Source: Oscillospiraceae bacterium (GTDB taxonomy: Bacteria; Bacillota; Clostridia; Oscillospirales; Oscillospiraceae). From it: DNA of 44,021 bases. A model generated the notes under the pieces. It ran no database searches, was not told where the DNA came from, and was given only the letters and a program-made list of their open reading frames with translations. A program made the position numbers and the translations under genes. Location: positions 1-44,021 of the forward strand of contig JAFSET010000005.1 of NCBI GenBank assembly GCA_017435615.1, written 5' to 3'. Shown here in pieces: positions 1 through 44,021 of this stretch; the first letter of the stretch is position 1, and each line of letters begins with the position of its first letter.

Positions 1-642
1 GGAAGCGTCACTGCCGCCTACGGTGGTTTTGCCGCTGGCATCGTGATTGGTTTCTGTGGTGCTGTAGATGTTCCAGGCAGTCTTGGTCTGATCCTCGGCT
101 TCAATCTTGTGAGGCGCAGGATCCGGCCGATCGTCTGCCGGAATTTCCGGTGCGGCTAAAACTGTCAGCTTGCCATCTAAGTACACGCAGTCCACATTGG
201 CATAGCCCCAGCTGTAGGCATCCACCAGGTCACGGATCAAAGGAATGGCAACGATCTCGTTGCGGCCTTTTTTTAGGGTGACGGTGATGGTTTCGGTGTC
301 ATAGGTCCAGTTGTTCTTGCCTTGGAAGGTTGCTTGATAGGGGGCCTTGCCGTTGACAAAGAACACGGCATAAGCAGCCGGGTCCAAATCGGTGTTATTG
401 CTTTGATTGCCGGCTTTCACCTGATAACGCAGGGCAACGGTGTATTCACCGTCAGCCGGGGCATTTACTGCCCACTTGACATAGGCGGTATTGCCCAGCT
501 TGACACCGGGAACCAAATCTGCAAAGTATACATTCTTGGAAGCGTCACTGCCGCCTACGGTGGTTTTGCCGCTGGCATCGTGATTGGTTTCTGTGGTGCT
601 GTAGATGTTCCAGGTGGTCTTGGTCTGGTCCTCAGCCTCCAC
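1..642 (-). repeat. Near-identical tandem duplication of a CBM-like module (period 537 bp)
   Basis: Bases 1-77 match 538-614 without a visible difference, and similarity continues on both sides with scattered changes (modules 8 and 9). The offset is 537 bp, exactly 179 codons, so the duplication is in frame. The other modules are much more diverged from each other, so this copy looks recent. Confidence 0.8.
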
Positions 643-3600
643 TGTGATATAATCCGGTATAATCTCAGGAGCGCGCAAAACAGTCAACTTGCCGTCCAAG
701 TATACGCAGTCTACATTGGCCCAGCCACCGCCCCAGGCATCATACAGATCCTTGACCAAGGGGACCGCAATGATCTCATTGGTGCCTGCGTGCAGGGTCA
801 GTGTAATGGTTTCGGTATCATAAACCCAGTTGTTCTTGCCCATGAATTGGGCCTTATAGGCTGTTTCGCCGTTTACAAAGAAGGCTGCGTAGGCAGCTGG
901 GCTCAAACGGGTATCGTTATCCTTTTTGTCGGCCTTGACGCTGTAACGCAGGGCGATGGTGTATTCACCGTCAGCCGGTGCTTCCACTTTCCACTTTACA
1001 AAAGAGCTTTTACCCAACTTTACGCCGGGAATTAAATCCGCGTAGTAGATATTCCTGGAGGCATCGCCACCGCCGACAACCGCACCGGCACTGGCGCTCT
1101 TGTTGTTCTCCACCTTGTTGTATACATTCCAGGCGGTATAAATGCTGTTTTCTGCTTCCAGTCGGTTTCGTTCCGCAGAAAGACGGCTGTCTATATACAG
1201 GCAGTCAACCTTCGCTGTGCCGGTCTGCTCTGCGGTCACCGGAATGACAACCAGGGTATTGCTGCCCTTTCTCAGCGTCAGCCTCAGGGTTTGTGTGTCA
1301 CCTATGCTGTTGTTCTCACCCAGAAAGACGGCCTTGTATGCGGTCTCACCGTTGACAAAGACAGCAGCATAGGCGTCTTCGTTTAATTCCGACAGGTAGC
1401 GCAGTGCAACATAGTATTCTCCGTCTGCCGGGGCAGTGAGTGTCCACCGAATGTAAGCGGTGTCCGTCAGATCCACACCGGCGGAAAGGTCATCAAAGGC
1501 TACGTTTTGTGCGGTTTCACCGCTGACCAGGGTGTTACCGCTGGCTGCGGTATGCTCCAGGGTAGTGTCGAACTGATTCCAGCCTGCGCTTTGCGTATCC
1601 TCTGCCTCCAGCTTTACAGCCGGTACAGCCTTCAAAGTGTCTTCAATGTACAGGCAGTCCACATTGGCATAACCGGGATCCTGCGCGCCATAGGAGTCCA
1701 TCAGATCCCTGATAAAGGGAATGGCTATGATCTTGTTTTCGCCCTTTTTCAGGGTGACCTCCACAGTCTTGGTATCCGACACCCAGTTGTCCTTGCCGGT
1801 AAAGTCCGCACGGTAGACATCTTTGCCATTGATAAAGAAGGTACAGTACGCTCCGGAATCCAGCAACTCACCGCTGGGCAACGGCTTGGCATTCATGAGA
1901 TAACGCAGGCCAATGGCATACTCGCCATCCTCCGGTGCTGTCACAGTCCACTGGATATAGGCCGTTCCGGACAGGTCTGCTCCTTCTGTTAGCTGACTGT
2001 ATAGCAGATTGTTTTCCAGCTTGGCTCCGCCAACCAGATATCCGCCTGCGTGGGCATCAGCCCGGGGACCTTCTACTGTGCTGTAGTTGTTCCATTGGGC
2101 ATAGAGTGTATTTTCTGCCTCCACCGGCTTTAAAACAGCCGGTGCTTCCGGCACCTTCGGCGTCAGCCGGGTATCCAAATACAGGCAGTCCACATTGGCC
2201 CAGCTTTCTCCCAGCGCCGTGATGATATCCTTGACCAGGGGAATGGCAATGATCTCATTGATTCCCTTTTTCAGGGTGAGCGTCACACTTTGGGTGTCGG
2301 AGACCCAACCGTTTTTACCGGTAAAGACGGCCTTGTAAGGCGTTTTGCCGTTTACAAAGAACACCGCATAGGCCTGAGGATCCAGCTCGGCGTTATTGGA
2401 AATGCCGTTGACCTTCATCAGATACCGCAGTGCCACAGCATATGCGCCATCTGCCGGCGCTTCGACATACCATTTGATATATGCCGTATCAGACAAATCG
2501 GCATCGGCCTTTAATTCTGCAAAGGAACTGTTTTTTCCATGCTTGCCGCCGCCTACGATTACGCCATTGCTGGCATCTGTACGGTTTTCTGTGGTTTCAA
2601 AATTGTTCCACACCGCATAGGTGGTGTTTTCAGCCTCGATTCGGTTTTTAACCGGAGTCAGTCCCTCCTGGATATACAGGCAGTCTATGTTGGCCCAGCC
2701 ACCCTCATAGGCCTCCAACAGCTCCTTGACCAGCGCAATCGCGACGATCTCGTTATCACCGGCCGCTAAATTTACCTGAATCGGCTGTGTATCGGAAACC
2801 CAGTTACTCTTGCCGGTAAACGCTGCCTGATAGGCATCCTTACCGTTAATGAAGAAAGATGCATAGGCCTTGGGATCCATAGCCTGGTTGTTGCCGTATC
2901 GATTTGCATACGGCTGATAACGCAAACCGATATAATAGGCACCTGCGTGCGGTGCGTGCACCGTCCACTTTACATAGGCGGTTTCAGACAGGTCTACTCC
3001 TTCTGTCAGGTCTGCATAGGCAATATTATGGGCTTGATTGCCACTGCCAACAAGTACACCGCCGGAAGCGTTGACGTTTTCTTCCGATTTGGTGTAGGAA
3101 TTCCAGGAGGCATACAGGGTATTCTCCGCCTCCACCGTCTGCATAGCAGGCATTTTTTCATTCTCCACGGCTTGCAGACGGGTATCCATATAGAGGCAAT
3201 CCATGTTTGCCCAACCCCAGGTCAGGGAAAGATCATCAAAGATATCTCTGACCAACGGAATGGCAATGATCTCGTTTTTGCCCTCGTTTAGGGCAACCGA
3301 GACGGTCTGGGTATCATAGACCCAGCCTTTTTCACCGTTAAATGCAGCCTTATAAGGTGTCTGACCGTTGACAAAGAAGGTCACATAAACCTTTTCCTTT
3401 AACGAACCGGTATGGGAACCGCTGATGCTGATATGGGCACGGGCGGCAATATCGTAATTGCCTGCTGCCGGTGCGTCCACTGTCCACTTGACATAGGCGG
3501 TGGAAGAAAGATCTACGCCGGCCTGCAAATCGGCATAATGGACATTGCTGTCCGTATTTGCACCGCCTACCTGAATGCCGCCGCTGGCGTTGGTGTTGGA

Positions 3601-4275
3601 TTCTGTTGTGCTGTAGCTGTTCCATACCGTGTAGTCGGTGTTTTCCGCTTCCACCACATTCTTCACGGAAGTAAGGGTATTTTGAATATACAGACAGTCC
3701 ACATTGGCCCAGCAGCTACCGCCTAAAGACTGGATAACATCTTTGACCAAAGGGATGGCAACGATCTCGTTGACACCCTTTTTCAGAGAAACACTGACAG
3801 AATCTGTATTGGAAACCCAGTTGTTCTTACCCTGAAAATTGGCTTTATAAGCAGTTTCCCCGTTGACAAAGAATGTAGCATAAGGTGTGCTTGTAAAGCT
3901 TGTATTATTGGAAATGGATGTAGTTTTCAAAAGATATCGCAGCGAAATGTTATAATTTCCGTCTGCGGGCGCTTCTACCAGCCATTTCACATAAGCCGTA
4001 TCGGAAAGATCAGCCGTCTGTTTCAGATCATCAAACGCAATGTTCTTTCCGTGGCTTCCACTGCCCACCATGGAACCGCCGCTGCAATCTGTGCGGCTTC
4101 CGTTACCTTCCACATTTGTAAAGGTATTCCAAATTGCACAAAAACGGTTTTCAGCCTCCACAGCAGTTAGCCCCGAGGGGGCAGACACTGCGGCAAAAAC
4201 CACATCCGGGAACATAGGCAGGAGCATTGCAAAACACAAAAGAAGCGCTAGGAGCCGTTTCATATAATGGTTCAT
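1..4275 (-). CDS. Secreted protein of tandem carbohydrate-binding-like modules (3' end outside window)
   Basis: The first 1425 residues are seen; the frame is still open at base 1, so the C-terminus is missing. The ATG at 4275 (MNHYMKRLL) is chosen because GGAGG lies at 4284-4288, 8 bases upstream. A signal peptide covers about residues 1-28 (VVFA/A). The rest is at least nine tandem modules of 150-180 residues, each starting with a [VIL]EAE[ND] motif (near 4150, 3645, 3128, 2635, 2117, 1605, 1155, 636 and 98). Repeated signatures are APADGxYxIALRY, AYAxFFVNGK, GKNNWVxDT and WANVDCLYID. The EAEN start and beta-sandwich pattern resemble CBM6/CBM35-type galactose-binding folds, so glycan binding at the cell surface is inferred. 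No catalytic domain is visible in this part. It is the last visible gene of the long operon, 19 bases after the GH30 gene. A catalytic or anchoring domain may lie beyond the edge. Confidence 0.85.
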   Translation of the reverse strand, partial: MNHYMKRLLALLLCFAMLLPMFPDVVFAAVSAPSGLTAVEAENRFCAIWNTFTNVEGNGSRTDCSGGSMVGSGSHGKNIAFDDLKQTADLSDTAYVKWLVEAPADGNYNISLRYLLKTTSISNNTSFTSTPYATFFVNGETAYKANFQGKNNWVSNTDSVSVSLKKGVNEIVAIPLVKDVIQSLGGSCWANVDCLYIQNTLTSVKNVVEAENTDYTVWNSYSTTESNTNASGGIQVGGANTDSNVHYADLQAGVDLSSTAYVKWTVDAPAAGNYDIAARAHISISGSHTGSLKEKVYVTFFVNGQTPYKAAFNGEKGWVYDTQTVSVALNEGKNEIIAIPLVRDIFDDLSLTWGWANMDCLYMDTRLQAVENEKMPAMQTVEAENTLYASWNSYTKSEENVNASGGVLVGSGNQAHNIAYADLTEGVDLSETAYVKWTVHAPHAGAYYIGLRYQPYANRYGNNQAMDPKAYASFFINGKDAYQAAFTGKSNWVSDTQPIQVNLAAGDNEIVAIALVKELLEAYEGGWANIDCLYIQEGLTPVKNRIEAENTTYAVWNNFETTENRTDASNGVIVGGGKHGKNSSFAELKADADLSDTAYIKWYVEAPADGAYAVALRYLMKVNGISNNAELDPQAYAVFFVNGKTPYKAVFTGKNGWVSDTQSVTLTLKKGINEIIAIPLVKDIITALGESWANVDCLYLDTRLTPKVPEAPAVLKPVEAENTLYAQWNNYSTVEGPRADAHAGGYLVGGAKLENNLLYSQLTEGADLSGTAYIQWTVTAPEDGEYAIGLRYLMNAKPLPSGELLDSGAYCTFFINGKDVYRADFTGKDNWVSDTKTVEVTLKKGENKIIAIPFIRDLMDSYGAQDPGYANVDCLYIEDTLKAVPAVKLEAEDTQSAGWNQFDTTLEHTAASGNTLVSGETAQNVAFDDLSAGVDLTDTAYIRWTLTAPADGEYYVALRYLSELNEDAYAAVFVNGETAYKAVFLGENNSIGDTQTLRLTLRKGSNTLVVIPVTAEQTGTAKVDCLYIDSRLSAERNRLEAENSIYTAWNVYNKVENNKSASAGAVVGGGDASRNIYYADLIPGVKLGKSSFVKWKVEAPADGEYTIALRYSVKADKKDNDTRLSPAAYAAFFVNGETAYKAQFMGKNNWVYDTETITLTLHAGTNEIIAVPLVKDLYDAWGGGWANVDCVYLDGKLTVLRAPEIIPDYITVEAEDQTKTTWNIYSTTETNHDASGKTTVGGSDASKNVYFADLVPGVKLGNTAYVKWAVNAPADGEYTVALRYQVKAGNQSNNTDLDPAAYAVFFVNGKAPYQATFQGKNNWTYDTETITVTLKKGRNEIVAIPLIRDLVDAYSWGYANVDCVYLDGKLTVLAAPEIPADDRPDPAPHKIEAEDQTKTAWNIYSTTETNHDASGKTTVGGSDAS

Positions 4276-4283
4276 CGTAATGT

Positions 4284-4288
4284 CCTCC
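4284..4288 (-). promoter_or_regulatory. Ribosome binding site GGAGG for the tandem-module protein
   Basis: GGAGG on the minus strand, 8 bases before the ATG at 4275. It favours this start over the internal ATG at 4263. Confidence 0.8.
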
Positions 4289-4294
4289 GTTCCC

Positions 4295-5824
4295 TTAATA
4301 CACATTGCCGTCCCAGGTCAGGGTCACGGTAGCCATTGCCGGCAGGGTGTACTCCAGAACCTTGTCGCCAACAACCAGCTTAAATGTGTTTTCTGCTGTA
4401 TTCTCATTGCAAATCACGGCAGTCATGGTGCCGTTTTCGTTGCGGTAAACCGCATTGGCCACCAGTCCCTTGAAGTCACTACGGGTATCGGTGGAGTCCA
4501 CGCGAACCGCGCCGGGACGGATGAATTTGCTGAAATGGGCCAGGGCATAAAAGTCCTCCAGATAGGCAACCGTCTTTTCCTGTCGGTTCCATTCCAGCAT
4601 ACCGATGCCCATAATGTTGACGGATTTTCCTTCGTCATCCACCAGTGCCGGTCCGTACGCTTCATCCAAACAAATATTCCACAGGATGTGGGCACCGGAG
4701 CCGATCAGTTGTGATTTAAACAGCCAATCCATCTGCCGGAAGAAGCGTGCGGCATTGGACTGGGTCCGGCCTGCGGCCTCCGTAATGTAGATAGGCAAAT
4801 CCGGGAACATCTCGTGAACTTCCTGGATCTCGGAAAAATCGTCGTTATATGTATGAAAGCACATCGCGTCGACGCTGCTGAAGGTCTTACCCAACAAGGT
4901 CTGTCCACTGGCTCCTGTGTTGAAATCCCAGCACATCACCTTGGTATCCAGGCCGGCCTTTCCCAAAGAGGGCTTCAGGTAGACATTGATCATAGTGGCA
5001 TGGTTATCCGTATTCATATACATTGCCGCAATGCTGTGGGTAGCCGTAGGCTCGTTCTGATCGGTGATGGCATAGATGGGAATACCGTGCGCTTCGTAGG
5101 CCTGAATGGACTTGACCAAATAGTCTGCGAAAAGCTGATAATACTCACGCTTCAAAGTAGACTGATTTAAAGAATGGAATTCCTCAATGGTCTTCATCCA
5201 CAGCGGTGCCGTCCAGGAGCACAGGAACACCTTGAAGTCTTCCTCGCCCACCAGCTCCTTTGCCTGCTGCAGGAAGGGAATGATCAGTTCCTCGTGCTTA
5301 CCTAAGGTGAAATGCTCCAAAGTCAGATCATCCCGGACAGGTGCATAGGAAAACTCCGGATCGGTAGAAAAGTCAGAAATACCGTTAGGCTGACGCAAGA
5401 TATTGAGTCCGATACCTTCATTCTCATCAAAGAGGCTGACCATAACCTGGTTACGCAAGTCCTCCGGCATATCCAGCAGATTGATGGCAGAGGACTCTGT
5501 CATAGCAGCGCCCCAGCCCAGGATCTGCTGATAGGTCGTACCGGCATCTACATCGATCACAACGCCGGTGCTTCTGTCCAGCTCATCCACAGAGTAGACC
5601 TTTACCGTCTGATCCTCCTGACGGTCGAATTTCACAAAATCACCGGGGATCGTCATATAGGCAGCAGGCTGACCGTTGATTGTTGCAGTCAGGGTTTGCG
5701 CAACCGGTGCTTCCGTAGTTTCCGGTTCTGTAGCTTTCTGGTGGTCCGCAGGTGTACAGCCAAAGCTGCACACCGCCAGTACCACCGCCAGCATCAGGCA
5801 CAGCAGTCTTTTTATATTCTTCAT
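4295..5824 (-). CDS. GH30-family glycoside hydrolase, lipoprotein
   Basis: 509 residues. The N-terminus has a signal sequence ending CSFGC (C23), consistent with a lipoprotein, then a Thr/Glu-rich linker. The GH30 signature starts at LGWGAAMTESSA (about 102-113). The acid/base Glu is E258 in TDQNEP and the nucleophile E349 in YITEAAG, followed by a C-terminal beta-sandwich (about 430-509). GH30 clan-A enzymes cleave beta-linked gluco-, xylo- or fuco-configured glycans; the overall motif set is closer to the glucosylceramidase/beta-1,6-glucanase branch than to glucuronoxylanases, but I cannot fix the substrate. Surface attachment suggests trimming of oligosaccharides before import. AAAGGAG lies just before ATG 5824; the gene follows permease pair B by 42 bases and precedes the tandem-module gene by 19 bases. 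Confidence 0.85.
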   Translation of the reverse strand: MKNIKRLLCLMLAVVLAVCSFGCTPADHQKATEPETTEAPVAQTLTATINGQPAAYMTIPGDFVKFDRQEDQTVKVYSVDELDRSTGVVIDVDAGTTYQQILGWGAAMTESSAINLLDMPEDLRNQVMVSLFDENEGIGLNILRQPNGISDFSTDPEFSYAPVRDDLTLEHFTLGKHEELIIPFLQQAKELVGEEDFKVFLCSWTAPLWMKTIEEFHSLNQSTLKREYYQLFADYLVKSIQAYEAHGIPIYAITDQNEPTATHSIAAMYMNTDNHATMINVYLKPSLGKAGLDTKVMCWDFNTGASGQTLLGKTFSSVDAMCFHTYNDDFSEIQEVHEMFPDLPIYITEAAGRTQSNAARFFRQMDWLFKSQLIGSGAHILWNICLDEAYGPALVDDEGKSVNIMGIGMLEWNRQEKTVAYLEDFYALAHFSKFIRPGAVRVDSTDTRSDFKGLVANAVYRNENGTMTAVICNENTAENTFKLVVGDKVLEYTLPAMATVTLTWDGNVY

Positions 5825-5866
5825 ATTTTTTCTCCTTTCAAGGAAAGGGGAGGGGGCACAAAAGGA

Positions 5867-6790
5867 TTACTCACCGGTAATACCGGAGGCTTCCACGCCC
5901 TCCACAAACTTTCTTTGCATAACCAGATACAAAATCATCAGCGGACCGACTGTCAGCAAGGTTGCTGCCATTTGGATCCGTTCATTCAGCCGGTTCAGGG
6001 AGCTGCCCTGGGCTGCCGGGTATGCTGCGCCGAACAGGGAATTAAACTTGTCCAGCTGCAGCGGAAGCGTGATGATGTTGCCGTCTAAGTACAACCCGGA
6101 CCGGGCTGTTTCATTCCAGTACCACACAAAGCTCAACAGCAGTGACAGTATGATCGTAGGCACTACCATAGGCAGACCGATCTGGAAAAAGTTTCGGATC
6201 GGACCCGCTCCATCGATAGAAGCTGCTTCGTCGTAAGCCTTTGGATAAGAGAAGCCTTGCATAAAAACCAGGACAAACAGGGAGCTTTTTACACCCTGAC
6301 CCAATGCCGCAGGCAGCCAAATGGAAAACTCTGTTCCCACCAAACCGTAGCTGTTAAACAGTACATACTGAGGAACCAGTGTTAAACTGGTGGGGATCAC
6401 AAAGACCAAGATCAGCATTGCGATCCAAAGCTTTTTCAGGGGCACCCGGTATTTGGCAAGACCGTAGCCTGCCAGCGCGCAGGAAAGGGTCTGCAAAATG
6501 CTGGCAACACCTGCCAAAATCACGGTGTTGACAAAGGCAACATCGTATTCCAGAGTGTTATACACCTGGATAAAGTTTTCAAAATCCAAATAAGTGGGGA
6601 TCCACTGAATGGTAGGATTGATCAAATCCGATGTTGGCATCAGGGAGATCAGCACCATATAGATAATAGGATAGATATAGACGAACCCAAAATCCAGCAG
6701 CAGGGCATAAACGGCAAGCTTAGCAAGCCGTTGTCCCCACTTGCCGTCGTTTTTCAGCAACCGTCTGCCTTTGCAATTGCATTTAGTCAT
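5867..6790 (-). CDS. Carbohydrate ABC transporter permease, MalG type (pair B)
   Basis: 307 residues, about six membrane helices, of the CUT1 inner-membrane permease family. The cytoplasmic EAA loop that docks the ATPase is clear: EAASIDGAGPIRNFFQIGLP around residues 192-211. The N-terminus has a basic cytoplasmic leader before the first helix. AAGGAG lies about 7 bases before the ATG, and the start overlaps the end of the upstream permease by 8 bases, so the two are translationally coupled and should form a heterodimer. No ATPase gene is present in the window; CUT1 systems of Gram-positives often share an MsiK-type ATPase encoded elsewhere. Confidence 0.9.
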   Translation of the reverse strand: MTKCNCKGRRLLKNDGKWGQRLAKLAVYALLLDFGFVYIYPIIYMVLISLMPTSDLINPTIQWIPTYLDFENFIQVYNTLEYDVAFVNTVILAGVASILQTLSCALAGYGLAKYRVPLKKLWIAMLILVFVIPTSLTLVPQYVLFNSYGLVGTEFSIWLPAALGQGVKSSLFVLVFMQGFSYPKAYDEAASIDGAGPIRNFFQIGLPMVVPTIILSLLLSFVWYWNETARSGLYLDGNIITLPLQLDKFNSLFGAAYPAAQGSSLNRLNERIQMAATLLTVGPLMILYLVMQRKFVEGVEASGITGE

Positions 6791-7658
6791 CTTGCTTCTC
6801 CTTTCTCTCCTTCAGCAGCAGGAAGGTCACGCCCAGCAGGATCAGTACCACAATGGTGTAAAGCCAGGAAAGTGCTGCGGAATAGGAGTAAGGAGCATCC
6901 AGGCGGGTCAGGTTGTTTTCCACCAGCTTTGCCAGGTCGTTGCCGGACATGCAGGAAAGATCCACAACCGTATAAATACCGCACAATAAAATCATGGGGC
7001 GCAGATAGGGGAAGGTGATCTTCCAGAAAATCTGCCAGCCGCTGGCACCGTCAATGGACGCCGCTTCATAAATAGGCTTATTGATCTTCTGCAGGCCGGC
7101 CAAAATAATCAGAATTTGCACACCGGAATACCAAAGGATCAAAACCACATTGTCAAAAATATAAAGCAGCGGCGTGGAGATAACCTCCGGCAGATTGGCA
7201 ATAACCTGATATATTCCATAATCGTTGGCCTGAATAAGCAGGGTGGCATCATTGCCGATCAGCTTACTCATAACCGGACCGCTGACTACCACAACCGGGA
7301 AGAAAAACAACGCCCGGAAAAAGCCCTTGCCCCTGGTAACTTTGTTCAGAAGCAATGCCAGAATAATGGAAGATACCAGGATCATAGGCGTTGAAAAGGC
7401 AATAAACTTCACTGTGCTGATCAACGCGGGAATAAAGTTGGCATCCTTTGTGAAGATCTCTTCAAACCAAACAAATCCCAAAATCGTGGGTTTCATGCCG
7501 CTGACGGTAAATTCCACCCGGCTGATGCTCATCAGCACCGAGTAGCCGATAGGGAAGAGGGTAAATACCAATAGTCCAATGATCCAGGGAGTCAAAAAGC
7601 CCAAACCGATCATGGAATTACGGGTTCTGATCGTTATCGGTTTTTTCTTGTTCTTCAT
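6783..7658 (-). CDS. Carbohydrate ABC transporter permease, MalF/UgpA type (pair B)
   Basis: 291 residues when started at ATG 7658 (MKNKKKPITIRTRNS). This start is preferred to an upstream GTG at 7679 because GGAGGA lies at 7665-7670 with normal spacing. Six hydrophobic helices; EAA loop reads YEAASIDGASGWQIFWKI. It is the partner of the downstream MalG-type permease. It lies directly after the DUF5696 lipoprotein gene, whose stop is 17 bases upstream of this start, suggesting that pair B works with that lipoprotein or with one of the two binding proteins of the operon. Confidence 0.9.
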   Translation of the reverse strand: MKNKKKPITIRTRNSMIGLGFLTPWIIGLLVFTLFPIGYSVLMSISRVEFTVSGMKPTILGFVWFEEIFTKDANFIPALISTVKFIAFSTPMILVSSIILALLLNKVTRGKGFFRALFFFPVVVVSGPVMSKLIGNDATLLIQANDYGIYQVIANLPEVISTPLLYIFDNVVLILWYSGVQILIILAGLQKINKPIYEAASIDGASGWQIFWKITFPYLRPMILLCGIYTVVDLSCMSGNDLAKLVENNLTRLDAPYSYSAALSWLYTIVVLILLGVTFLLLKERKEKQDD

Positions 7659-7664
7659 ACGATC

Positions 7665-7670
7665 TCCTCC
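7665..7670 (-). promoter_or_regulatory. Ribosome binding site deciding the start of the pair B MalF-type permease
   Basis: GGAGGA on the minus strand, 6 bases before the ATG at 7658. The alternative GTG at 7679 lies upstream of this site and overlaps the previous stop codon. Confidence 0.75.
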
Positions 7671-7675
7671 GTGTT

Positions 7676-9958
7676 TCACTGTTTATCCACAAATACAGCG
7701 CTCATGGCCGGCACACGGACGCTGCCAAGCTCGATCTGCTGCTGGGTGTAATTCACATAGATCTTTCCGCCGCCGGAGTACTCCACCAGGATCAAGCCTT
7801 CCTGCAAAGCGGTGTGCCCCACCATCTGCTGTCCGTGGACATTGCTCAATACCTGATCGATCCGACGATAAATGGATACAGCCGTTTCCTTCCAGTCCTC
7901 AAAGCAGGTGGAAAAGTATTCCTGGCTGGGGGTACCGGACAGCTCCTTGCTGTCACTGCCGGTAAGCAAAAAGGAGGGATAGGCGTTGTACTCAATGCAC
8001 TTCAGCACATCCATATCCGTATAAAAGCTTTGATTGGCGTAGGGGGCGTACATGGTCATTTCGCCGGAAAGCACGATCTGCAAAAAGGGCACAGAGTCCG
8101 TTTCAAATGCGTACCGGCTGGAGCCCATAGGTGCTTCCCGGTATACACTGGTCACACCCAACAGGTATTCGTTGGGGCTGTAGAGAGTCAGCCCCTCTTG
8201 TCCTGCCAGTTCTGTCAAGGTCTGCCGGACCTGCTCCATAACCTTGGTGCGGGACTGCTCCTCATCCAGCATCATTTCGCCGTAGAGCAACTGTCCCAGT
8301 TCGTCTGTCACAAAATTTGTCAGCCCGGCCTGCCGTAAAGCTTCTACCTGCTTACCCAATACATTCAGCGCCGTAGAAGTCTTCAAATACTGGGTGTCCG
8401 GCAAAAAGACGCTCTTATTGTCCCGGGTGATCTCAATGACCTCCTGAGAAAGGGCAATGCCCAAATGGCTCTTGGCGTTGATCTGAGGCGTTTTTACACT
8501 CAGAGGCGCCATATACAGGCTCAGGTCACAACCGGCTTCCAGTAGCGTCTGTTTGAGCTGTGCCAGTTGCGGAAGATTGCCTAATTCGGTGGATGTAAAA
8601 GTATCCAGTTTTTTGTAGCCGTTCAGACCACCCTTCTGCCAGCCCATCAGTTGGACAGAGGTGCGGTCAATCTCTTGCTGCTGCAAATAAGCGGCTGCAT
8701 CCAGAAGATTTTGCGCTCCGGTCAATTTGACTGTGCTGTTGAACAAAAAGCCTTCCCGGATGTCGGATACAATATAATCCAGCATCAGCGCAGGCTGGGA
8801 CAGCTCCGCGCCGGGGAGTATACCGGAATTTTCCAGAATATCCTTATACAGATGGGCCATACCGACGTAATTGGCATCAGTGCCGGTAAGAAAATACACG
8901 GAAAGTGCGGGATTTACCACGTTGGCATCCTTTTGCACCATTTGGATACCGGCACCGTTACGTCCTGTAGGCTGCAAATATGTTTGCCGGTACACAAAAT
9001 AGGCCGTGGCGTAATTGTAGTCGGTGATAATACCGGCCGGATCTGCCATAACCGTGCTGTAGGCAGCACCGGATTCCACGTGTCCAAACAGCGCATGGGA
9101 ATCAAAGCCATGGCTGATACCGTAAACAGGCATAGTAATGGTTTGAGAGTCTTTTAAGAAGTCGTTGGAGCGGTTGGCATTGAGATCGCCAACGGTGTAG
9201 GTGTTATCGATGGCATAGTCACTGCCGTAGACCCGGTCGGCATAGCCTGCCAGGTATTTGATGGGGCGCTGAAAACGGATCAGAGCACCGCTGCCATCAG
9301 GCACAAACAGATAACCGTCGATTTCATCGCCAACGGTGGAGCCTAAAAATGGTGCGAAATGAACCTGCGCCAGCACATGGCTCCCTTTTTCTTCAATGGT
9401 GCTGTCATCCAGGGAGAAGCGGATGTGATCCTCTAACAGCTCCACTTTGGCGGAAAGATAAATCTGCTGCTCGGTGAACTCGGCGTGAATGATCACACCG
9501 TTATCCACTGCCTCGTAGGTACACTTGTTATCCTCGTGACCGGCACCTATCTGGGAAATGGAACCGGCTTCGTCATAAAACCGAATGGACACGATAGAAT
9601 TGGCAAAGGAGGACCAGGTTTTGTTCAGATCCTCCGGCTTGTCCTGCCGCAGTGCGCCCCATACGTAGCCACTTTTTAAGTCCACTACCCGAATAGAGGC
9701 GGAGTCCTTCCGCAGGTACAGCGCCAATTTCTCGTTTTGTGCGATCAGCTCATAGCCATCTACAGTCATATCCGTAAGCCCTTGGGTATGAGTCTTATCG
9801 TACAAATGCGTATACAAATTGGAGGAGTCCGAGTAGCTGCTGTAACCGGCAACAGTGCCGTTTCCTGCGGTGCTTTGCAGCGGCTGCGCGGCACAGCCCG
9901 GTAAGCTTAACAGCAGCGTGGCTGCCAAACCGGCTGCAAATATCCTTTTATTGAACAC
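7676..9958 (-). CDS. DUF5696-type lipoprotein, possible inactive or novel glycosidase fold
   Basis: 760 residues from a GTG start at 9958 (FNKRIFAAGL), chosen because AAGGAGG lies at 9968-9974, 9 bases upstream. A strong lipobox LPGC (C22) marks an extracellular lipoprotein. I recognise the overall sequence as the DUF5696 type that accompanies sugar importers in Firmicutes; its function is not established. The N-terminal half (about 60-400) is beta-rich. The middle (about 400-620) alternates helices and strands, with VQLMGWQKGG, LSLYMAPLSV, TNFVTDELG and YSPNEYLLG at strand-end positions, which suggests a TIM-barrel (inference). The C-terminus is a small beta domain. It could be a glycan-binding or glycoside-cleaving component. 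It overlaps the upstream Yip1 gene by 11 bases. Confidence 0.75.
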   Translation of the reverse strand: MFNKRIFAAGLAATLLLSLPGCAAQPLQSTAGNGTVAGYSSYSDSSNLYTHLYDKTHTQGLTDMTVDGYELIAQNEKLALYLRKDSASIRVVDLKSGYVWGALRQDKPEDLNKTWSSFANSIVSIRFYDEAGSISQIGAGHEDNKCTYEAVDNGVIIHAEFTEQQIYLSAKVELLEDHIRFSLDDSTIEEKGSHVLAQVHFAPFLGSTVGDEIDGYLFVPDGSGALIRFQRPIKYLAGYADRVYGSDYAIDNTYTVGDLNANRSNDFLKDSQTITMPVYGISHGFDSHALFGHVESGAAYSTVMADPAGIITDYNYATAYFVYRQTYLQPTGRNGAGIQMVQKDANVVNPALSVYFLTGTDANYVGMAHLYKDILENSGILPGAELSQPALMLDYIVSDIREGFLFNSTVKLTGAQNLLDAAAYLQQQEIDRTSVQLMGWQKGGLNGYKKLDTFTSTELGNLPQLAQLKQTLLEAGCDLSLYMAPLSVKTPQINAKSHLGIALSQEVIEITRDNKSVFLPDTQYLKTSTALNVLGKQVEALRQAGLTNFVTDELGQLLYGEMMLDEEQSRTKVMEQVRQTLTELAGQEGLTLYSPNEYLLGVTSVYREAPMGSSRYAFETDSVPFLQIVLSGEMTMYAPYANQSFYTDMDVLKCIEYNAYPSFLLTGSDSKELSGTPSQEYFSTCFEDWKETAVSIYRRIDQVLSNVHGQQMVGHTALQEGLILVEYSGGGKIYVNYTQQQIELGSVRVPAMSAVFVDKQ

Positions 9959-11954
9959 GTAGCTGCACCTCCTTAATGACTTCGATAAAGAAGCCCAGCA
10001 TCTGGTCTGCAAACATTCCCAACAAGGATGCTGCCAAAATCACAACAGCCATCAAAAATACGGTAATTCCCAAATTGGCGAAAACAGTCCGCAGCAGGTA
10101 TCTGTGAACTTCCTTCAGGAAAATGATCAGCAGGATGAAGCACCAAACATAAACTGCAACGGAAACCAGAGACAGTATCCGGCTTTCGTTTAAAGTAACC
10201 GCGTGGGAGAGCAGGATTACAAAGGGCATGATCACCAAAAAGGGCGCGCCGCAATAGGAAAGACCGATGTACAGGTCTCTGAAACGGGCTTTGCTGTCGT
10301 TGATCTCACCCACAAGGAAATTACATCCTAAAAACAGTGCCACAGGAATCAGGAAGATCAGCGTCACAAATAGCAAAGAGGTATTTTCCGTATTGGCGGT
10401 GCTGACTACAAAGCCCCGGAGGACATAGTTACAAACGAATACGATGTAAAGAGCAATGTACAGCAGCGTTGCTGTCAGGTAATCACCCCGGTCCGCCCAG
10501 CGAATGGATTCGAAGGTGTCCACCGGGTGACGAATCGCGCCAAAGACCATTTTCAGGTTTTGGGTATAGCGGGAAGGCTTGCGGTAGGGAATCAGCTCGT
10601 AAATCCACTTATCGTATACAAAGTATGCAAGGAGCACCAATACCAAGCCTGCAAATATCCAGGGCAAAATCTGTGATAGCTGATCGTTGCGGATCTGCCA
10701 GTAGGCATCGGAGTATCCTTCTGTGTTTTCCGCCAAACGGTAAAATAATGCAGCGGTATCATAATCGTGTTGCTGAAAGGCGCAATTGCCCAGGCCGTTT
10801 TCTACCATTTGGCAACTGCCGCTGATTTGGCGGACACTTTGCCAAATGTCACGGCTGTGTTCATACCGGCCTTCATTGTAGGCGTTCAATGCGCTGTGGA
10901 CAGTGTCGGAAAAAGCGGTGGGCGTGAAGATATGCATCAAGCCCCGCTCCTGATCCAAAATGTACAGGTTGCCGTTTTCGTCGCACTCCATAGCCGAAAC
11001 CTTGGTGAACAGGCCCACCAGCTCCCGGGATGCGGTCAAACCGCCCAGGGAAAACAGCAGTCCGCCGTCCGGGTCATACTCATAGATAAGGCCTGTTTCC
11101 GTCACGGCATAGACCTGCCGGTCAGGTCCGATGCACAGGTCGACAAAGTTGGTCTCGTCATACATATCCGTAGGAAACAGATTGTTGCCTGCCACATCGT
11201 GCTTTTTCAGAGCATTACCTTCAGCCGTCATGGTGACAGTATAAAGCAGGTGGTCCTGATCCATCACCAAATTACGGAAGGAAAAGGGAATCTTGTTTAA
11301 AAGCTGTTGCTTTTGTGCGTCGGTAAAGAACCGGTCGATCAGCCAATCGCCCAAGGTGGTCGGATTGTTGTTATAACCGAAGTAACCCAGGAATGTTCCT
11401 TCTGCACTCATTTGCACGATGCCGTCATAGGAGCCGCTGGAGACCACATACATCAGGCCCTCCGGATCAACGGCTACCTTGGTAGGGATATACTGGGTCT
11501 GTGAGCCGAAGGTGGCTTCTGTGGGACGGTCGTAAGACCTTTGCAGTTCTCCGTCTTTATTGAAGACCAGAATACTGCACAGCCCTCTGTCAGCCACATA
11601 GATGCTGCCGTTTTCACGGATGCATACGCCGGAAGGTGCCTGCAGATGATCTTCACCAAAGCTGACTGCTTCGCCGCTTTTCCGGTCTATCATCACGATC
11701 CGGCGGTTGCCGGTATCGGCAATGTAGATGTGGGACTGTGTAATGCACAGGTCCTCAGGTTGCAGCAGATTTTGACTGTGAAGCGTGACACTGTCCGGAA
11801 TATAAGCATCCTGTGTGCGCATCCACTCTCCGTTGGAGAGCATAACATAGGTATATGCCGTTGCGTTTTCCGCAGACACGGATACCGCACTGCCCAAACA
11901 TAGGTTCAGCAGCAAAAGCAGCACCATCAATATGCGCAATACCCTTTTTTTCAT
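9948..11954 (-). CDS. NHL beta-propeller / TPR / Yip1-domain membrane protein
   Basis: 668 residues. A signal peptide or N-terminal membrane helix (about 6-28) is followed by an extracellular NHL-type propeller; blades show IYIADTGNRRIVMID, GSIYVADRGLCSILVF and NLYILDQERGLMHIF. Next is a TPR-like helical stretch (about 355-405), a membrane helix (about 412-430), and a Yip1-type domain with about five helices (455-660). Proteins of this kind occur next to DUF5696 proteins and CUT1 transporters; their role is not known. The architecture suggests an outside sensor or scaffold tied to a membrane domain (inference). Its TAA overlaps the start of the DUF5696 gene. AGGAG lies 11 bases before the ATG. 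Confidence 0.8.
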   Translation of the reverse strand: MKKRVLRILMVLLLLLNLCLGSAVSVSAENATAYTYVMLSNGEWMRTQDAYIPDSVTLHSQNLLQPEDLCITQSHIYIADTGNRRIVMIDRKSGEAVSFGEDHLQAPSGVCIRENGSIYVADRGLCSILVFNKDGELQRSYDRPTEATFGSQTQYIPTKVAVDPEGLMYVVSSGSYDGIVQMSAEGTFLGYFGYNNNPTTLGDWLIDRFFTDAQKQQLLNKIPFSFRNLVMDQDHLLYTVTMTAEGNALKKHDVAGNNLFPTDMYDETNFVDLCIGPDRQVYAVTETGLIYEYDPDGGLLFSLGGLTASRELVGLFTKVSAMECDENGNLYILDQERGLMHIFTPTAFSDTVHSALNAYNEGRYEHSRDIWQSVRQISGSCQMVENGLGNCAFQQHDYDTAALFYRLAENTEGYSDAYWQIRNDQLSQILPWIFAGLVLVLLAYFVYDKWIYELIPYRKPSRYTQNLKMVFGAIRHPVDTFESIRWADRGDYLTATLLYIALYIVFVCNYVLRGFVVSTANTENTSLLFVTLIFLIPVALFLGCNFLVGEINDSKARFRDLYIGLSYCGAPFLVIMPFVILLSHAVTLNESRILSLVSVAVYVWCFILLIIFLKEVHRYLLRTVFANLGITVFLMAVVILAASLLGMFADQMLGFFIEVIKEVQLRVQ
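9968..9974 (-). promoter_or_regulatory. Ribosome binding site AAGGAGG for a GTG start
   Basis: AAGGAGG on the minus strand, 9 bases before GTG 9958, inside the end of the upstream coding region. It argues against the longer ATG start at 10012, which would extend into the upstream gene and spoil the signal peptide. Confidence 0.75.
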
Positions 11955-11988
11955 ATCCGATCAATCTCCTGTTTTTGAGATTCGTAAT

Positions 11989-12861
11989 TCATTTAATACC
12001 CGAACGGGCCATGGTGTCCATCACCCTGGACTGCATGATCACAAACAGCACGATGTTGGGGATCACCACGATCAGCGATGCTGCTGCTGCCATACCCCGT
12101 CCTGCCACTCCGTTGCCGGCAGAGGTCAATACGTTCATGTAGTAGGAGAAGGTTTTAAAGCCTTCCGTGTTAATGAACATATTGGATGCCTCCACACTGT
12201 TCCAGGCAGACTGAAAAAACAGAATTGCCACGGTAGCCATGGCAGGCTTTACAATGGGGAAAACGATTCGCATCAGCACACGGAACTCGCTGGCACCGTC
12301 GATCCGGGCTGCCTCGATCAAAGAATCGGGAACATCATCAATAAACTGTTTCAAAAGAAACACGCCGGTAGGCATAATCAGAAGCGGAATGATGTTGGCC
12401 CAAAATGTATCCACGAGTCCCAGCTCCTTAATGATCAGGTATCTGGGAATACCCAACATGGAACCGACAAACATCAGCGCAAGCTGATTGGCTTTGAAGA
12501 TCACTCTTCTGCCACGGAACTTCTTTTTGGACAAGGCATAGGCAGCCAAAAGGGATATGAAGCATCCCAAAAACACCACAGCGACTGTGGCGACAATACT
12601 GTTGAACAGGTACAGCGACATAGGAAATGCTGTATTCTCCGCCGCGCCAAACAGCCTCCGAAAATTCGCACCGGTGGGATTTTTTACGAAAAAGGTTGGC
12701 GGATAGGCAAACAGCTCCTCAATGGGCTTGAAGGCGGTGGAAATAATGTAGATCAGCGGCAGAATTGCCAAAATGATCATGGGCAGCAGGATAATATAAA
12801 ACTTAATCTGTGTCCGCTCAAACCGCTGGGGGTTGACGGTAATTCCTCTGTATTTAGCCAT
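11989..12861 (-). CDS. Carbohydrate ABC transporter permease, MalG type (pair A)
   Basis: 290 residues with about six membrane helices and the EAA loop EAARIDGASEFRVLMRIVFP. GGGAGG lies about 8 bases before the ATG. It follows the MalF-type partner by 14 bases and precedes the NHL-Yip1 gene by 34 bases. It is diverged from the pair B MalG protein, so the two pairs are not a recent duplication. Probably forms the import channel with the 12876-13793 product. Confidence 0.9.
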   Translation of the reverse strand: MAKYRGITVNPQRFERTQIKFYIILLPMIILAILPLIYIISTAFKPIEELFAYPPTFFVKNPTGANFRRLFGAAENTAFPMSLYLFNSIVATVAVVFLGCFISLLAAYALSKKKFRGRRVIFKANQLALMFVGSMLGIPRYLIIKELGLVDTFWANIIPLLIMPTGVFLLKQFIDDVPDSLIEAARIDGASEFRVLMRIVFPIVKPAMATVAILFFQSAWNSVEASNMFINTEGFKTFSYYMNVLTSAGNGVAGRGMAAAASLIVVIPNIVLFVIMQSRVMDTMARSGIK

Positions 12862-12875
12862 ATTTCCTACCTCCC

Positions 12876-13793
12876 TTAATCGGAACTGCCAAAGAGCTTG
12901 TAGGCCAGTTTGTTAAAGACCCACACGATTACCAGCAGCAGAACAGAAAGTGCCGCGGCGTAGCCCATCTCATAACGGATAAAGCCAATATCATCGATGT
13001 GGTTGACGATCAGAGAGCCTGCATACTTTGGTGTGGGATTGGAGCCGGACAGGGCAACGCCCAGACCTGTGGTATTGAAGGTATTGACCACGGCCATCAC
13101 CGCACCGAAAAGCATCTGGGACTTGGTGTTGGGAATGGTGATATAAATGACCTCCTGCACACGGTTGGAAATGCCGTCGATCAGACCGGCTTCGTACTGC
13201 TCCCGATCCACATTCAGAATACCGGAAAGCATAGATAAGAAACCAATACCCATGCTGGACCACAGCGCCACAAAGATCATAATGGGCATCAGATAGTCCG
13301 ACGACTGTAAAAAGGTGATAGGCTCATTGATGATACCCATTTGGATCAGAATGTCATTGAGATAGCCTGTGCGGTCACCGGCAAAGGTCACCGCCCAAAT
13401 GGTGGAAACCGCCACACCGGAAATCAAAGACGGCAAATACAGGATCACTGCCAAAATCGTCCGTGCTGTCTTGGTCAGCTGGGACAAAATCCACGCGACG
13501 ACGAAGGACAGAATATAACCGCCGGGACCTACGATCAGTGCGTATAAAATGGTATTGGGCAGGATCTTCTGCATAAACACCGTATCCTGCGTGAATGCCC
13601 GGATATAGTTCTGCAGTCCTTCAAAGCTATCGATCTTCACCGAGTCGAAGTTGGTGAAGGACAGACCGACTGCCAAAACGATCGGCAGCAAAATAAAAGC
13701 GAAAAACAGCAGAAGATATGCCAGCAACATAACCCAGTGAGAATGATTATTCAGTAAATTACCGGCCTTTTTCGCCATAGGGCTCAGCTTCAT
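12876..13793 (-). CDS. Carbohydrate ABC transporter permease, MalF/UgpA type (pair A)
   Basis: 305 residues, about six membrane helices. The EAA loop is present but atypical: YEAGLIDGISNRVQEVIYITIP, with EAG for EAA and VQEV where most members have xxxF. The ATG overlaps the stop of the binding-protein gene by four bases (ATGA), with GAGGTG upstream, so translation is coupled to the fused binding protein. This is strong contextual evidence that pair A serves that binding protein. Confidence 0.9.
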   Translation of the reverse strand: MKLSPMAKKAGNLLNNHSHWVMLLAYLLLFFAFILLPIVLAVGLSFTNFDSVKIDSFEGLQNYIRAFTQDTVFMQKILPNTILYALIVGPGGYILSFVVAWILSQLTKTARTILAVILYLPSLISGVAVSTIWAVTFAGDRTGYLNDILIQMGIINEPITFLQSSDYLMPIMIFVALWSSMGIGFLSMLSGILNVDREQYEAGLIDGISNRVQEVIYITIPNTKSQMLFGAVMAVVNTFNTTGLGVALSGSNPTPKYAGSLIVNHIDDIGFIRYEMGYAAALSVLLLVIVWVFNKLAYKLFGSSD

Positions 13794-16708
13794 TTGTTTT
13801 TCACCTCACTTAAAATTTCTTCCGCACTGCGCATATCGTAGGGACGGACAGATTTTCCGTTTTCATCCAAATAGCCAAATTGCTGCATTCGGATGGCCAT
13901 TTCCTGATTGATGGTAAATACTGCTTCGTTTAAAGCAGCGCGTGTAGACAGATGCTCATTGACCACAGCGTACCAGGCATCACTGAGTTCACGCTCAAGC
14001 ATATAGGTTGCAGGCATGATCCGGTAGTTTTCCGAAGCCTGCCATTGCTGCTGAATAATTTCTGCATGGGCTGTGGGGAAGGACATCTGGCGAAATGCCA
14101 GCTTATTGGCGGTATTCCACACATATTCCGAGCCATATTTGGTTTGCAGGGTGTAGGCGAATTCTACCTGTGTTTCCTCGCACAGCCACCATTTCAAAAA
14201 CTCCCAGGCCTTATCTGCCTTTTGGGTACTCTGCATGATCAAATCGGAGCTGCCTACAGATACTTGCTGACGGTTGATGGTGCCATCCTCATTTTGCACA
14301 CCGGGTGTCAGGGTGATCTGCCATTTGTCAGCGATCTCCGGGGCGGCATAAAGCATTTGAATGTAGCTGCCAAAGTCTGCAATTCCCACCGGCATCACGC
14401 CATAACGGAAGTTGTTGTAAAAGCTGGGGGCATTGTTCTGTACGCCGTAGAGGGTGTACAGATTGGTCAGGGTCGTAAAGGCCTGGATGCCTTCCTCGGA
14501 ATTGAGCTGTGTAGTCAAACCGTCCTGACTGTACAGCTTTGCGCCGTATTGCAGGAAGAAGGATGCGGTGCTGCTCAAAGGCTTTGTGCCGGTGGCACCG
14601 GACAAAGGCATATAGAAGGTCATTCCGCTGCGGCGCAGCACAGGCATGATCTTCTGTACATCCTCCCAGGTTTCGGGAACCGGAAGCTGCAGCTTTTCCA
14701 TAATGTCCGTCCGGTACATCAGAACATAGAAATTTTTGGTTTCCGGAACACCGTAGATGGCACCGTCGTAAACAAAGGGTTCTAAGTCATAGGCGTAGAA
14801 GTTTTGCTCCATAAACTCCGCAAAACCTTCCAGCTGGGTCATATCATATGCTGCCCCACGGGCACCAAGCTGATAGGGTCGGTCGCCGGAAACACCCAGT
14901 GCCACATCCGGGCAGGTATCAGAGGCATTGGCCAGCAGAAGCTTGCTTTCGTTGGGCATAATGGAAAAAAACACCTGAATACCGGTTTTGGGGGTAAACT
15001 GGGTATCTGCCATAAGCTGCAGCGTCTCTACATAGGCAATGGGTCTGTTTACCCATACCGTGATCGCATTGGAATCACCGGCTACCTCGTTGGACACGCC
15101 GTAGGAGCCGTCCCGGTTCATAATGGAATCCGCAAACCGAAGTGTACCGTGCCAAAGACCCTTCAAAAAGCCTGCATCGCCCGCAGGCAACGTATAACTG
15201 TCGCCATACAGATAGATCCGATCCAGGGACATACCTTGCTTTTTTATGCTGTTGACCAGTTGGGCCAGCATATCTGTGGCAGAGCCGGAGCCTACAGACA
15301 ACTGCTCTACATAGGTGGGCAGTTTGTCTGTCCGCTTCAGGGCTTGCTGAATAATGCCTGCCGCCTGCTTCAGGTTTGCGCAGCTGGAAGCGGCCGTTCC
15401 CGATAGCCGGCTCAGTTCATCGTATGCATCCAACAGCCGCTGCTGCAAGGTCCGCATATGCTCCGTTACACCGGGAATGTAGGTTTCAATATCCCATGTG
15501 CGGTTTACGTCTGCGTTGCTGCCTGCCACCTGCTGCAGATTCAATCCAATCGCAGAAAGCTCTGCGCTGATGGCATTGATCTCTTCTACGATTGGGGCCA
15601 TGGATGGCACGTTGGTATAAAGAGAGATGGTATGGGTACCGGCGGTCAAATAGATCTTGGCAGTTTTGCCGTTAACATTCAAAACAGCATTTTTATAGCT
15701 GCTGCCGGTATAGCCAAAGCCTACCTCTTTCAGTTCCCGGTAGGGAATCTGTCCGTCGATCTCAATGTCCCGGTAGACAGACTGTCCCTCTTTTTCGGAT
15801 TGGGTATAATGCAAAGCAATGTTGTACCATCCGGCTTCCGCTGCCTCGAATTCCCAAACCACTCTCTGCCCGGCGGTTTGCCAGGAATAGTAGTCAATGG
15901 CATTGAGCAGCTTTTGGAAAGAGCTGTAGGGAACACAGGAGGAATTGATATCCGCCTTGGTGCGGACATAGGAGTCGGATTTTGCAATATAGTTTTCACC
16001 CTCGATAATGATGGGCTGCGTAGGACTGCTGCCATCATAATCCTTGGCGTATTCTTCATATGTAATAGACTTGGGCATCCGTGTCAGATAAATGCCGGAG
16101 AGCAAGATGTCCTGGTCGTTGTTTTCGATCGTAATGATTTGCTGACCGGCAGTCAGCGTGAAAGAAACAGGGTCTAAATTCAAGATCGTACAGTCCCGGA
16201 TATAATCGGTTACAAATGCGTCCACCTTCGTCTGAGAAGGGGTAACCTCGTTGTGATATCTGTCCAGGATATAGGCCTTGCTTTCATCGCACCATACACC
16301 GTTGATGTAGCTTTTGACATTGGTTTGCCCCAATGTAACCGTCACGGTAGCCTGTACGATGGTATTGCCCAGGGTCTGATAAGTCAGTGCAAGAGCATAG
16401 CTGCCGTCTGCCGGAACATCCACAGGAACCGTTACAGCCTGTCCTGCAGCTACAGCAACCGTTCCGTTTTGGACAACTGCTTTTTGACCTTCTATCCGCA
16501 GTTGAGACAGCTCTGCCTCTGCCACGATGTTCTCTTGAGGGATATGCACCCAATGATGTGCATCCAGCGCGTCTTGAACGCAATCTACCGCTTCAGCTTC
16601 TGTACGACTGAATATGACCTGAGATTCCTTGGAAATCCAAAGCCCGGCAATTATCAATATCAGAATCAGCGCAGCACATCCGGCTATCATCCAAATTTTC
16701 TTCTTCAT
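13790..16708 (-). CDS. Membrane-anchored sugar-binding protein fused to beta-sandwich modules
   Basis: 972 residues from ATG 16708 (MKKKIWMIAG); an in-frame GTG at 16714 is less likely because the AAGGCGGG-like site would then be too close. A membrane anchor (about 7-25) lacks a lipobox. Two beta-sandwich regions follow (about 35-215 and 233-368; the second begins IIIEGENYIA, like the EAEN modules of the surface proteins). A helical linker (about 369-500) leads to a family 1 extracellular solute-binding domain from about 548 (ITVWVNRPIAYVETLQ, then PDVALGVSG, YGVPETKNFYVLMYRTD). Typical family members are about 420-450 residues, so this is more than twice the usual size. It probably presents oligosaccharides to permease pair A, with the modules gripping the longer glycan chain (inference). 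Confidence 0.85.
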   Translation of the reverse strand: MKKKIWMIAGCAALILILIIAGLWISKESQVIFSRTEAEAVDCVQDALDAHHWVHIPQENIVAEAELSQLRIEGQKAVVQNGTVAVAAGQAVTVPVDVPADGSYALALTYQTLGNTIVQATVTVTLGQTNVKSYINGVWCDESKAYILDRYHNEVTPSQTKVDAFVTDYIRDCTILNLDPVSFTLTAGQQIITIENNDQDILLSGIYLTRMPKSITYEEYAKDYDGSSPTQPIIIEGENYIAKSDSYVRTKADINSSCVPYSSFQKLLNAIDYYSWQTAGQRVVWEFEAAEAGWYNIALHYTQSEKEGQSVYRDIEIDGQIPYRELKEVGFGYTGSSYKNAVLNVNGKTAKIYLTAGTHTISLYTNVPSMAPIVEEINAISAELSAIGLNLQQVAGSNADVNRTWDIETYIPGVTEHMRTLQQRLLDAYDELSRLSGTAASSCANLKQAAGIIQQALKRTDKLPTYVEQLSVGSGSATDMLAQLVNSIKKQGMSLDRIYLYGDSYTLPAGDAGFLKGLWHGTLRFADSIMNRDGSYGVSNEVAGDSNAITVWVNRPIAYVETLQLMADTQFTPKTGIQVFFSIMPNESKLLLANASDTCPDVALGVSGDRPYQLGARGAAYDMTQLEGFAEFMEQNFYAYDLEPFVYDGAIYGVPETKNFYVLMYRTDIMEKLQLPVPETWEDVQKIMPVLRRSGMTFYMPLSGATGTKPLSSTASFFLQYGAKLYSQDGLTTQLNSEEGIQAFTTLTNLYTLYGVQNNAPSFYNNFRYGVMPVGIADFGSYIQMLYAAPEIADKWQITLTPGVQNEDGTINRQQVSVGSSDLIMQSTQKADKAWEFLKWWLCEETQVEFAYTLQTKYGSEYVWNTANKLAFRQMSFPTAHAEIIQQQWQASENYRIMPATYMLERELSDAWYAVVNEHLSTRAALNEAVFTINQEMAIRMQQFGYLDENGKSVRPYDMRSAEEILSEVKNK

Positions 16709-16774
16709 GTGCACACATCCCGCCTTTTTCGTGTGATTTGGTTATTCTGTGTTTCAAAGATGCTGGGGTGTTTT

Positions 16775-16802
16775 AAAAAAGGCGGACGGAGATCCGTCCG
16801 CC
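16775..16802 (-). terminator. Intrinsic terminator after the sugar-binding lipoprotein gene
   Basis: A 10-bp perfect GC-rich stem (16781-16790 with 16793-16802, GGCGGACGGA) is followed on the minus strand by six T residues at 16775-16780. It lies 11 bases after the TAA at 16814. It sits inside the presumed operon, so it probably lets the binding protein be made in excess, with partial read-through to the downstream genes. Confidence 0.85.
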
Positions 16803-16813
16803 TTTGGAAAAGG

Positions 16814-18337
16814 TTATTTGCTTACAGGATTGGTTTCCCAGGGGTGGGTATTGTAGAATTCTTCAATATTCTTGTCCATGCAGGAGCTGAAGTATGTCCA
16901 GGTAGCTTCCATGGCAGCGGCTGCCTTGCTCTGAAAGTCAACGACCAGAGAAGTGGGGGCCTGACCTGCCTGGACTTGCTCGGTAGCAGCATCCCGGAAC
17001 TGGACAATGTCGCTCCAGTAGTTGGGGATCAGCTTGTCGCAGTCAGCGATATGAATGGTCTCAGGACGCTCGATGATGGTCTTGTACATATACTTGATAC
17101 CATCAGACACCGGGAAATTGTTTTGGAATTCTTCCATGACCGCAGGATAGCAGGAAGCGGGGATAAAGCTGTCCCAGGTCTTGGGGTCGTCTTCATAAGC
17201 TGCCTTTCGCTCTGCCAGCTTGATCATGTTACCCTCTTCGCTGTAGGTGATGAACTTCAGGAAGGCATAAGCGGCATCCCGATTCTCTTCAGTGACCTTG
17301 GTGGTCATATACGCAAAGTCAAAGTGGGTCTGAATTTTTTCAGGCAGGCCGTCCTGTGTAGGCACAGGATAGAAGTCATAGTCATAGCTGGCATTTTCCA
17401 GCACACGAGTTTCCCAGGAGGAGTGGTTACCAAACAGCACGCGACCGGACAGCAGGGCGTCTGCACCTTCACCGAAGCGGCGCTCGTACTCACTGACTTC
17501 GCCACCGGTGTACTTCAGATCATCGGAAACCAGGGCGTAAACACTCTTCAGCTCCTGAATCAGCTCGTTGGCCTTGACCCAGGCGTCACCGGCAGTCAGG
17601 TCGATCGCATGGGTATCGAAGGAATAGCCGTACTGGTGGTAGCCCTCAGGAACCATAGCGCTCATAAGCTTTGTATCCAGGCCCCATGTGGGATGGGCTG
17701 CATTGTATATGTAGTTGATACCGGAAGTGGTCGTTGTGGTCGCTTTCTTGGCCAGTTCCACAAATTCACTGATAGTCCAGTCGTAATCCGGTGCGTCCAT
17801 ATTCAGCTCTTCCAGCAGATCCATATTCACAGCAATGGAGTGGAACTGAATTTGATAGGGGAGGGCATAGATCTGGCCGCCATAGCTAAAGTTGATCAAT
17901 GCCTGATCCATGATGTATTCCTTATCGGCGTCTTCCTCAATCAGATTGTTCAGAGGATATGCCCAGCCCTCCTGCAAAATGGTGCCGAAATACTCGGAGC
18001 CAACGCACACATCAGGCATCTTATCCGAACCTGCCAGAGCAATCATCTGGTTGATCTGACCCAGCATTTTTCCGGGGATCTCCTGCGGTACCACCGTCAC
18101 ACCGGGATACTTTTCCCGGAAGCCGGCGATCAGCAGATCATACAGATCCGCGAAGTCGGCTGTGTAGCCTACGGTGATAGTGCCGGTCAAACCGCCGTCT
18201 ACTGCCTCAGAGTCACCGGAGCTGCTTCCTTCGGTGGTTGCGGTGTTGTCGTTCTTCTTAGCCAGACAACCGCAAAGTGTGAAAACCATAACGATCACCA
18301 GTGCCACAGAAAGAATTCTTTTTACGCTGTTCAACAT
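16814..18337 (-). CDS. Extracellular sugar-binding lipoprotein of an ABC transporter
   Basis: 507 residues from ATG 18337 (MLNSVKRIL), chosen because AAGGA lies about 10 bases upstream; the in-frame ATGs at 18346, 18355 and 18358 sit on or before that site. The signal sequence ends LCGC (C24), a lipoprotein attachment site, followed by a Ser/Thr/Gly-rich spacer. The mature part is a family 1 solute-binding domain (TITVGYTADFADLYDLLIAGF, then PDVCVGSEYFGTILQEGWAYPL and AYAFLKFITYSEEG). It captures sugars or oligosaccharides outside the cell for a CUT1 permease. As the first gene of the operon, and followed by a terminator, it is likely the most abundant product. Ligand not determinable. Confidence 0.9.
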   Translation of the reverse strand: MLNSVKRILSVALVIVMVFTLCGCLAKKNDNTATTEGSSSGDSEAVDGGLTGTITVGYTADFADLYDLLIAGFREKYPGVTVVPQEIPGKMLGQINQMIALAGSDKMPDVCVGSEYFGTILQEGWAYPLNNLIEEDADKEYIMDQALINFSYGGQIYALPYQIQFHSIAVNMDLLEELNMDAPDYDWTISEFVELAKKATTTTTSGINYIYNAAHPTWGLDTKLMSAMVPEGYHQYGYSFDTHAIDLTAGDAWVKANELIQELKSVYALVSDDLKYTGGEVSEYERRFGEGADALLSGRVLFGNHSSWETRVLENASYDYDFYPVPTQDGLPEKIQTHFDFAYMTTKVTEENRDAAYAFLKFITYSEEGNMIKLAERKAAYEDDPKTWDSFIPASCYPAVMEEFQNNFPVSDGIKYMYKTIIERPETIHIADCDKLIPNYWSDIVQFRDAATEQVQAGQAPTSLVVDFQSKAAAAMEATWTYFSSCMDKNIEEFYNTHPWETNPVSK

Positions 18338-18370
18338 AAGTAACATTCCTTTCATCACGAATTAACCGTT

Positions 18371-18398
18371 TTTATATTTATTGGTAAACAATATTTAA
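18371..18398 (-). promoter_or_regulatory. Possible promoter of the transporter operon
   Basis: In the 93 bases between the AraC stop and ATG 18337 the best core is TTAAAT (18393-18398), 16 bases, TATAAA (18371-18376). The region is AT-rich but the match is weak, and the GAATATMCAATTY box seen at other promoters of this locus is not visible here. Confidence 0.3.
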
Positions 18399-18430
18399 CT
18401 GTAACGATACCATATGAGATTATGACTTTT

Positions 18431-19258
18431 TCATTCTCCCCGTCTGCGATACTGGGAGGCGGTCATACCCACATATTTGTGGAACTGTTTGGAAAAATAC
18501 TGATCGCTTTTATAACCCAAACGGTCAGCGATCTGCTTGATGGACAGACTGGTTCTTTGCAAAAGTGATTTTGCATTGGCCATCTTGATATCCAGATAGT
18601 AGGCGTAGGGGGTAATGCCGTAGTACCGCTTGAAAAGCTTATTGGAATAATCATTGGAGCGGTAAATGGATGCGGATATTTCGTCCATGCTGAGATTTTG
18701 CTGATAGTGATTGTCGATAAAACGCTTCATCGCCTGCGCTTCATCGGGAATTCTCTGATCTCTGGCTTCGTGCTCACAAAGTCGGGACAGCAGCTTCATC
18801 ACCAGCATGCCGCACTGCTCCATGGTATCTTCCACCGGCAAATTCTTTTTGACTACCGACAAAATCTCTTCAAAGATGGCCGCCAGGGCCCAGCAGTCGG
18901 AATAGACAACCTTTTTGTGCAGACGAAAAGCCTGTATAAGCATGGGAACCGCGGTGCCCTTCAAGTTCACAAAGATCTTCGTCCAGGGATTGGCGGCATC
19001 AGAACGGTATGCATGATCAGATCGTTCCGTCAAAATATACACATCTCCGGGACCGGGGTGATACATGCTTTCACCCACACGGAGTGAACCGGTTCCTTTG
19101 TACACATATTCAATCACGGTCACATCGGATTCCTCGCGATCAATATGGTAAAAACCATTGCAGTATGAGATACCTGCCATTTCAACCCAAAAGGGTGGCG
19201 TTTTTTCGGGTATTAAAAAGGAATATACATCCTCAAATTTGTAAACGGATCCTGGCAT
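18431..19258 (-). CDS. AraC-family transcriptional regulator with N-terminal cupin
   Basis: 275 residues. The N-terminal half (about 20-130) has the sugar-sensing cupin pattern of AraC regulators (YVYKGTGSLRVGESMYHPGPGDVYILTE). The C-terminal 100 residues hold two helix-turn-helix motifs: LSMDEISASIYRSNDYSNKLF and LSIKQIADRLGYKSDQYFSKQF, ending ASQYRRR. AAGGAG lies about 10 bases before the ATG. It precedes the transporter operon in the same direction and is the only regulator in the window, so it is the natural candidate to control the locus, with the imported sugar as inducer. The boxes found upstream of three neighbouring promoters and of its own promoter are candidate binding sites (inference). 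Confidence 0.92.
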   Translation of the reverse strand: MPGSVYKFEDVYSFLIPEKTPPFWVEMAGISYCNGFYHIDREESDVTVIEYVYKGTGSLRVGESMYHPGPGDVYILTERSDHAYRSDAANPWTKIFVNLKGTAVPMLIQAFRLHKKVVYSDCWALAAIFEEILSVVKKNLPVEDTMEQCGMLVMKLLSRLCEHEARDQRIPDEAQAMKRFIDNHYQQNLSMDEISASIYRSNDYSNKLFKRYYGITPYAYYLDIKMANAKSLLQRTSLSIKQIADRLGYKSDQYFSKQFHKYVGMTASQYRRRGE

Positions 19259-19374
19259 TTTTGGCTGCTCCTTTCCAAATTTGACCTGCTGATAAGACCT
19301 TCTTTGAAGTCATCAGGCTGGATTTTGTCGTTTTAAACAGAAAAAAGATGCATTTTCGGATTTTCTTTGTTTAC

Positions 19375-19404
19375 ATTATACCCTTATACCAGCGTGCTAT
19401 GCAA
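19375..19404 (-). promoter_or_regulatory. Promoter of the AraC regulator gene
   Basis: TTGCAT (19399-19404), 18 bases, TATAAT (19375-19380; perfect -10), about 120 bases before the ATG at 19258. Good match to a housekeeping promoter. Confidence 0.7.
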
Positions 19405-19429
19405 TGCAATATTTAATTTAAGTTCTTCC

Positions 19430-19448
19430 AAATACAATTTAGTAATTG
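19430..19448 (-). promoter_or_regulatory. Candidate operator upstream of the AraC promoter
   Basis: AAATACAATTTAGTAATTG differs at three of 19 positions from the box at 21245-21263 and keeps the dyad CAATT-N4-AATTG (19435-19448). It lies about 26 bases upstream of the AraC -35 element. Autoregulation is an inference. Confidence 0.5.
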
Positions 19449-19569
19449 AAAATTGTCCTGTTTTTTATGTTCTTTTCAATTTTTACGACTGACAAATCAG
19501 CTTTTTCTTCCATTTACCATTTTGTCCTCCGCCGGGGATTTGCGTGGAAGTGTTGATCAATGAAAAGAA

Positions 19570-20517
19570 TTACACGACTTGATTACAAAGCTGTCCGCCT
19601 GTCAGACAGGCAACTACATTTTTGGCGCATATCTCACTGACTGCGCTGATCGCTTCTTTGGAGTACATACCGATATGGGGGCTGACCACCACATTGTCAA
19701 GACTCAGCAGGGGGTGATCCGCAGTCATCGGTTCGTTTTCCACCACATCCATGGCCGCACCGTTCAAATGGCCGGACTTCAGGGCTTCGTAAAGGGCTGT
19801 TTCGTTTACAATGCCGCCCCGGGCGGTGTTGATCACATAGCTGCCCTGTTTCATATTGCCCAGTTCCTTTGCACCGATCATATTCTTTGTTTCGTCGGTC
19901 AGTGGCAGATGAACGGACAGAAAATCGCAGCCGGAAATCACTTCATCCAGTCCGCACAGCTTTACAAAACCCTGATATTCCGCAGGCAGCTCTTTTACAT
20001 AGGGGTCATATGCCAAAACCTGCATATCAAAGCCTTTGGCACGGTTTGCGACTTTCCGGGCAATAGCACCGAAGCCTAACAGGCCCAGTGTTTTGCCGCA
20101 AACATCCTCGCCGATATGGCTTTTCCATACACCCTGTCGCACCAGTGCTGCCGAATGGCTGATTTTCCGGGCAACAGAAAGCATCAAGCCAAAGGTCAGA
20201 TCCGCCACTGCGTTGGAATTGGTGCCGGGTGCATTGGTTACCGCAATTCCCAACTGGCTGGCCTTTTCCAAGTGGATGTTATTCAGGCCCACGCCGTGCT
20301 TGCAGATGATCTTCAGGTTGGGGCAGCGCTCCATATCCTTTTCTTCAAATTCGTGAGCACCGATGATCAGCGCGTCAAATTCCGGAATGATCCGTTCAAA
20401 TTCTGCCTGATCAAAGCCCACAGACTTGTTGACGATTTGAACACCGGCATCCAGCAAGATCCGTTCAGCGGTATCTCCGATTTTGCCAAAAGAACGGGAT
20501 GTAATCAAAACCTTCAT
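19570..20517 (-). CDS. D-2-hydroxyacid dehydrogenase (phosphoglycerate dehydrogenase-like)
   Basis: 315 residues, usual family length. The NAD-binding motif is LGLLGFGAIARKVANRA (about 144-160). The catalytic set is complete: R233 in INTARGG, E262 in ENEPM and H281 in SPHIG. Such enzymes interconvert 2-keto acids and D-2-hydroxy acids with NAD(P)H. The ATG at 20517 has GAGGTG 7 bases upstream and starts three bases after the aldolase stop, so the two are one operon. If the aldolase makes pyruvate or glyoxylate, this enzyme could reduce it; a sugar-acid substrate is also possible. Substrate uncertain. Confidence 0.88.
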   Translation of the reverse strand: MKVLITSRSFGKIGDTAERILLDAGVQIVNKSVGFDQAEFERIIPEFDALIIGAHEFEEKDMERCPNLKIICKHGVGLNNIHLEKASQLGIAVTNAPGTNSNAVADLTFGLMLSVARKISHSAALVRQGVWKSHIGEDVCGKTLGLLGFGAIARKVANRAKGFDMQVLAYDPYVKELPAEYQGFVKLCGLDEVISGCDFLSVHLPLTDETKNMIGAKELGNMKQGSYVINTARGGIVNETALYEALKSGHLNGAAMDVVENEPMTADHPLLSLDNVVVSPHIGMYSKEAISAVSEICAKNVVACLTGGQLCNQVV

Positions 20518-20520
20518 CCT

Positions 20521-21174
20521 TTACACCTCTTTCAGCGCATCCGTATATTCCTGTGCCAATGCGGTGATCTCGTCAAAACGGCCTGCGTTTACTAACTCCG
20601 GGCTGACCAGATTTCCGCCAACGCCCACACCGGAAGCACCGGCTTTCAAGAAGTCAACGCAGTTTTTCGCATTGACACCGCCTACGGCTGTAACCGGGAT
20701 ATGTTTCAGGGGGGCCTTTACCGCTTTGATGTAACCGGGGCCCAGTACGCCTGCCGGAAACATTTTGACAATATCCGCACCGCACCGGTATGCATATGCC
20801 ACCTCTGTGGGGGTCATTGCCCCGGGAACAGACACCTTGTCCAACTGCTTGGTTGCATAGATGACCTCCGGTTCGGTATTGGGAGAAATCATATACTCCG
20901 CACCGGCTTCTGCTGCCAAATGCACCTGCTCTACGGTCATGACTGTACCTGCACCAACGCATACCCGGTCGCCCAGTTCCTTTTTAATATTGGCAATTGC
21001 ATCAAGGGTGTTTTGTACCTTTTCAGGGGCAGACTGGTCGAAGGTCACCTCAATACAGGTAATACCGCCGGCAGCCAGTGCCTTTGCCAAATCTGCAATT
21101 TTGCTGCTGTCAATACCGCGCACAATGGCAACGATTTTGCTGTCTAATATTCGCTGTAATACTTCTTTAGACAT
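20521..21174 (-). CDS. eda: KDPG/KHG aldolase-type class I aldolase
   Basis: 217 residues. Features of 2-keto-3-deoxy-6-phosphogluconate / 4-hydroxy-2-oxoglutarate aldolases: VRG (R19), E42 in CIEVTF, GAGTVMT (74-80), PGAMTPTE, and the Schiff-base K137 in VKMFPAG. The reaction splits a 2-keto-3-deoxy sugar acid phosphate into pyruvate and an aldehyde. The position that holds a substrate-binding Arg in E. coli Eda (after EVTL) is Asp here (EVTFD), so specificity may differ. No KDG kinase is in the window. Its promoter carries the GAATATACAATTT box, hinting at co-regulation with the surface enzymes. Confidence 0.85.
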   Translation of the reverse strand: MSKEVLQRILDSKIVAIVRGIDSSKIADLAKALAAGGITCIEVTFDQSAPEKVQNTLDAIANIKKELGDRVCVGAGTVMTVEQVHLAAEAGAEYMISPNTEPEVIYATKQLDKVSVPGAMTPTEVAYAYRCGADIVKMFPAGVLGPGYIKAVKAPLKHIPVTAVGGVNAKNCVDFLKAGASGVGVGGNLVSPELVNAGRFDEITALAQEYTDALKEV

Positions 21175-21211
21175 CCTGTGTTCCTCTTTTCTTATAAAAA
21201 GTCTATAATAA

Positions 21212-21240
21212 AGTATAAAACAGCATTAAATTCTTCACAA
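21212..21240 (-). promoter_or_regulatory. Promoter of the aldolase-dehydrogenase operon
   Basis: TTGTGA (21235-21240), 17 bases, TATACT (21212-21217), about 38 bases before ATG 21174. The regulatory-type box begins two bases upstream of the -35 element. Confidence 0.7.
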
Positions 21241-21242
21241 CG

Positions 21243-21276
21243 GAATATACAATTTATAAATTGCAAAATACAATTC
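21243..21276 (-). promoter_or_regulatory. Candidate activator box upstream of the aldolase promoter
   Basis: GAATATACAATTT starts at 21243. ATACAATTT (21247-21255) is repeated as ATACAATTC (21268-21276), 21 bp apart, as expected for two AraC-type half sites on the same face of DNA. The centre CAATTTATAAATTG (21250-21263) is also a perfect palindrome. Bases 21237-21280 match 30417-30460 at about 36 of 44 positions. Confidence 0.65.
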
Positions 21277-21285
21277 ACATAATGA

Positions 21286-21616
21286 ACGCTCCCAATGGAA
21301 ACCCTTCCATTGGGAGCGTGAGTCTGTCAAAAAAGACTTTTTTGACAGACTGTCAGAGGTCAAGGAAGCGCCAAAGACAAGCAACTCGAGCCTGTCGGCG
21401 TACATAGGTACGGTAAGGCTCGAGTTGTGAAGTAAGTCAAAATGCCTTGCGAAGCAAGCGTTTTTGCTTTTTACCCCACATCCGTCAAAAATCAAAGATT
21501 TTTGCCACCTTCTCCCCAAGGAGAAGGCTATTTTTATATTTGCATACGCATTTTGATGGTTTGGAGGTTCTTTGACACTCTGACGCTCCCAATGGAAACC
21601 CTTCCATTGGGAGCGT
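21286..21616. repeat. Palindrome mosaic bounded by two identical 34-bp hairpins (MITE-like)
   Basis: Identical perfect hairpins (15-bp arms, 4-base loop) lie at 21286-21319 and 21583-21616, in direct orientation. Between them are further palindromes: 21321-21351 (15-bp arms, one-base centre), 21382-21427 (12-bp arms), 21446-21458 (5-bp arms), 21486-21504 (8-bp arms) and 21508-21527 (8-bp arms). There is no transposase and no believable gene. It resembles short non-coding mosaics interspersed in gut Clostridia genomes (general impression). The second 34-bp hairpin starts 5 bases after the isomerase stop and may help end or protect that transcript. Confidence 0.75.
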
Positions 21617-21620
21617 CTAT

Positions 21621-22469
21621 TCAATTTTCTGCCGCAATCAACATTGCAGCAATTCGGCAGGCCCGTTTATAGGCTTCTGCCACATATCGCGCATACGGCA
21701 TTTCGCAGTACAGGTCGTTTTCGTGACGACCGGGCTTTGATTTGAGATTTAATTCAAAGGTAAGAGGGCCTTGGATACCCCATCTGTGCAGGCGTTTGAC
21801 CACATCATCCCAGTCAACAATACCGTCAAAGGGCAGTAAATGCAGATCGTCCAGCCAGGTAATGGTCCCGTCATAAGCCTTAATGCCCAGATTATCATTT
21901 AAATGGGTGCCTAAAAGACGGCTGCCGTACTTGGCAAGCAGATCCTGGGAGTGGTTATAGCACAGCTCGTGTCCGCTGTCCCAGCAGAAGCCTACTGCGT
22001 CATTGTCCGCAAAATAGTCCATCAGGGCTTCCAGGTATTCCTCGCCCTCTGTGTTTTCAAAGGCAATTTGAATTCCCTTTTCCGCAGCATAGTCTACGGC
22101 TTGGGCAAATCTGCTTAAGCCGATTTGGGTCGGCGTATGCTTATCAAAGCCTACAATGGCGTGAACTACCAAAATGGGTGCGCCGCACTGCACACAGGCA
22201 TCGATGCAGGTTCGCAATTCCAGAATACCGGCGTTAGCCTTTTCTTCACTACCGTGCCACATGTCCGCGGCCTTGTCCCAGGGTGCGTGAATAGATTGAA
22301 TGGAAATATCCGCAGCCTGTGCTTGTTCCATCAGTTCTGTCAAATTCAGATCTTTACCCCAGGTTACAAAAAAACCGTCAAAACCCGTTGCCTTTAATAG
22401 TTTAAGCTGGTCGGCAAAGGACATATCTGCCGCCCGGCTCAAATTCATCACCAAATGTTTTTTCCACAT
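21621..22469 (-). CDS. Sugar phosphate isomerase/epimerase-like TIM-barrel protein
   Basis: 282 residues of the xylose-isomerase-like (AP endonuclease 2) superfamily. The metal ligands of that fold are visible: E138 in AFENTEG, D164 and H167 in CWDSGH, H189 in THLND and E239 in TFELN. Members isomerise or epimerise sugars, keto-acids or inositol derivatives; the exact reaction cannot be read. GAGGTG lies about 7 bases before the ATG, and a promoter with the shared box lies at 22490-22533. No signal peptide, so it acts in the cytoplasm, plausibly on the imported sugar, upstream of the aldolase. Confidence 0.82.
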   Translation of the reverse strand: MWKKHLVMNLSRAADMSFADQLKLLKATGFDGFFVTWGKDLNLTELMEQAQAADISIQSIHAPWDKAADMWHGSEEKANAGILELRTCIDACVQCGAPILVVHAIVGFDKHTPTQIGLSRFAQAVDYAAEKGIQIAFENTEGEEYLEALMDYFADNDAVGFCWDSGHELCYNHSQDLLAKYGSRLLGTHLNDNLGIKAYDGTITWLDDLHLLPFDGIVDWDDVVKRLHRWGIQGPLTFELNLKSKPGRHENDLYCEMPYARYVAEAYKRACRIAAMLIAAEN

Positions 22470-22489
22470 AATCGCACACCTCTTTTTGT

Positions 22490-22518
22490 ATGATACATCA
22501 TACAGTTTTCAAAAACAA
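22490..22518 (-). promoter_or_regulatory. Promoter of the isomerase gene
   Basis: TTGTTT (22513-22518), 17 bases, TATCAT (22490-22495), about 20 bases before ATG 22469. Same position relative to the shared box as at 21212-21240. Confidence 0.65.
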
Positions 22519-22520
22519 TA

Positions 22521-22533
22521 GAATATCCAATTC
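22521..22533 (-). promoter_or_regulatory. Candidate activator box upstream of the isomerase promoter
   Basis: GAATATCCAATTC, identical to 30423-30435, two bases upstream of the -35 element. The wider stretch 22513-22533 matches 30415-30435 at 19 of 21 positions. The second half site seen at the other two promoters is not clear here. Confidence 0.6.
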
Positions 22534-22610
22534 TTTTCCGTTATCTTTATGCCAATGATAAGTTACCGGGCGTGATGATACCATCACGCCCGGCCATTAT
22601 ATTGATGAAC

Positions 22611-25600
22611 TTATTCCGGGATATAGCTTTCGGCTGCCTGATGATAGGTGTACATTGCGCTGAGCAATGCCTTCAGGTTCTCGGAAGTGCTGCCATGATA
22701 CATCCGAACGATGTAGTTCATGGGACTGTAGGATACAGTGATCGTGCCATCCTGACTGTCAGTTACCGTCACGGTCACTGCTGCATCCAAATCCTGAGGC
22801 AGGATGTTCGCCACTTCCACATAGTGGGTGTCCTCGTTGGAGATCACATTCAGGGGCTCGCCGTTCCAACTGAAGCTGCAGCCGGCAACATCGCCTTTGA
22901 AGTAGAAGCGGATTGCTGTTTGATTGCGGTGGACCAGACTTGCACCGTAGAAATACAGGCCGGAGATCTTGCCCTCAGCAATCATCTCGGTAGCTGCTAC
23001 TGTGGGCACATCGGCCTCTGTCACTTCCACATCCTTGTCTGCCATGGCATCCAGGTTGTATTGGAAGTAGGTCTGAGCCTTGCCACCGTAGTTCAGCATT
23101 GCCTGGACAAGTGCCTTTACACGATTGCTGTAATCACCGGTCAAAACGGTATCGGCATACTGTCTGACAGAATAGGTCTTTGCCTCACCCACAAGATCAC
23201 CGATGTGCATCTGCAGCATGATCCGGTCTGTCATTTGTGCCGCTGCCAGTTCAACAGTGAAGATGTAATTACCGCTGTCGTCTTTGGGCATATCCTTGGC
23301 TGCCATCTGAACTGTCTGACCTGCCACGGTAACGTACATCACAGCACTGTCAAGCACATCCTCAGAAAGGGCCACATGGAAGTTGGCGGCAATATTATCC
23401 CGCAGGGTCAAATTCCACATTTCGAGGCTGTACGGCAGATAGTAAATGTTATCTGCCGGTGCGGCGCCGTTCATAATGCTCTGCATGGTAGAATCCTGTG
23501 CGCCCAGCTTATTTGCATACTTGGTGCAGGCATCCAGATCCATCAGATAGATGGCAGTATTCTCATCCTCTGCAGGAGGACTATAGCGGCTGTGGGCGTA
23601 CAAGCTCCGGTCCAAGGAGCTGCTGTTGTAGGACATATTGAAGCTGCCGTAGACATAAACGTTGATATTACCGATGACATGACGGTCTGTATCGAAGGTC
23701 CAGTCGCACTGGTTGTAGCAGCCGCCATAGACACGGCGGTTGACCGTGCCGCCCTTCAGGTAGATATTCACATCGCCATCCAAGTTATCGTGCGCCCATT
23801 CATGACCGCCGAAGAGCTGATCGATAACGCCGCCGTTGACGGTAATATTGATGGTGCAGTCATCCACGCCGGGTCCAAAGATATTGCCGCCGTAGACACC
23901 GTAGATCTGACCGCCGTTAATGGTAATATTAGCGTTCTTTACATCGCACCAGTCGCCGGAGCTTCTGCCGGAGCCGCCGCCAAAGAGCTTTGCTGCCTTG
24001 GCGTTGCCCTCAAAGACAACATTGGTCTTAGCAAGGGAACCTCTCCGGGAACCGGCAAAGATGTAGTTCTGCTCGTTGTGGTCAACCGCGGAAATATCCG
24101 GGTTTACATTACCGCCGACAACCAGCTTTGCCTCGCCGGTAACAGTAGTATTGTTACCTGCTCCGCCGCCGTTACCGCCATAAATGCTGTACCAGGTACC
24201 GGCAAGCACCGTCAGGTCCGTGGATGCGACCGTACCGGTGCTGACACCGCCGAAGATCAAAGCGACACCATCCACCGTTACATCAGAATTGATCTTTGTG
24301 GTATGACCATTACAGAAGATTTCTGCATTGTCAGCCACCTTCAGGGTCATATTCTGAAAGGTTACAGGGCTGTTGATATTTACTGTAGACTGTGCACTCA
24401 GATCTATGGTACCGCCGGTAACGGTGACACCCTTGTCGGCTTTATACCATACAAAGTCGGCGGGGACCGCATAGGTGTCTTCAATATGGATGGTACCGCC
24501 GTCAGCCACACGGATCAAGGCTGTATTCAAGGATGCCACGGGGGCGTCCTTGGTGCCCAGGGCCTCATCCTTGCCGTTTGCGCTGACATAAACATCATCC
24601 TGCAGCTTCGCCCAGGTCATGGGGTCGATCTGCTGGTCTGCCAGGGTGATACCGCCGTAGACGCTCAGCGCTGCCATATCACACCAGAAGTTACCGTCAA
24701 AGCTGTGCTCATACATGGCTGTGACCGCAATGGTATGGGTGCCGGCAGTCAGATACTGGGTCCATACGGGATTATTGTTGACAATATAGCCTGTGTTGTC
24801 ACAAACGTACTTGGAATACTTCACGCCGTCCACGATCAGAAGCAGGTGACCCTCGTCCGCATCGGTTCCGGTTTTGGTGACCAGGTGGGTGCCGAGATCG
24901 TAGTAGCCATCCGCGGGAACATTCACGGTGTAGGCCACATAGGGAATGCTGGAAAGTTCATAAATGGGAAGATTCACGCCGTCAAAGGTATAGACCTCTA
25001 CGCCGCCCAGATAGCTGGAACGGTATTCATAACCGGCAGCTTCTGTATTGGACAGGGTATTGACAGTCCACTTGTTTACATACTGGGACTGGGCAGGCAG
25101 CAGATGGTTTACACTGCTTACGATGCCTTCAATTTCACCGGGACCGACAATATCCAGATAGTCATGGTCCATCCAGCTTACCATTGCTGCGTTATCTGCG
25201 GTGCAGGAGATCATACGGATCACATTGCGTCCCTTTACCAATTCCACACGCATGGAAGCCTTGCCTACCAGGTTGGTGACCGCAGTTTCGGCAGCGGCAT
25301 CTCTGGGTGCAAAGGGTACGGTAAACACCTGATCGTTGACGCTGACTGTAAGGTCGTAATCAGCCACGGTGTAGTCGTCTGCGGTTGCCACATTATAAAC
25401 ATAGTCAATGGCGTATGTTCCGGCAGTTTCTACGTTTACCGTATACGTGACCATGGGATGGCCCACAGCGTTGCCCATGCCATTGCCGGCCTGAAGCTGC
25501 TGGAGCGTCATCATCTTGCTGGCATCCTTGGTCATGCCACCTACAACAGAGCCGGAAACCTTATAGCGGTTCAGTACGCCGTGGGTTTCTGCCTGGAGGG

Positions 25601-26102
25601 TGGTCTTGTAGGTGCCTGCATCAATGGAAACGGTCATATCCACAGGATCATTTTCCGTGTCGGTGCCGTCCGTAAAGCACAAAACAGAGCTGACAGTGTA
25701 GTCCAGGGTATCACCGATCTTCACATCGGAGATTATCAGGCTGCAAACGGTAGTGCCGTCTTCCATAGCAACGCCGGAAGCGGTAGGGAAGGCCAGCAGG
25801 GTAACGGTGCCGTCTTCTGCTACCTGGTATTCTACACTCAGATTTTCCACAGAGGTGGTAACTTCCTGAACAGCATTATCCAAAGCGTTCTGCTTGGGCG
25901 TCAGGATCATCTGGACATAGTCCACGGTTTTTCCTTCCGTGACTTCGGAAAGATTGACATTTACTGTGGCCATACTGTCGGCCATGGAGACAAAGGAAAG
26001 TGCGACTGTTCCGTCATTTGTCGCGGAAACTGTAAAGCAAACTACAGCAATCAGAACTGCCACGCAAAGGGCAGCGGTAAAAATCTTATTTTTCAGTTTC
26101 AT
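22611..26102 (-). CDS. Secreted beta-helix surface protein with CBM-like modules
   Basis: 1163 residues. Signal peptide 1-27; a beta-sandwich resembling cohesin or Ig-like domains (about 30-160, low confidence); two galactose-binding-like modules (about 172-318 and 335-495) that are paralogous to modules of the upstream gene (shared GRNVIRMIS / GYNVIRMIS and FWCDMAALSVYG / TWCDMGALTVYG); then a right-handed beta-helix region (about 500-870) starting DVYVSANGKDEALGT, with Gly-rich turns such as INGGQIYGVYGGN. Beta-helices of this type occur in polysaccharide lyases and adhesins; I see no certain active site. The last 270 residues (about 895-1163) are a domain also found at the N-terminus of the 2766-residue protein. 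No LPXTG or SLH motif. It follows the esterase gene by 22 bases. Confidence 0.82.
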   Translation of the reverse strand: MKLKNKIFTAALCVAVLIAVVCFTVSATNDGTVALSFVSMADSMATVNVNLSEVTEGKTVDYVQMILTPKQNALDNAVQEVTTSVENLSVEYQVAEDGTVTLLAFPTASGVAMEDGTTVCSLIISDVKIGDTLDYTVSSVLCFTDGTDTENDPVDMTVSIDAGTYKTTLQAETHGVLNRYKVSGSVVGGMTKDASKMMTLQQLQAGNGMGNAVGHPMVTYTVNVETAGTYAIDYVYNVATADDYTVADYDLTVSVNDQVFTVPFAPRDAAAETAVTNLVGKASMRVELVKGRNVIRMISCTADNAAMVSWMDHDYLDIVGPGEIEGIVSSVNHLLPAQSQYVNKWTVNTLSNTEAAGYEYRSSYLGGVEVYTFDGVNLPIYELSSIPYVAYTVNVPADGYYDLGTHLVTKTGTDADEGHLLLIVDGVKYSKYVCDNTGYIVNNNPVWTQYLTAGTHTIAVTAMYEHSFDGNFWCDMAALSVYGGITLADQQIDPMTWAKLQDDVYVSANGKDEALGTKDAPVASLNTALIRVADGGTIHIEDTYAVPADFVWYKADKGVTVTGGTIDLSAQSTVNINSPVTFQNMTLKVADNAEIFCNGHTTKINSDVTVDGVALIFGGVSTGTVASTDLTVLAGTWYSIYGGNGGGAGNNTTVTGEAKLVVGGNVNPDISAVDHNEQNYIFAGSRRGSLAKTNVVFEGNAKAAKLFGGGSGRSSGDWCDVKNANITINGGQIYGVYGGNIFGPGVDDCTINITVNGGVIDQLFGGHEWAHDNLDGDVNIYLKGGTVNRRVYGGCYNQCDWTFDTDRHVIGNINVYVYGSFNMSYNSSSLDRSLYAHSRYSPPAEDENTAIYLMDLDACTKYANKLGAQDSTMQSIMNGAAPADNIYYLPYSLEMWNLTLRDNIAANFHVALSEDVLDSAVMYVTVAGQTVQMAAKDMPKDDSGNYIFTVELAAAQMTDRIMLQMHIGDLVGEAKTYSVRQYADTVLTGDYSNRVKALVQAMLNYGGKAQTYFQYNLDAMADKDVEVTEADVPTVAATEMIAEGKISGLYFYGASLVHRNQTAIRFYFKGDVAGCSFSWNGEPLNVISNEDTHYVEVANILPQDLDAAVTVTVTDSQDGTITVSYSPMNYIVRMYHGSTSENLKALLSAMYTYHQAAESYIPE

Positions 26103-26124
26103 AATGATTTACCTCCTGCCTTTC

Positions 26125-29100
26125 TTAGTTCCAACCCATCAAGCCGGCAATCTCCGTTGCCAAAGCCTGACCGATTTTTTCTTGACCGTCTACGCTGGGA
26201 TGACTCCACAGACCGTCCTGGTGCGCAGGCAATGCGACATAGCTGACCTGCATAGCAGCATCCTTGTCCATGTTGTAGGCATCGATTGCCGCAATGATCC
26301 AGTCTTCCAAAGAGCCCTCAGGCATATTGCTAGTGTCACCCATGGCACCGTATGCCCAAATGATCTTAGCATTGGGGTTGGCAGCACGAACCTGATCGAT
26401 CATCACGGCTACATCGGTGATGTACTGCTCAGCAGTAACCACTATCTTGCCGTCAGCGTCCTTCAGGGTTGCGTCGTTGGTGCCCAGATTGATCACAACT
26501 ACATCGGGCTGCCACGCAGAATGATCGTAGTCGCCCAGTTCGATCAGCATAGATTGCTCATCATAAATACGGGTGATGGATTTATTCTCAATATCCGCAC
26601 TGTCGGAGCTGGAGAAGTACCAACCGCCGTTGGAGATGCTGTAGTATTCAGCGTCCAATGTATCAGCAACCACGTTGGCATAAGAATAGTAGGAATAAGT
26701 CTTGTTGGTATAAACGTCATCGGTGACAATTCCCAGGGGGTCGTGGCTTCTGGTCACTACGCCGAAACCGGAGGTGATGGAGTCACCCACAAACTGAATT
26801 TTACGGCTCTTTGCAGCGGTATTGGCAAGCTCACCGTGGAAGCTTGCGCTGTAGATATACAGACCGCCGTTCTTGCTGTCGACACTCTTGGACACCTGAA
26901 TGGTATGCGCACCGGCTTCCAGGTCGGATGCGATCTTCAGGGTCTGCTTGGTGTAGAAGGTGTCCAGATCAAAATATACACCGTCACCGCCGTCGATTTG
27001 GACAAACAGGCCGGGTTCGTTTTCATCATTGATGCCGTGGCTGTGCATAACTGTCAGGTAAACATCGCCTGAAAAATCGCCTGTCATAGTGAAATTGGAA
27101 GCGGAAGGCTCCAAATACAGAGCACTTCCCACCTTGACAGGTCTGCCCACAGGGTTACAGTAAGCAAGCATAGCATCGGCACCAATGGAGGTTACCTGAT
27201 AGCTCTTACCGCCACTAAAAATTGCTGCCTTGATGCTTGCCAGCTCTGCGCTGCAGTCTTCACCTGCCAGTTGCTTTTCGTTCACGATCTTCAAATCGCG
27301 GATGTCGATCTTGCCGTCGCTGTTCTTATCCATGGTATCCACAGCTTTTACAGTGTAGGAAGTGCCGCTGGCATAGGCTACCACTGCACCATCAGGTACA
27401 ATAGCATCATCAGCAAGGACATTGCCCTCACTGTCAGCAACGGTAACACTGCCGTGGAAGTTGCTCTTTAAGGTCAGAACATTTACATTGGTGCCAATGG
27501 TGATGGTGCCGTTTTCAATGGCATAACTGCTACCTTCCACCAGACCCTCGGGGATCTGCATATAAGTGATGGGATCGATCTGGGTCTCGGCCAGCTTCAC
27601 ACCCTCACCGTAAACGGTCAAGGCGCCCATGTCACACCAGGTAGCGCCGGACTCGCACAGAGCGGAAACCAGAATGGTATGGGTTCCCTTGGTCAGATAG
27701 GTGGTCAGGTTCTGCTTGTTCATCTTGAAGCCCTCTGCCACCTCTGCCACGGGCATCTTATGCTTCACACCGTCAATGACCATGATGATATAGCCCTGGG
27801 TCTTTGCACCGGTGTTGATGGAGGTATGCATATCGTAGTAGCCGTCAGCGGGAATTTCCAGAGTATAGCTGACCCAGCCCAGCTCCTTGATGGTGGTGTA
27901 ATCCAGCATATCGTAGGTCATCTGAATCTTCTCAATGCCGCCCAGGAAGCTCTTTGCACAGTCATAGCTGCCGGAATTGACAGTAGTATAACCGTTATAA
28001 TAGGCAGCCTCACCGGACTGGAAAATGTTGGCAGTCTGTGTCACAGCCGTGACCTTCTGATTTCCATCGATCTCAATATAGTCCTGGTCCAGCCAGCTGA
28101 CAGAAGCGTTATTATCCGCATTCACAGAAATCATACGGATCACATTATAGCCCTTTTCCAGCTGTACAGCGACTTCGCTTTCTGCCCAGCCGTTGGTCTC
28201 AGACTTGTAGGGCGCATAAGCCAACTGATAGAAAGCCTTATCGTTGACAGATGCAGTCATGTAGTAATCTGCCATCTCATAGCCGGAGTTCATAGCTACT
28301 CGGTAAACACTGCGCAGGGTGTATTCGCCTGCCTCAGGCACATCCACCATGTAGGAAACATAGGCAATGCCGGACTTGTCGGTCAGACCGTTTGCTTGCA
28401 GATCTGCAAAGGTCTGCATAAAGCTGGCATCTCTGTTGATGCCGCCCACCACAGTGCCGCTCTTGCCGGCGTCGGTGGTATTGGTATAGCGACCGATCAC
28501 ACCGTTTTCTGCCTCCAACCGCACAGAATTGTCAACCACGGGAGCGTTGTCAACGGTTACCACCTGCAGATCCGTATCGACGAAGATACAGTCCACATTG
28601 ACCCAGTCACTGCCGCTCTTGCGCTGATCTGCGGTCATGGGAATAAAGGTGATCTCGTTGACCCCCTCTTTCAGGGTCAGCTCTGTGCTGTAGGTATCGT
28701 AGGTCCAGTTGTACTGAGCAGCTTTATCAAAGAAGCTCTGGGCACCGAATTTACCGTTGACCATAAATACGGAATAGGGATCTTCCGTCCAGGTCTTGTT
28801 GGTGCTGTCCCAAATGCCGGGGTTATTCAGACGGTATCTTGCCTTGAAGGTATAAGTACCGGCTGCGGGGGCATGGACATAAACCGTCACACCGGAGATC
28901 TCATCCTTATTAACACCCACGGTCTGCAAGGTTGCCAAAGAGGGGTTATAGGCCGTGTTGCCGCCGCCGATGACCTTGCCGGTATCCTTATTGGGATAAT
29001 TGGTGCCGTTGTAATCACGCTTGGCATCGGTACTGGTTTCCGTGGTAGTGTAGGTGTGCCACAGGGCATAGCCTTCATCCTTATACTCAGCCTCTGCGTA

Positions 29101-30267
29101 CCACCACTCCAGCTTAGGATTGGACTGGATCACAGATTTCGTAAGGCCACCGTACAGATAGATCTCATTGTAGTTAAACCAAGACACATTCTTCGTTGTA
29201 GAAGCATCACCGGTACCGCAGTCATCTTCTGCTGTCCGCTTGGCCGGAGCAGTAAAGGTCAGCACATGGTCGCCCTTGGTCAGATAAACACCCAGGTTTA
29301 CCCGTCCGCCGGAGGTGTTTGTATGATCCAGATGGTTGAACTCGTAGGCATAAGCCTTACCGTCCACCAAAAGACCAATTGCGCGGGTGTGGGAGCCGTT
29401 GCCGGCGCCGTCATACTCAGCAGTAATATCATAGTAGCCTGCACGGGGGGCATACACTGTGTAGGTGAAGCTTCTGAGCTTTTCTACATTGGACGTGCTC
29501 ATATTGGAGATGGGGATCGTATTGTCACCCCAGCCACCGTCACCAACATTGGCGCCGGGATTGACGGTGGTGTAGCCATAAACATAGGGCGCATCACCGG
29601 CATACACAACAGATTCCTGAGCCTTGACGGGAGTCAGGGAATCTTCCACCATCAAACAGTCGATATTAGACCAGCAGGAATCGCTGGAATTATAGTCCTG
29701 CTCTTCGGTGATACCCACGCAGATAATGGTATTCAAACCCTTTACCAGTTCCACCTGGGTTTCCTGTGTGGTCAGGTTTTTGCCCTTCACACTGTTGGCA
29801 TAATCCGTGCTGCCGGCATACAGCGCAGGATAAGCCTTCCCGTTTACATAGAATGCACCGTAGTAGAGTCCGGTGTCCTCAAACCGCTTATCGGTAGAAG
29901 ACGAGGGCAGGATCTGTGCACTCATTTTAACAGAATAAGTACCGTCGGCCGGAGCCTCTACATAGTAGGCAACATAAGGCGTGTTGGACTTATCCAAAAA
30001 ATTGGCAGACAGATCCTTTGTGCTGTCATCGGCATTGTCCCAATAGGGATAAATACCGGACGGCGCACTGGCTGCTGCCGCACCGCCGGAATACATCTGA
30101 TTGGATTCCGCCTTGGTATAGCGATTCCAAACAGCATACTCCGTGTTCTCCGCCTCAATGGTCACGAACTGCTTTTCCTCAGCCTGAGCATGGAATCCAA
30201 TTACAGGCAAGCAGCCGAGAACCAGGCAAAGACACAGTGTCATTGCAAGGATTCTTTTAAAAGTCAT
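26125..30267 (-). CDS. Secreted CE2-type acetyl esterase with CBM-like modules and a half dockerin
   Basis: 1380 residues, signal peptide 1-30, AGGAGG just before the ATG. Five beta-sandwich modules: EAEN-type at about 36-215, 390-568 and 585-735; another type at about 218-378 and 740-900. A calcium loop of dockerin type, DKNSDGKIDIRDL (D980 onward), is followed by a degenerate second half. The C-terminus is a jelly roll (about 1035-1150) plus SGNH hydrolase, the arrangement of family CE2 acetyl esterases: S1163 in QFVGDSITSGFG, INLGTNDA and H1356 in WSHPSVDG. It probably removes acetyl groups from a polysaccharide such as xylan or mannan outside the cell. A promoter with the shared box lies about 120 bases upstream. 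Confidence 0.87.
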   Translation of the reverse strand: MTFKRILAMTLCLCLVLGCLPVIGFHAQAEEKQFVTIEAENTEYAVWNRYTKAESNQMYSGGAAAASAPSGIYPYWDNADDSTKDLSANFLDKSNTPYVAYYVEAPADGTYSVKMSAQILPSSSTDKRFEDTGLYYGAFYVNGKAYPALYAGSTDYANSVKGKNLTTQETQVELVKGLNTIICVGITEEQDYNSSDSCWSNIDCLMVEDSLTPVKAQESVVYAGDAPYVYGYTTVNPGANVGDGGWGDNTIPISNMSTSNVEKLRSFTYTVYAPRAGYYDITAEYDGAGNGSHTRAIGLLVDGKAYAYEFNHLDHTNTSGGRVNLGVYLTKGDHVLTFTAPAKRTAEDDCGTGDASTTKNVSWFNYNEIYLYGGLTKSVIQSNPKLEWWYAEAEYKDEGYALWHTYTTTETSTDAKRDYNGTNYPNKDTGKVIGGGNTAYNPSLATLQTVGVNKDEISGVTVYVHAPAAGTYTFKARYRLNNPGIWDSTNKTWTEDPYSVFMVNGKFGAQSFFDKAAQYNWTYDTYSTELTLKEGVNEITFIPMTADQRKSGSDWVNVDCIFVDTDLQVVTVDNAPVVDNSVRLEAENGVIGRYTNTTDAGKSGTVVGGINRDASFMQTFADLQANGLTDKSGIAYVSYMVDVPEAGEYTLRSVYRVAMNSGYEMADYYMTASVNDKAFYQLAYAPYKSETNGWAESEVAVQLEKGYNVIRMISVNADNNASVSWLDQDYIEIDGNQKVTAVTQTANIFQSGEAAYYNGYTTVNSGSYDCAKSFLGGIEKIQMTYDMLDYTTIKELGWVSYTLEIPADGYYDMHTSINTGAKTQGYIIMVIDGVKHKMPVAEVAEGFKMNKQNLTTYLTKGTHTILVSALCESGATWCDMGALTVYGEGVKLAETQIDPITYMQIPEGLVEGSSYAIENGTITIGTNVNVLTLKSNFHGSVTVADSEGNVLADDAIVPDGAVVAYASGTSYTVKAVDTMDKNSDGKIDIRDLKIVNEKQLAGEDCSAELASIKAAIFSGGKSYQVTSIGADAMLAYCNPVGRPVKVGSALYLEPSASNFTMTGDFSGDVYLTVMHSHGINDENEPGLFVQIDGGDGVYFDLDTFYTKQTLKIASDLEAGAHTIQVSKSVDSKNGGLYIYSASFHGELANTAAKSRKIQFVGDSITSGFGVVTRSHDPLGIVTDDVYTNKTYSYYSYANVVADTLDAEYYSISNGGWYFSSSDSADIENKSITRIYDEQSMLIELGDYDHSAWQPDVVVINLGTNDATLKDADGKIVVTAEQYITDVAVMIDQVRAANPNAKIIWAYGAMGDTSNMPEGSLEDWIIAAIDAYNMDKDAAMQVSYVALPAHQDGLWSHPSVDGQEKIGQALATEIAGLMGWN
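27290..27332 (-). other. Single dockerin-like calcium-binding loop
   Basis: Encodes DKNSDGKIDIRDL, with the DxNxDGxIxxxD spacing of dockerin type I and EF-hand loops. True dockerins carry two such loops; the following segment (GEDCSAELASIKAAI) has no second one. Confidence 0.65.
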
Positions 30268-30386
30268 TGCGTTTCCTCCTTTTTGATCTTCAGCGGTAAA
30301 TGATACCGCAAGAAATACAAATTACAGGCTTTGTCCTTTTGCTTGTAAAAATACCCAAAAAAACACTTTCACCCATAACCCGTTTG

Positions 30387-30420
30387 ATTATATTCTACAA
30401 AGAAAGCCCCGTGCAAACAA
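30387..30420 (-). promoter_or_regulatory. Promoter of the CE2 / beta-helix protein operon
   Basis: Two overlapping cores: TTGTTT (30415-30420), 17 bases, TAGAAT (30392-30397), which has the same position relative to the box as in the other two promoters; and TTGCAC (30411-30416), 18 bases, TATAAT (30387-30392). Transcripts would have a leader of roughly 115 bases. Confidence 0.65.
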
Positions 30421-30422
30421 CG

Positions 30423-30456
30423 GAATATCCAATTCAAAAATTGTCAATTACAATTC
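30423..30456 (-). promoter_or_regulatory. Candidate activator box upstream of the CE2 operon promoter
   Basis: GAATATCCAATTC begins at 30423. ATCCAATTC (30427-30435) is echoed by TTACAATTC (30448-30456), again 21 bp apart, and CAATT-N4-AATTG is kept at 30430-30443. It is the counterpart of 21243-21276. Confidence 0.65.
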
Positions 30457-30658
30457 CAATGCAGAAAAACCAAGACATTTTCGTGATGTTTTTTGATGCT
30501 TCCGGGTTTCAAGCACAATTAAAACAGAAAATCAAACCGTATTGTCGGCTGTTTCAACTTGTAAACGGCGCATTATTTATATTCTTGGCAAAAAAGCCGG
30601 TGCCATTGGCAAAATCAATGTTGTCATTTACAATTTGTTTTTTAAATCATATTTTCTA

Positions 30659-30687
30659 TGGACTATTTTTTGCAAATTGTATATGAT
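30659..30687 (+). promoter_or_regulatory. Likely promoter of the DUF4965 gene
   Basis: TGGACT (30659-30664), 17 bases, TATGAT (30682-30687), about 30 bases before ATG 30718. The spacer ends in AAATTGTA, so a reversed copy of ATATACAATTT overlaps the -10 element; binding there could repress this gene (inference). Confidence 0.45.
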
Positions 30688-30717
30688 GAAAAAAATACTG
30701 CAAAAGGTGGTAAAACT

Positions 30718-32580
30718 ATGAAGCTACGGGCACCTGCAATTCCTTTGATCACAGTGGATCCCTATTTTTCCGTTTGGTCCTATGACAACATTAACGAAGT
30801 GATCCCTTTCCACTGGACAGCCAAACCCAACACGATTTTGGGCGTTGTGAGCATCGACGGCATCGATTACCGGTTTTGGGGCGTATCGGAAGATCCTGCT
30901 CTGGAACAGGTGGGACTGACGATCGACGCACTGTCCACAACCGTTTTGTTCCAAAATGATGCCATCCGGGTGAAGGCTGTATTTACCTCCCCCATGCTGA
31001 TTGAAGATTTATATTACGCCTCCCGCCCTGTCAGTTATCTTTCTGTGCAATATGAAAGCCTGGACGGCGCGCAGCATCAAGTCAGCGCTAAAATTACCGT
31101 CAGTGAGGAATTGGTGCTGAATGAAAAAAAGCAGTCCCCGGTGGAGATCAGCTCTGTTCACATCCCCGGAGGCTGCAGTATTCGAATGGGCAATCAAAAC
31201 CAGGAGCCGCTTAATCGGGCCGGTGACAATATCCGCATTGACTGGGGCTATTTTTATCTGAGTGCCAAATGGGGCGGCAGTACCGGCTACACCAAGCTGG
31301 GGGATATGGATGCTATTTGTGTGGAAACACCCCTATCTCCCAGTGGTCTGTTTGCTTTCGCCTACGATGACATTCATTCCATTTCCTACTTTGGGGATCA
31401 TCTGAATGCCTACTGGAAAAAGGACGGCAAGGACATACTCGGTGCGATCAGTGAAGCACTGCAGGAATACGACTCTCTGAAAGCAAAGTGTGACGATTTT
31501 TCTGCACGGTTGTATCAAGAGGCTGTAGAAAAAGGCAACGAGCAGTACGCAGAGCTGGTCACCCTGGCTTACCGGCAGGTAATGGCTGCCCACAAGCTGG
31601 TGGTTGACACGGAGGGGAACAACCTTTACATTTCCAAAGAATGTTTCTCCAACGGATGTGCTGCCACTGTGGATGTAACTTATCCTTCTGCGCCCATGTA
31701 TCTGCGATATAACCCGGAACTTTTGAAAGCCATGCTGCGGCCTGTTTTGCGTTATGCCGAAAGCGATGCCTGGGAATATGATTTTGCGCCCCATGATGTG
31801 GGTAAGTACCCCATTTTGAACGGACAGGCTTACTTTAAAAATGCGCGGGAACGGCAGATGCCCATTGAAGAATGTGGCAATATGTTGATTTTGATGTCTG
31901 CCATTTGTGATGCCGAAAATGACGCTTCCTTTGCCCAACGGCATCTTGGGCTTTTGCATATGTGGGTCAAATACCTGATTGAATACGGTGAAGATCCCGG
32001 TAACCAATTCTGTACCGATGACTTTGCCGGACATATGGCTCACAACTGCAATCTTTCCATCAAGGCAATTATGGGCATTGCCGGATACAGCCGGATTCTT
32101 TCCCGTATCGGAAACGAAACAGAAGCTGCGCAGATGCTTCAAACCGCACAGCACTATGCGCAGTCCTTCCTTACCCGTGCTGTGAATTCGGATGGCAGTT
32201 ACCGGTTGGCTTATGATCAGGAAGGCAGCTTCAGCCTCAAATACAATGCAGTTTGGGATAAACTTTGGAACACCAACCTGTTTCCATCCAGCTTTTACGA
32301 AAGCGAAATGCAGTGCTATCGCAATAAAGCACTTCCTTGTGGCGTACCGCTGGACAATCGGGAATCTTACACAAAATCCGACTGGCTTCACTGGGTGGCC
32401 TGTATGGGCAGCAATGAGGATTTTGTATTCCTTACACAGGGGCTTTGGAACGCTTTTCACTGTACCGACCGCCGGGTTCCCATGATCGACTGGTACCGTG
32501 CTGAAAACGGTCAGTTTATGATGTTCCAAAACCGCACCGTCCAAGGCGGTCTGTATATGCGCTATCTGTTTCAATCTTAA
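30718..32580 (+). CDS. DUF4965/DUF1793 glutaminase-type protein, cytoplasmic
   Basis: 620 residues from ATG 30718 (MKLRAPAIPLITVDPYFSVW), chosen because AAAGGTGG lies 7 bases upstream. An earlier in-frame ATG at 30658 has no such site. The N-terminus LRAPAIPLITVDPYFSVWS is characteristic of the family annotated as glutaminase (DUF5127-DUF4965-DUF1793), named after a fungal glutaminase. The C-terminal two thirds contain repeating helices consistent with an (alpha/alpha)6 barrel, including YPSAPMYLRYNPELLKAMLRP, YDFAPHDVGKYP and FAGHMAHNCNLSIKAI. Unlike the fungal enzyme it has no signal peptide. In gut bacteria the family is found in glycan loci, so a glycosidase-like role on imported oligosaccharides is at least as likely as glutamine hydrolysis. 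The only plus-strand gene here. Confidence 0.82.
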   Translation: MKLRAPAIPLITVDPYFSVWSYDNINEVIPFHWTAKPNTILGVVSIDGIDYRFWGVSEDPALEQVGLTIDALSTTVLFQNDAIRVKAVFTSPMLIEDLYYASRPVSYLSVQYESLDGAQHQVSAKITVSEELVLNEKKQSPVEISSVHIPGGCSIRMGNQNQEPLNRAGDNIRIDWGYFYLSAKWGGSTGYTKLGDMDAICVETPLSPSGLFAFAYDDIHSISYFGDHLNAYWKKDGKDILGAISEALQEYDSLKAKCDDFSARLYQEAVEKGNEQYAELVTLAYRQVMAAHKLVVDTEGNNLYISKECFSNGCAATVDVTYPSAPMYLRYNPELLKAMLRPVLRYAESDAWEYDFAPHDVGKYPILNGQAYFKNARERQMPIEECGNMLILMSAICDAENDASFAQRHLGLLHMWVKYLIEYGEDPGNQFCTDDFAGHMAHNCNLSIKAIMGIAGYSRILSRIGNETEAAQMLQTAQHYAQSFLTRAVNSDGSYRLAYDQEGSFSLKYNAVWDKLWNTNLFPSSFYESEMQCYRNKALPCGVPLDNRESYTKSDWLHWVACMGSNEDFVFLTQGLWNAFHCTDRRVPMIDWYRAENGQFMMFQNRTVQGGLYMRYLFQS

Positions 32581-32912
32581 CTTGTGCATCTTCGGGCATA
32601 TGGGATAGCTTGGTTTTTAAAACCATGGATTTATACAGCAATCTGCTTTTGCTGAAAATTTCCGGATGGAAAAACCGCTTTTTGCCTACCACCCAGTCAG
32701 TTCCGAAAGGGTTGGATTCTCTGACTGAATATCCCGCTGTCTTACAGTGCATATAAATACACTCACAAATCAGGTTGTTTACCATTGGTGTCTCTCAGCT
32801 ATTCATAGGACCTATAAGAACCCGGCGCAGACAGTTGCTCAAGGCTGTCTGCGCCGGGTTGCCGATTATTCTGTTAAAATCTCACTTTTCAATATCCAAA
32901 GACGATGCCGTG
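32581..32912. other. Intergenic region between convergent genes
   Basis: 332 bases between the ends of the DUF4965 gene (+) and the GH43 gene (-). Apart from the hairpin at 32819-32860 I see nothing: the minus-strand open frame crossing it runs antisense into the DUF4965 gene and has no ribosome site or known motif. Confidence 0.6.
32819..32860. terminator. Bidirectional terminator-like hairpin
   Basis: A perfect 16-bp GC-rich stem (32819-32834 with 32845-32860) with a 10-base loop, between two convergent genes. No strong T tract follows on either strand, so it may act mainly by its stable stem. Confidence 0.7.
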
Positions 32913-33830
32913 CTACATGGCTTCGGCGGTAATGATACCGTCCTGAAAATGGAGCTTGCAGATCCGGGCGGTTCTTTGATCACCTGTGAGCAGGGGATGG
33001 GGGTCAAGATCTCTTGCGTGATAGACAGCGTAGTACTGTCCCTCATAACAGATCACGCTATTATGCCCCACGCCTTCTTCCACACGGTTTTTGGTCATCA
33101 GTGGCGCAAAGCAACCGTGATCGGTATGCTTTTCAAAAACGACCTTTGTCAGATCGGGTTCTGTGCTTTTTGCTGCCGCGTAACCGATGTGATAGGTATC
33201 GTTTTGGTAGCAGGCACCGCTGTACATCACGTACTGCCAGCCGTCCACCTGAAGCCAGAAAGGACCTTCAATGGTGTGCCAGTGCTGACCCGGCTGAAAC
33301 CGGTCACACATGAAGATCTCCTCGTCAAAGGAGGGCTTGACTGCCTCTACCGCAGTGCCGGTCAAGGTCATGGGATCGGCCATCTTCTGCACAAAAATCC
33401 GGGTGCCCACTCTGTGAGTTTCGGTTCTGTCCATGCAGTACCACAGATAGAGTCCTGCGTCTGTTCGCACCACATGTGGATCAATACTGAAGCAGTCACA
33501 CAAGCACTTCAGCTCGTTGAAAGGACCAAAGGGGCTGTCTGATTTTGCCACATACAGGTATTCCTTGGCGTCTTCTGTGCCCGTTTCTCTGCAGGAAACA
33601 TACAGATAATAGAACCCATCTTCATAGTACATACAAGGTGCCCAGTATTCCCGGTAGCCTTCTTTCTGACAGACGATCCCTTTGTACTGCCACTGTCCGA
33701 AGGGGGAGTCGCAGTAGTATGCACCTACACCCTCCGCACCGGTCACATATATTGCCCAGCCGTCCTGTACTTTACACATAAACGGATCCGGCTGTGCCTG
33801 GATATGATTGTTTGTAAAACGAATTTTCAT
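32913..33830 (-). CDS. GH43-family glycoside hydrolase, cytoplasmic
   Basis: 305 residues from ATG 33830 (MKIRFTNNHIQAQPDPF), with AAAGGA upstream; the in-frame ATG at 33848 would lie on that site. The five-bladed propeller residues of GH43 are visible: D15 in QPDPF (base), D117 in SIDPHVV (pKa modulator) and E188 in IEGPF (acid). Other family signs: YYLYVSCRETG, and GHNSVICYEGQYYAVYHAR near the C-terminus. There is no signal peptide, so it should act on imported oligosaccharides, typically as a beta-xylosidase or alpha-L-arabinofuranosidase. It lies 65 bases after the giant-protein gene, past a hairpin. Confidence 0.88.
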   Translation of the reverse strand: MKIRFTNNHIQAQPDPFMCKVQDGWAIYVTGAEGVGAYYCDSPFGQWQYKGIVCQKEGYREYWAPCMYYEDGFYYLYVSCRETGTEDAKEYLYVAKSDSPFGPFNELKCLCDCFSIDPHVVRTDAGLYLWYCMDRTETHRVGTRIFVQKMADPMTLTGTAVEAVKPSFDEEIFMCDRFQPGQHWHTIEGPFWLQVDGWQYVMYSGACYQNDTYHIGYAAAKSTEPDLTKVVFEKHTDHGCFAPLMTKNRVEEGVGHNSVICYEGQYYAVYHARDLDPHPLLTGDQRTARICKLHFQDGIITAEAM

Positions 33831-33862
33831 ATCATTTTCCTTTATCATACAGCTTTTTGCGT

Positions 33863-33888
33863 GCCTGGGCAGCGGAAACTGCCCAGGC
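33863..33888 (-). terminator. Hairpin after the giant-protein gene
   Basis: A 10-bp stem (33863-33872 with 33879-33888, GCCTGGGCAG) and 6-base loop, 8 bases past the stop at 33896. No T tract follows on the minus strand, so it may be a partial terminator or a transcript-stabilising stem. Confidence 0.55.
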
Positions 33889-33895
33889 ATTTGTG

Positions 33896-36800
33896 TTAGC
33901 GGTTTGCCATGACTGCGATTTCGGAAACAGCATACTGTGCATCGGATGCAGGCATGACGATCTCAATGGCAACCACCTTCAAGGTTGTAAACGACAGGCA
34001 AACACCGCTGCCGGGAACGGTAGCAGACTCAACAGCCAGATCGTTGAAGGTAATATAGCCGCCACCCACAAGCTGCAGCCGGATGGACGCAACGCTGCTG
34101 AACAGGTGCTCGTAGCCGTTATGGATGGCAATGCCGTTGATGGCGGCAGCCTCGTTGAACTGTAGCTTCACGGTGGTAGAGCTGCCGTCGAACAGGGCAT
34201 CCTGCAGGAAGCTGCTTTCGTGATGGAGGATCAATCCGTCGGTCATAGCCTCTGCAGAGCCCTCTGCAAGATGATCGGCTGTGACAGTGGCGGAGGCTGC
34301 GATGTTCCGGAAGCCGTCTGTGGTCAAGGGCATAGCCGCCACAGAAGGACCATTTGCTACAGGCACCAGCAGACCGTTTGCGTTTTCCACCCAGTGCAGC
34401 TCATCCACAGCAATGCCACGGATAAGAGCCTCATCGGTCTGCTCTTTATGGGCGTGGTAGACGATGTAGTCCTGTCCGTTGCGGGAAACCACGCTGCAGT
34501 GGCCGGTGCCGGCTGTCAAGTCGTTTTCTGCATACAGCAGCCAGCCACCCTCTTCCTGAGTCAGCTTGGTGAAAGGACCGACAGGGCTGTCAGCAACGGC
34601 TACTCTGACGCAATAGCTCTGCTGATAGAAAGCGTTGGCAGAGTACAGCATGTAATATTTGCCGGACTCGGCGTTATAAACCACAAAGGGAGCTTCATTG
34701 ACCTTGCCCTCGCTGAGGCTGCTGTCCGCCTCAGTCAATGCGTGGACCTGGGAATAATCGGGGGTATAATCGTCGTTAAGCGCAATTACATAGATGCTGG
34801 ATTTGGTGATGCCCAGCTCTGCAGCATGGTCATGGCAGAAATACATGTACTTCTTGCCGCTGACAGGATCAACGAAGGGGCTCATATCGATGACCTTCAT
34901 ATAGCCGTTGGTGCCGGCTTCGTACAGAGGATCCTCCGGATCCATGTTGGCAAAGTCAAACACAGGGGCATAGGCGAGAGTCTTGGCTTCTTCGTCGAGA
35001 ACTACCGGTTCCTTGCCGAAGTATTGATGATAGGCTACAAAGGGGCCGGCAGGGGAGGGGGACACTGCGATATCGGCATAGAACCGGGTAACACCGTCTT
35101 CCTGCCGGGTTGCGCTGTAGAACAGATAGTAAAGATCGGTATCGGCGTCGTAGATGACTTCCGGTGCCCAGTAATCAGCAGACAGATAAGAAACGGTCGT
35201 GTAGCCGGTAGCTTCATCGTACTGCTCAAAGGCGCTGAGCGCTGTGCCGACGCACTCCCACTGCACCATGTCACGGGAACGATAAGCAAGGAAGCCTGCT
35301 GCGCCAAGGTCGTCAGAGGTTACATACATATAGTAGTAGCCTGCTTCCTCACCCTCGGAAACATAGATCACAGAGGGGTCTGCGCCTTCGGTTTGCAGTG
35401 TGTTTTGATAAGACTTTGCCGCGCTGTTGTTTGCGGAAGACGTGTTTACCAAATAGCTTTCGGCAGCTTCCTGGGTTTCAAACACCTGTGCGGACAGGTT
35501 TTCCACGACGGTGGTGCCGATGTTGAAGCCGGTAAACTTTACCTGACTGTGTGTCATGGAAACACGGTCGCTGGCATAGACGATGACGCCGTCAAGCAGG
35601 AAATACACATTGCTGTTGATCACAACCAGTTCAAAGTTAAGGCTGTTGCGTGTGCCGTTTTCCTGCTCACCGGAAATTAACTGCCATACATCCCAGGCTT
35701 CCTGGGAAGCCTTGGACATGGAGAAGATCTGATAGTTGCCGGAGGGTACTTTTTCCAATGCGATGAAATGCTCGTTCTGTGCATCGGAGGATACGAGAAT
35801 TCTTGCCTGTCCCCAGTCCTGTGCGTCGGTGAGAGTCAGTGTTCCGCTTACACGGTAGAGATCCTCCCGCAGGGCATAACCGCCTCGGGTCAGATCGTCC
35901 ACCAAATGTTGGGCATCCGAATCTGTGGTCAGGGTAAAGCCGTTATTCTCGGTTTCTGCGAAATAGTTGCAGGTCAAGCCGATCGCGGTGGCATCTGCTA
36001 CAGCGCTGTCAGCACAGATGCCTGCGGACACCTTGTAATTGCCGGCAGTCAGCACTGTGTTGAAGGAGAAAATGCCAACAGCGCCCTTCTCGGCCTTGAA
36101 ACCGGCATCGTCGTACATGACCAGTACATCGTTCACATAGAAGAAGTAGGCTTTTCCGTCACGGATCAGCTTCAGCTTGACGGTATCACTGCCGGCGAAG
36201 GACATGCCCGGAACCTCGCAGGATTTGGAGCCTGCCCAATCGTCTCCGCCGCCGGTGGGCTGATAGACGACGCCCACATGGGTGGCAGTCAGGGAGGGGG
36301 TCATATCCACGAAGAATTTGACCATTTCGCTGGCACCGTTGACCATCAGGCCGAACTTGGGCCAGCCGTCGTTGTTCAGAACGCTTTCCACATTGATCTG
36401 TGTTTCAAAGCAGAAGCGGTCGGTATAGACATCGTTCAGGTATGCATACTGGGGTGCGCCGCCGTAGACACGGATGGAGGGTGCTTCGCCGTTGTCAGCA
36501 GACAGATCCACTTCTGCGGAGGTTCCGTAGGTCACGCCGTCGTATGCGGCATAGCCAAACAGATCACCCTTGTTCCGCTCAGCTTCCGGGATCAAAGCAG
36601 CCTTTGCGTCCAGGTCATCCTGAGAAACGCTGGTAAAGTACTCTGTAATTGTCAGGCCGGTATTGAAGCTGAAAATGCCCACGACTGCATCTGCGGTCAT
36701 ATCCCAAACGCCGGAAAGCGCATAATTACCGTTGACAAACAGATGAACACGCTTTCCCTGCTTCAGGATCGCCAGTGTCACGGTTTCGCCTTCACCGGAG

Positions 36801-39800
36801 AATGCCATATCCGCAACAGTGGCGCTCTTGGAGTTGGCCCAGTCGTAGTTGCCGTTTACGCTGGTTACGGCACCCACAACGCCGGAAGTCAGCTCTGTGG
36901 TCATATCCACATAGAAGCTGCGACGCTGAGCCTCATTTTCCAGGAACATACCAAATTTGGGATAGCTTTCCGTATCGGCAATGCCGTTGACATGCAGCTT
37001 GGCTTCAAAATAGAAGTTTTCTGCATAGAAATCATCCACATAGCCCAGCGCAATGCCGTTTTCCGATACGGTAACGGTACCGGTGTTGGCACCGTTGTCG
37101 GCGGTGAGGTCAAACTGCTCAGAGGTCTTAAATTGGCCGTTTTGACCGAAGAAAGCATCGTCATATTGGAAGATCTGCTCATAAAGGTGCGCGGAGAAAA
37201 CGGCATAGCCGGCCTCGTTCATATGCACCAAATCCGTGCTGAACAGCTCTGTATTGGAGTTGAGCTTGTCATCGGTGACCATCAGGTCAAACACATCAAT
37301 GCCCTGCACATACGCAAGGCTTTCGCAAAGGGCCTTGCTGCCCTCTACCAGTGCGCCCAGCTTTGCGGGGGTATAAATACCGTTGCTGTAGGCACTGGGA
37401 CTGGGCGTGGTGTAGATGTAGTAGATTTCTGCATAGGGATGGTCGGCATGGAGCTTTTCGAAGAGGGTCTGCAGCCGCTGTACGACCACTTCACCGTCGT
37501 CACCCCAGACATTGACATCATTGCCGCCAACCAGGATCACAAAGCGATCGGCTTCAAAGGGCTTGATGAGCTGATCGTAGGCGTGGAGCCAATCCAGTGT
37601 GGTGGAGCCGCCGATACCCACATTGTAGCCGGTATCATACTTGACAAGGCCTGTCTGTGCCTCCCAGGTGCTCCAGAAGTCCATGTTGGAGTCACCGAAG
37701 ATCAAGGTACCGCCCTTACCGGCGCAATTGTTTTCGGTGATGTACTCGGCGTACAGGCTGTCCATACGGCTCTGGAAGCGGCTGACATAGTCCTTTTGGC
37801 TCTTGGTTGCCAAATAACTGTCAGCAGCTTCGCCGGTTTCAAAAATCTGCACTGCCAGATTTTCCACAGTGGTCTTACCGGTATTGTAACCGGTGAACTT
37901 GACGGTGCTTTCCGTCATGGAAACACGCTGGCTTTCATAGCAGATCTTGTCATCGATCAGCAGCGTAATATGACTGCCGTTGACGATCACTTCAAAATCA
38001 ATGGCATTGCGGCTGCCGTTGACTTCCACATGCTCGATCAGCCGCCAATCATTCCAGTTGCTCTCCATTGCCTTGGACATGGTGAAGATCTGGAAGTTTT
38101 CGCCGATCTTTTCCAGCGCAATGAAATACTCGTTTTCCGCGTCGGAGGAAACAAGAATTCTTGCCTGACCCCAGTCAGCGGCGTTTGTCAGGGAAATCGT
38201 ACCCTGAACGCTGTAATAGGGGACCTTCAGAATTTCACCGTCATACAAAACGTCGTCCACCATGTGCTGAGCCGCCGAATTGGTGGTCAGGGTATAAACG
38301 CCGTCCTGCGTTTCTGTAAAGTAATTGGTAGATAGGGAAACGCCTTCCGGTTTATCCTGTACGGACTCGATTTCCTGATACAGTTCCGGGATGGTATTGT
38401 AGAATTCCCGCAGATCCCGGGCGTTATCATAGACATAGCTGTTGATCTGATGGTAAGGTGCGCAGCAGAATACCACCTGGGTTCCCATCAGACCGGCTGC
38501 GGTGCGGTAAGGTCTGCTGGCGGCACCGGCGCAGTTGTAGAAGAAGGGAACATTCAGCTCCTGCTGCAGGACCATATTGGTTTGCAGGGCTTCTTCCAAA
38601 TCGGAAGTGCTTGCCAAAACGATCTTGGCAATGTCCGCGCCGCGGTTTTCCATTTCCTTGGCCAGGGCAACACCCTGTGCCTGGTTCATGGCAACGCCCA
38701 CATGGGCAGACATCAAAATCTCCACATTGGGGTTGATCTGCCGCAGCTCCGCCATAAATGCCTGCTGCTGTGCAATGACATCGGCATCCATGGATACTTC
38801 CTTGGGTGCAGGAATTTCAAATACAGTGCCTTTATAGCTTGCCTTGCAGGCATCATAGGAAACACTGTAGGTATCCATGGGAATATCTACGGCATCAAAG
38901 CCTGCTTCCACAGCCATGCGCCACAGGTTCAGCCGTGCTTCCAAATTATCATAGTTGCCGTAGGCCAGCGCCATCACCGGGTACTGTGTGCAATCGGCGA
39001 TCCGCTTCAGGTTTTCCACGGTCCGCTCGGATGCAGCCAGTGTTGTCAAATAAACGATGAAGCCGGTGGCACCGTCAGCCTCTTCCTTTTGGATGGTGGT
39101 GACGATATCATCCACAGTGCTCAGGGAAATGCTGCCGGTAACAATGGGGGCTTTTTGTGTGGTAAAGCCGGAAACATCGGCAGGGGAGTAGTCTGTCAGG
39201 TCATTACCGTTTTCGTCGGTAACGGTCACCGGGATGGCGCAGATCTGATCATTGACGATCACAGACACTGCAGGCACATCCGCAGAAAGCACGGTGGGTG
39301 CCAGCAGATAATCCTGCTGGCTCAGTGCTACCTTGTTGCCGTTAGCATCCATGCCTGTAACTACCAAACCGGTGGCATCAAAGGTCTCACCCAACTGATA
39401 GGTGGTCTTTTCAGGCATTTGTGTAATCTCGATATCGGTCACACCGGCTACCGGCTCTACCGGGAGGGTCTTACCGGAGTAGAACAGCGGTACGCCCCAG
39501 CGTCCCCAAGTCACGGTTTCGCCCACGGTGACATCCTTTTCGTACAGTGCAAAGCCCATAGCCGCGAAGTTGCCGCCGCCGTAGCCGGTACCGCCCCAGG
39601 GCTCAAAGTCCAGGTCCATCACATGGGTAAAGCCCACATCCAGGTACTTCTGTCCATTGGCTTCATTTCTACCGATCAGGTAAAGCTTACCGGCCTTGGT
39701 GACAGTAGCGGAGCCACCGTTCAGGGGCGCACACAGGAAGCTCTTGCCTGCCATCCAGTAGGGGATGGTGTGGTAGTAGTAAGCGCTTTGATCGGAGAAC

Positions 39801-42196
39801 ACCTGCTGCTTCAGCCCCACAGGCGCGGAGGCATAGGTGTCGGACTGGATCACAGCCAGTTCGTTGCCGGGAACGGTAACGCCGTTATGGGACAGATCCA
39901 GCTGTGTCTCGGAGCCGATCAGCACGCCCCACCACGGATCCAGCTGAATTCGCTCACCGGTGGTAACCTTCAGCTCGTAGACCCAGGTGTTCCGCTTGAC
40001 GGAATAATCCGCAAAGGTCCACTGGGGCAGCTCCAGCCGTTTAAAGTCATAGTTGTCAACGCCGGAAGCAAAATTACTGTCGGTACGGGGATGGGTGATC
40101 ACATAGAAATAACCATCTGTGCCGGCGGTCACATCTACGCCGCCGCTGATGCTGCCGTAGAGATATTCCTGACCGATCAGGTTTGCAGGCATACTGATGA
40201 AGGTATAGTCCATGGTCTCATCGTTCCATATCCGTTCGCCAATAGCAACCGTTTTTACGGTGGTGCTGTCATTGGGCATCAACAGGGGATACAGATTCAG
40301 ACGGTCCCGGGATACTACCACGATGGCCCAGCTTGTGTCGATGGTGATCTGCTCGCCGGGGGTTACAGCCCGTTCGTATACCAAGGTGTTAATGGGGTTG
40401 GAGTAATTTGCCAGACACCAGTCCTCGGCAATATTCAGCTTCGTAAAGCCGGAGCCTTCTGCCAGGATATTATCCGGGAAGTTGGCGTGGGTGGTGGGGG
40501 GAGTCAGGACATACAGATAGCCGTTTTGCAGAACGGTCATATCGATCTGGGTGTTGAACTTTCCGTAGATATAAGACTGTCCGATCAGCTCCTCGGGAAG
40601 CTCCGTAAAGGTAAAGCCTCTGCCGTTCCAAAGCTTTGCACCCAGTGCCAAATCTTCCAAAGTGTAGCTGCTGCTGTCCTGCAGGATCTGATTTCTCTGC
40701 TGGTTAAAGACCTCAGCATCCGCCTTAGCCTGTGCCAAGATTTCCTCGTAGGCAGCATCCTCTGCCGCCACGGAATACTCTGTCAGGGTCAGCTCTGTGC
40801 CGAAGCTGAAGAAACCGGCTCCACCAATTTCGTCCGTCAGGTCACTGCCGGCAAGCACCATGGCACCGTTGACATAGAAATAATAGTTCACACCGTCACG
40901 GACCAGCTTCAATGTAACTGTTTGCGCGCTCAGGTCCAGTGCTTCGGACAGGGTGTTCACAGCCTGGTAGGCCCAGTCGTCACTCTTGCCGGTGGCCTGA
41001 TGGACAGCACCTACCTGAGAAACCTGCAGCAGGGGCGTCATATCCAAATAGAACTTGACCATTTCTGTTTGGCCGTTCACCAACATACCCAGCTTGGGAT
41101 AGTTCTCGTTTTCAATCACGCTATTTACCTGCACTGTGGTCTCAAAACTGAAGTTTTGGGTGTTCAGGTCTGCAATATAGGTATAAAGGGGTGTTGCCTT
41201 GTGCGCGTCCAGCACCAAATAGGGGGCTTCACCGCAATCTGTAGTCAGATCGATCACCGGGCTGGAGGTAAAGCCTCCGGCATTGCCGAAGAACATACCT
41301 TCATTTTCCACATATTCCATTGCGGCAGCGTGATAGGCGTATAGCGCATTGAGCAATGCCTTCAGCTGTGTGCTGCCCTTTTCGCTCATGCGGATGATGT
41401 AGTTTAAGGGGTTGTAGGAAACGCTCAGGGACTCCTCGCCCTTGGAGGCAGTCAGAACGATGCTCTTTGCATAGTCCTGGGGATTGATGCCCGGAACCTC
41501 CACATAGAACATGTCGTTCTTGGCTACTGCGTCATATGTTGCACCGTTTGCGGTGAAGGATACACCTTCTGTGCTGTTGGCTGCAAAATAATAACGAACA
41601 GCAATCTTGGATTCAAAAACAAGGGATGCACCGTAAAAACGGACACCTTCCAGTTCACCGTGGATTGCCATGGCGTCATACTCCGCAGGAAGCTGAACGG
41701 CTTCGGCAACATAGCCTGCATTGGCCAGGTTATCGGTGTTTACACCGAAGTAATTCTGTGCCGCTGCACCGTAGTTCAGCATACGAAGCACCAAATTCTT
41801 GGTTTTGGTGGGATAGTTGCCGGTCAAAAGCACGACAGCGTAATCCCGGATGGAGTAGGTCTTTTGCAAAACGCTCTCATCATTCTGCAGAAAATCCAGG
41901 GTAATGGCCTCGGTCATTTGCGCCGCTGCCAGCTTGGCAGGGATCACATACTGACCGTCGCTGTTGGGGGTCATAGTGCTCAGGTCGTGAGCCGTGGTTT
42001 TGTCACTGACGGTGACATTGACCACGGTGCCTTCCTCAGCGGTGACATAAAAATGCATAGTTAAGTCATCGCCCAGGTTGAGCTGCTGGGAGACGACTTC
42101 CGGTGTGGCGGCTTCTGCAGCAAATGCGCTGACAGGAAGCATGCTGAGCACCATGATCATCGCCATCAGCAGCGACAAAAGTTTTGTGCGCTTCAT
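33896..42196 (-). CDS. Giant secreted multi-enzyme protein (DHQase-like, SGNH esterase, GH43)
   Basis: 2766 residues from ATG 42196 (MKRTKLLSLL), TGAGG 8 bases upstream. Signal peptide 1-26. Order: domain shared with the 22611-26102 protein (about 30-300); LamG-like module (about 310-480); three related repeats of about 110-130 residues (500-905); Ig-like Big_3-type domain (920-1000, ITQMPEKTTYQLGETFD); type I dehydroquinate dehydratase-like barrel (1017-1280; H1165, K1191, R1228, Q1250); beta-sandwich (1285-1465); SGNH esterase (S1503 in IFGDSNM, VGGNDV, D1655 and H1658 in STDLVHMN); two LamG-like modules (about 1690-2060); beta-sandwich (2070-2250); GH43 domain (D2273, D2443, E2501); C-terminal F5/8-like module (2630-2766). 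It probably deacetylates and cleaves a decorated glycan outside the cell. No LPXTG, SLH or dockerin is visible. Confidence 0.85.
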   Translation of the reverse strand: MKRTKLLSLLMAMIMVLSMLPVSAFAAEAATPEVVSQQLNLGDDLTMHFYVTAEEGTVVNVTVSDKTTAHDLSTMTPNSDGQYVIPAKLAAAQMTEAITLDFLQNDESVLQKTYSIRDYAVVLLTGNYPTKTKNLVLRMLNYGAAAQNYFGVNTDNLANAGYVAEAVQLPAEYDAMAIHGELEGVRFYGASLVFESKIAVRYYFAANSTEGVSFTANGATYDAVAKNDMFYVEVPGINPQDYAKSIVLTASKGEESLSVSYNPLNYIIRMSEKGSTQLKALLNALYAYHAAAMEYVENEGMFFGNAGGFTSSPVIDLTTDCGEAPYLVLDAHKATPLYTYIADLNTQNFSFETTVQVNSVIENENYPKLGMLVNGQTEMVKFYLDMTPLLQVSQVGAVHQATGKSDDWAYQAVNTLSEALDLSAQTVTLKLVRDGVNYYFYVNGAMVLAGSDLTDEIGGAGFFSFGTELTLTEYSVAAEDAAYEEILAQAKADAEVFNQQRNQILQDSSSYTLEDLALGAKLWNGRGFTFTELPEELIGQSYIYGKFNTQIDMTVLQNGYLYVLTPPTTHANFPDNILAEGSGFTKLNIAEDWCLANYSNPINTLVYERAVTPGEQITIDTSWAIVVVSRDRLNLYPLLMPNDSTTVKTVAIGERIWNDETMDYTFISMPANLIGQEYLYGSISGGVDVTAGTDGYFYVITHPRTDSNFASGVDNYDFKRLELPQWTFADYSVKRNTWVYELKVTTGERIQLDPWWGVLIGSETQLDLSHNGVTVPGNELAVIQSDTYASAPVGLKQQVFSDQSAYYYHTIPYWMAGKSFLCAPLNGGSATVTKAGKLYLIGRNEANGQKYLDVGFTHVMDLDFEPWGGTGYGGGNFAAMGFALYEKDVTVGETVTWGRWGVPLFYSGKTLPVEPVAGVTDIEITQMPEKTTYQLGETFDATGLVVTGMDANGNKVALSQQDYLLAPTVLSADVPAVSVIVNDQICAIPVTVTDENGNDLTDYSPADVSGFTTQKAPIVTGSISLSTVDDIVTTIQKEEADGATGFIVYLTTLAASERTVENLKRIADCTQYPVMALAYGNYDNLEARLNLWRMAVEAGFDAVDIPMDTYSVSYDACKASYKGTVFEIPAPKEVSMDADVIAQQQAFMAELRQINPNVEILMSAHVGVAMNQAQGVALAKEMENRGADIAKIVLASTSDLEEALQTNMVLQQELNVPFFYNCAGAASRPYRTAAGLMGTQVVFCCAPYHQINSYVYDNARDLREFYNTIPELYQEIESVQDKPEGVSLSTNYFTETQDGVYTLTTNSAAQHMVDDVLYDGEILKVPYYSVQGTISLTNAADWGQARILVSSDAENEYFIALEKIGENFQIFTMSKAMESNWNDWRLIEHVEVNGSRNAIDFEVIVNGSHITLLIDDKICYESQRVSMTESTVKFTGYNTGKTTVENLAVQIFETGEAADSYLATKSQKDYVSRFQSRMDSLYAEYITENNCAGKGGTLIFGDSNMDFWSTWEAQTGLVKYDTGYNVGIGGSTTLDWLHAYDQLIKPFEADRFVILVGGNDVNVWGDDGEVVVQRLQTLFEKLHADHPYAEIYYIYTTPSPSAYSNGIYTPAKLGALVEGSKALCESLAYVQGIDVFDLMVTDDKLNSNTELFSTDLVHMNEAGYAVFSAHLYEQIFQYDDAFFGQNGQFKTSEQFDLTADNGANTGTVTVSENGIALGYVDDFYAENFYFEAKLHVNGIADTESYPKFGMFLENEAQRRSFYVDMTTELTSGVVGAVTSVNGNYDWANSKSATVADMAFSGEGETVTLAILKQGKRVHLFVNGNYALSGVWDMTADAVVGIFSFNTGLTITEYFTSVSQDDLDAKAALIPEAERNKGDLFGYAAYDGVTYGTSAEVDLSADNGEAPSIRVYGGAPQYAYLNDVYTDRFCFETQINVESVLNNDGWPKFGLMVNGASEMVKFFVDMTPSLTATHVGVVYQPTGGGDDWAGSKSCEVPGMSFAGSDTVKLKLIRDGKAYFFYVNDVLVMYDDAGFKAEKGAVGIFSFNTVLTAGNYKVSAGICADSAVADATAIGLTCNYFAETENNGFTLTTDSDAQHLVDDLTRGGYALREDLYRVSGTLTLTDAQDWGQARILVSSDAQNEHFIALEKVPSGNYQIFSMSKASQEAWDVWQLISGEQENGTRNSLNFELVVINSNVYFLLDGVIVYASDRVSMTHSQVKFTGFNIGTTVVENLSAQVFETQEAAESYLVNTSSANNSAAKSYQNTLQTEGADPSVIYVSEGEEAGYYYMYVTSDDLGAAGFLAYRSRDMVQWECVGTALSAFEQYDEATGYTTVSYLSADYWAPEVIYDADTDLYYLFYSATRQEDGVTRFYADIAVSPSPAGPFVAYHQYFGKEPVVLDEEAKTLAYAPVFDFANMDPEDPLYEAGTNGYMKVIDMSPFVDPVSGKKYMYFCHDHAAELGITKSSIYVIALNDDYTPDYSQVHALTEADSSLSEGKVNEAPFVVYNAESGKYYMLYSANAFYQQSYCVRVAVADSPVGPFTKLTQEEGGWLLYAENDLTAGTGHCSVVSRNGQDYIVYHAHKEQTDEALIRGIAVDELHWVENANGLLVPVANGPSVAAMPLTTDGFRNIAASATVTADHLAEGSAEAMTDGLILHHESSFLQDALFDGSSTTVKLQFNEAAAINGIAIHNGYEHLFSSVASIRLQLVGGGYITFNDLAVESATVPGSGVCLSFTTLKVVAIEIVMPASDAQYAVSEIAVMANR

Positions 42197-42259
42197 CGTA
42201 TGTTTCCTCACTTTCGTTTTTTGGTAAGACTTTTGCCTGGAAAAGCAATGGTATACTCA

Positions 42260-42309
42260 CCAAAGCCCTCATGGCTTAAAACCGCGGCTTTAAGCCATGA
42301 GGCCTTTGG
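42260..42309 (-). terminator. Large hairpin between the SGNH protein gene and the giant gene
   Basis: 21-base arms (42260-42280 with 42289-42309, one mismatch) and an 8-base loop holding CCGCGG. On the minus strand it follows the stop at 42361 and precedes the giant gene. No T tract follows. Likely terminator or processing stem. Confidence 0.65.
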
Positions 42310-42313
42310 CCAG

Positions 42314-42339
42314 TGGCCGGGCAGTTACCTACCCGGCCA
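42314..42339 (-). terminator. Second hairpin after the SGNH protein gene
   Basis: 8-bp stem TGGCCGGG (42314-42321 with 42332-42339), 10-base loop, 21 bases past the stop at 42361. Tandem with the larger hairpin next to it. Confidence 0.55.
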
Positions 42340-42360
42340 TTTGCCGTTAGGTTGTACCGA

Positions 42361-44021
42361 TCAAGTGGTTCCTTCCGTGAATACCATATCGGAGTAGGTC
42401 ACGGTTGCGTTTCGCGCGCCCAGATAAATGTAGGCACCTTGATTTGCAAAACTGGTTCTTGTAAAGGTGTAGAGCAGTGTCCATTCCGTTTCACCCTGGA
42501 TCTTCAGGAAGTACTGACTGGTTCCGTCTTTTACAGTCAACTTGATGTCACCCTCAAATTCCGATGTGCCGTCGTAGGCACTGGCATTTTGCGTCATCAG
42601 ATTTTCGCCGGAGTATCTTTGATAGACATCGTTGTCACTGGGATGCCGGTGCAGATCGATCCAACAGTAGTTGGCAAGACCGGTACCGGCTGTATTCTTG
42701 CTCCAAAGACCCAACTGAATTTCTGCGGCAGCTCCATCGGTTGCGGTGGTGATATTCTCGACCTTTACATGGGCTGTAAAGGTATAGTCAATGCCGCCAA
42801 CCTCCTGATTGGCCTGCATGATCTGACCGAAAGCTCTGTCTGTTCCGCTGGGGGTCATGGTGATGATTCCGTTTTCCGGATCCTGTGTTACGCCGGTCAA
42901 CACGCCTGCGTTCAGTGAGGTCTTGCCGATGATGTCGTAGAAGCCCTTGCTGATCACCACATCCTCTGCAGGCATGGTAAAGGTAAAGACTCTGCCGTCC
43001 TGAGTTACGGAAACATCACTGCCGTTCCGCTTCAGGGAAACCTTCACTCCGTAGAAGTTGGGTTGTGCAAAGAGAGCGTCGTACTGACTGCTGCTCAAGT
43101 CCACAGTGACGGTGGTATTGCTGACCTGGGACTCAAAGGACAGACTCTCAAAGCCATCCACAGTTATGTTATACCGGAATACGATGGGCATCAGGTATTC
43201 ACCAAATGCCTGATAGCCTGCGGCGTTCATATGAACATTGTCAGAAGAATACATGGCCGTATTGGGATTGAGTCCATCGTCTGTCAGGAACAAAGATGTA
43301 GCATCGATGCCGGTGATCCAGTCCTTGCCCTCGCAATAAGTCTTCATTGCTTCGATCTGCTTTGCGTACTCTGCATTTTTATATGCGCCGTTACTGAAAG
43401 CGCTGGGCATAGGCAACAGGTGGACATAGTAGATATGGCTGGTGGGGAAGTCGGTATGAATCTTCTCAAACAGCTCGGCAAGCTTTTGGGCCACATATTC
43501 GCCGGGATCATCTCTGCCGGTAATGTTATTGCCGCCCAAATACACAAGGTAACGCTCTGCGCCAAAGGGCTTGATCAGCTTGTCATAGGCATAGATCCAG
43601 TCCTCCACAGTGGTACCGCCAATCGCACTGTTGTAGCCATTAACGCTGTCCACCAGTCCGGTCATGGCCTGCCAGGTATTTTCACCGCAGTAATTGGTGT
43701 TATCCCAGTAGTCCAGGCAGGAGCTGCCAAAGAGCAGCGTGCCGCCGGTGGTCACGGTCGTATCGGATTCGAAATAGGCGTTGTACTTGTTGTTGATGGA
43801 GGTTTTGAAGCCGGAAACATAGCTGTATAAAGGCTTGCTGTCCACATAGGCCTGCGCCTCAGCTTCGTCTGCAAAGATGTAGCCATGCAGGTTGGAAACG
43901 GTCATGGCTACATTCTGACCGCCAATCGTCACGCCGCTTGCGTCAAAGATGCCCTCATACTTTGCGCTGTAGTAGACCATGTTGTCGATCAGCAGATAGA
44001 TGGTGTCCTTGATCACAACCA
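42361..44021 (-). CDS. Secreted SGNH-hydrolase protein (5' end outside window)
   Basis: The last 553 residues are seen; the frame is open at 44021, so the start lies outside. It opens within a beta-sandwich (TIYLLIDNMVYYSAKYEGIF), followed by an SGNH hydrolase domain homologous to that of the giant protein: LLFGSSCLDYW (block I), NSAIGGTTVEDW, VYLGGNNI and SSDNVHMNAAGY. In block I the usual GDS reads GSS and in block III GxND reads GGNN, so activity may be altered. Next comes a small beta domain (TMPAEDVVISKGFYDI) and a C-terminal LamG/DUF1080-like sandwich ending TYSDMVFTEGTT. No anchor motif. Probably a carbohydrate esterase or its pseudo-enzyme relative. Confidence 0.8.
   Translation of the reverse strand, partial: VVIKDTIYLLIDNMVYYSAKYEGIFDASGVTIGGQNVAMTVSNLHGYIFADEAEAQAYVDSKPLYSYVSGFKTSINNKYNAYFESDTTVTTGGTLLFGSSCLDYWDNTNYCGENTWQAMTGLVDSVNGYNSAIGGTTVEDWIYAYDKLIKPFGAERYLVYLGGNNITGRDDPGEYVAQKLAELFEKIHTDFPTSHIYYVHLLPMPSAFSNGAYKNAEYAKQIEAMKTYCEGKDWITGIDATSLFLTDDGLNPNTAMYSSDNVHMNAAGYQAFGEYLMPIVFRYNITVDGFESLSFESQVSNTTVTVDLSSSQYDALFAQPNFYGVKVSLKRNGSDVSVTQDGRVFTFTMPAEDVVISKGFYDIIGKTSLNAGVLTGVTQDPENGIITMTPSGTDRAFGQIMQANQEVGGIDYTFTAHVKVENITTATDGAAAEIQLGLWSKNTAGTGLANYCWIDLHRHPSDNDVYQRYSGENLMTQNASAYDGTSEFEGDIKLTVKDGTSQYFLKIQGETEWTLLYTFTRTSFANQGAYIYLGARNATVTYSDMVFTEGTT

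What the first reader, a model, noticed from the sequence alone, without database searches (positions are those of the whole stretch)
38340..39150. Type I dehydroquinate dehydratase-like barrel inside a secreted giant protein
Residues about 1017-1280 match the order of type I DHQase motifs: H1165 (MSAHVG), K1191 (AKIVLAS), R1228 (ASRPY), Q1250 (APYHQI). The H-to-K distance is 26 (27 in the Salmonella enzyme, H143/K170) and R-to-Q is 22 (23 in the family). The carboxylate-binding ELR and the TFR/E segments are not kept. A shikimate-pathway fold beside SGNH and GH43 domains outside the cell suggests a new Schiff-base enzyme, perhaps acting on a sugar acid or quinate ester of plant material.
Basis: partly seen in the sequence, partly recalled or inferred. 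Interest (0 to 1): 0.8.

Follow-up and report, generated by a model that had tools for sequence, protein, structure and literature searches.

The report
Secreted dehydroquinase-like barrel in wall-degrading protein
A giant secreted protein of a gut bacterium carries, between parts of a kind that cut plant fibre, a relative of a shikimate-pathway enzyme that still has the lysine and histidine needed for catalysis but has lost residues that recognise the usual substrate, so it may be an uncharacterised enzyme working outside the cell.

Summary
The observation largely holds. Residues 1010-1280 of a 2771-aa, probably secreted protein (window 38372-39184, minus strand) are homologous to type I dehydroquinase: a profile of 38 relatives matches solved type I DHQases along the barrel (E 8.7e-19) and an AroD profile at 99.2% (0 of 30 column-shuffled controls above 50%). 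His1170 and Lys1196 align with H143/K170 and are invariant in 62 of 62 relatives. AroD's E-x-R and TFR residues are lost. The domain is not AroD: it nests in a family of standalone DHQase-like proteins of Clostridia, mostly beside an AraC regulator and dehydrogenases. The secreted form was found in the own genome and two named Oscillospiraceae MAGs only, each time near SGNH and GH43 modules, and against one of them it is the slowest-evolving measured part of its protein (dN/dS 0.062). Best reading: an active Schiff-base lyase recruited for extracellular glycan breakdown.

The parts
33896..42211 (-). Giant protein P0001, 2771 aa (GTG start; the internal ATG at 42196 is the likelier start, by eye)
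   Evidence: intact ORF; upstream sequence
42113..42196 (-). Signal-peptide-like N-terminus, residues 6-33
   Evidence: read from the translation; no signal-peptide program was run
38372..39184 (-). DHQase-I-like domain, residues 1010-1280
   Evidence: PF01487 27.2 bits on the isolated stretch; family profile vs PDB and AroD; bounds by alignment
38702..38704 (-). His1170, aligned with AroD H143 (general base)
   Evidence: 62 of 62 relatives and 3 of 3 AroD; position
38624..38626 (-). Lys1196, aligned with AroD K170 (Schiff-base lysine)
   Evidence: 62 of 62 relatives and 3 of 3 AroD
38504..38506 (-). Arg1236, aligned with AroD R213
38798..38800 (-). Glu1138, aligned (after an insertion) with AroD E86
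   Evidence: 60 of 62 relatives, 3 of 3 AroD; equivalence in space not tested
38429..38431 (-). Tyr1261 at the position of AroD Q236; Gln in 56 of 62 relatives
   Evidence: Tyr in 4 of 4 secreted copies
39308..39415 (-). Big_3 Ig-like domain, residues 933-968
   Evidence: PF07523, 28.2 bits
39437..40669 (-). About three repeats (by eye), residues 515-925, upstream of the DHQase-like domain; similar stretches recur with the second domain copy in RGIG7458
   Evidence: no Pfam match at E 0.01, no convincing PDB match
37199..37699 (-). SGNH/GDSL esterase domain, residues 1505-1671, with GDS, GGND and DxVH motifs (motif names recalled)
   Evidence: PF13472 61.4 bits; motifs
34385..35404 (-). GH43 domain, residues about 2270-2609
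   Evidence: PF04616 112.7 bits; PDB 4qqs 7.9e-24
32913..33890 (-). Neighbour gene: GH43, 325 aa
   Evidence: PF04616 97.7 bits
42361..44016 (-). Neighbour gene: SGNH esterase, 551 aa (contig ends at 44021)
   Evidence: PF13472 53.1 bits

Best explanation
The domain is a TIM-barrel enzyme of the type I dehydroquinase superfamily, taken from a family of standalone, probably cytosolic proteins of Clostridia and built into a secreted, multi-domain protein that works on plant cell-wall carbohydrate. Shown: homology; retention of His, Lys, Arg and a near-invariant Glu; loss of AroD substrate contacts; one clade for the secreted form; strong purifying selection; linkage with SGNH and GH43. Inferred: fold and secretion; that Lys1196 forms an imine with a ketone or aldehyde of a sugar-derived substrate, that His1170 (with Glu1138 taking the part of E86) removes the neighbouring proton, and that a beta hydroxyl or alkoxyl leaves, so that the domain acts as an extracellular dehydratase or beta-eliminating lyase while its partners remove esters (SGNH) and side chains (GH43).
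For: Family profile vs PDB: the first 16 of 22 listed sequences, and 19 of 22 in all, are DHQases or AROM; top E 8.7e-19 over profile 10-246 of 253. hhalign to AroD 99.2%, E 1.8e-19, 230 columns; 0 of 30 column-shuffled controls exceeded 50%. H1170, K1196, R1236, S1168, D1109, D1193 in 62 of 62 and E1138 in 60 of 62 relatives, three fragments dropped. The four secreted copies form one 100/100 clade inside the standalone family, and the second copy in RGIG7458 (53% identical) keeps these residues. Against SIG476 the domain is 92% identical with dN/dS 0.062, the lowest of the 11 regions with a defined ratio; SGNH 0.124, GH43 0.099. The own genome and RGIG7458 have a type II AroQ for the shikimate step. 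In both named MAGs the giant gene lies among ABC permease and GH43 genes near an AraC gene. Of 46 standalone family genes in 44 fetched stretches, 34 have AraC, 29 an MDR dehydrogenase and 25 an SDR within six genes, as expected for oxidation followed by elimination. In Candida Aro1, loss of the catalytic dyad goes with loss of activity (PMC9074039, passages); here the dyad is kept.
Against: No structure or assay. The secreted clade alone gives only weak links: hhalign 93.5% over 91 columns, PDB best E 0.24; the N-terminal half is tied to DHQase only through the standalone relatives. The secreted copies lost the Gln kept by 56 of 62 relatives. Only the own genome and two named MAGs carry it, and the own MAG is 76.6% complete. 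In SIG476 (82% complete as G1437) no type II AroQ was found and its only type I matches are the secreted domain and a standalone paralogue, so there the shikimate step is unaccounted for. No source of a keto-sugar outside the cell is known here; the dehydrogenases stand beside the standalone relatives, not the secreted form. Against RGIG7458 the domain's ratio (0.111) is not the lowest measured (one stretch 0.075, dS 2.70).
Confidence: 0.6

Rival explanations
1. A non-catalytic barrel: the domain is kept as a carbohydrate-binding or spacer module and the active site is a relic.
For: It sits among several stretches without a known catalytic domain. AroD substrate contacts are lost, and the Gln kept by 56 of 62 relatives is Tyr.
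Against: The catalytic positions are kept in 4 of 4 secreted copies, including one only 53% identical, and against SIG476 the domain is the most constrained measurable part of the protein. The dead Candida DHQase domains lost catalytic residues (PMC9074039, passages).
Confidence: 0.25
2. A genuine 3-dehydroquinate dehydratase or quinate-pathway enzyme, for example acting on quinate freed from esters outside the cell.
For: Same superfamily, same catalytic dyad, an esterase domain in the chain; no AroQ found in SIG476.
Against: E-x-R and TFR are replaced (I1052, Y1054, G1085) and Q236 is Tyr; TIGR01093 18.4 bits vs cut-off 139.3; AroQ is present in the own genome and RGIG7458; the protein looks secreted. 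A quinate dehydrogenase was not searched for.
Confidence: 0.05
3. A Schiff-base enzyme that is not a lyase, for example an aldolase-like or epimerising enzyme on aldose reducing ends.
For: The lysine of a TIM barrel can serve retro-aldol chemistry (recalled), and the family profile also touches an archaeal aldolase (2qjg, E 2.6e-5).
Against: Lysine, histidine and arginine are in DHQase register; the aldolase match covers only profile 23-102, without the catalytic residues.
Confidence: 0.1

Closest known systems
Type I 3-dehydroquinate dehydratase (AroD, PF01487, TIGR01093)
   Same: Homologous along the barrel; His143, Lys170 and Arg213 positions kept; E86 possibly matched by E1138 after an insertion
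   Different: E46/R48, R82 and Q236 positions changed; about 27 extra residues before E1138; in a signal-peptide-bearing chain with SGNH and GH43; far below the AroD equivalog cut-off (18.4 vs 139.3 bits)
Standalone DHQase-I-like proteins of Clostridia, without a named family here (27 of 391 class genomes above 160 bits, own included)
   Same: Direct relatives, 18-35% identity to the window domain; the same invariant residues; the sister of the secreted clade is the standalone protein of G516 (L020)
   Different: Standalone, no evident signal peptide (by eye), mostly beside AraC, MDR and SDR genes; 56 of 62 family rows have Gln in the last loop, the secreted ones Tyr and L020 Lys
Levoglucosan / 3-keto-sugar pathway (LgdA/B1/B2/C; passages of PMC7676230)
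   Same: Same logic as proposed for the standalone relatives: oxidise a sugar C3 hydroxyl, then beta-eliminate
   Different: LgdB1 and LgdB2 are described there as annotated sugar phosphate isomerase(/epimerase) proteins, not DHQase-like
Candida albicans Aro1 DHQase domain (passages of PMC9074039)
   Same: DHQase-I domain inside a large multi-domain protein, with a type II enzyme for the shikimate step
   Different: That domain lost catalytic residues and is inactive; here they are kept

Membership tests
DHquinase_I superfamily (PF01487) | Score over the curated Pfam cut-off (22.2 bits) | tested here: met
   27.2 bits for the isolated stretch, but 19.3 bits (below) within the whole protein; 21.2, or 28 with its neighbours in the frame, in the genome search; four standalone relatives 32.5 to 60.3 bits, 4 of 4
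DHquinase_I superfamily (PF01487) | Profile-level similarity over the whole barrel | tested here: met
   A3 vs 2gpt profile 10-246 of 253, E 8.7e-19; A3 vs AroD 230 columns; the secreted clade alone covers 91 columns only
DHquinase_I superfamily (PF01487) | (beta/alpha)8 barrel fold | not testable with these tools
   structure prediction switched off; inferred from homology
Type I DHQase (AroD) | Schiff-base Lys170 and His143 | tested here: met
   K1196 and H1170, 62 of 62 relatives, aligned with 3 of 3 AroD
Type I DHQase (AroD) | Glu86 partner of His143 | tested here: inconclusive
   E1138 aligns with it after an insertion, 60 of 62; position in space unknown
Type I DHQase (AroD) | Arg213 | tested here: met
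   R1236, 62 of 62
Type I DHQase (AroD) | E46, R48 and R82 substrate contacts (numbers and roles recalled) | tested here: not met
   I1052, Y1054, G1085 in the window; Glu, Arg, Arg in 3 of 3 AroD
Type I DHQase (AroD) | SAPGQ loop with Gln236 | tested here: not met
   Tyr1261; Gln in 3 of 3 AroD and 56 of 62 relatives
Type I DHQase (AroD) | NCBIfam TIGR01093 equivalog cut-off 139.3 | tested here: not met
   18.4 bits
Type I DHQase (AroD) | Dehydration of 3-dehydroquinate | not testable with these tools
   needs an assay

The most novel reading that the evidence does not exclude
A lysine/Schiff-base lyase of the dehydroquinase superfamily that works outside the cell on carbohydrate: it makes an imine with an oxidised (for example 3-keto) or reducing-end sugar unit and breaks a glycosidic or ether bond by beta-elimination. 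This would be a chemistry unlike the polysaccharide lyases I know of (recalled), with a large standalone sister family running the same step on oxidised plant compounds inside the cell.
Probability: 0.22. Interest if true: 0.85.

Novelty: new variant of a known kind. Interest (0 to 1): 0.6.

Why it matters
If active, it would be a shikimate-type Schiff-base enzyme recruited to extracellular fibre breakdown. It also points to a sizeable family of dehydroquinase-like proteins in Clostridia that fall in the DHquinase_I family of Pfam and so could be taken for AroD. The gene pattern (dehydrogenases plus a Schiff-base eliminase) gives a directly testable hypothesis for anaerobic dehydroxylation or lysis of oxidised plant compounds.

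Tried and rejected
Housekeeping AroD: rejected; the domain misses the equivalog cut-off and a type II AroQ is present in the own genome and in RGIG7458. Against this, none was found in SIG476 (82% complete as G1437). Chimeric assembly: unlikely; a similar architecture occurs in MAGs SIG476 and RGIG7458. Phage relatives: none in 50,697 phage records by tblastn at E 1e-5, and none confirmed among 16 pattern matches in viral contigs (one pattern). ConA-like neighbours as 3-keto-disaccharide hydrolases: one sub-threshold match in another giant protein of SIG476 (23.0 vs 26.8 bits), none for the window's own stretches, so not claimed. A constant glycoside hydrolase beside the standalone relatives: of 10 large neighbours scanned, 3 were GHs (GH3, GH10, GH2), 2 had SLH domains, 3 were others (CHB_HEX_C/Fn3_assoc, Phe-tRNA synthetase, SpoIIE) and 2 had no match. 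Literature: in the listings of ten searches I saw no title or abstract start on a secreted or GH-fused DHQase-like domain or on this gene neighbourhood; lists were capped, and only open-licence PMC papers are held.

Full report
What is there. The minus-strand ORF 33896-42211 encodes an intact 2771-aa protein that starts with a signal-peptide-like segment (read by eye). Pfam finds Big_3 (933-968), an SGNH/GDSL esterase (1505-1671, 61.4 bits) and GH43 (112.7 bits), and a weak type I dehydroquinase match at 1152-1251 (19.3 bits, below the 22.2 cut-off). Given alone, the 296-residue stretch scores 27.2 bits, above the cut-off. NCBIfam aroD gives 18.4 bits against a cut-off of 139.3. A single-sequence search of the PDB gives only E 0.08, to a DHQase.

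Relatives. One pattern-based scan of genome contigs (84,980 species by the tool's description) returned two loci, both MAGs named Oscillospiraceae: SIG476 (L002, 90%) and RGIG7458 (L003, 81%, with a second copy of the domain in the same protein, about 52%). The RGIG7458 protein is 3505 aa and carries the domain at 882-1144 and 2311-2570. Whole-genome searches: 3 of 300 genomes of the family, own included; 4 of 61 of the genus, of which two carry the secreted form, the own genome and G1437, whose matches lie at the very places of those of SIG476, so the two are most likely one genome; 35 of 394 of the order at E 1e-8, where every match but the own one lies in an open frame of at most 369 aa; 3 of 398 of the phylum with the secreted-clade profile; 38 of 391 of the class with the wider profile, 27 of them above 160 bits and 11 at or below 50 bits. 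Three of the low scorers were inspected and carry the AroD motifs. So there is a distinct family of standalone DHQase-like proteins, up to four matches per genome, and the secreted form is rare.

Homology test. The 38-sequence family profile A3 finds DHQases in the PDB first (first 16 of 22 listed, 19 of 22 in all), from E 8.7e-19 over profile positions 10-246; an archaeal aldolase (2qjg) follows at 2.6e-5 over positions 23-102. hhalign against three AroD sequences gives 99.2%, E 1.8e-19, 230 columns; the secreted clade alone gives 93.5%, 2.2e-7, 91 columns, and in the PDB only E 0.24. Thirty column-shuffled controls for each alignment never passed 50% probability, best scores 18.7 and 21.2 against 132.1 and 54.4.

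Active site. Over 62 family sequences (three fragments dropped) the positions G1104, D1109, Q1149, S1168, H1170, D1193, K1196 and R1236 are invariant; E1138 is Glu in 60 and Gln in 2. D1109, E1138, S1168, H1170, D1193, K1196 and R1236 are also found in 3 of 3 AroD; G1104 and Q1149 are not. M-CSA lists Glu, His and Lys as the type I catalytic set, with Glu86 and His143 named (PMC11796326, passages), and a Schiff base on Lys170 with a flexible His143 is described in PMC4114755 (passages). The AroD E-x-R positions are I1052 and Y1054 here (Asn and His in the second RGIG7458 copy); the residue after Y1084, Arg in 3 of 3 AroD and in 29 of 62 relatives, is Gly1085. The AroD Gln236 column is Gln in 56 of 62 relatives but Tyr in 4 of 4 secreted copies. 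The residue numbers and roles of these AroD contacts are recalled; two primary papers were not held.

Origin. In two maximum-likelihood trees the four secreted domains form one 100/100 clade nested among standalone proteins, with G516's standalone protein (L020) as sister (100/98 and 100/96). SIG476's genome also has a standalone paralogue.

Shikimate step. A type II AroQ is present in the own genome and RGIG7458. In SIG476 none was found (for G1437, 82% complete), and the type I matches of SIG476 are the secreted domain and the standalone paralogue. So in one of three genomes the housekeeping enzyme is unaccounted for; an incomplete MAG is the simplest reason.

Context of the standalone family. 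Around 46 family genes in the 44 stretches that I fetched (part of all matches), within six genes on either side, there is an AraC regulator for 34, a zinc/PIG3-type dehydrogenase for 29, an SDR for 25, a Gfo/Idh/MocA protein for 18 and an epimerase-like protein for 15 (clusters by BLAST, representatives identified; contig ends make these lower bounds). No signal peptide is evident in the standalone proteins after the likely start (by eye and hydropathy). This suggests oxidation of an alcohol to a ketone followed by Schiff-base elimination, as in the quinate route (recalled) or, chemically, the levoglucosan route (oxidation, beta-elimination, hydration, reduction; PMC7676230, passages). This is inference.

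Context of the secreted form. In the window the giant gene is followed by a GH43 gene and preceded by an SGNH gene at the contig end; further along lie GH30, DUF5696, ABC permeases, binding proteins, an AraC regulator, a KDPG-type aldolase, a 2-hydroxyacid dehydrogenase and an AP_endonuc_2 protein. These other window genes are not conserved beside the giant gene in the two MAGs, apart from distant ABC permease, AraC and SGNH matches. In SIG476 the giant gene follows GH43, binding protein, an SGNH giant, two ABC permeases and a GH43 giant on one strand, with an AraC-like gene divergent. RGIG7458 has similar permeases and AraC-like gene and a GH43-bearing 1595-aa protein next to the giant gene; its protein has no match to the window's GH43 part. 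DHQ, SGNH and GH43 modules therefore lie together in all three, though not always in one chain.

Selection. Against SIG476 the DHQ-like domain is 92% identical with dN/dS 0.062; the other ten regions with a defined ratio run from 0.099 to 0.263, and the N-terminal part was saturated. Against RGIG7458 it is 84% identical with 0.111; one ConA-like stretch is lower (0.075, dS 2.70), and several stretches could not be measured. An inactive relic would not be expected to be the best-kept part. In Candida Aro1, dead DHQase domains have lost catalytic residues (PMC9074039, passages).

Verdict. Homology to type I dehydroquinase: about 0.95. Active Schiff-base enzyme: about 0.65. Lyase or dehydratase on a sugar-derived carbonyl: about 0.4. 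Membership in AroD proper: rejected.

Noticed in passing
Class and order genomes, e.g. L042, L050, L052, L056, L058, L104, L110: A sizeable standalone DHQase-I-like family in Clostridia, up to four matches per genome, mostly beside AraC, SDR, zinc or PIG3-type MDR, Gfo/Idh/MocA and epimerase-like genes.
   Followed up: partly
L003 / L108 (RGIG7458), protein at L108:5578-16095: A 3505-aa homologue with two DHQase-like domains; stretches similar to the upstream region of P0001 (207-1307) recur with the second copy, which suggests a functional unit.
   Followed up: partly
SIG476 genome (G1088, also G1437): No type II dehydroquinase was found, and the only type I matches are the secreted domain and a standalone paralogue; possibly MAG incompleteness (82%).
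   Followed up: partly
window 7676-10012: DUF5696 protein (484.6 bits) between an ABC permease gene and an NHL/Yip1 protein, with GH30 nearby; its function is not known.
   Followed up: no
window 19570-22469: 2-hydroxyacid dehydrogenase, KDPG/KHG-type aldolase and AP_endonuc_2 protein close together, suggesting an intracellular sugar-acid route in the same cluster.
   Followed up: no
window 22611-26102: 1163-aa secreted-looking protein without a Pfam match at E 0.001; its C-terminal part resembles by eye the N-terminal region of P0001.
   Followed up: no
L117:1628-9958 (SIG476): 2776-aa giant protein with SGNH, metallophosphoesterase, laminin-G-like and a sub-threshold 3-keto-disaccharide hydrolase match (23.0 vs 26.8 bits).
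   Followed up: partly
window 35426-36574, 36572-37150, 37772-38347 and 40709-41281: Five ConA-like (name by eye) stretches of two types in P0001, without a Pfam match at E 0.01; a profile of three of them has no PDB match at E 1.
   Followed up: partly
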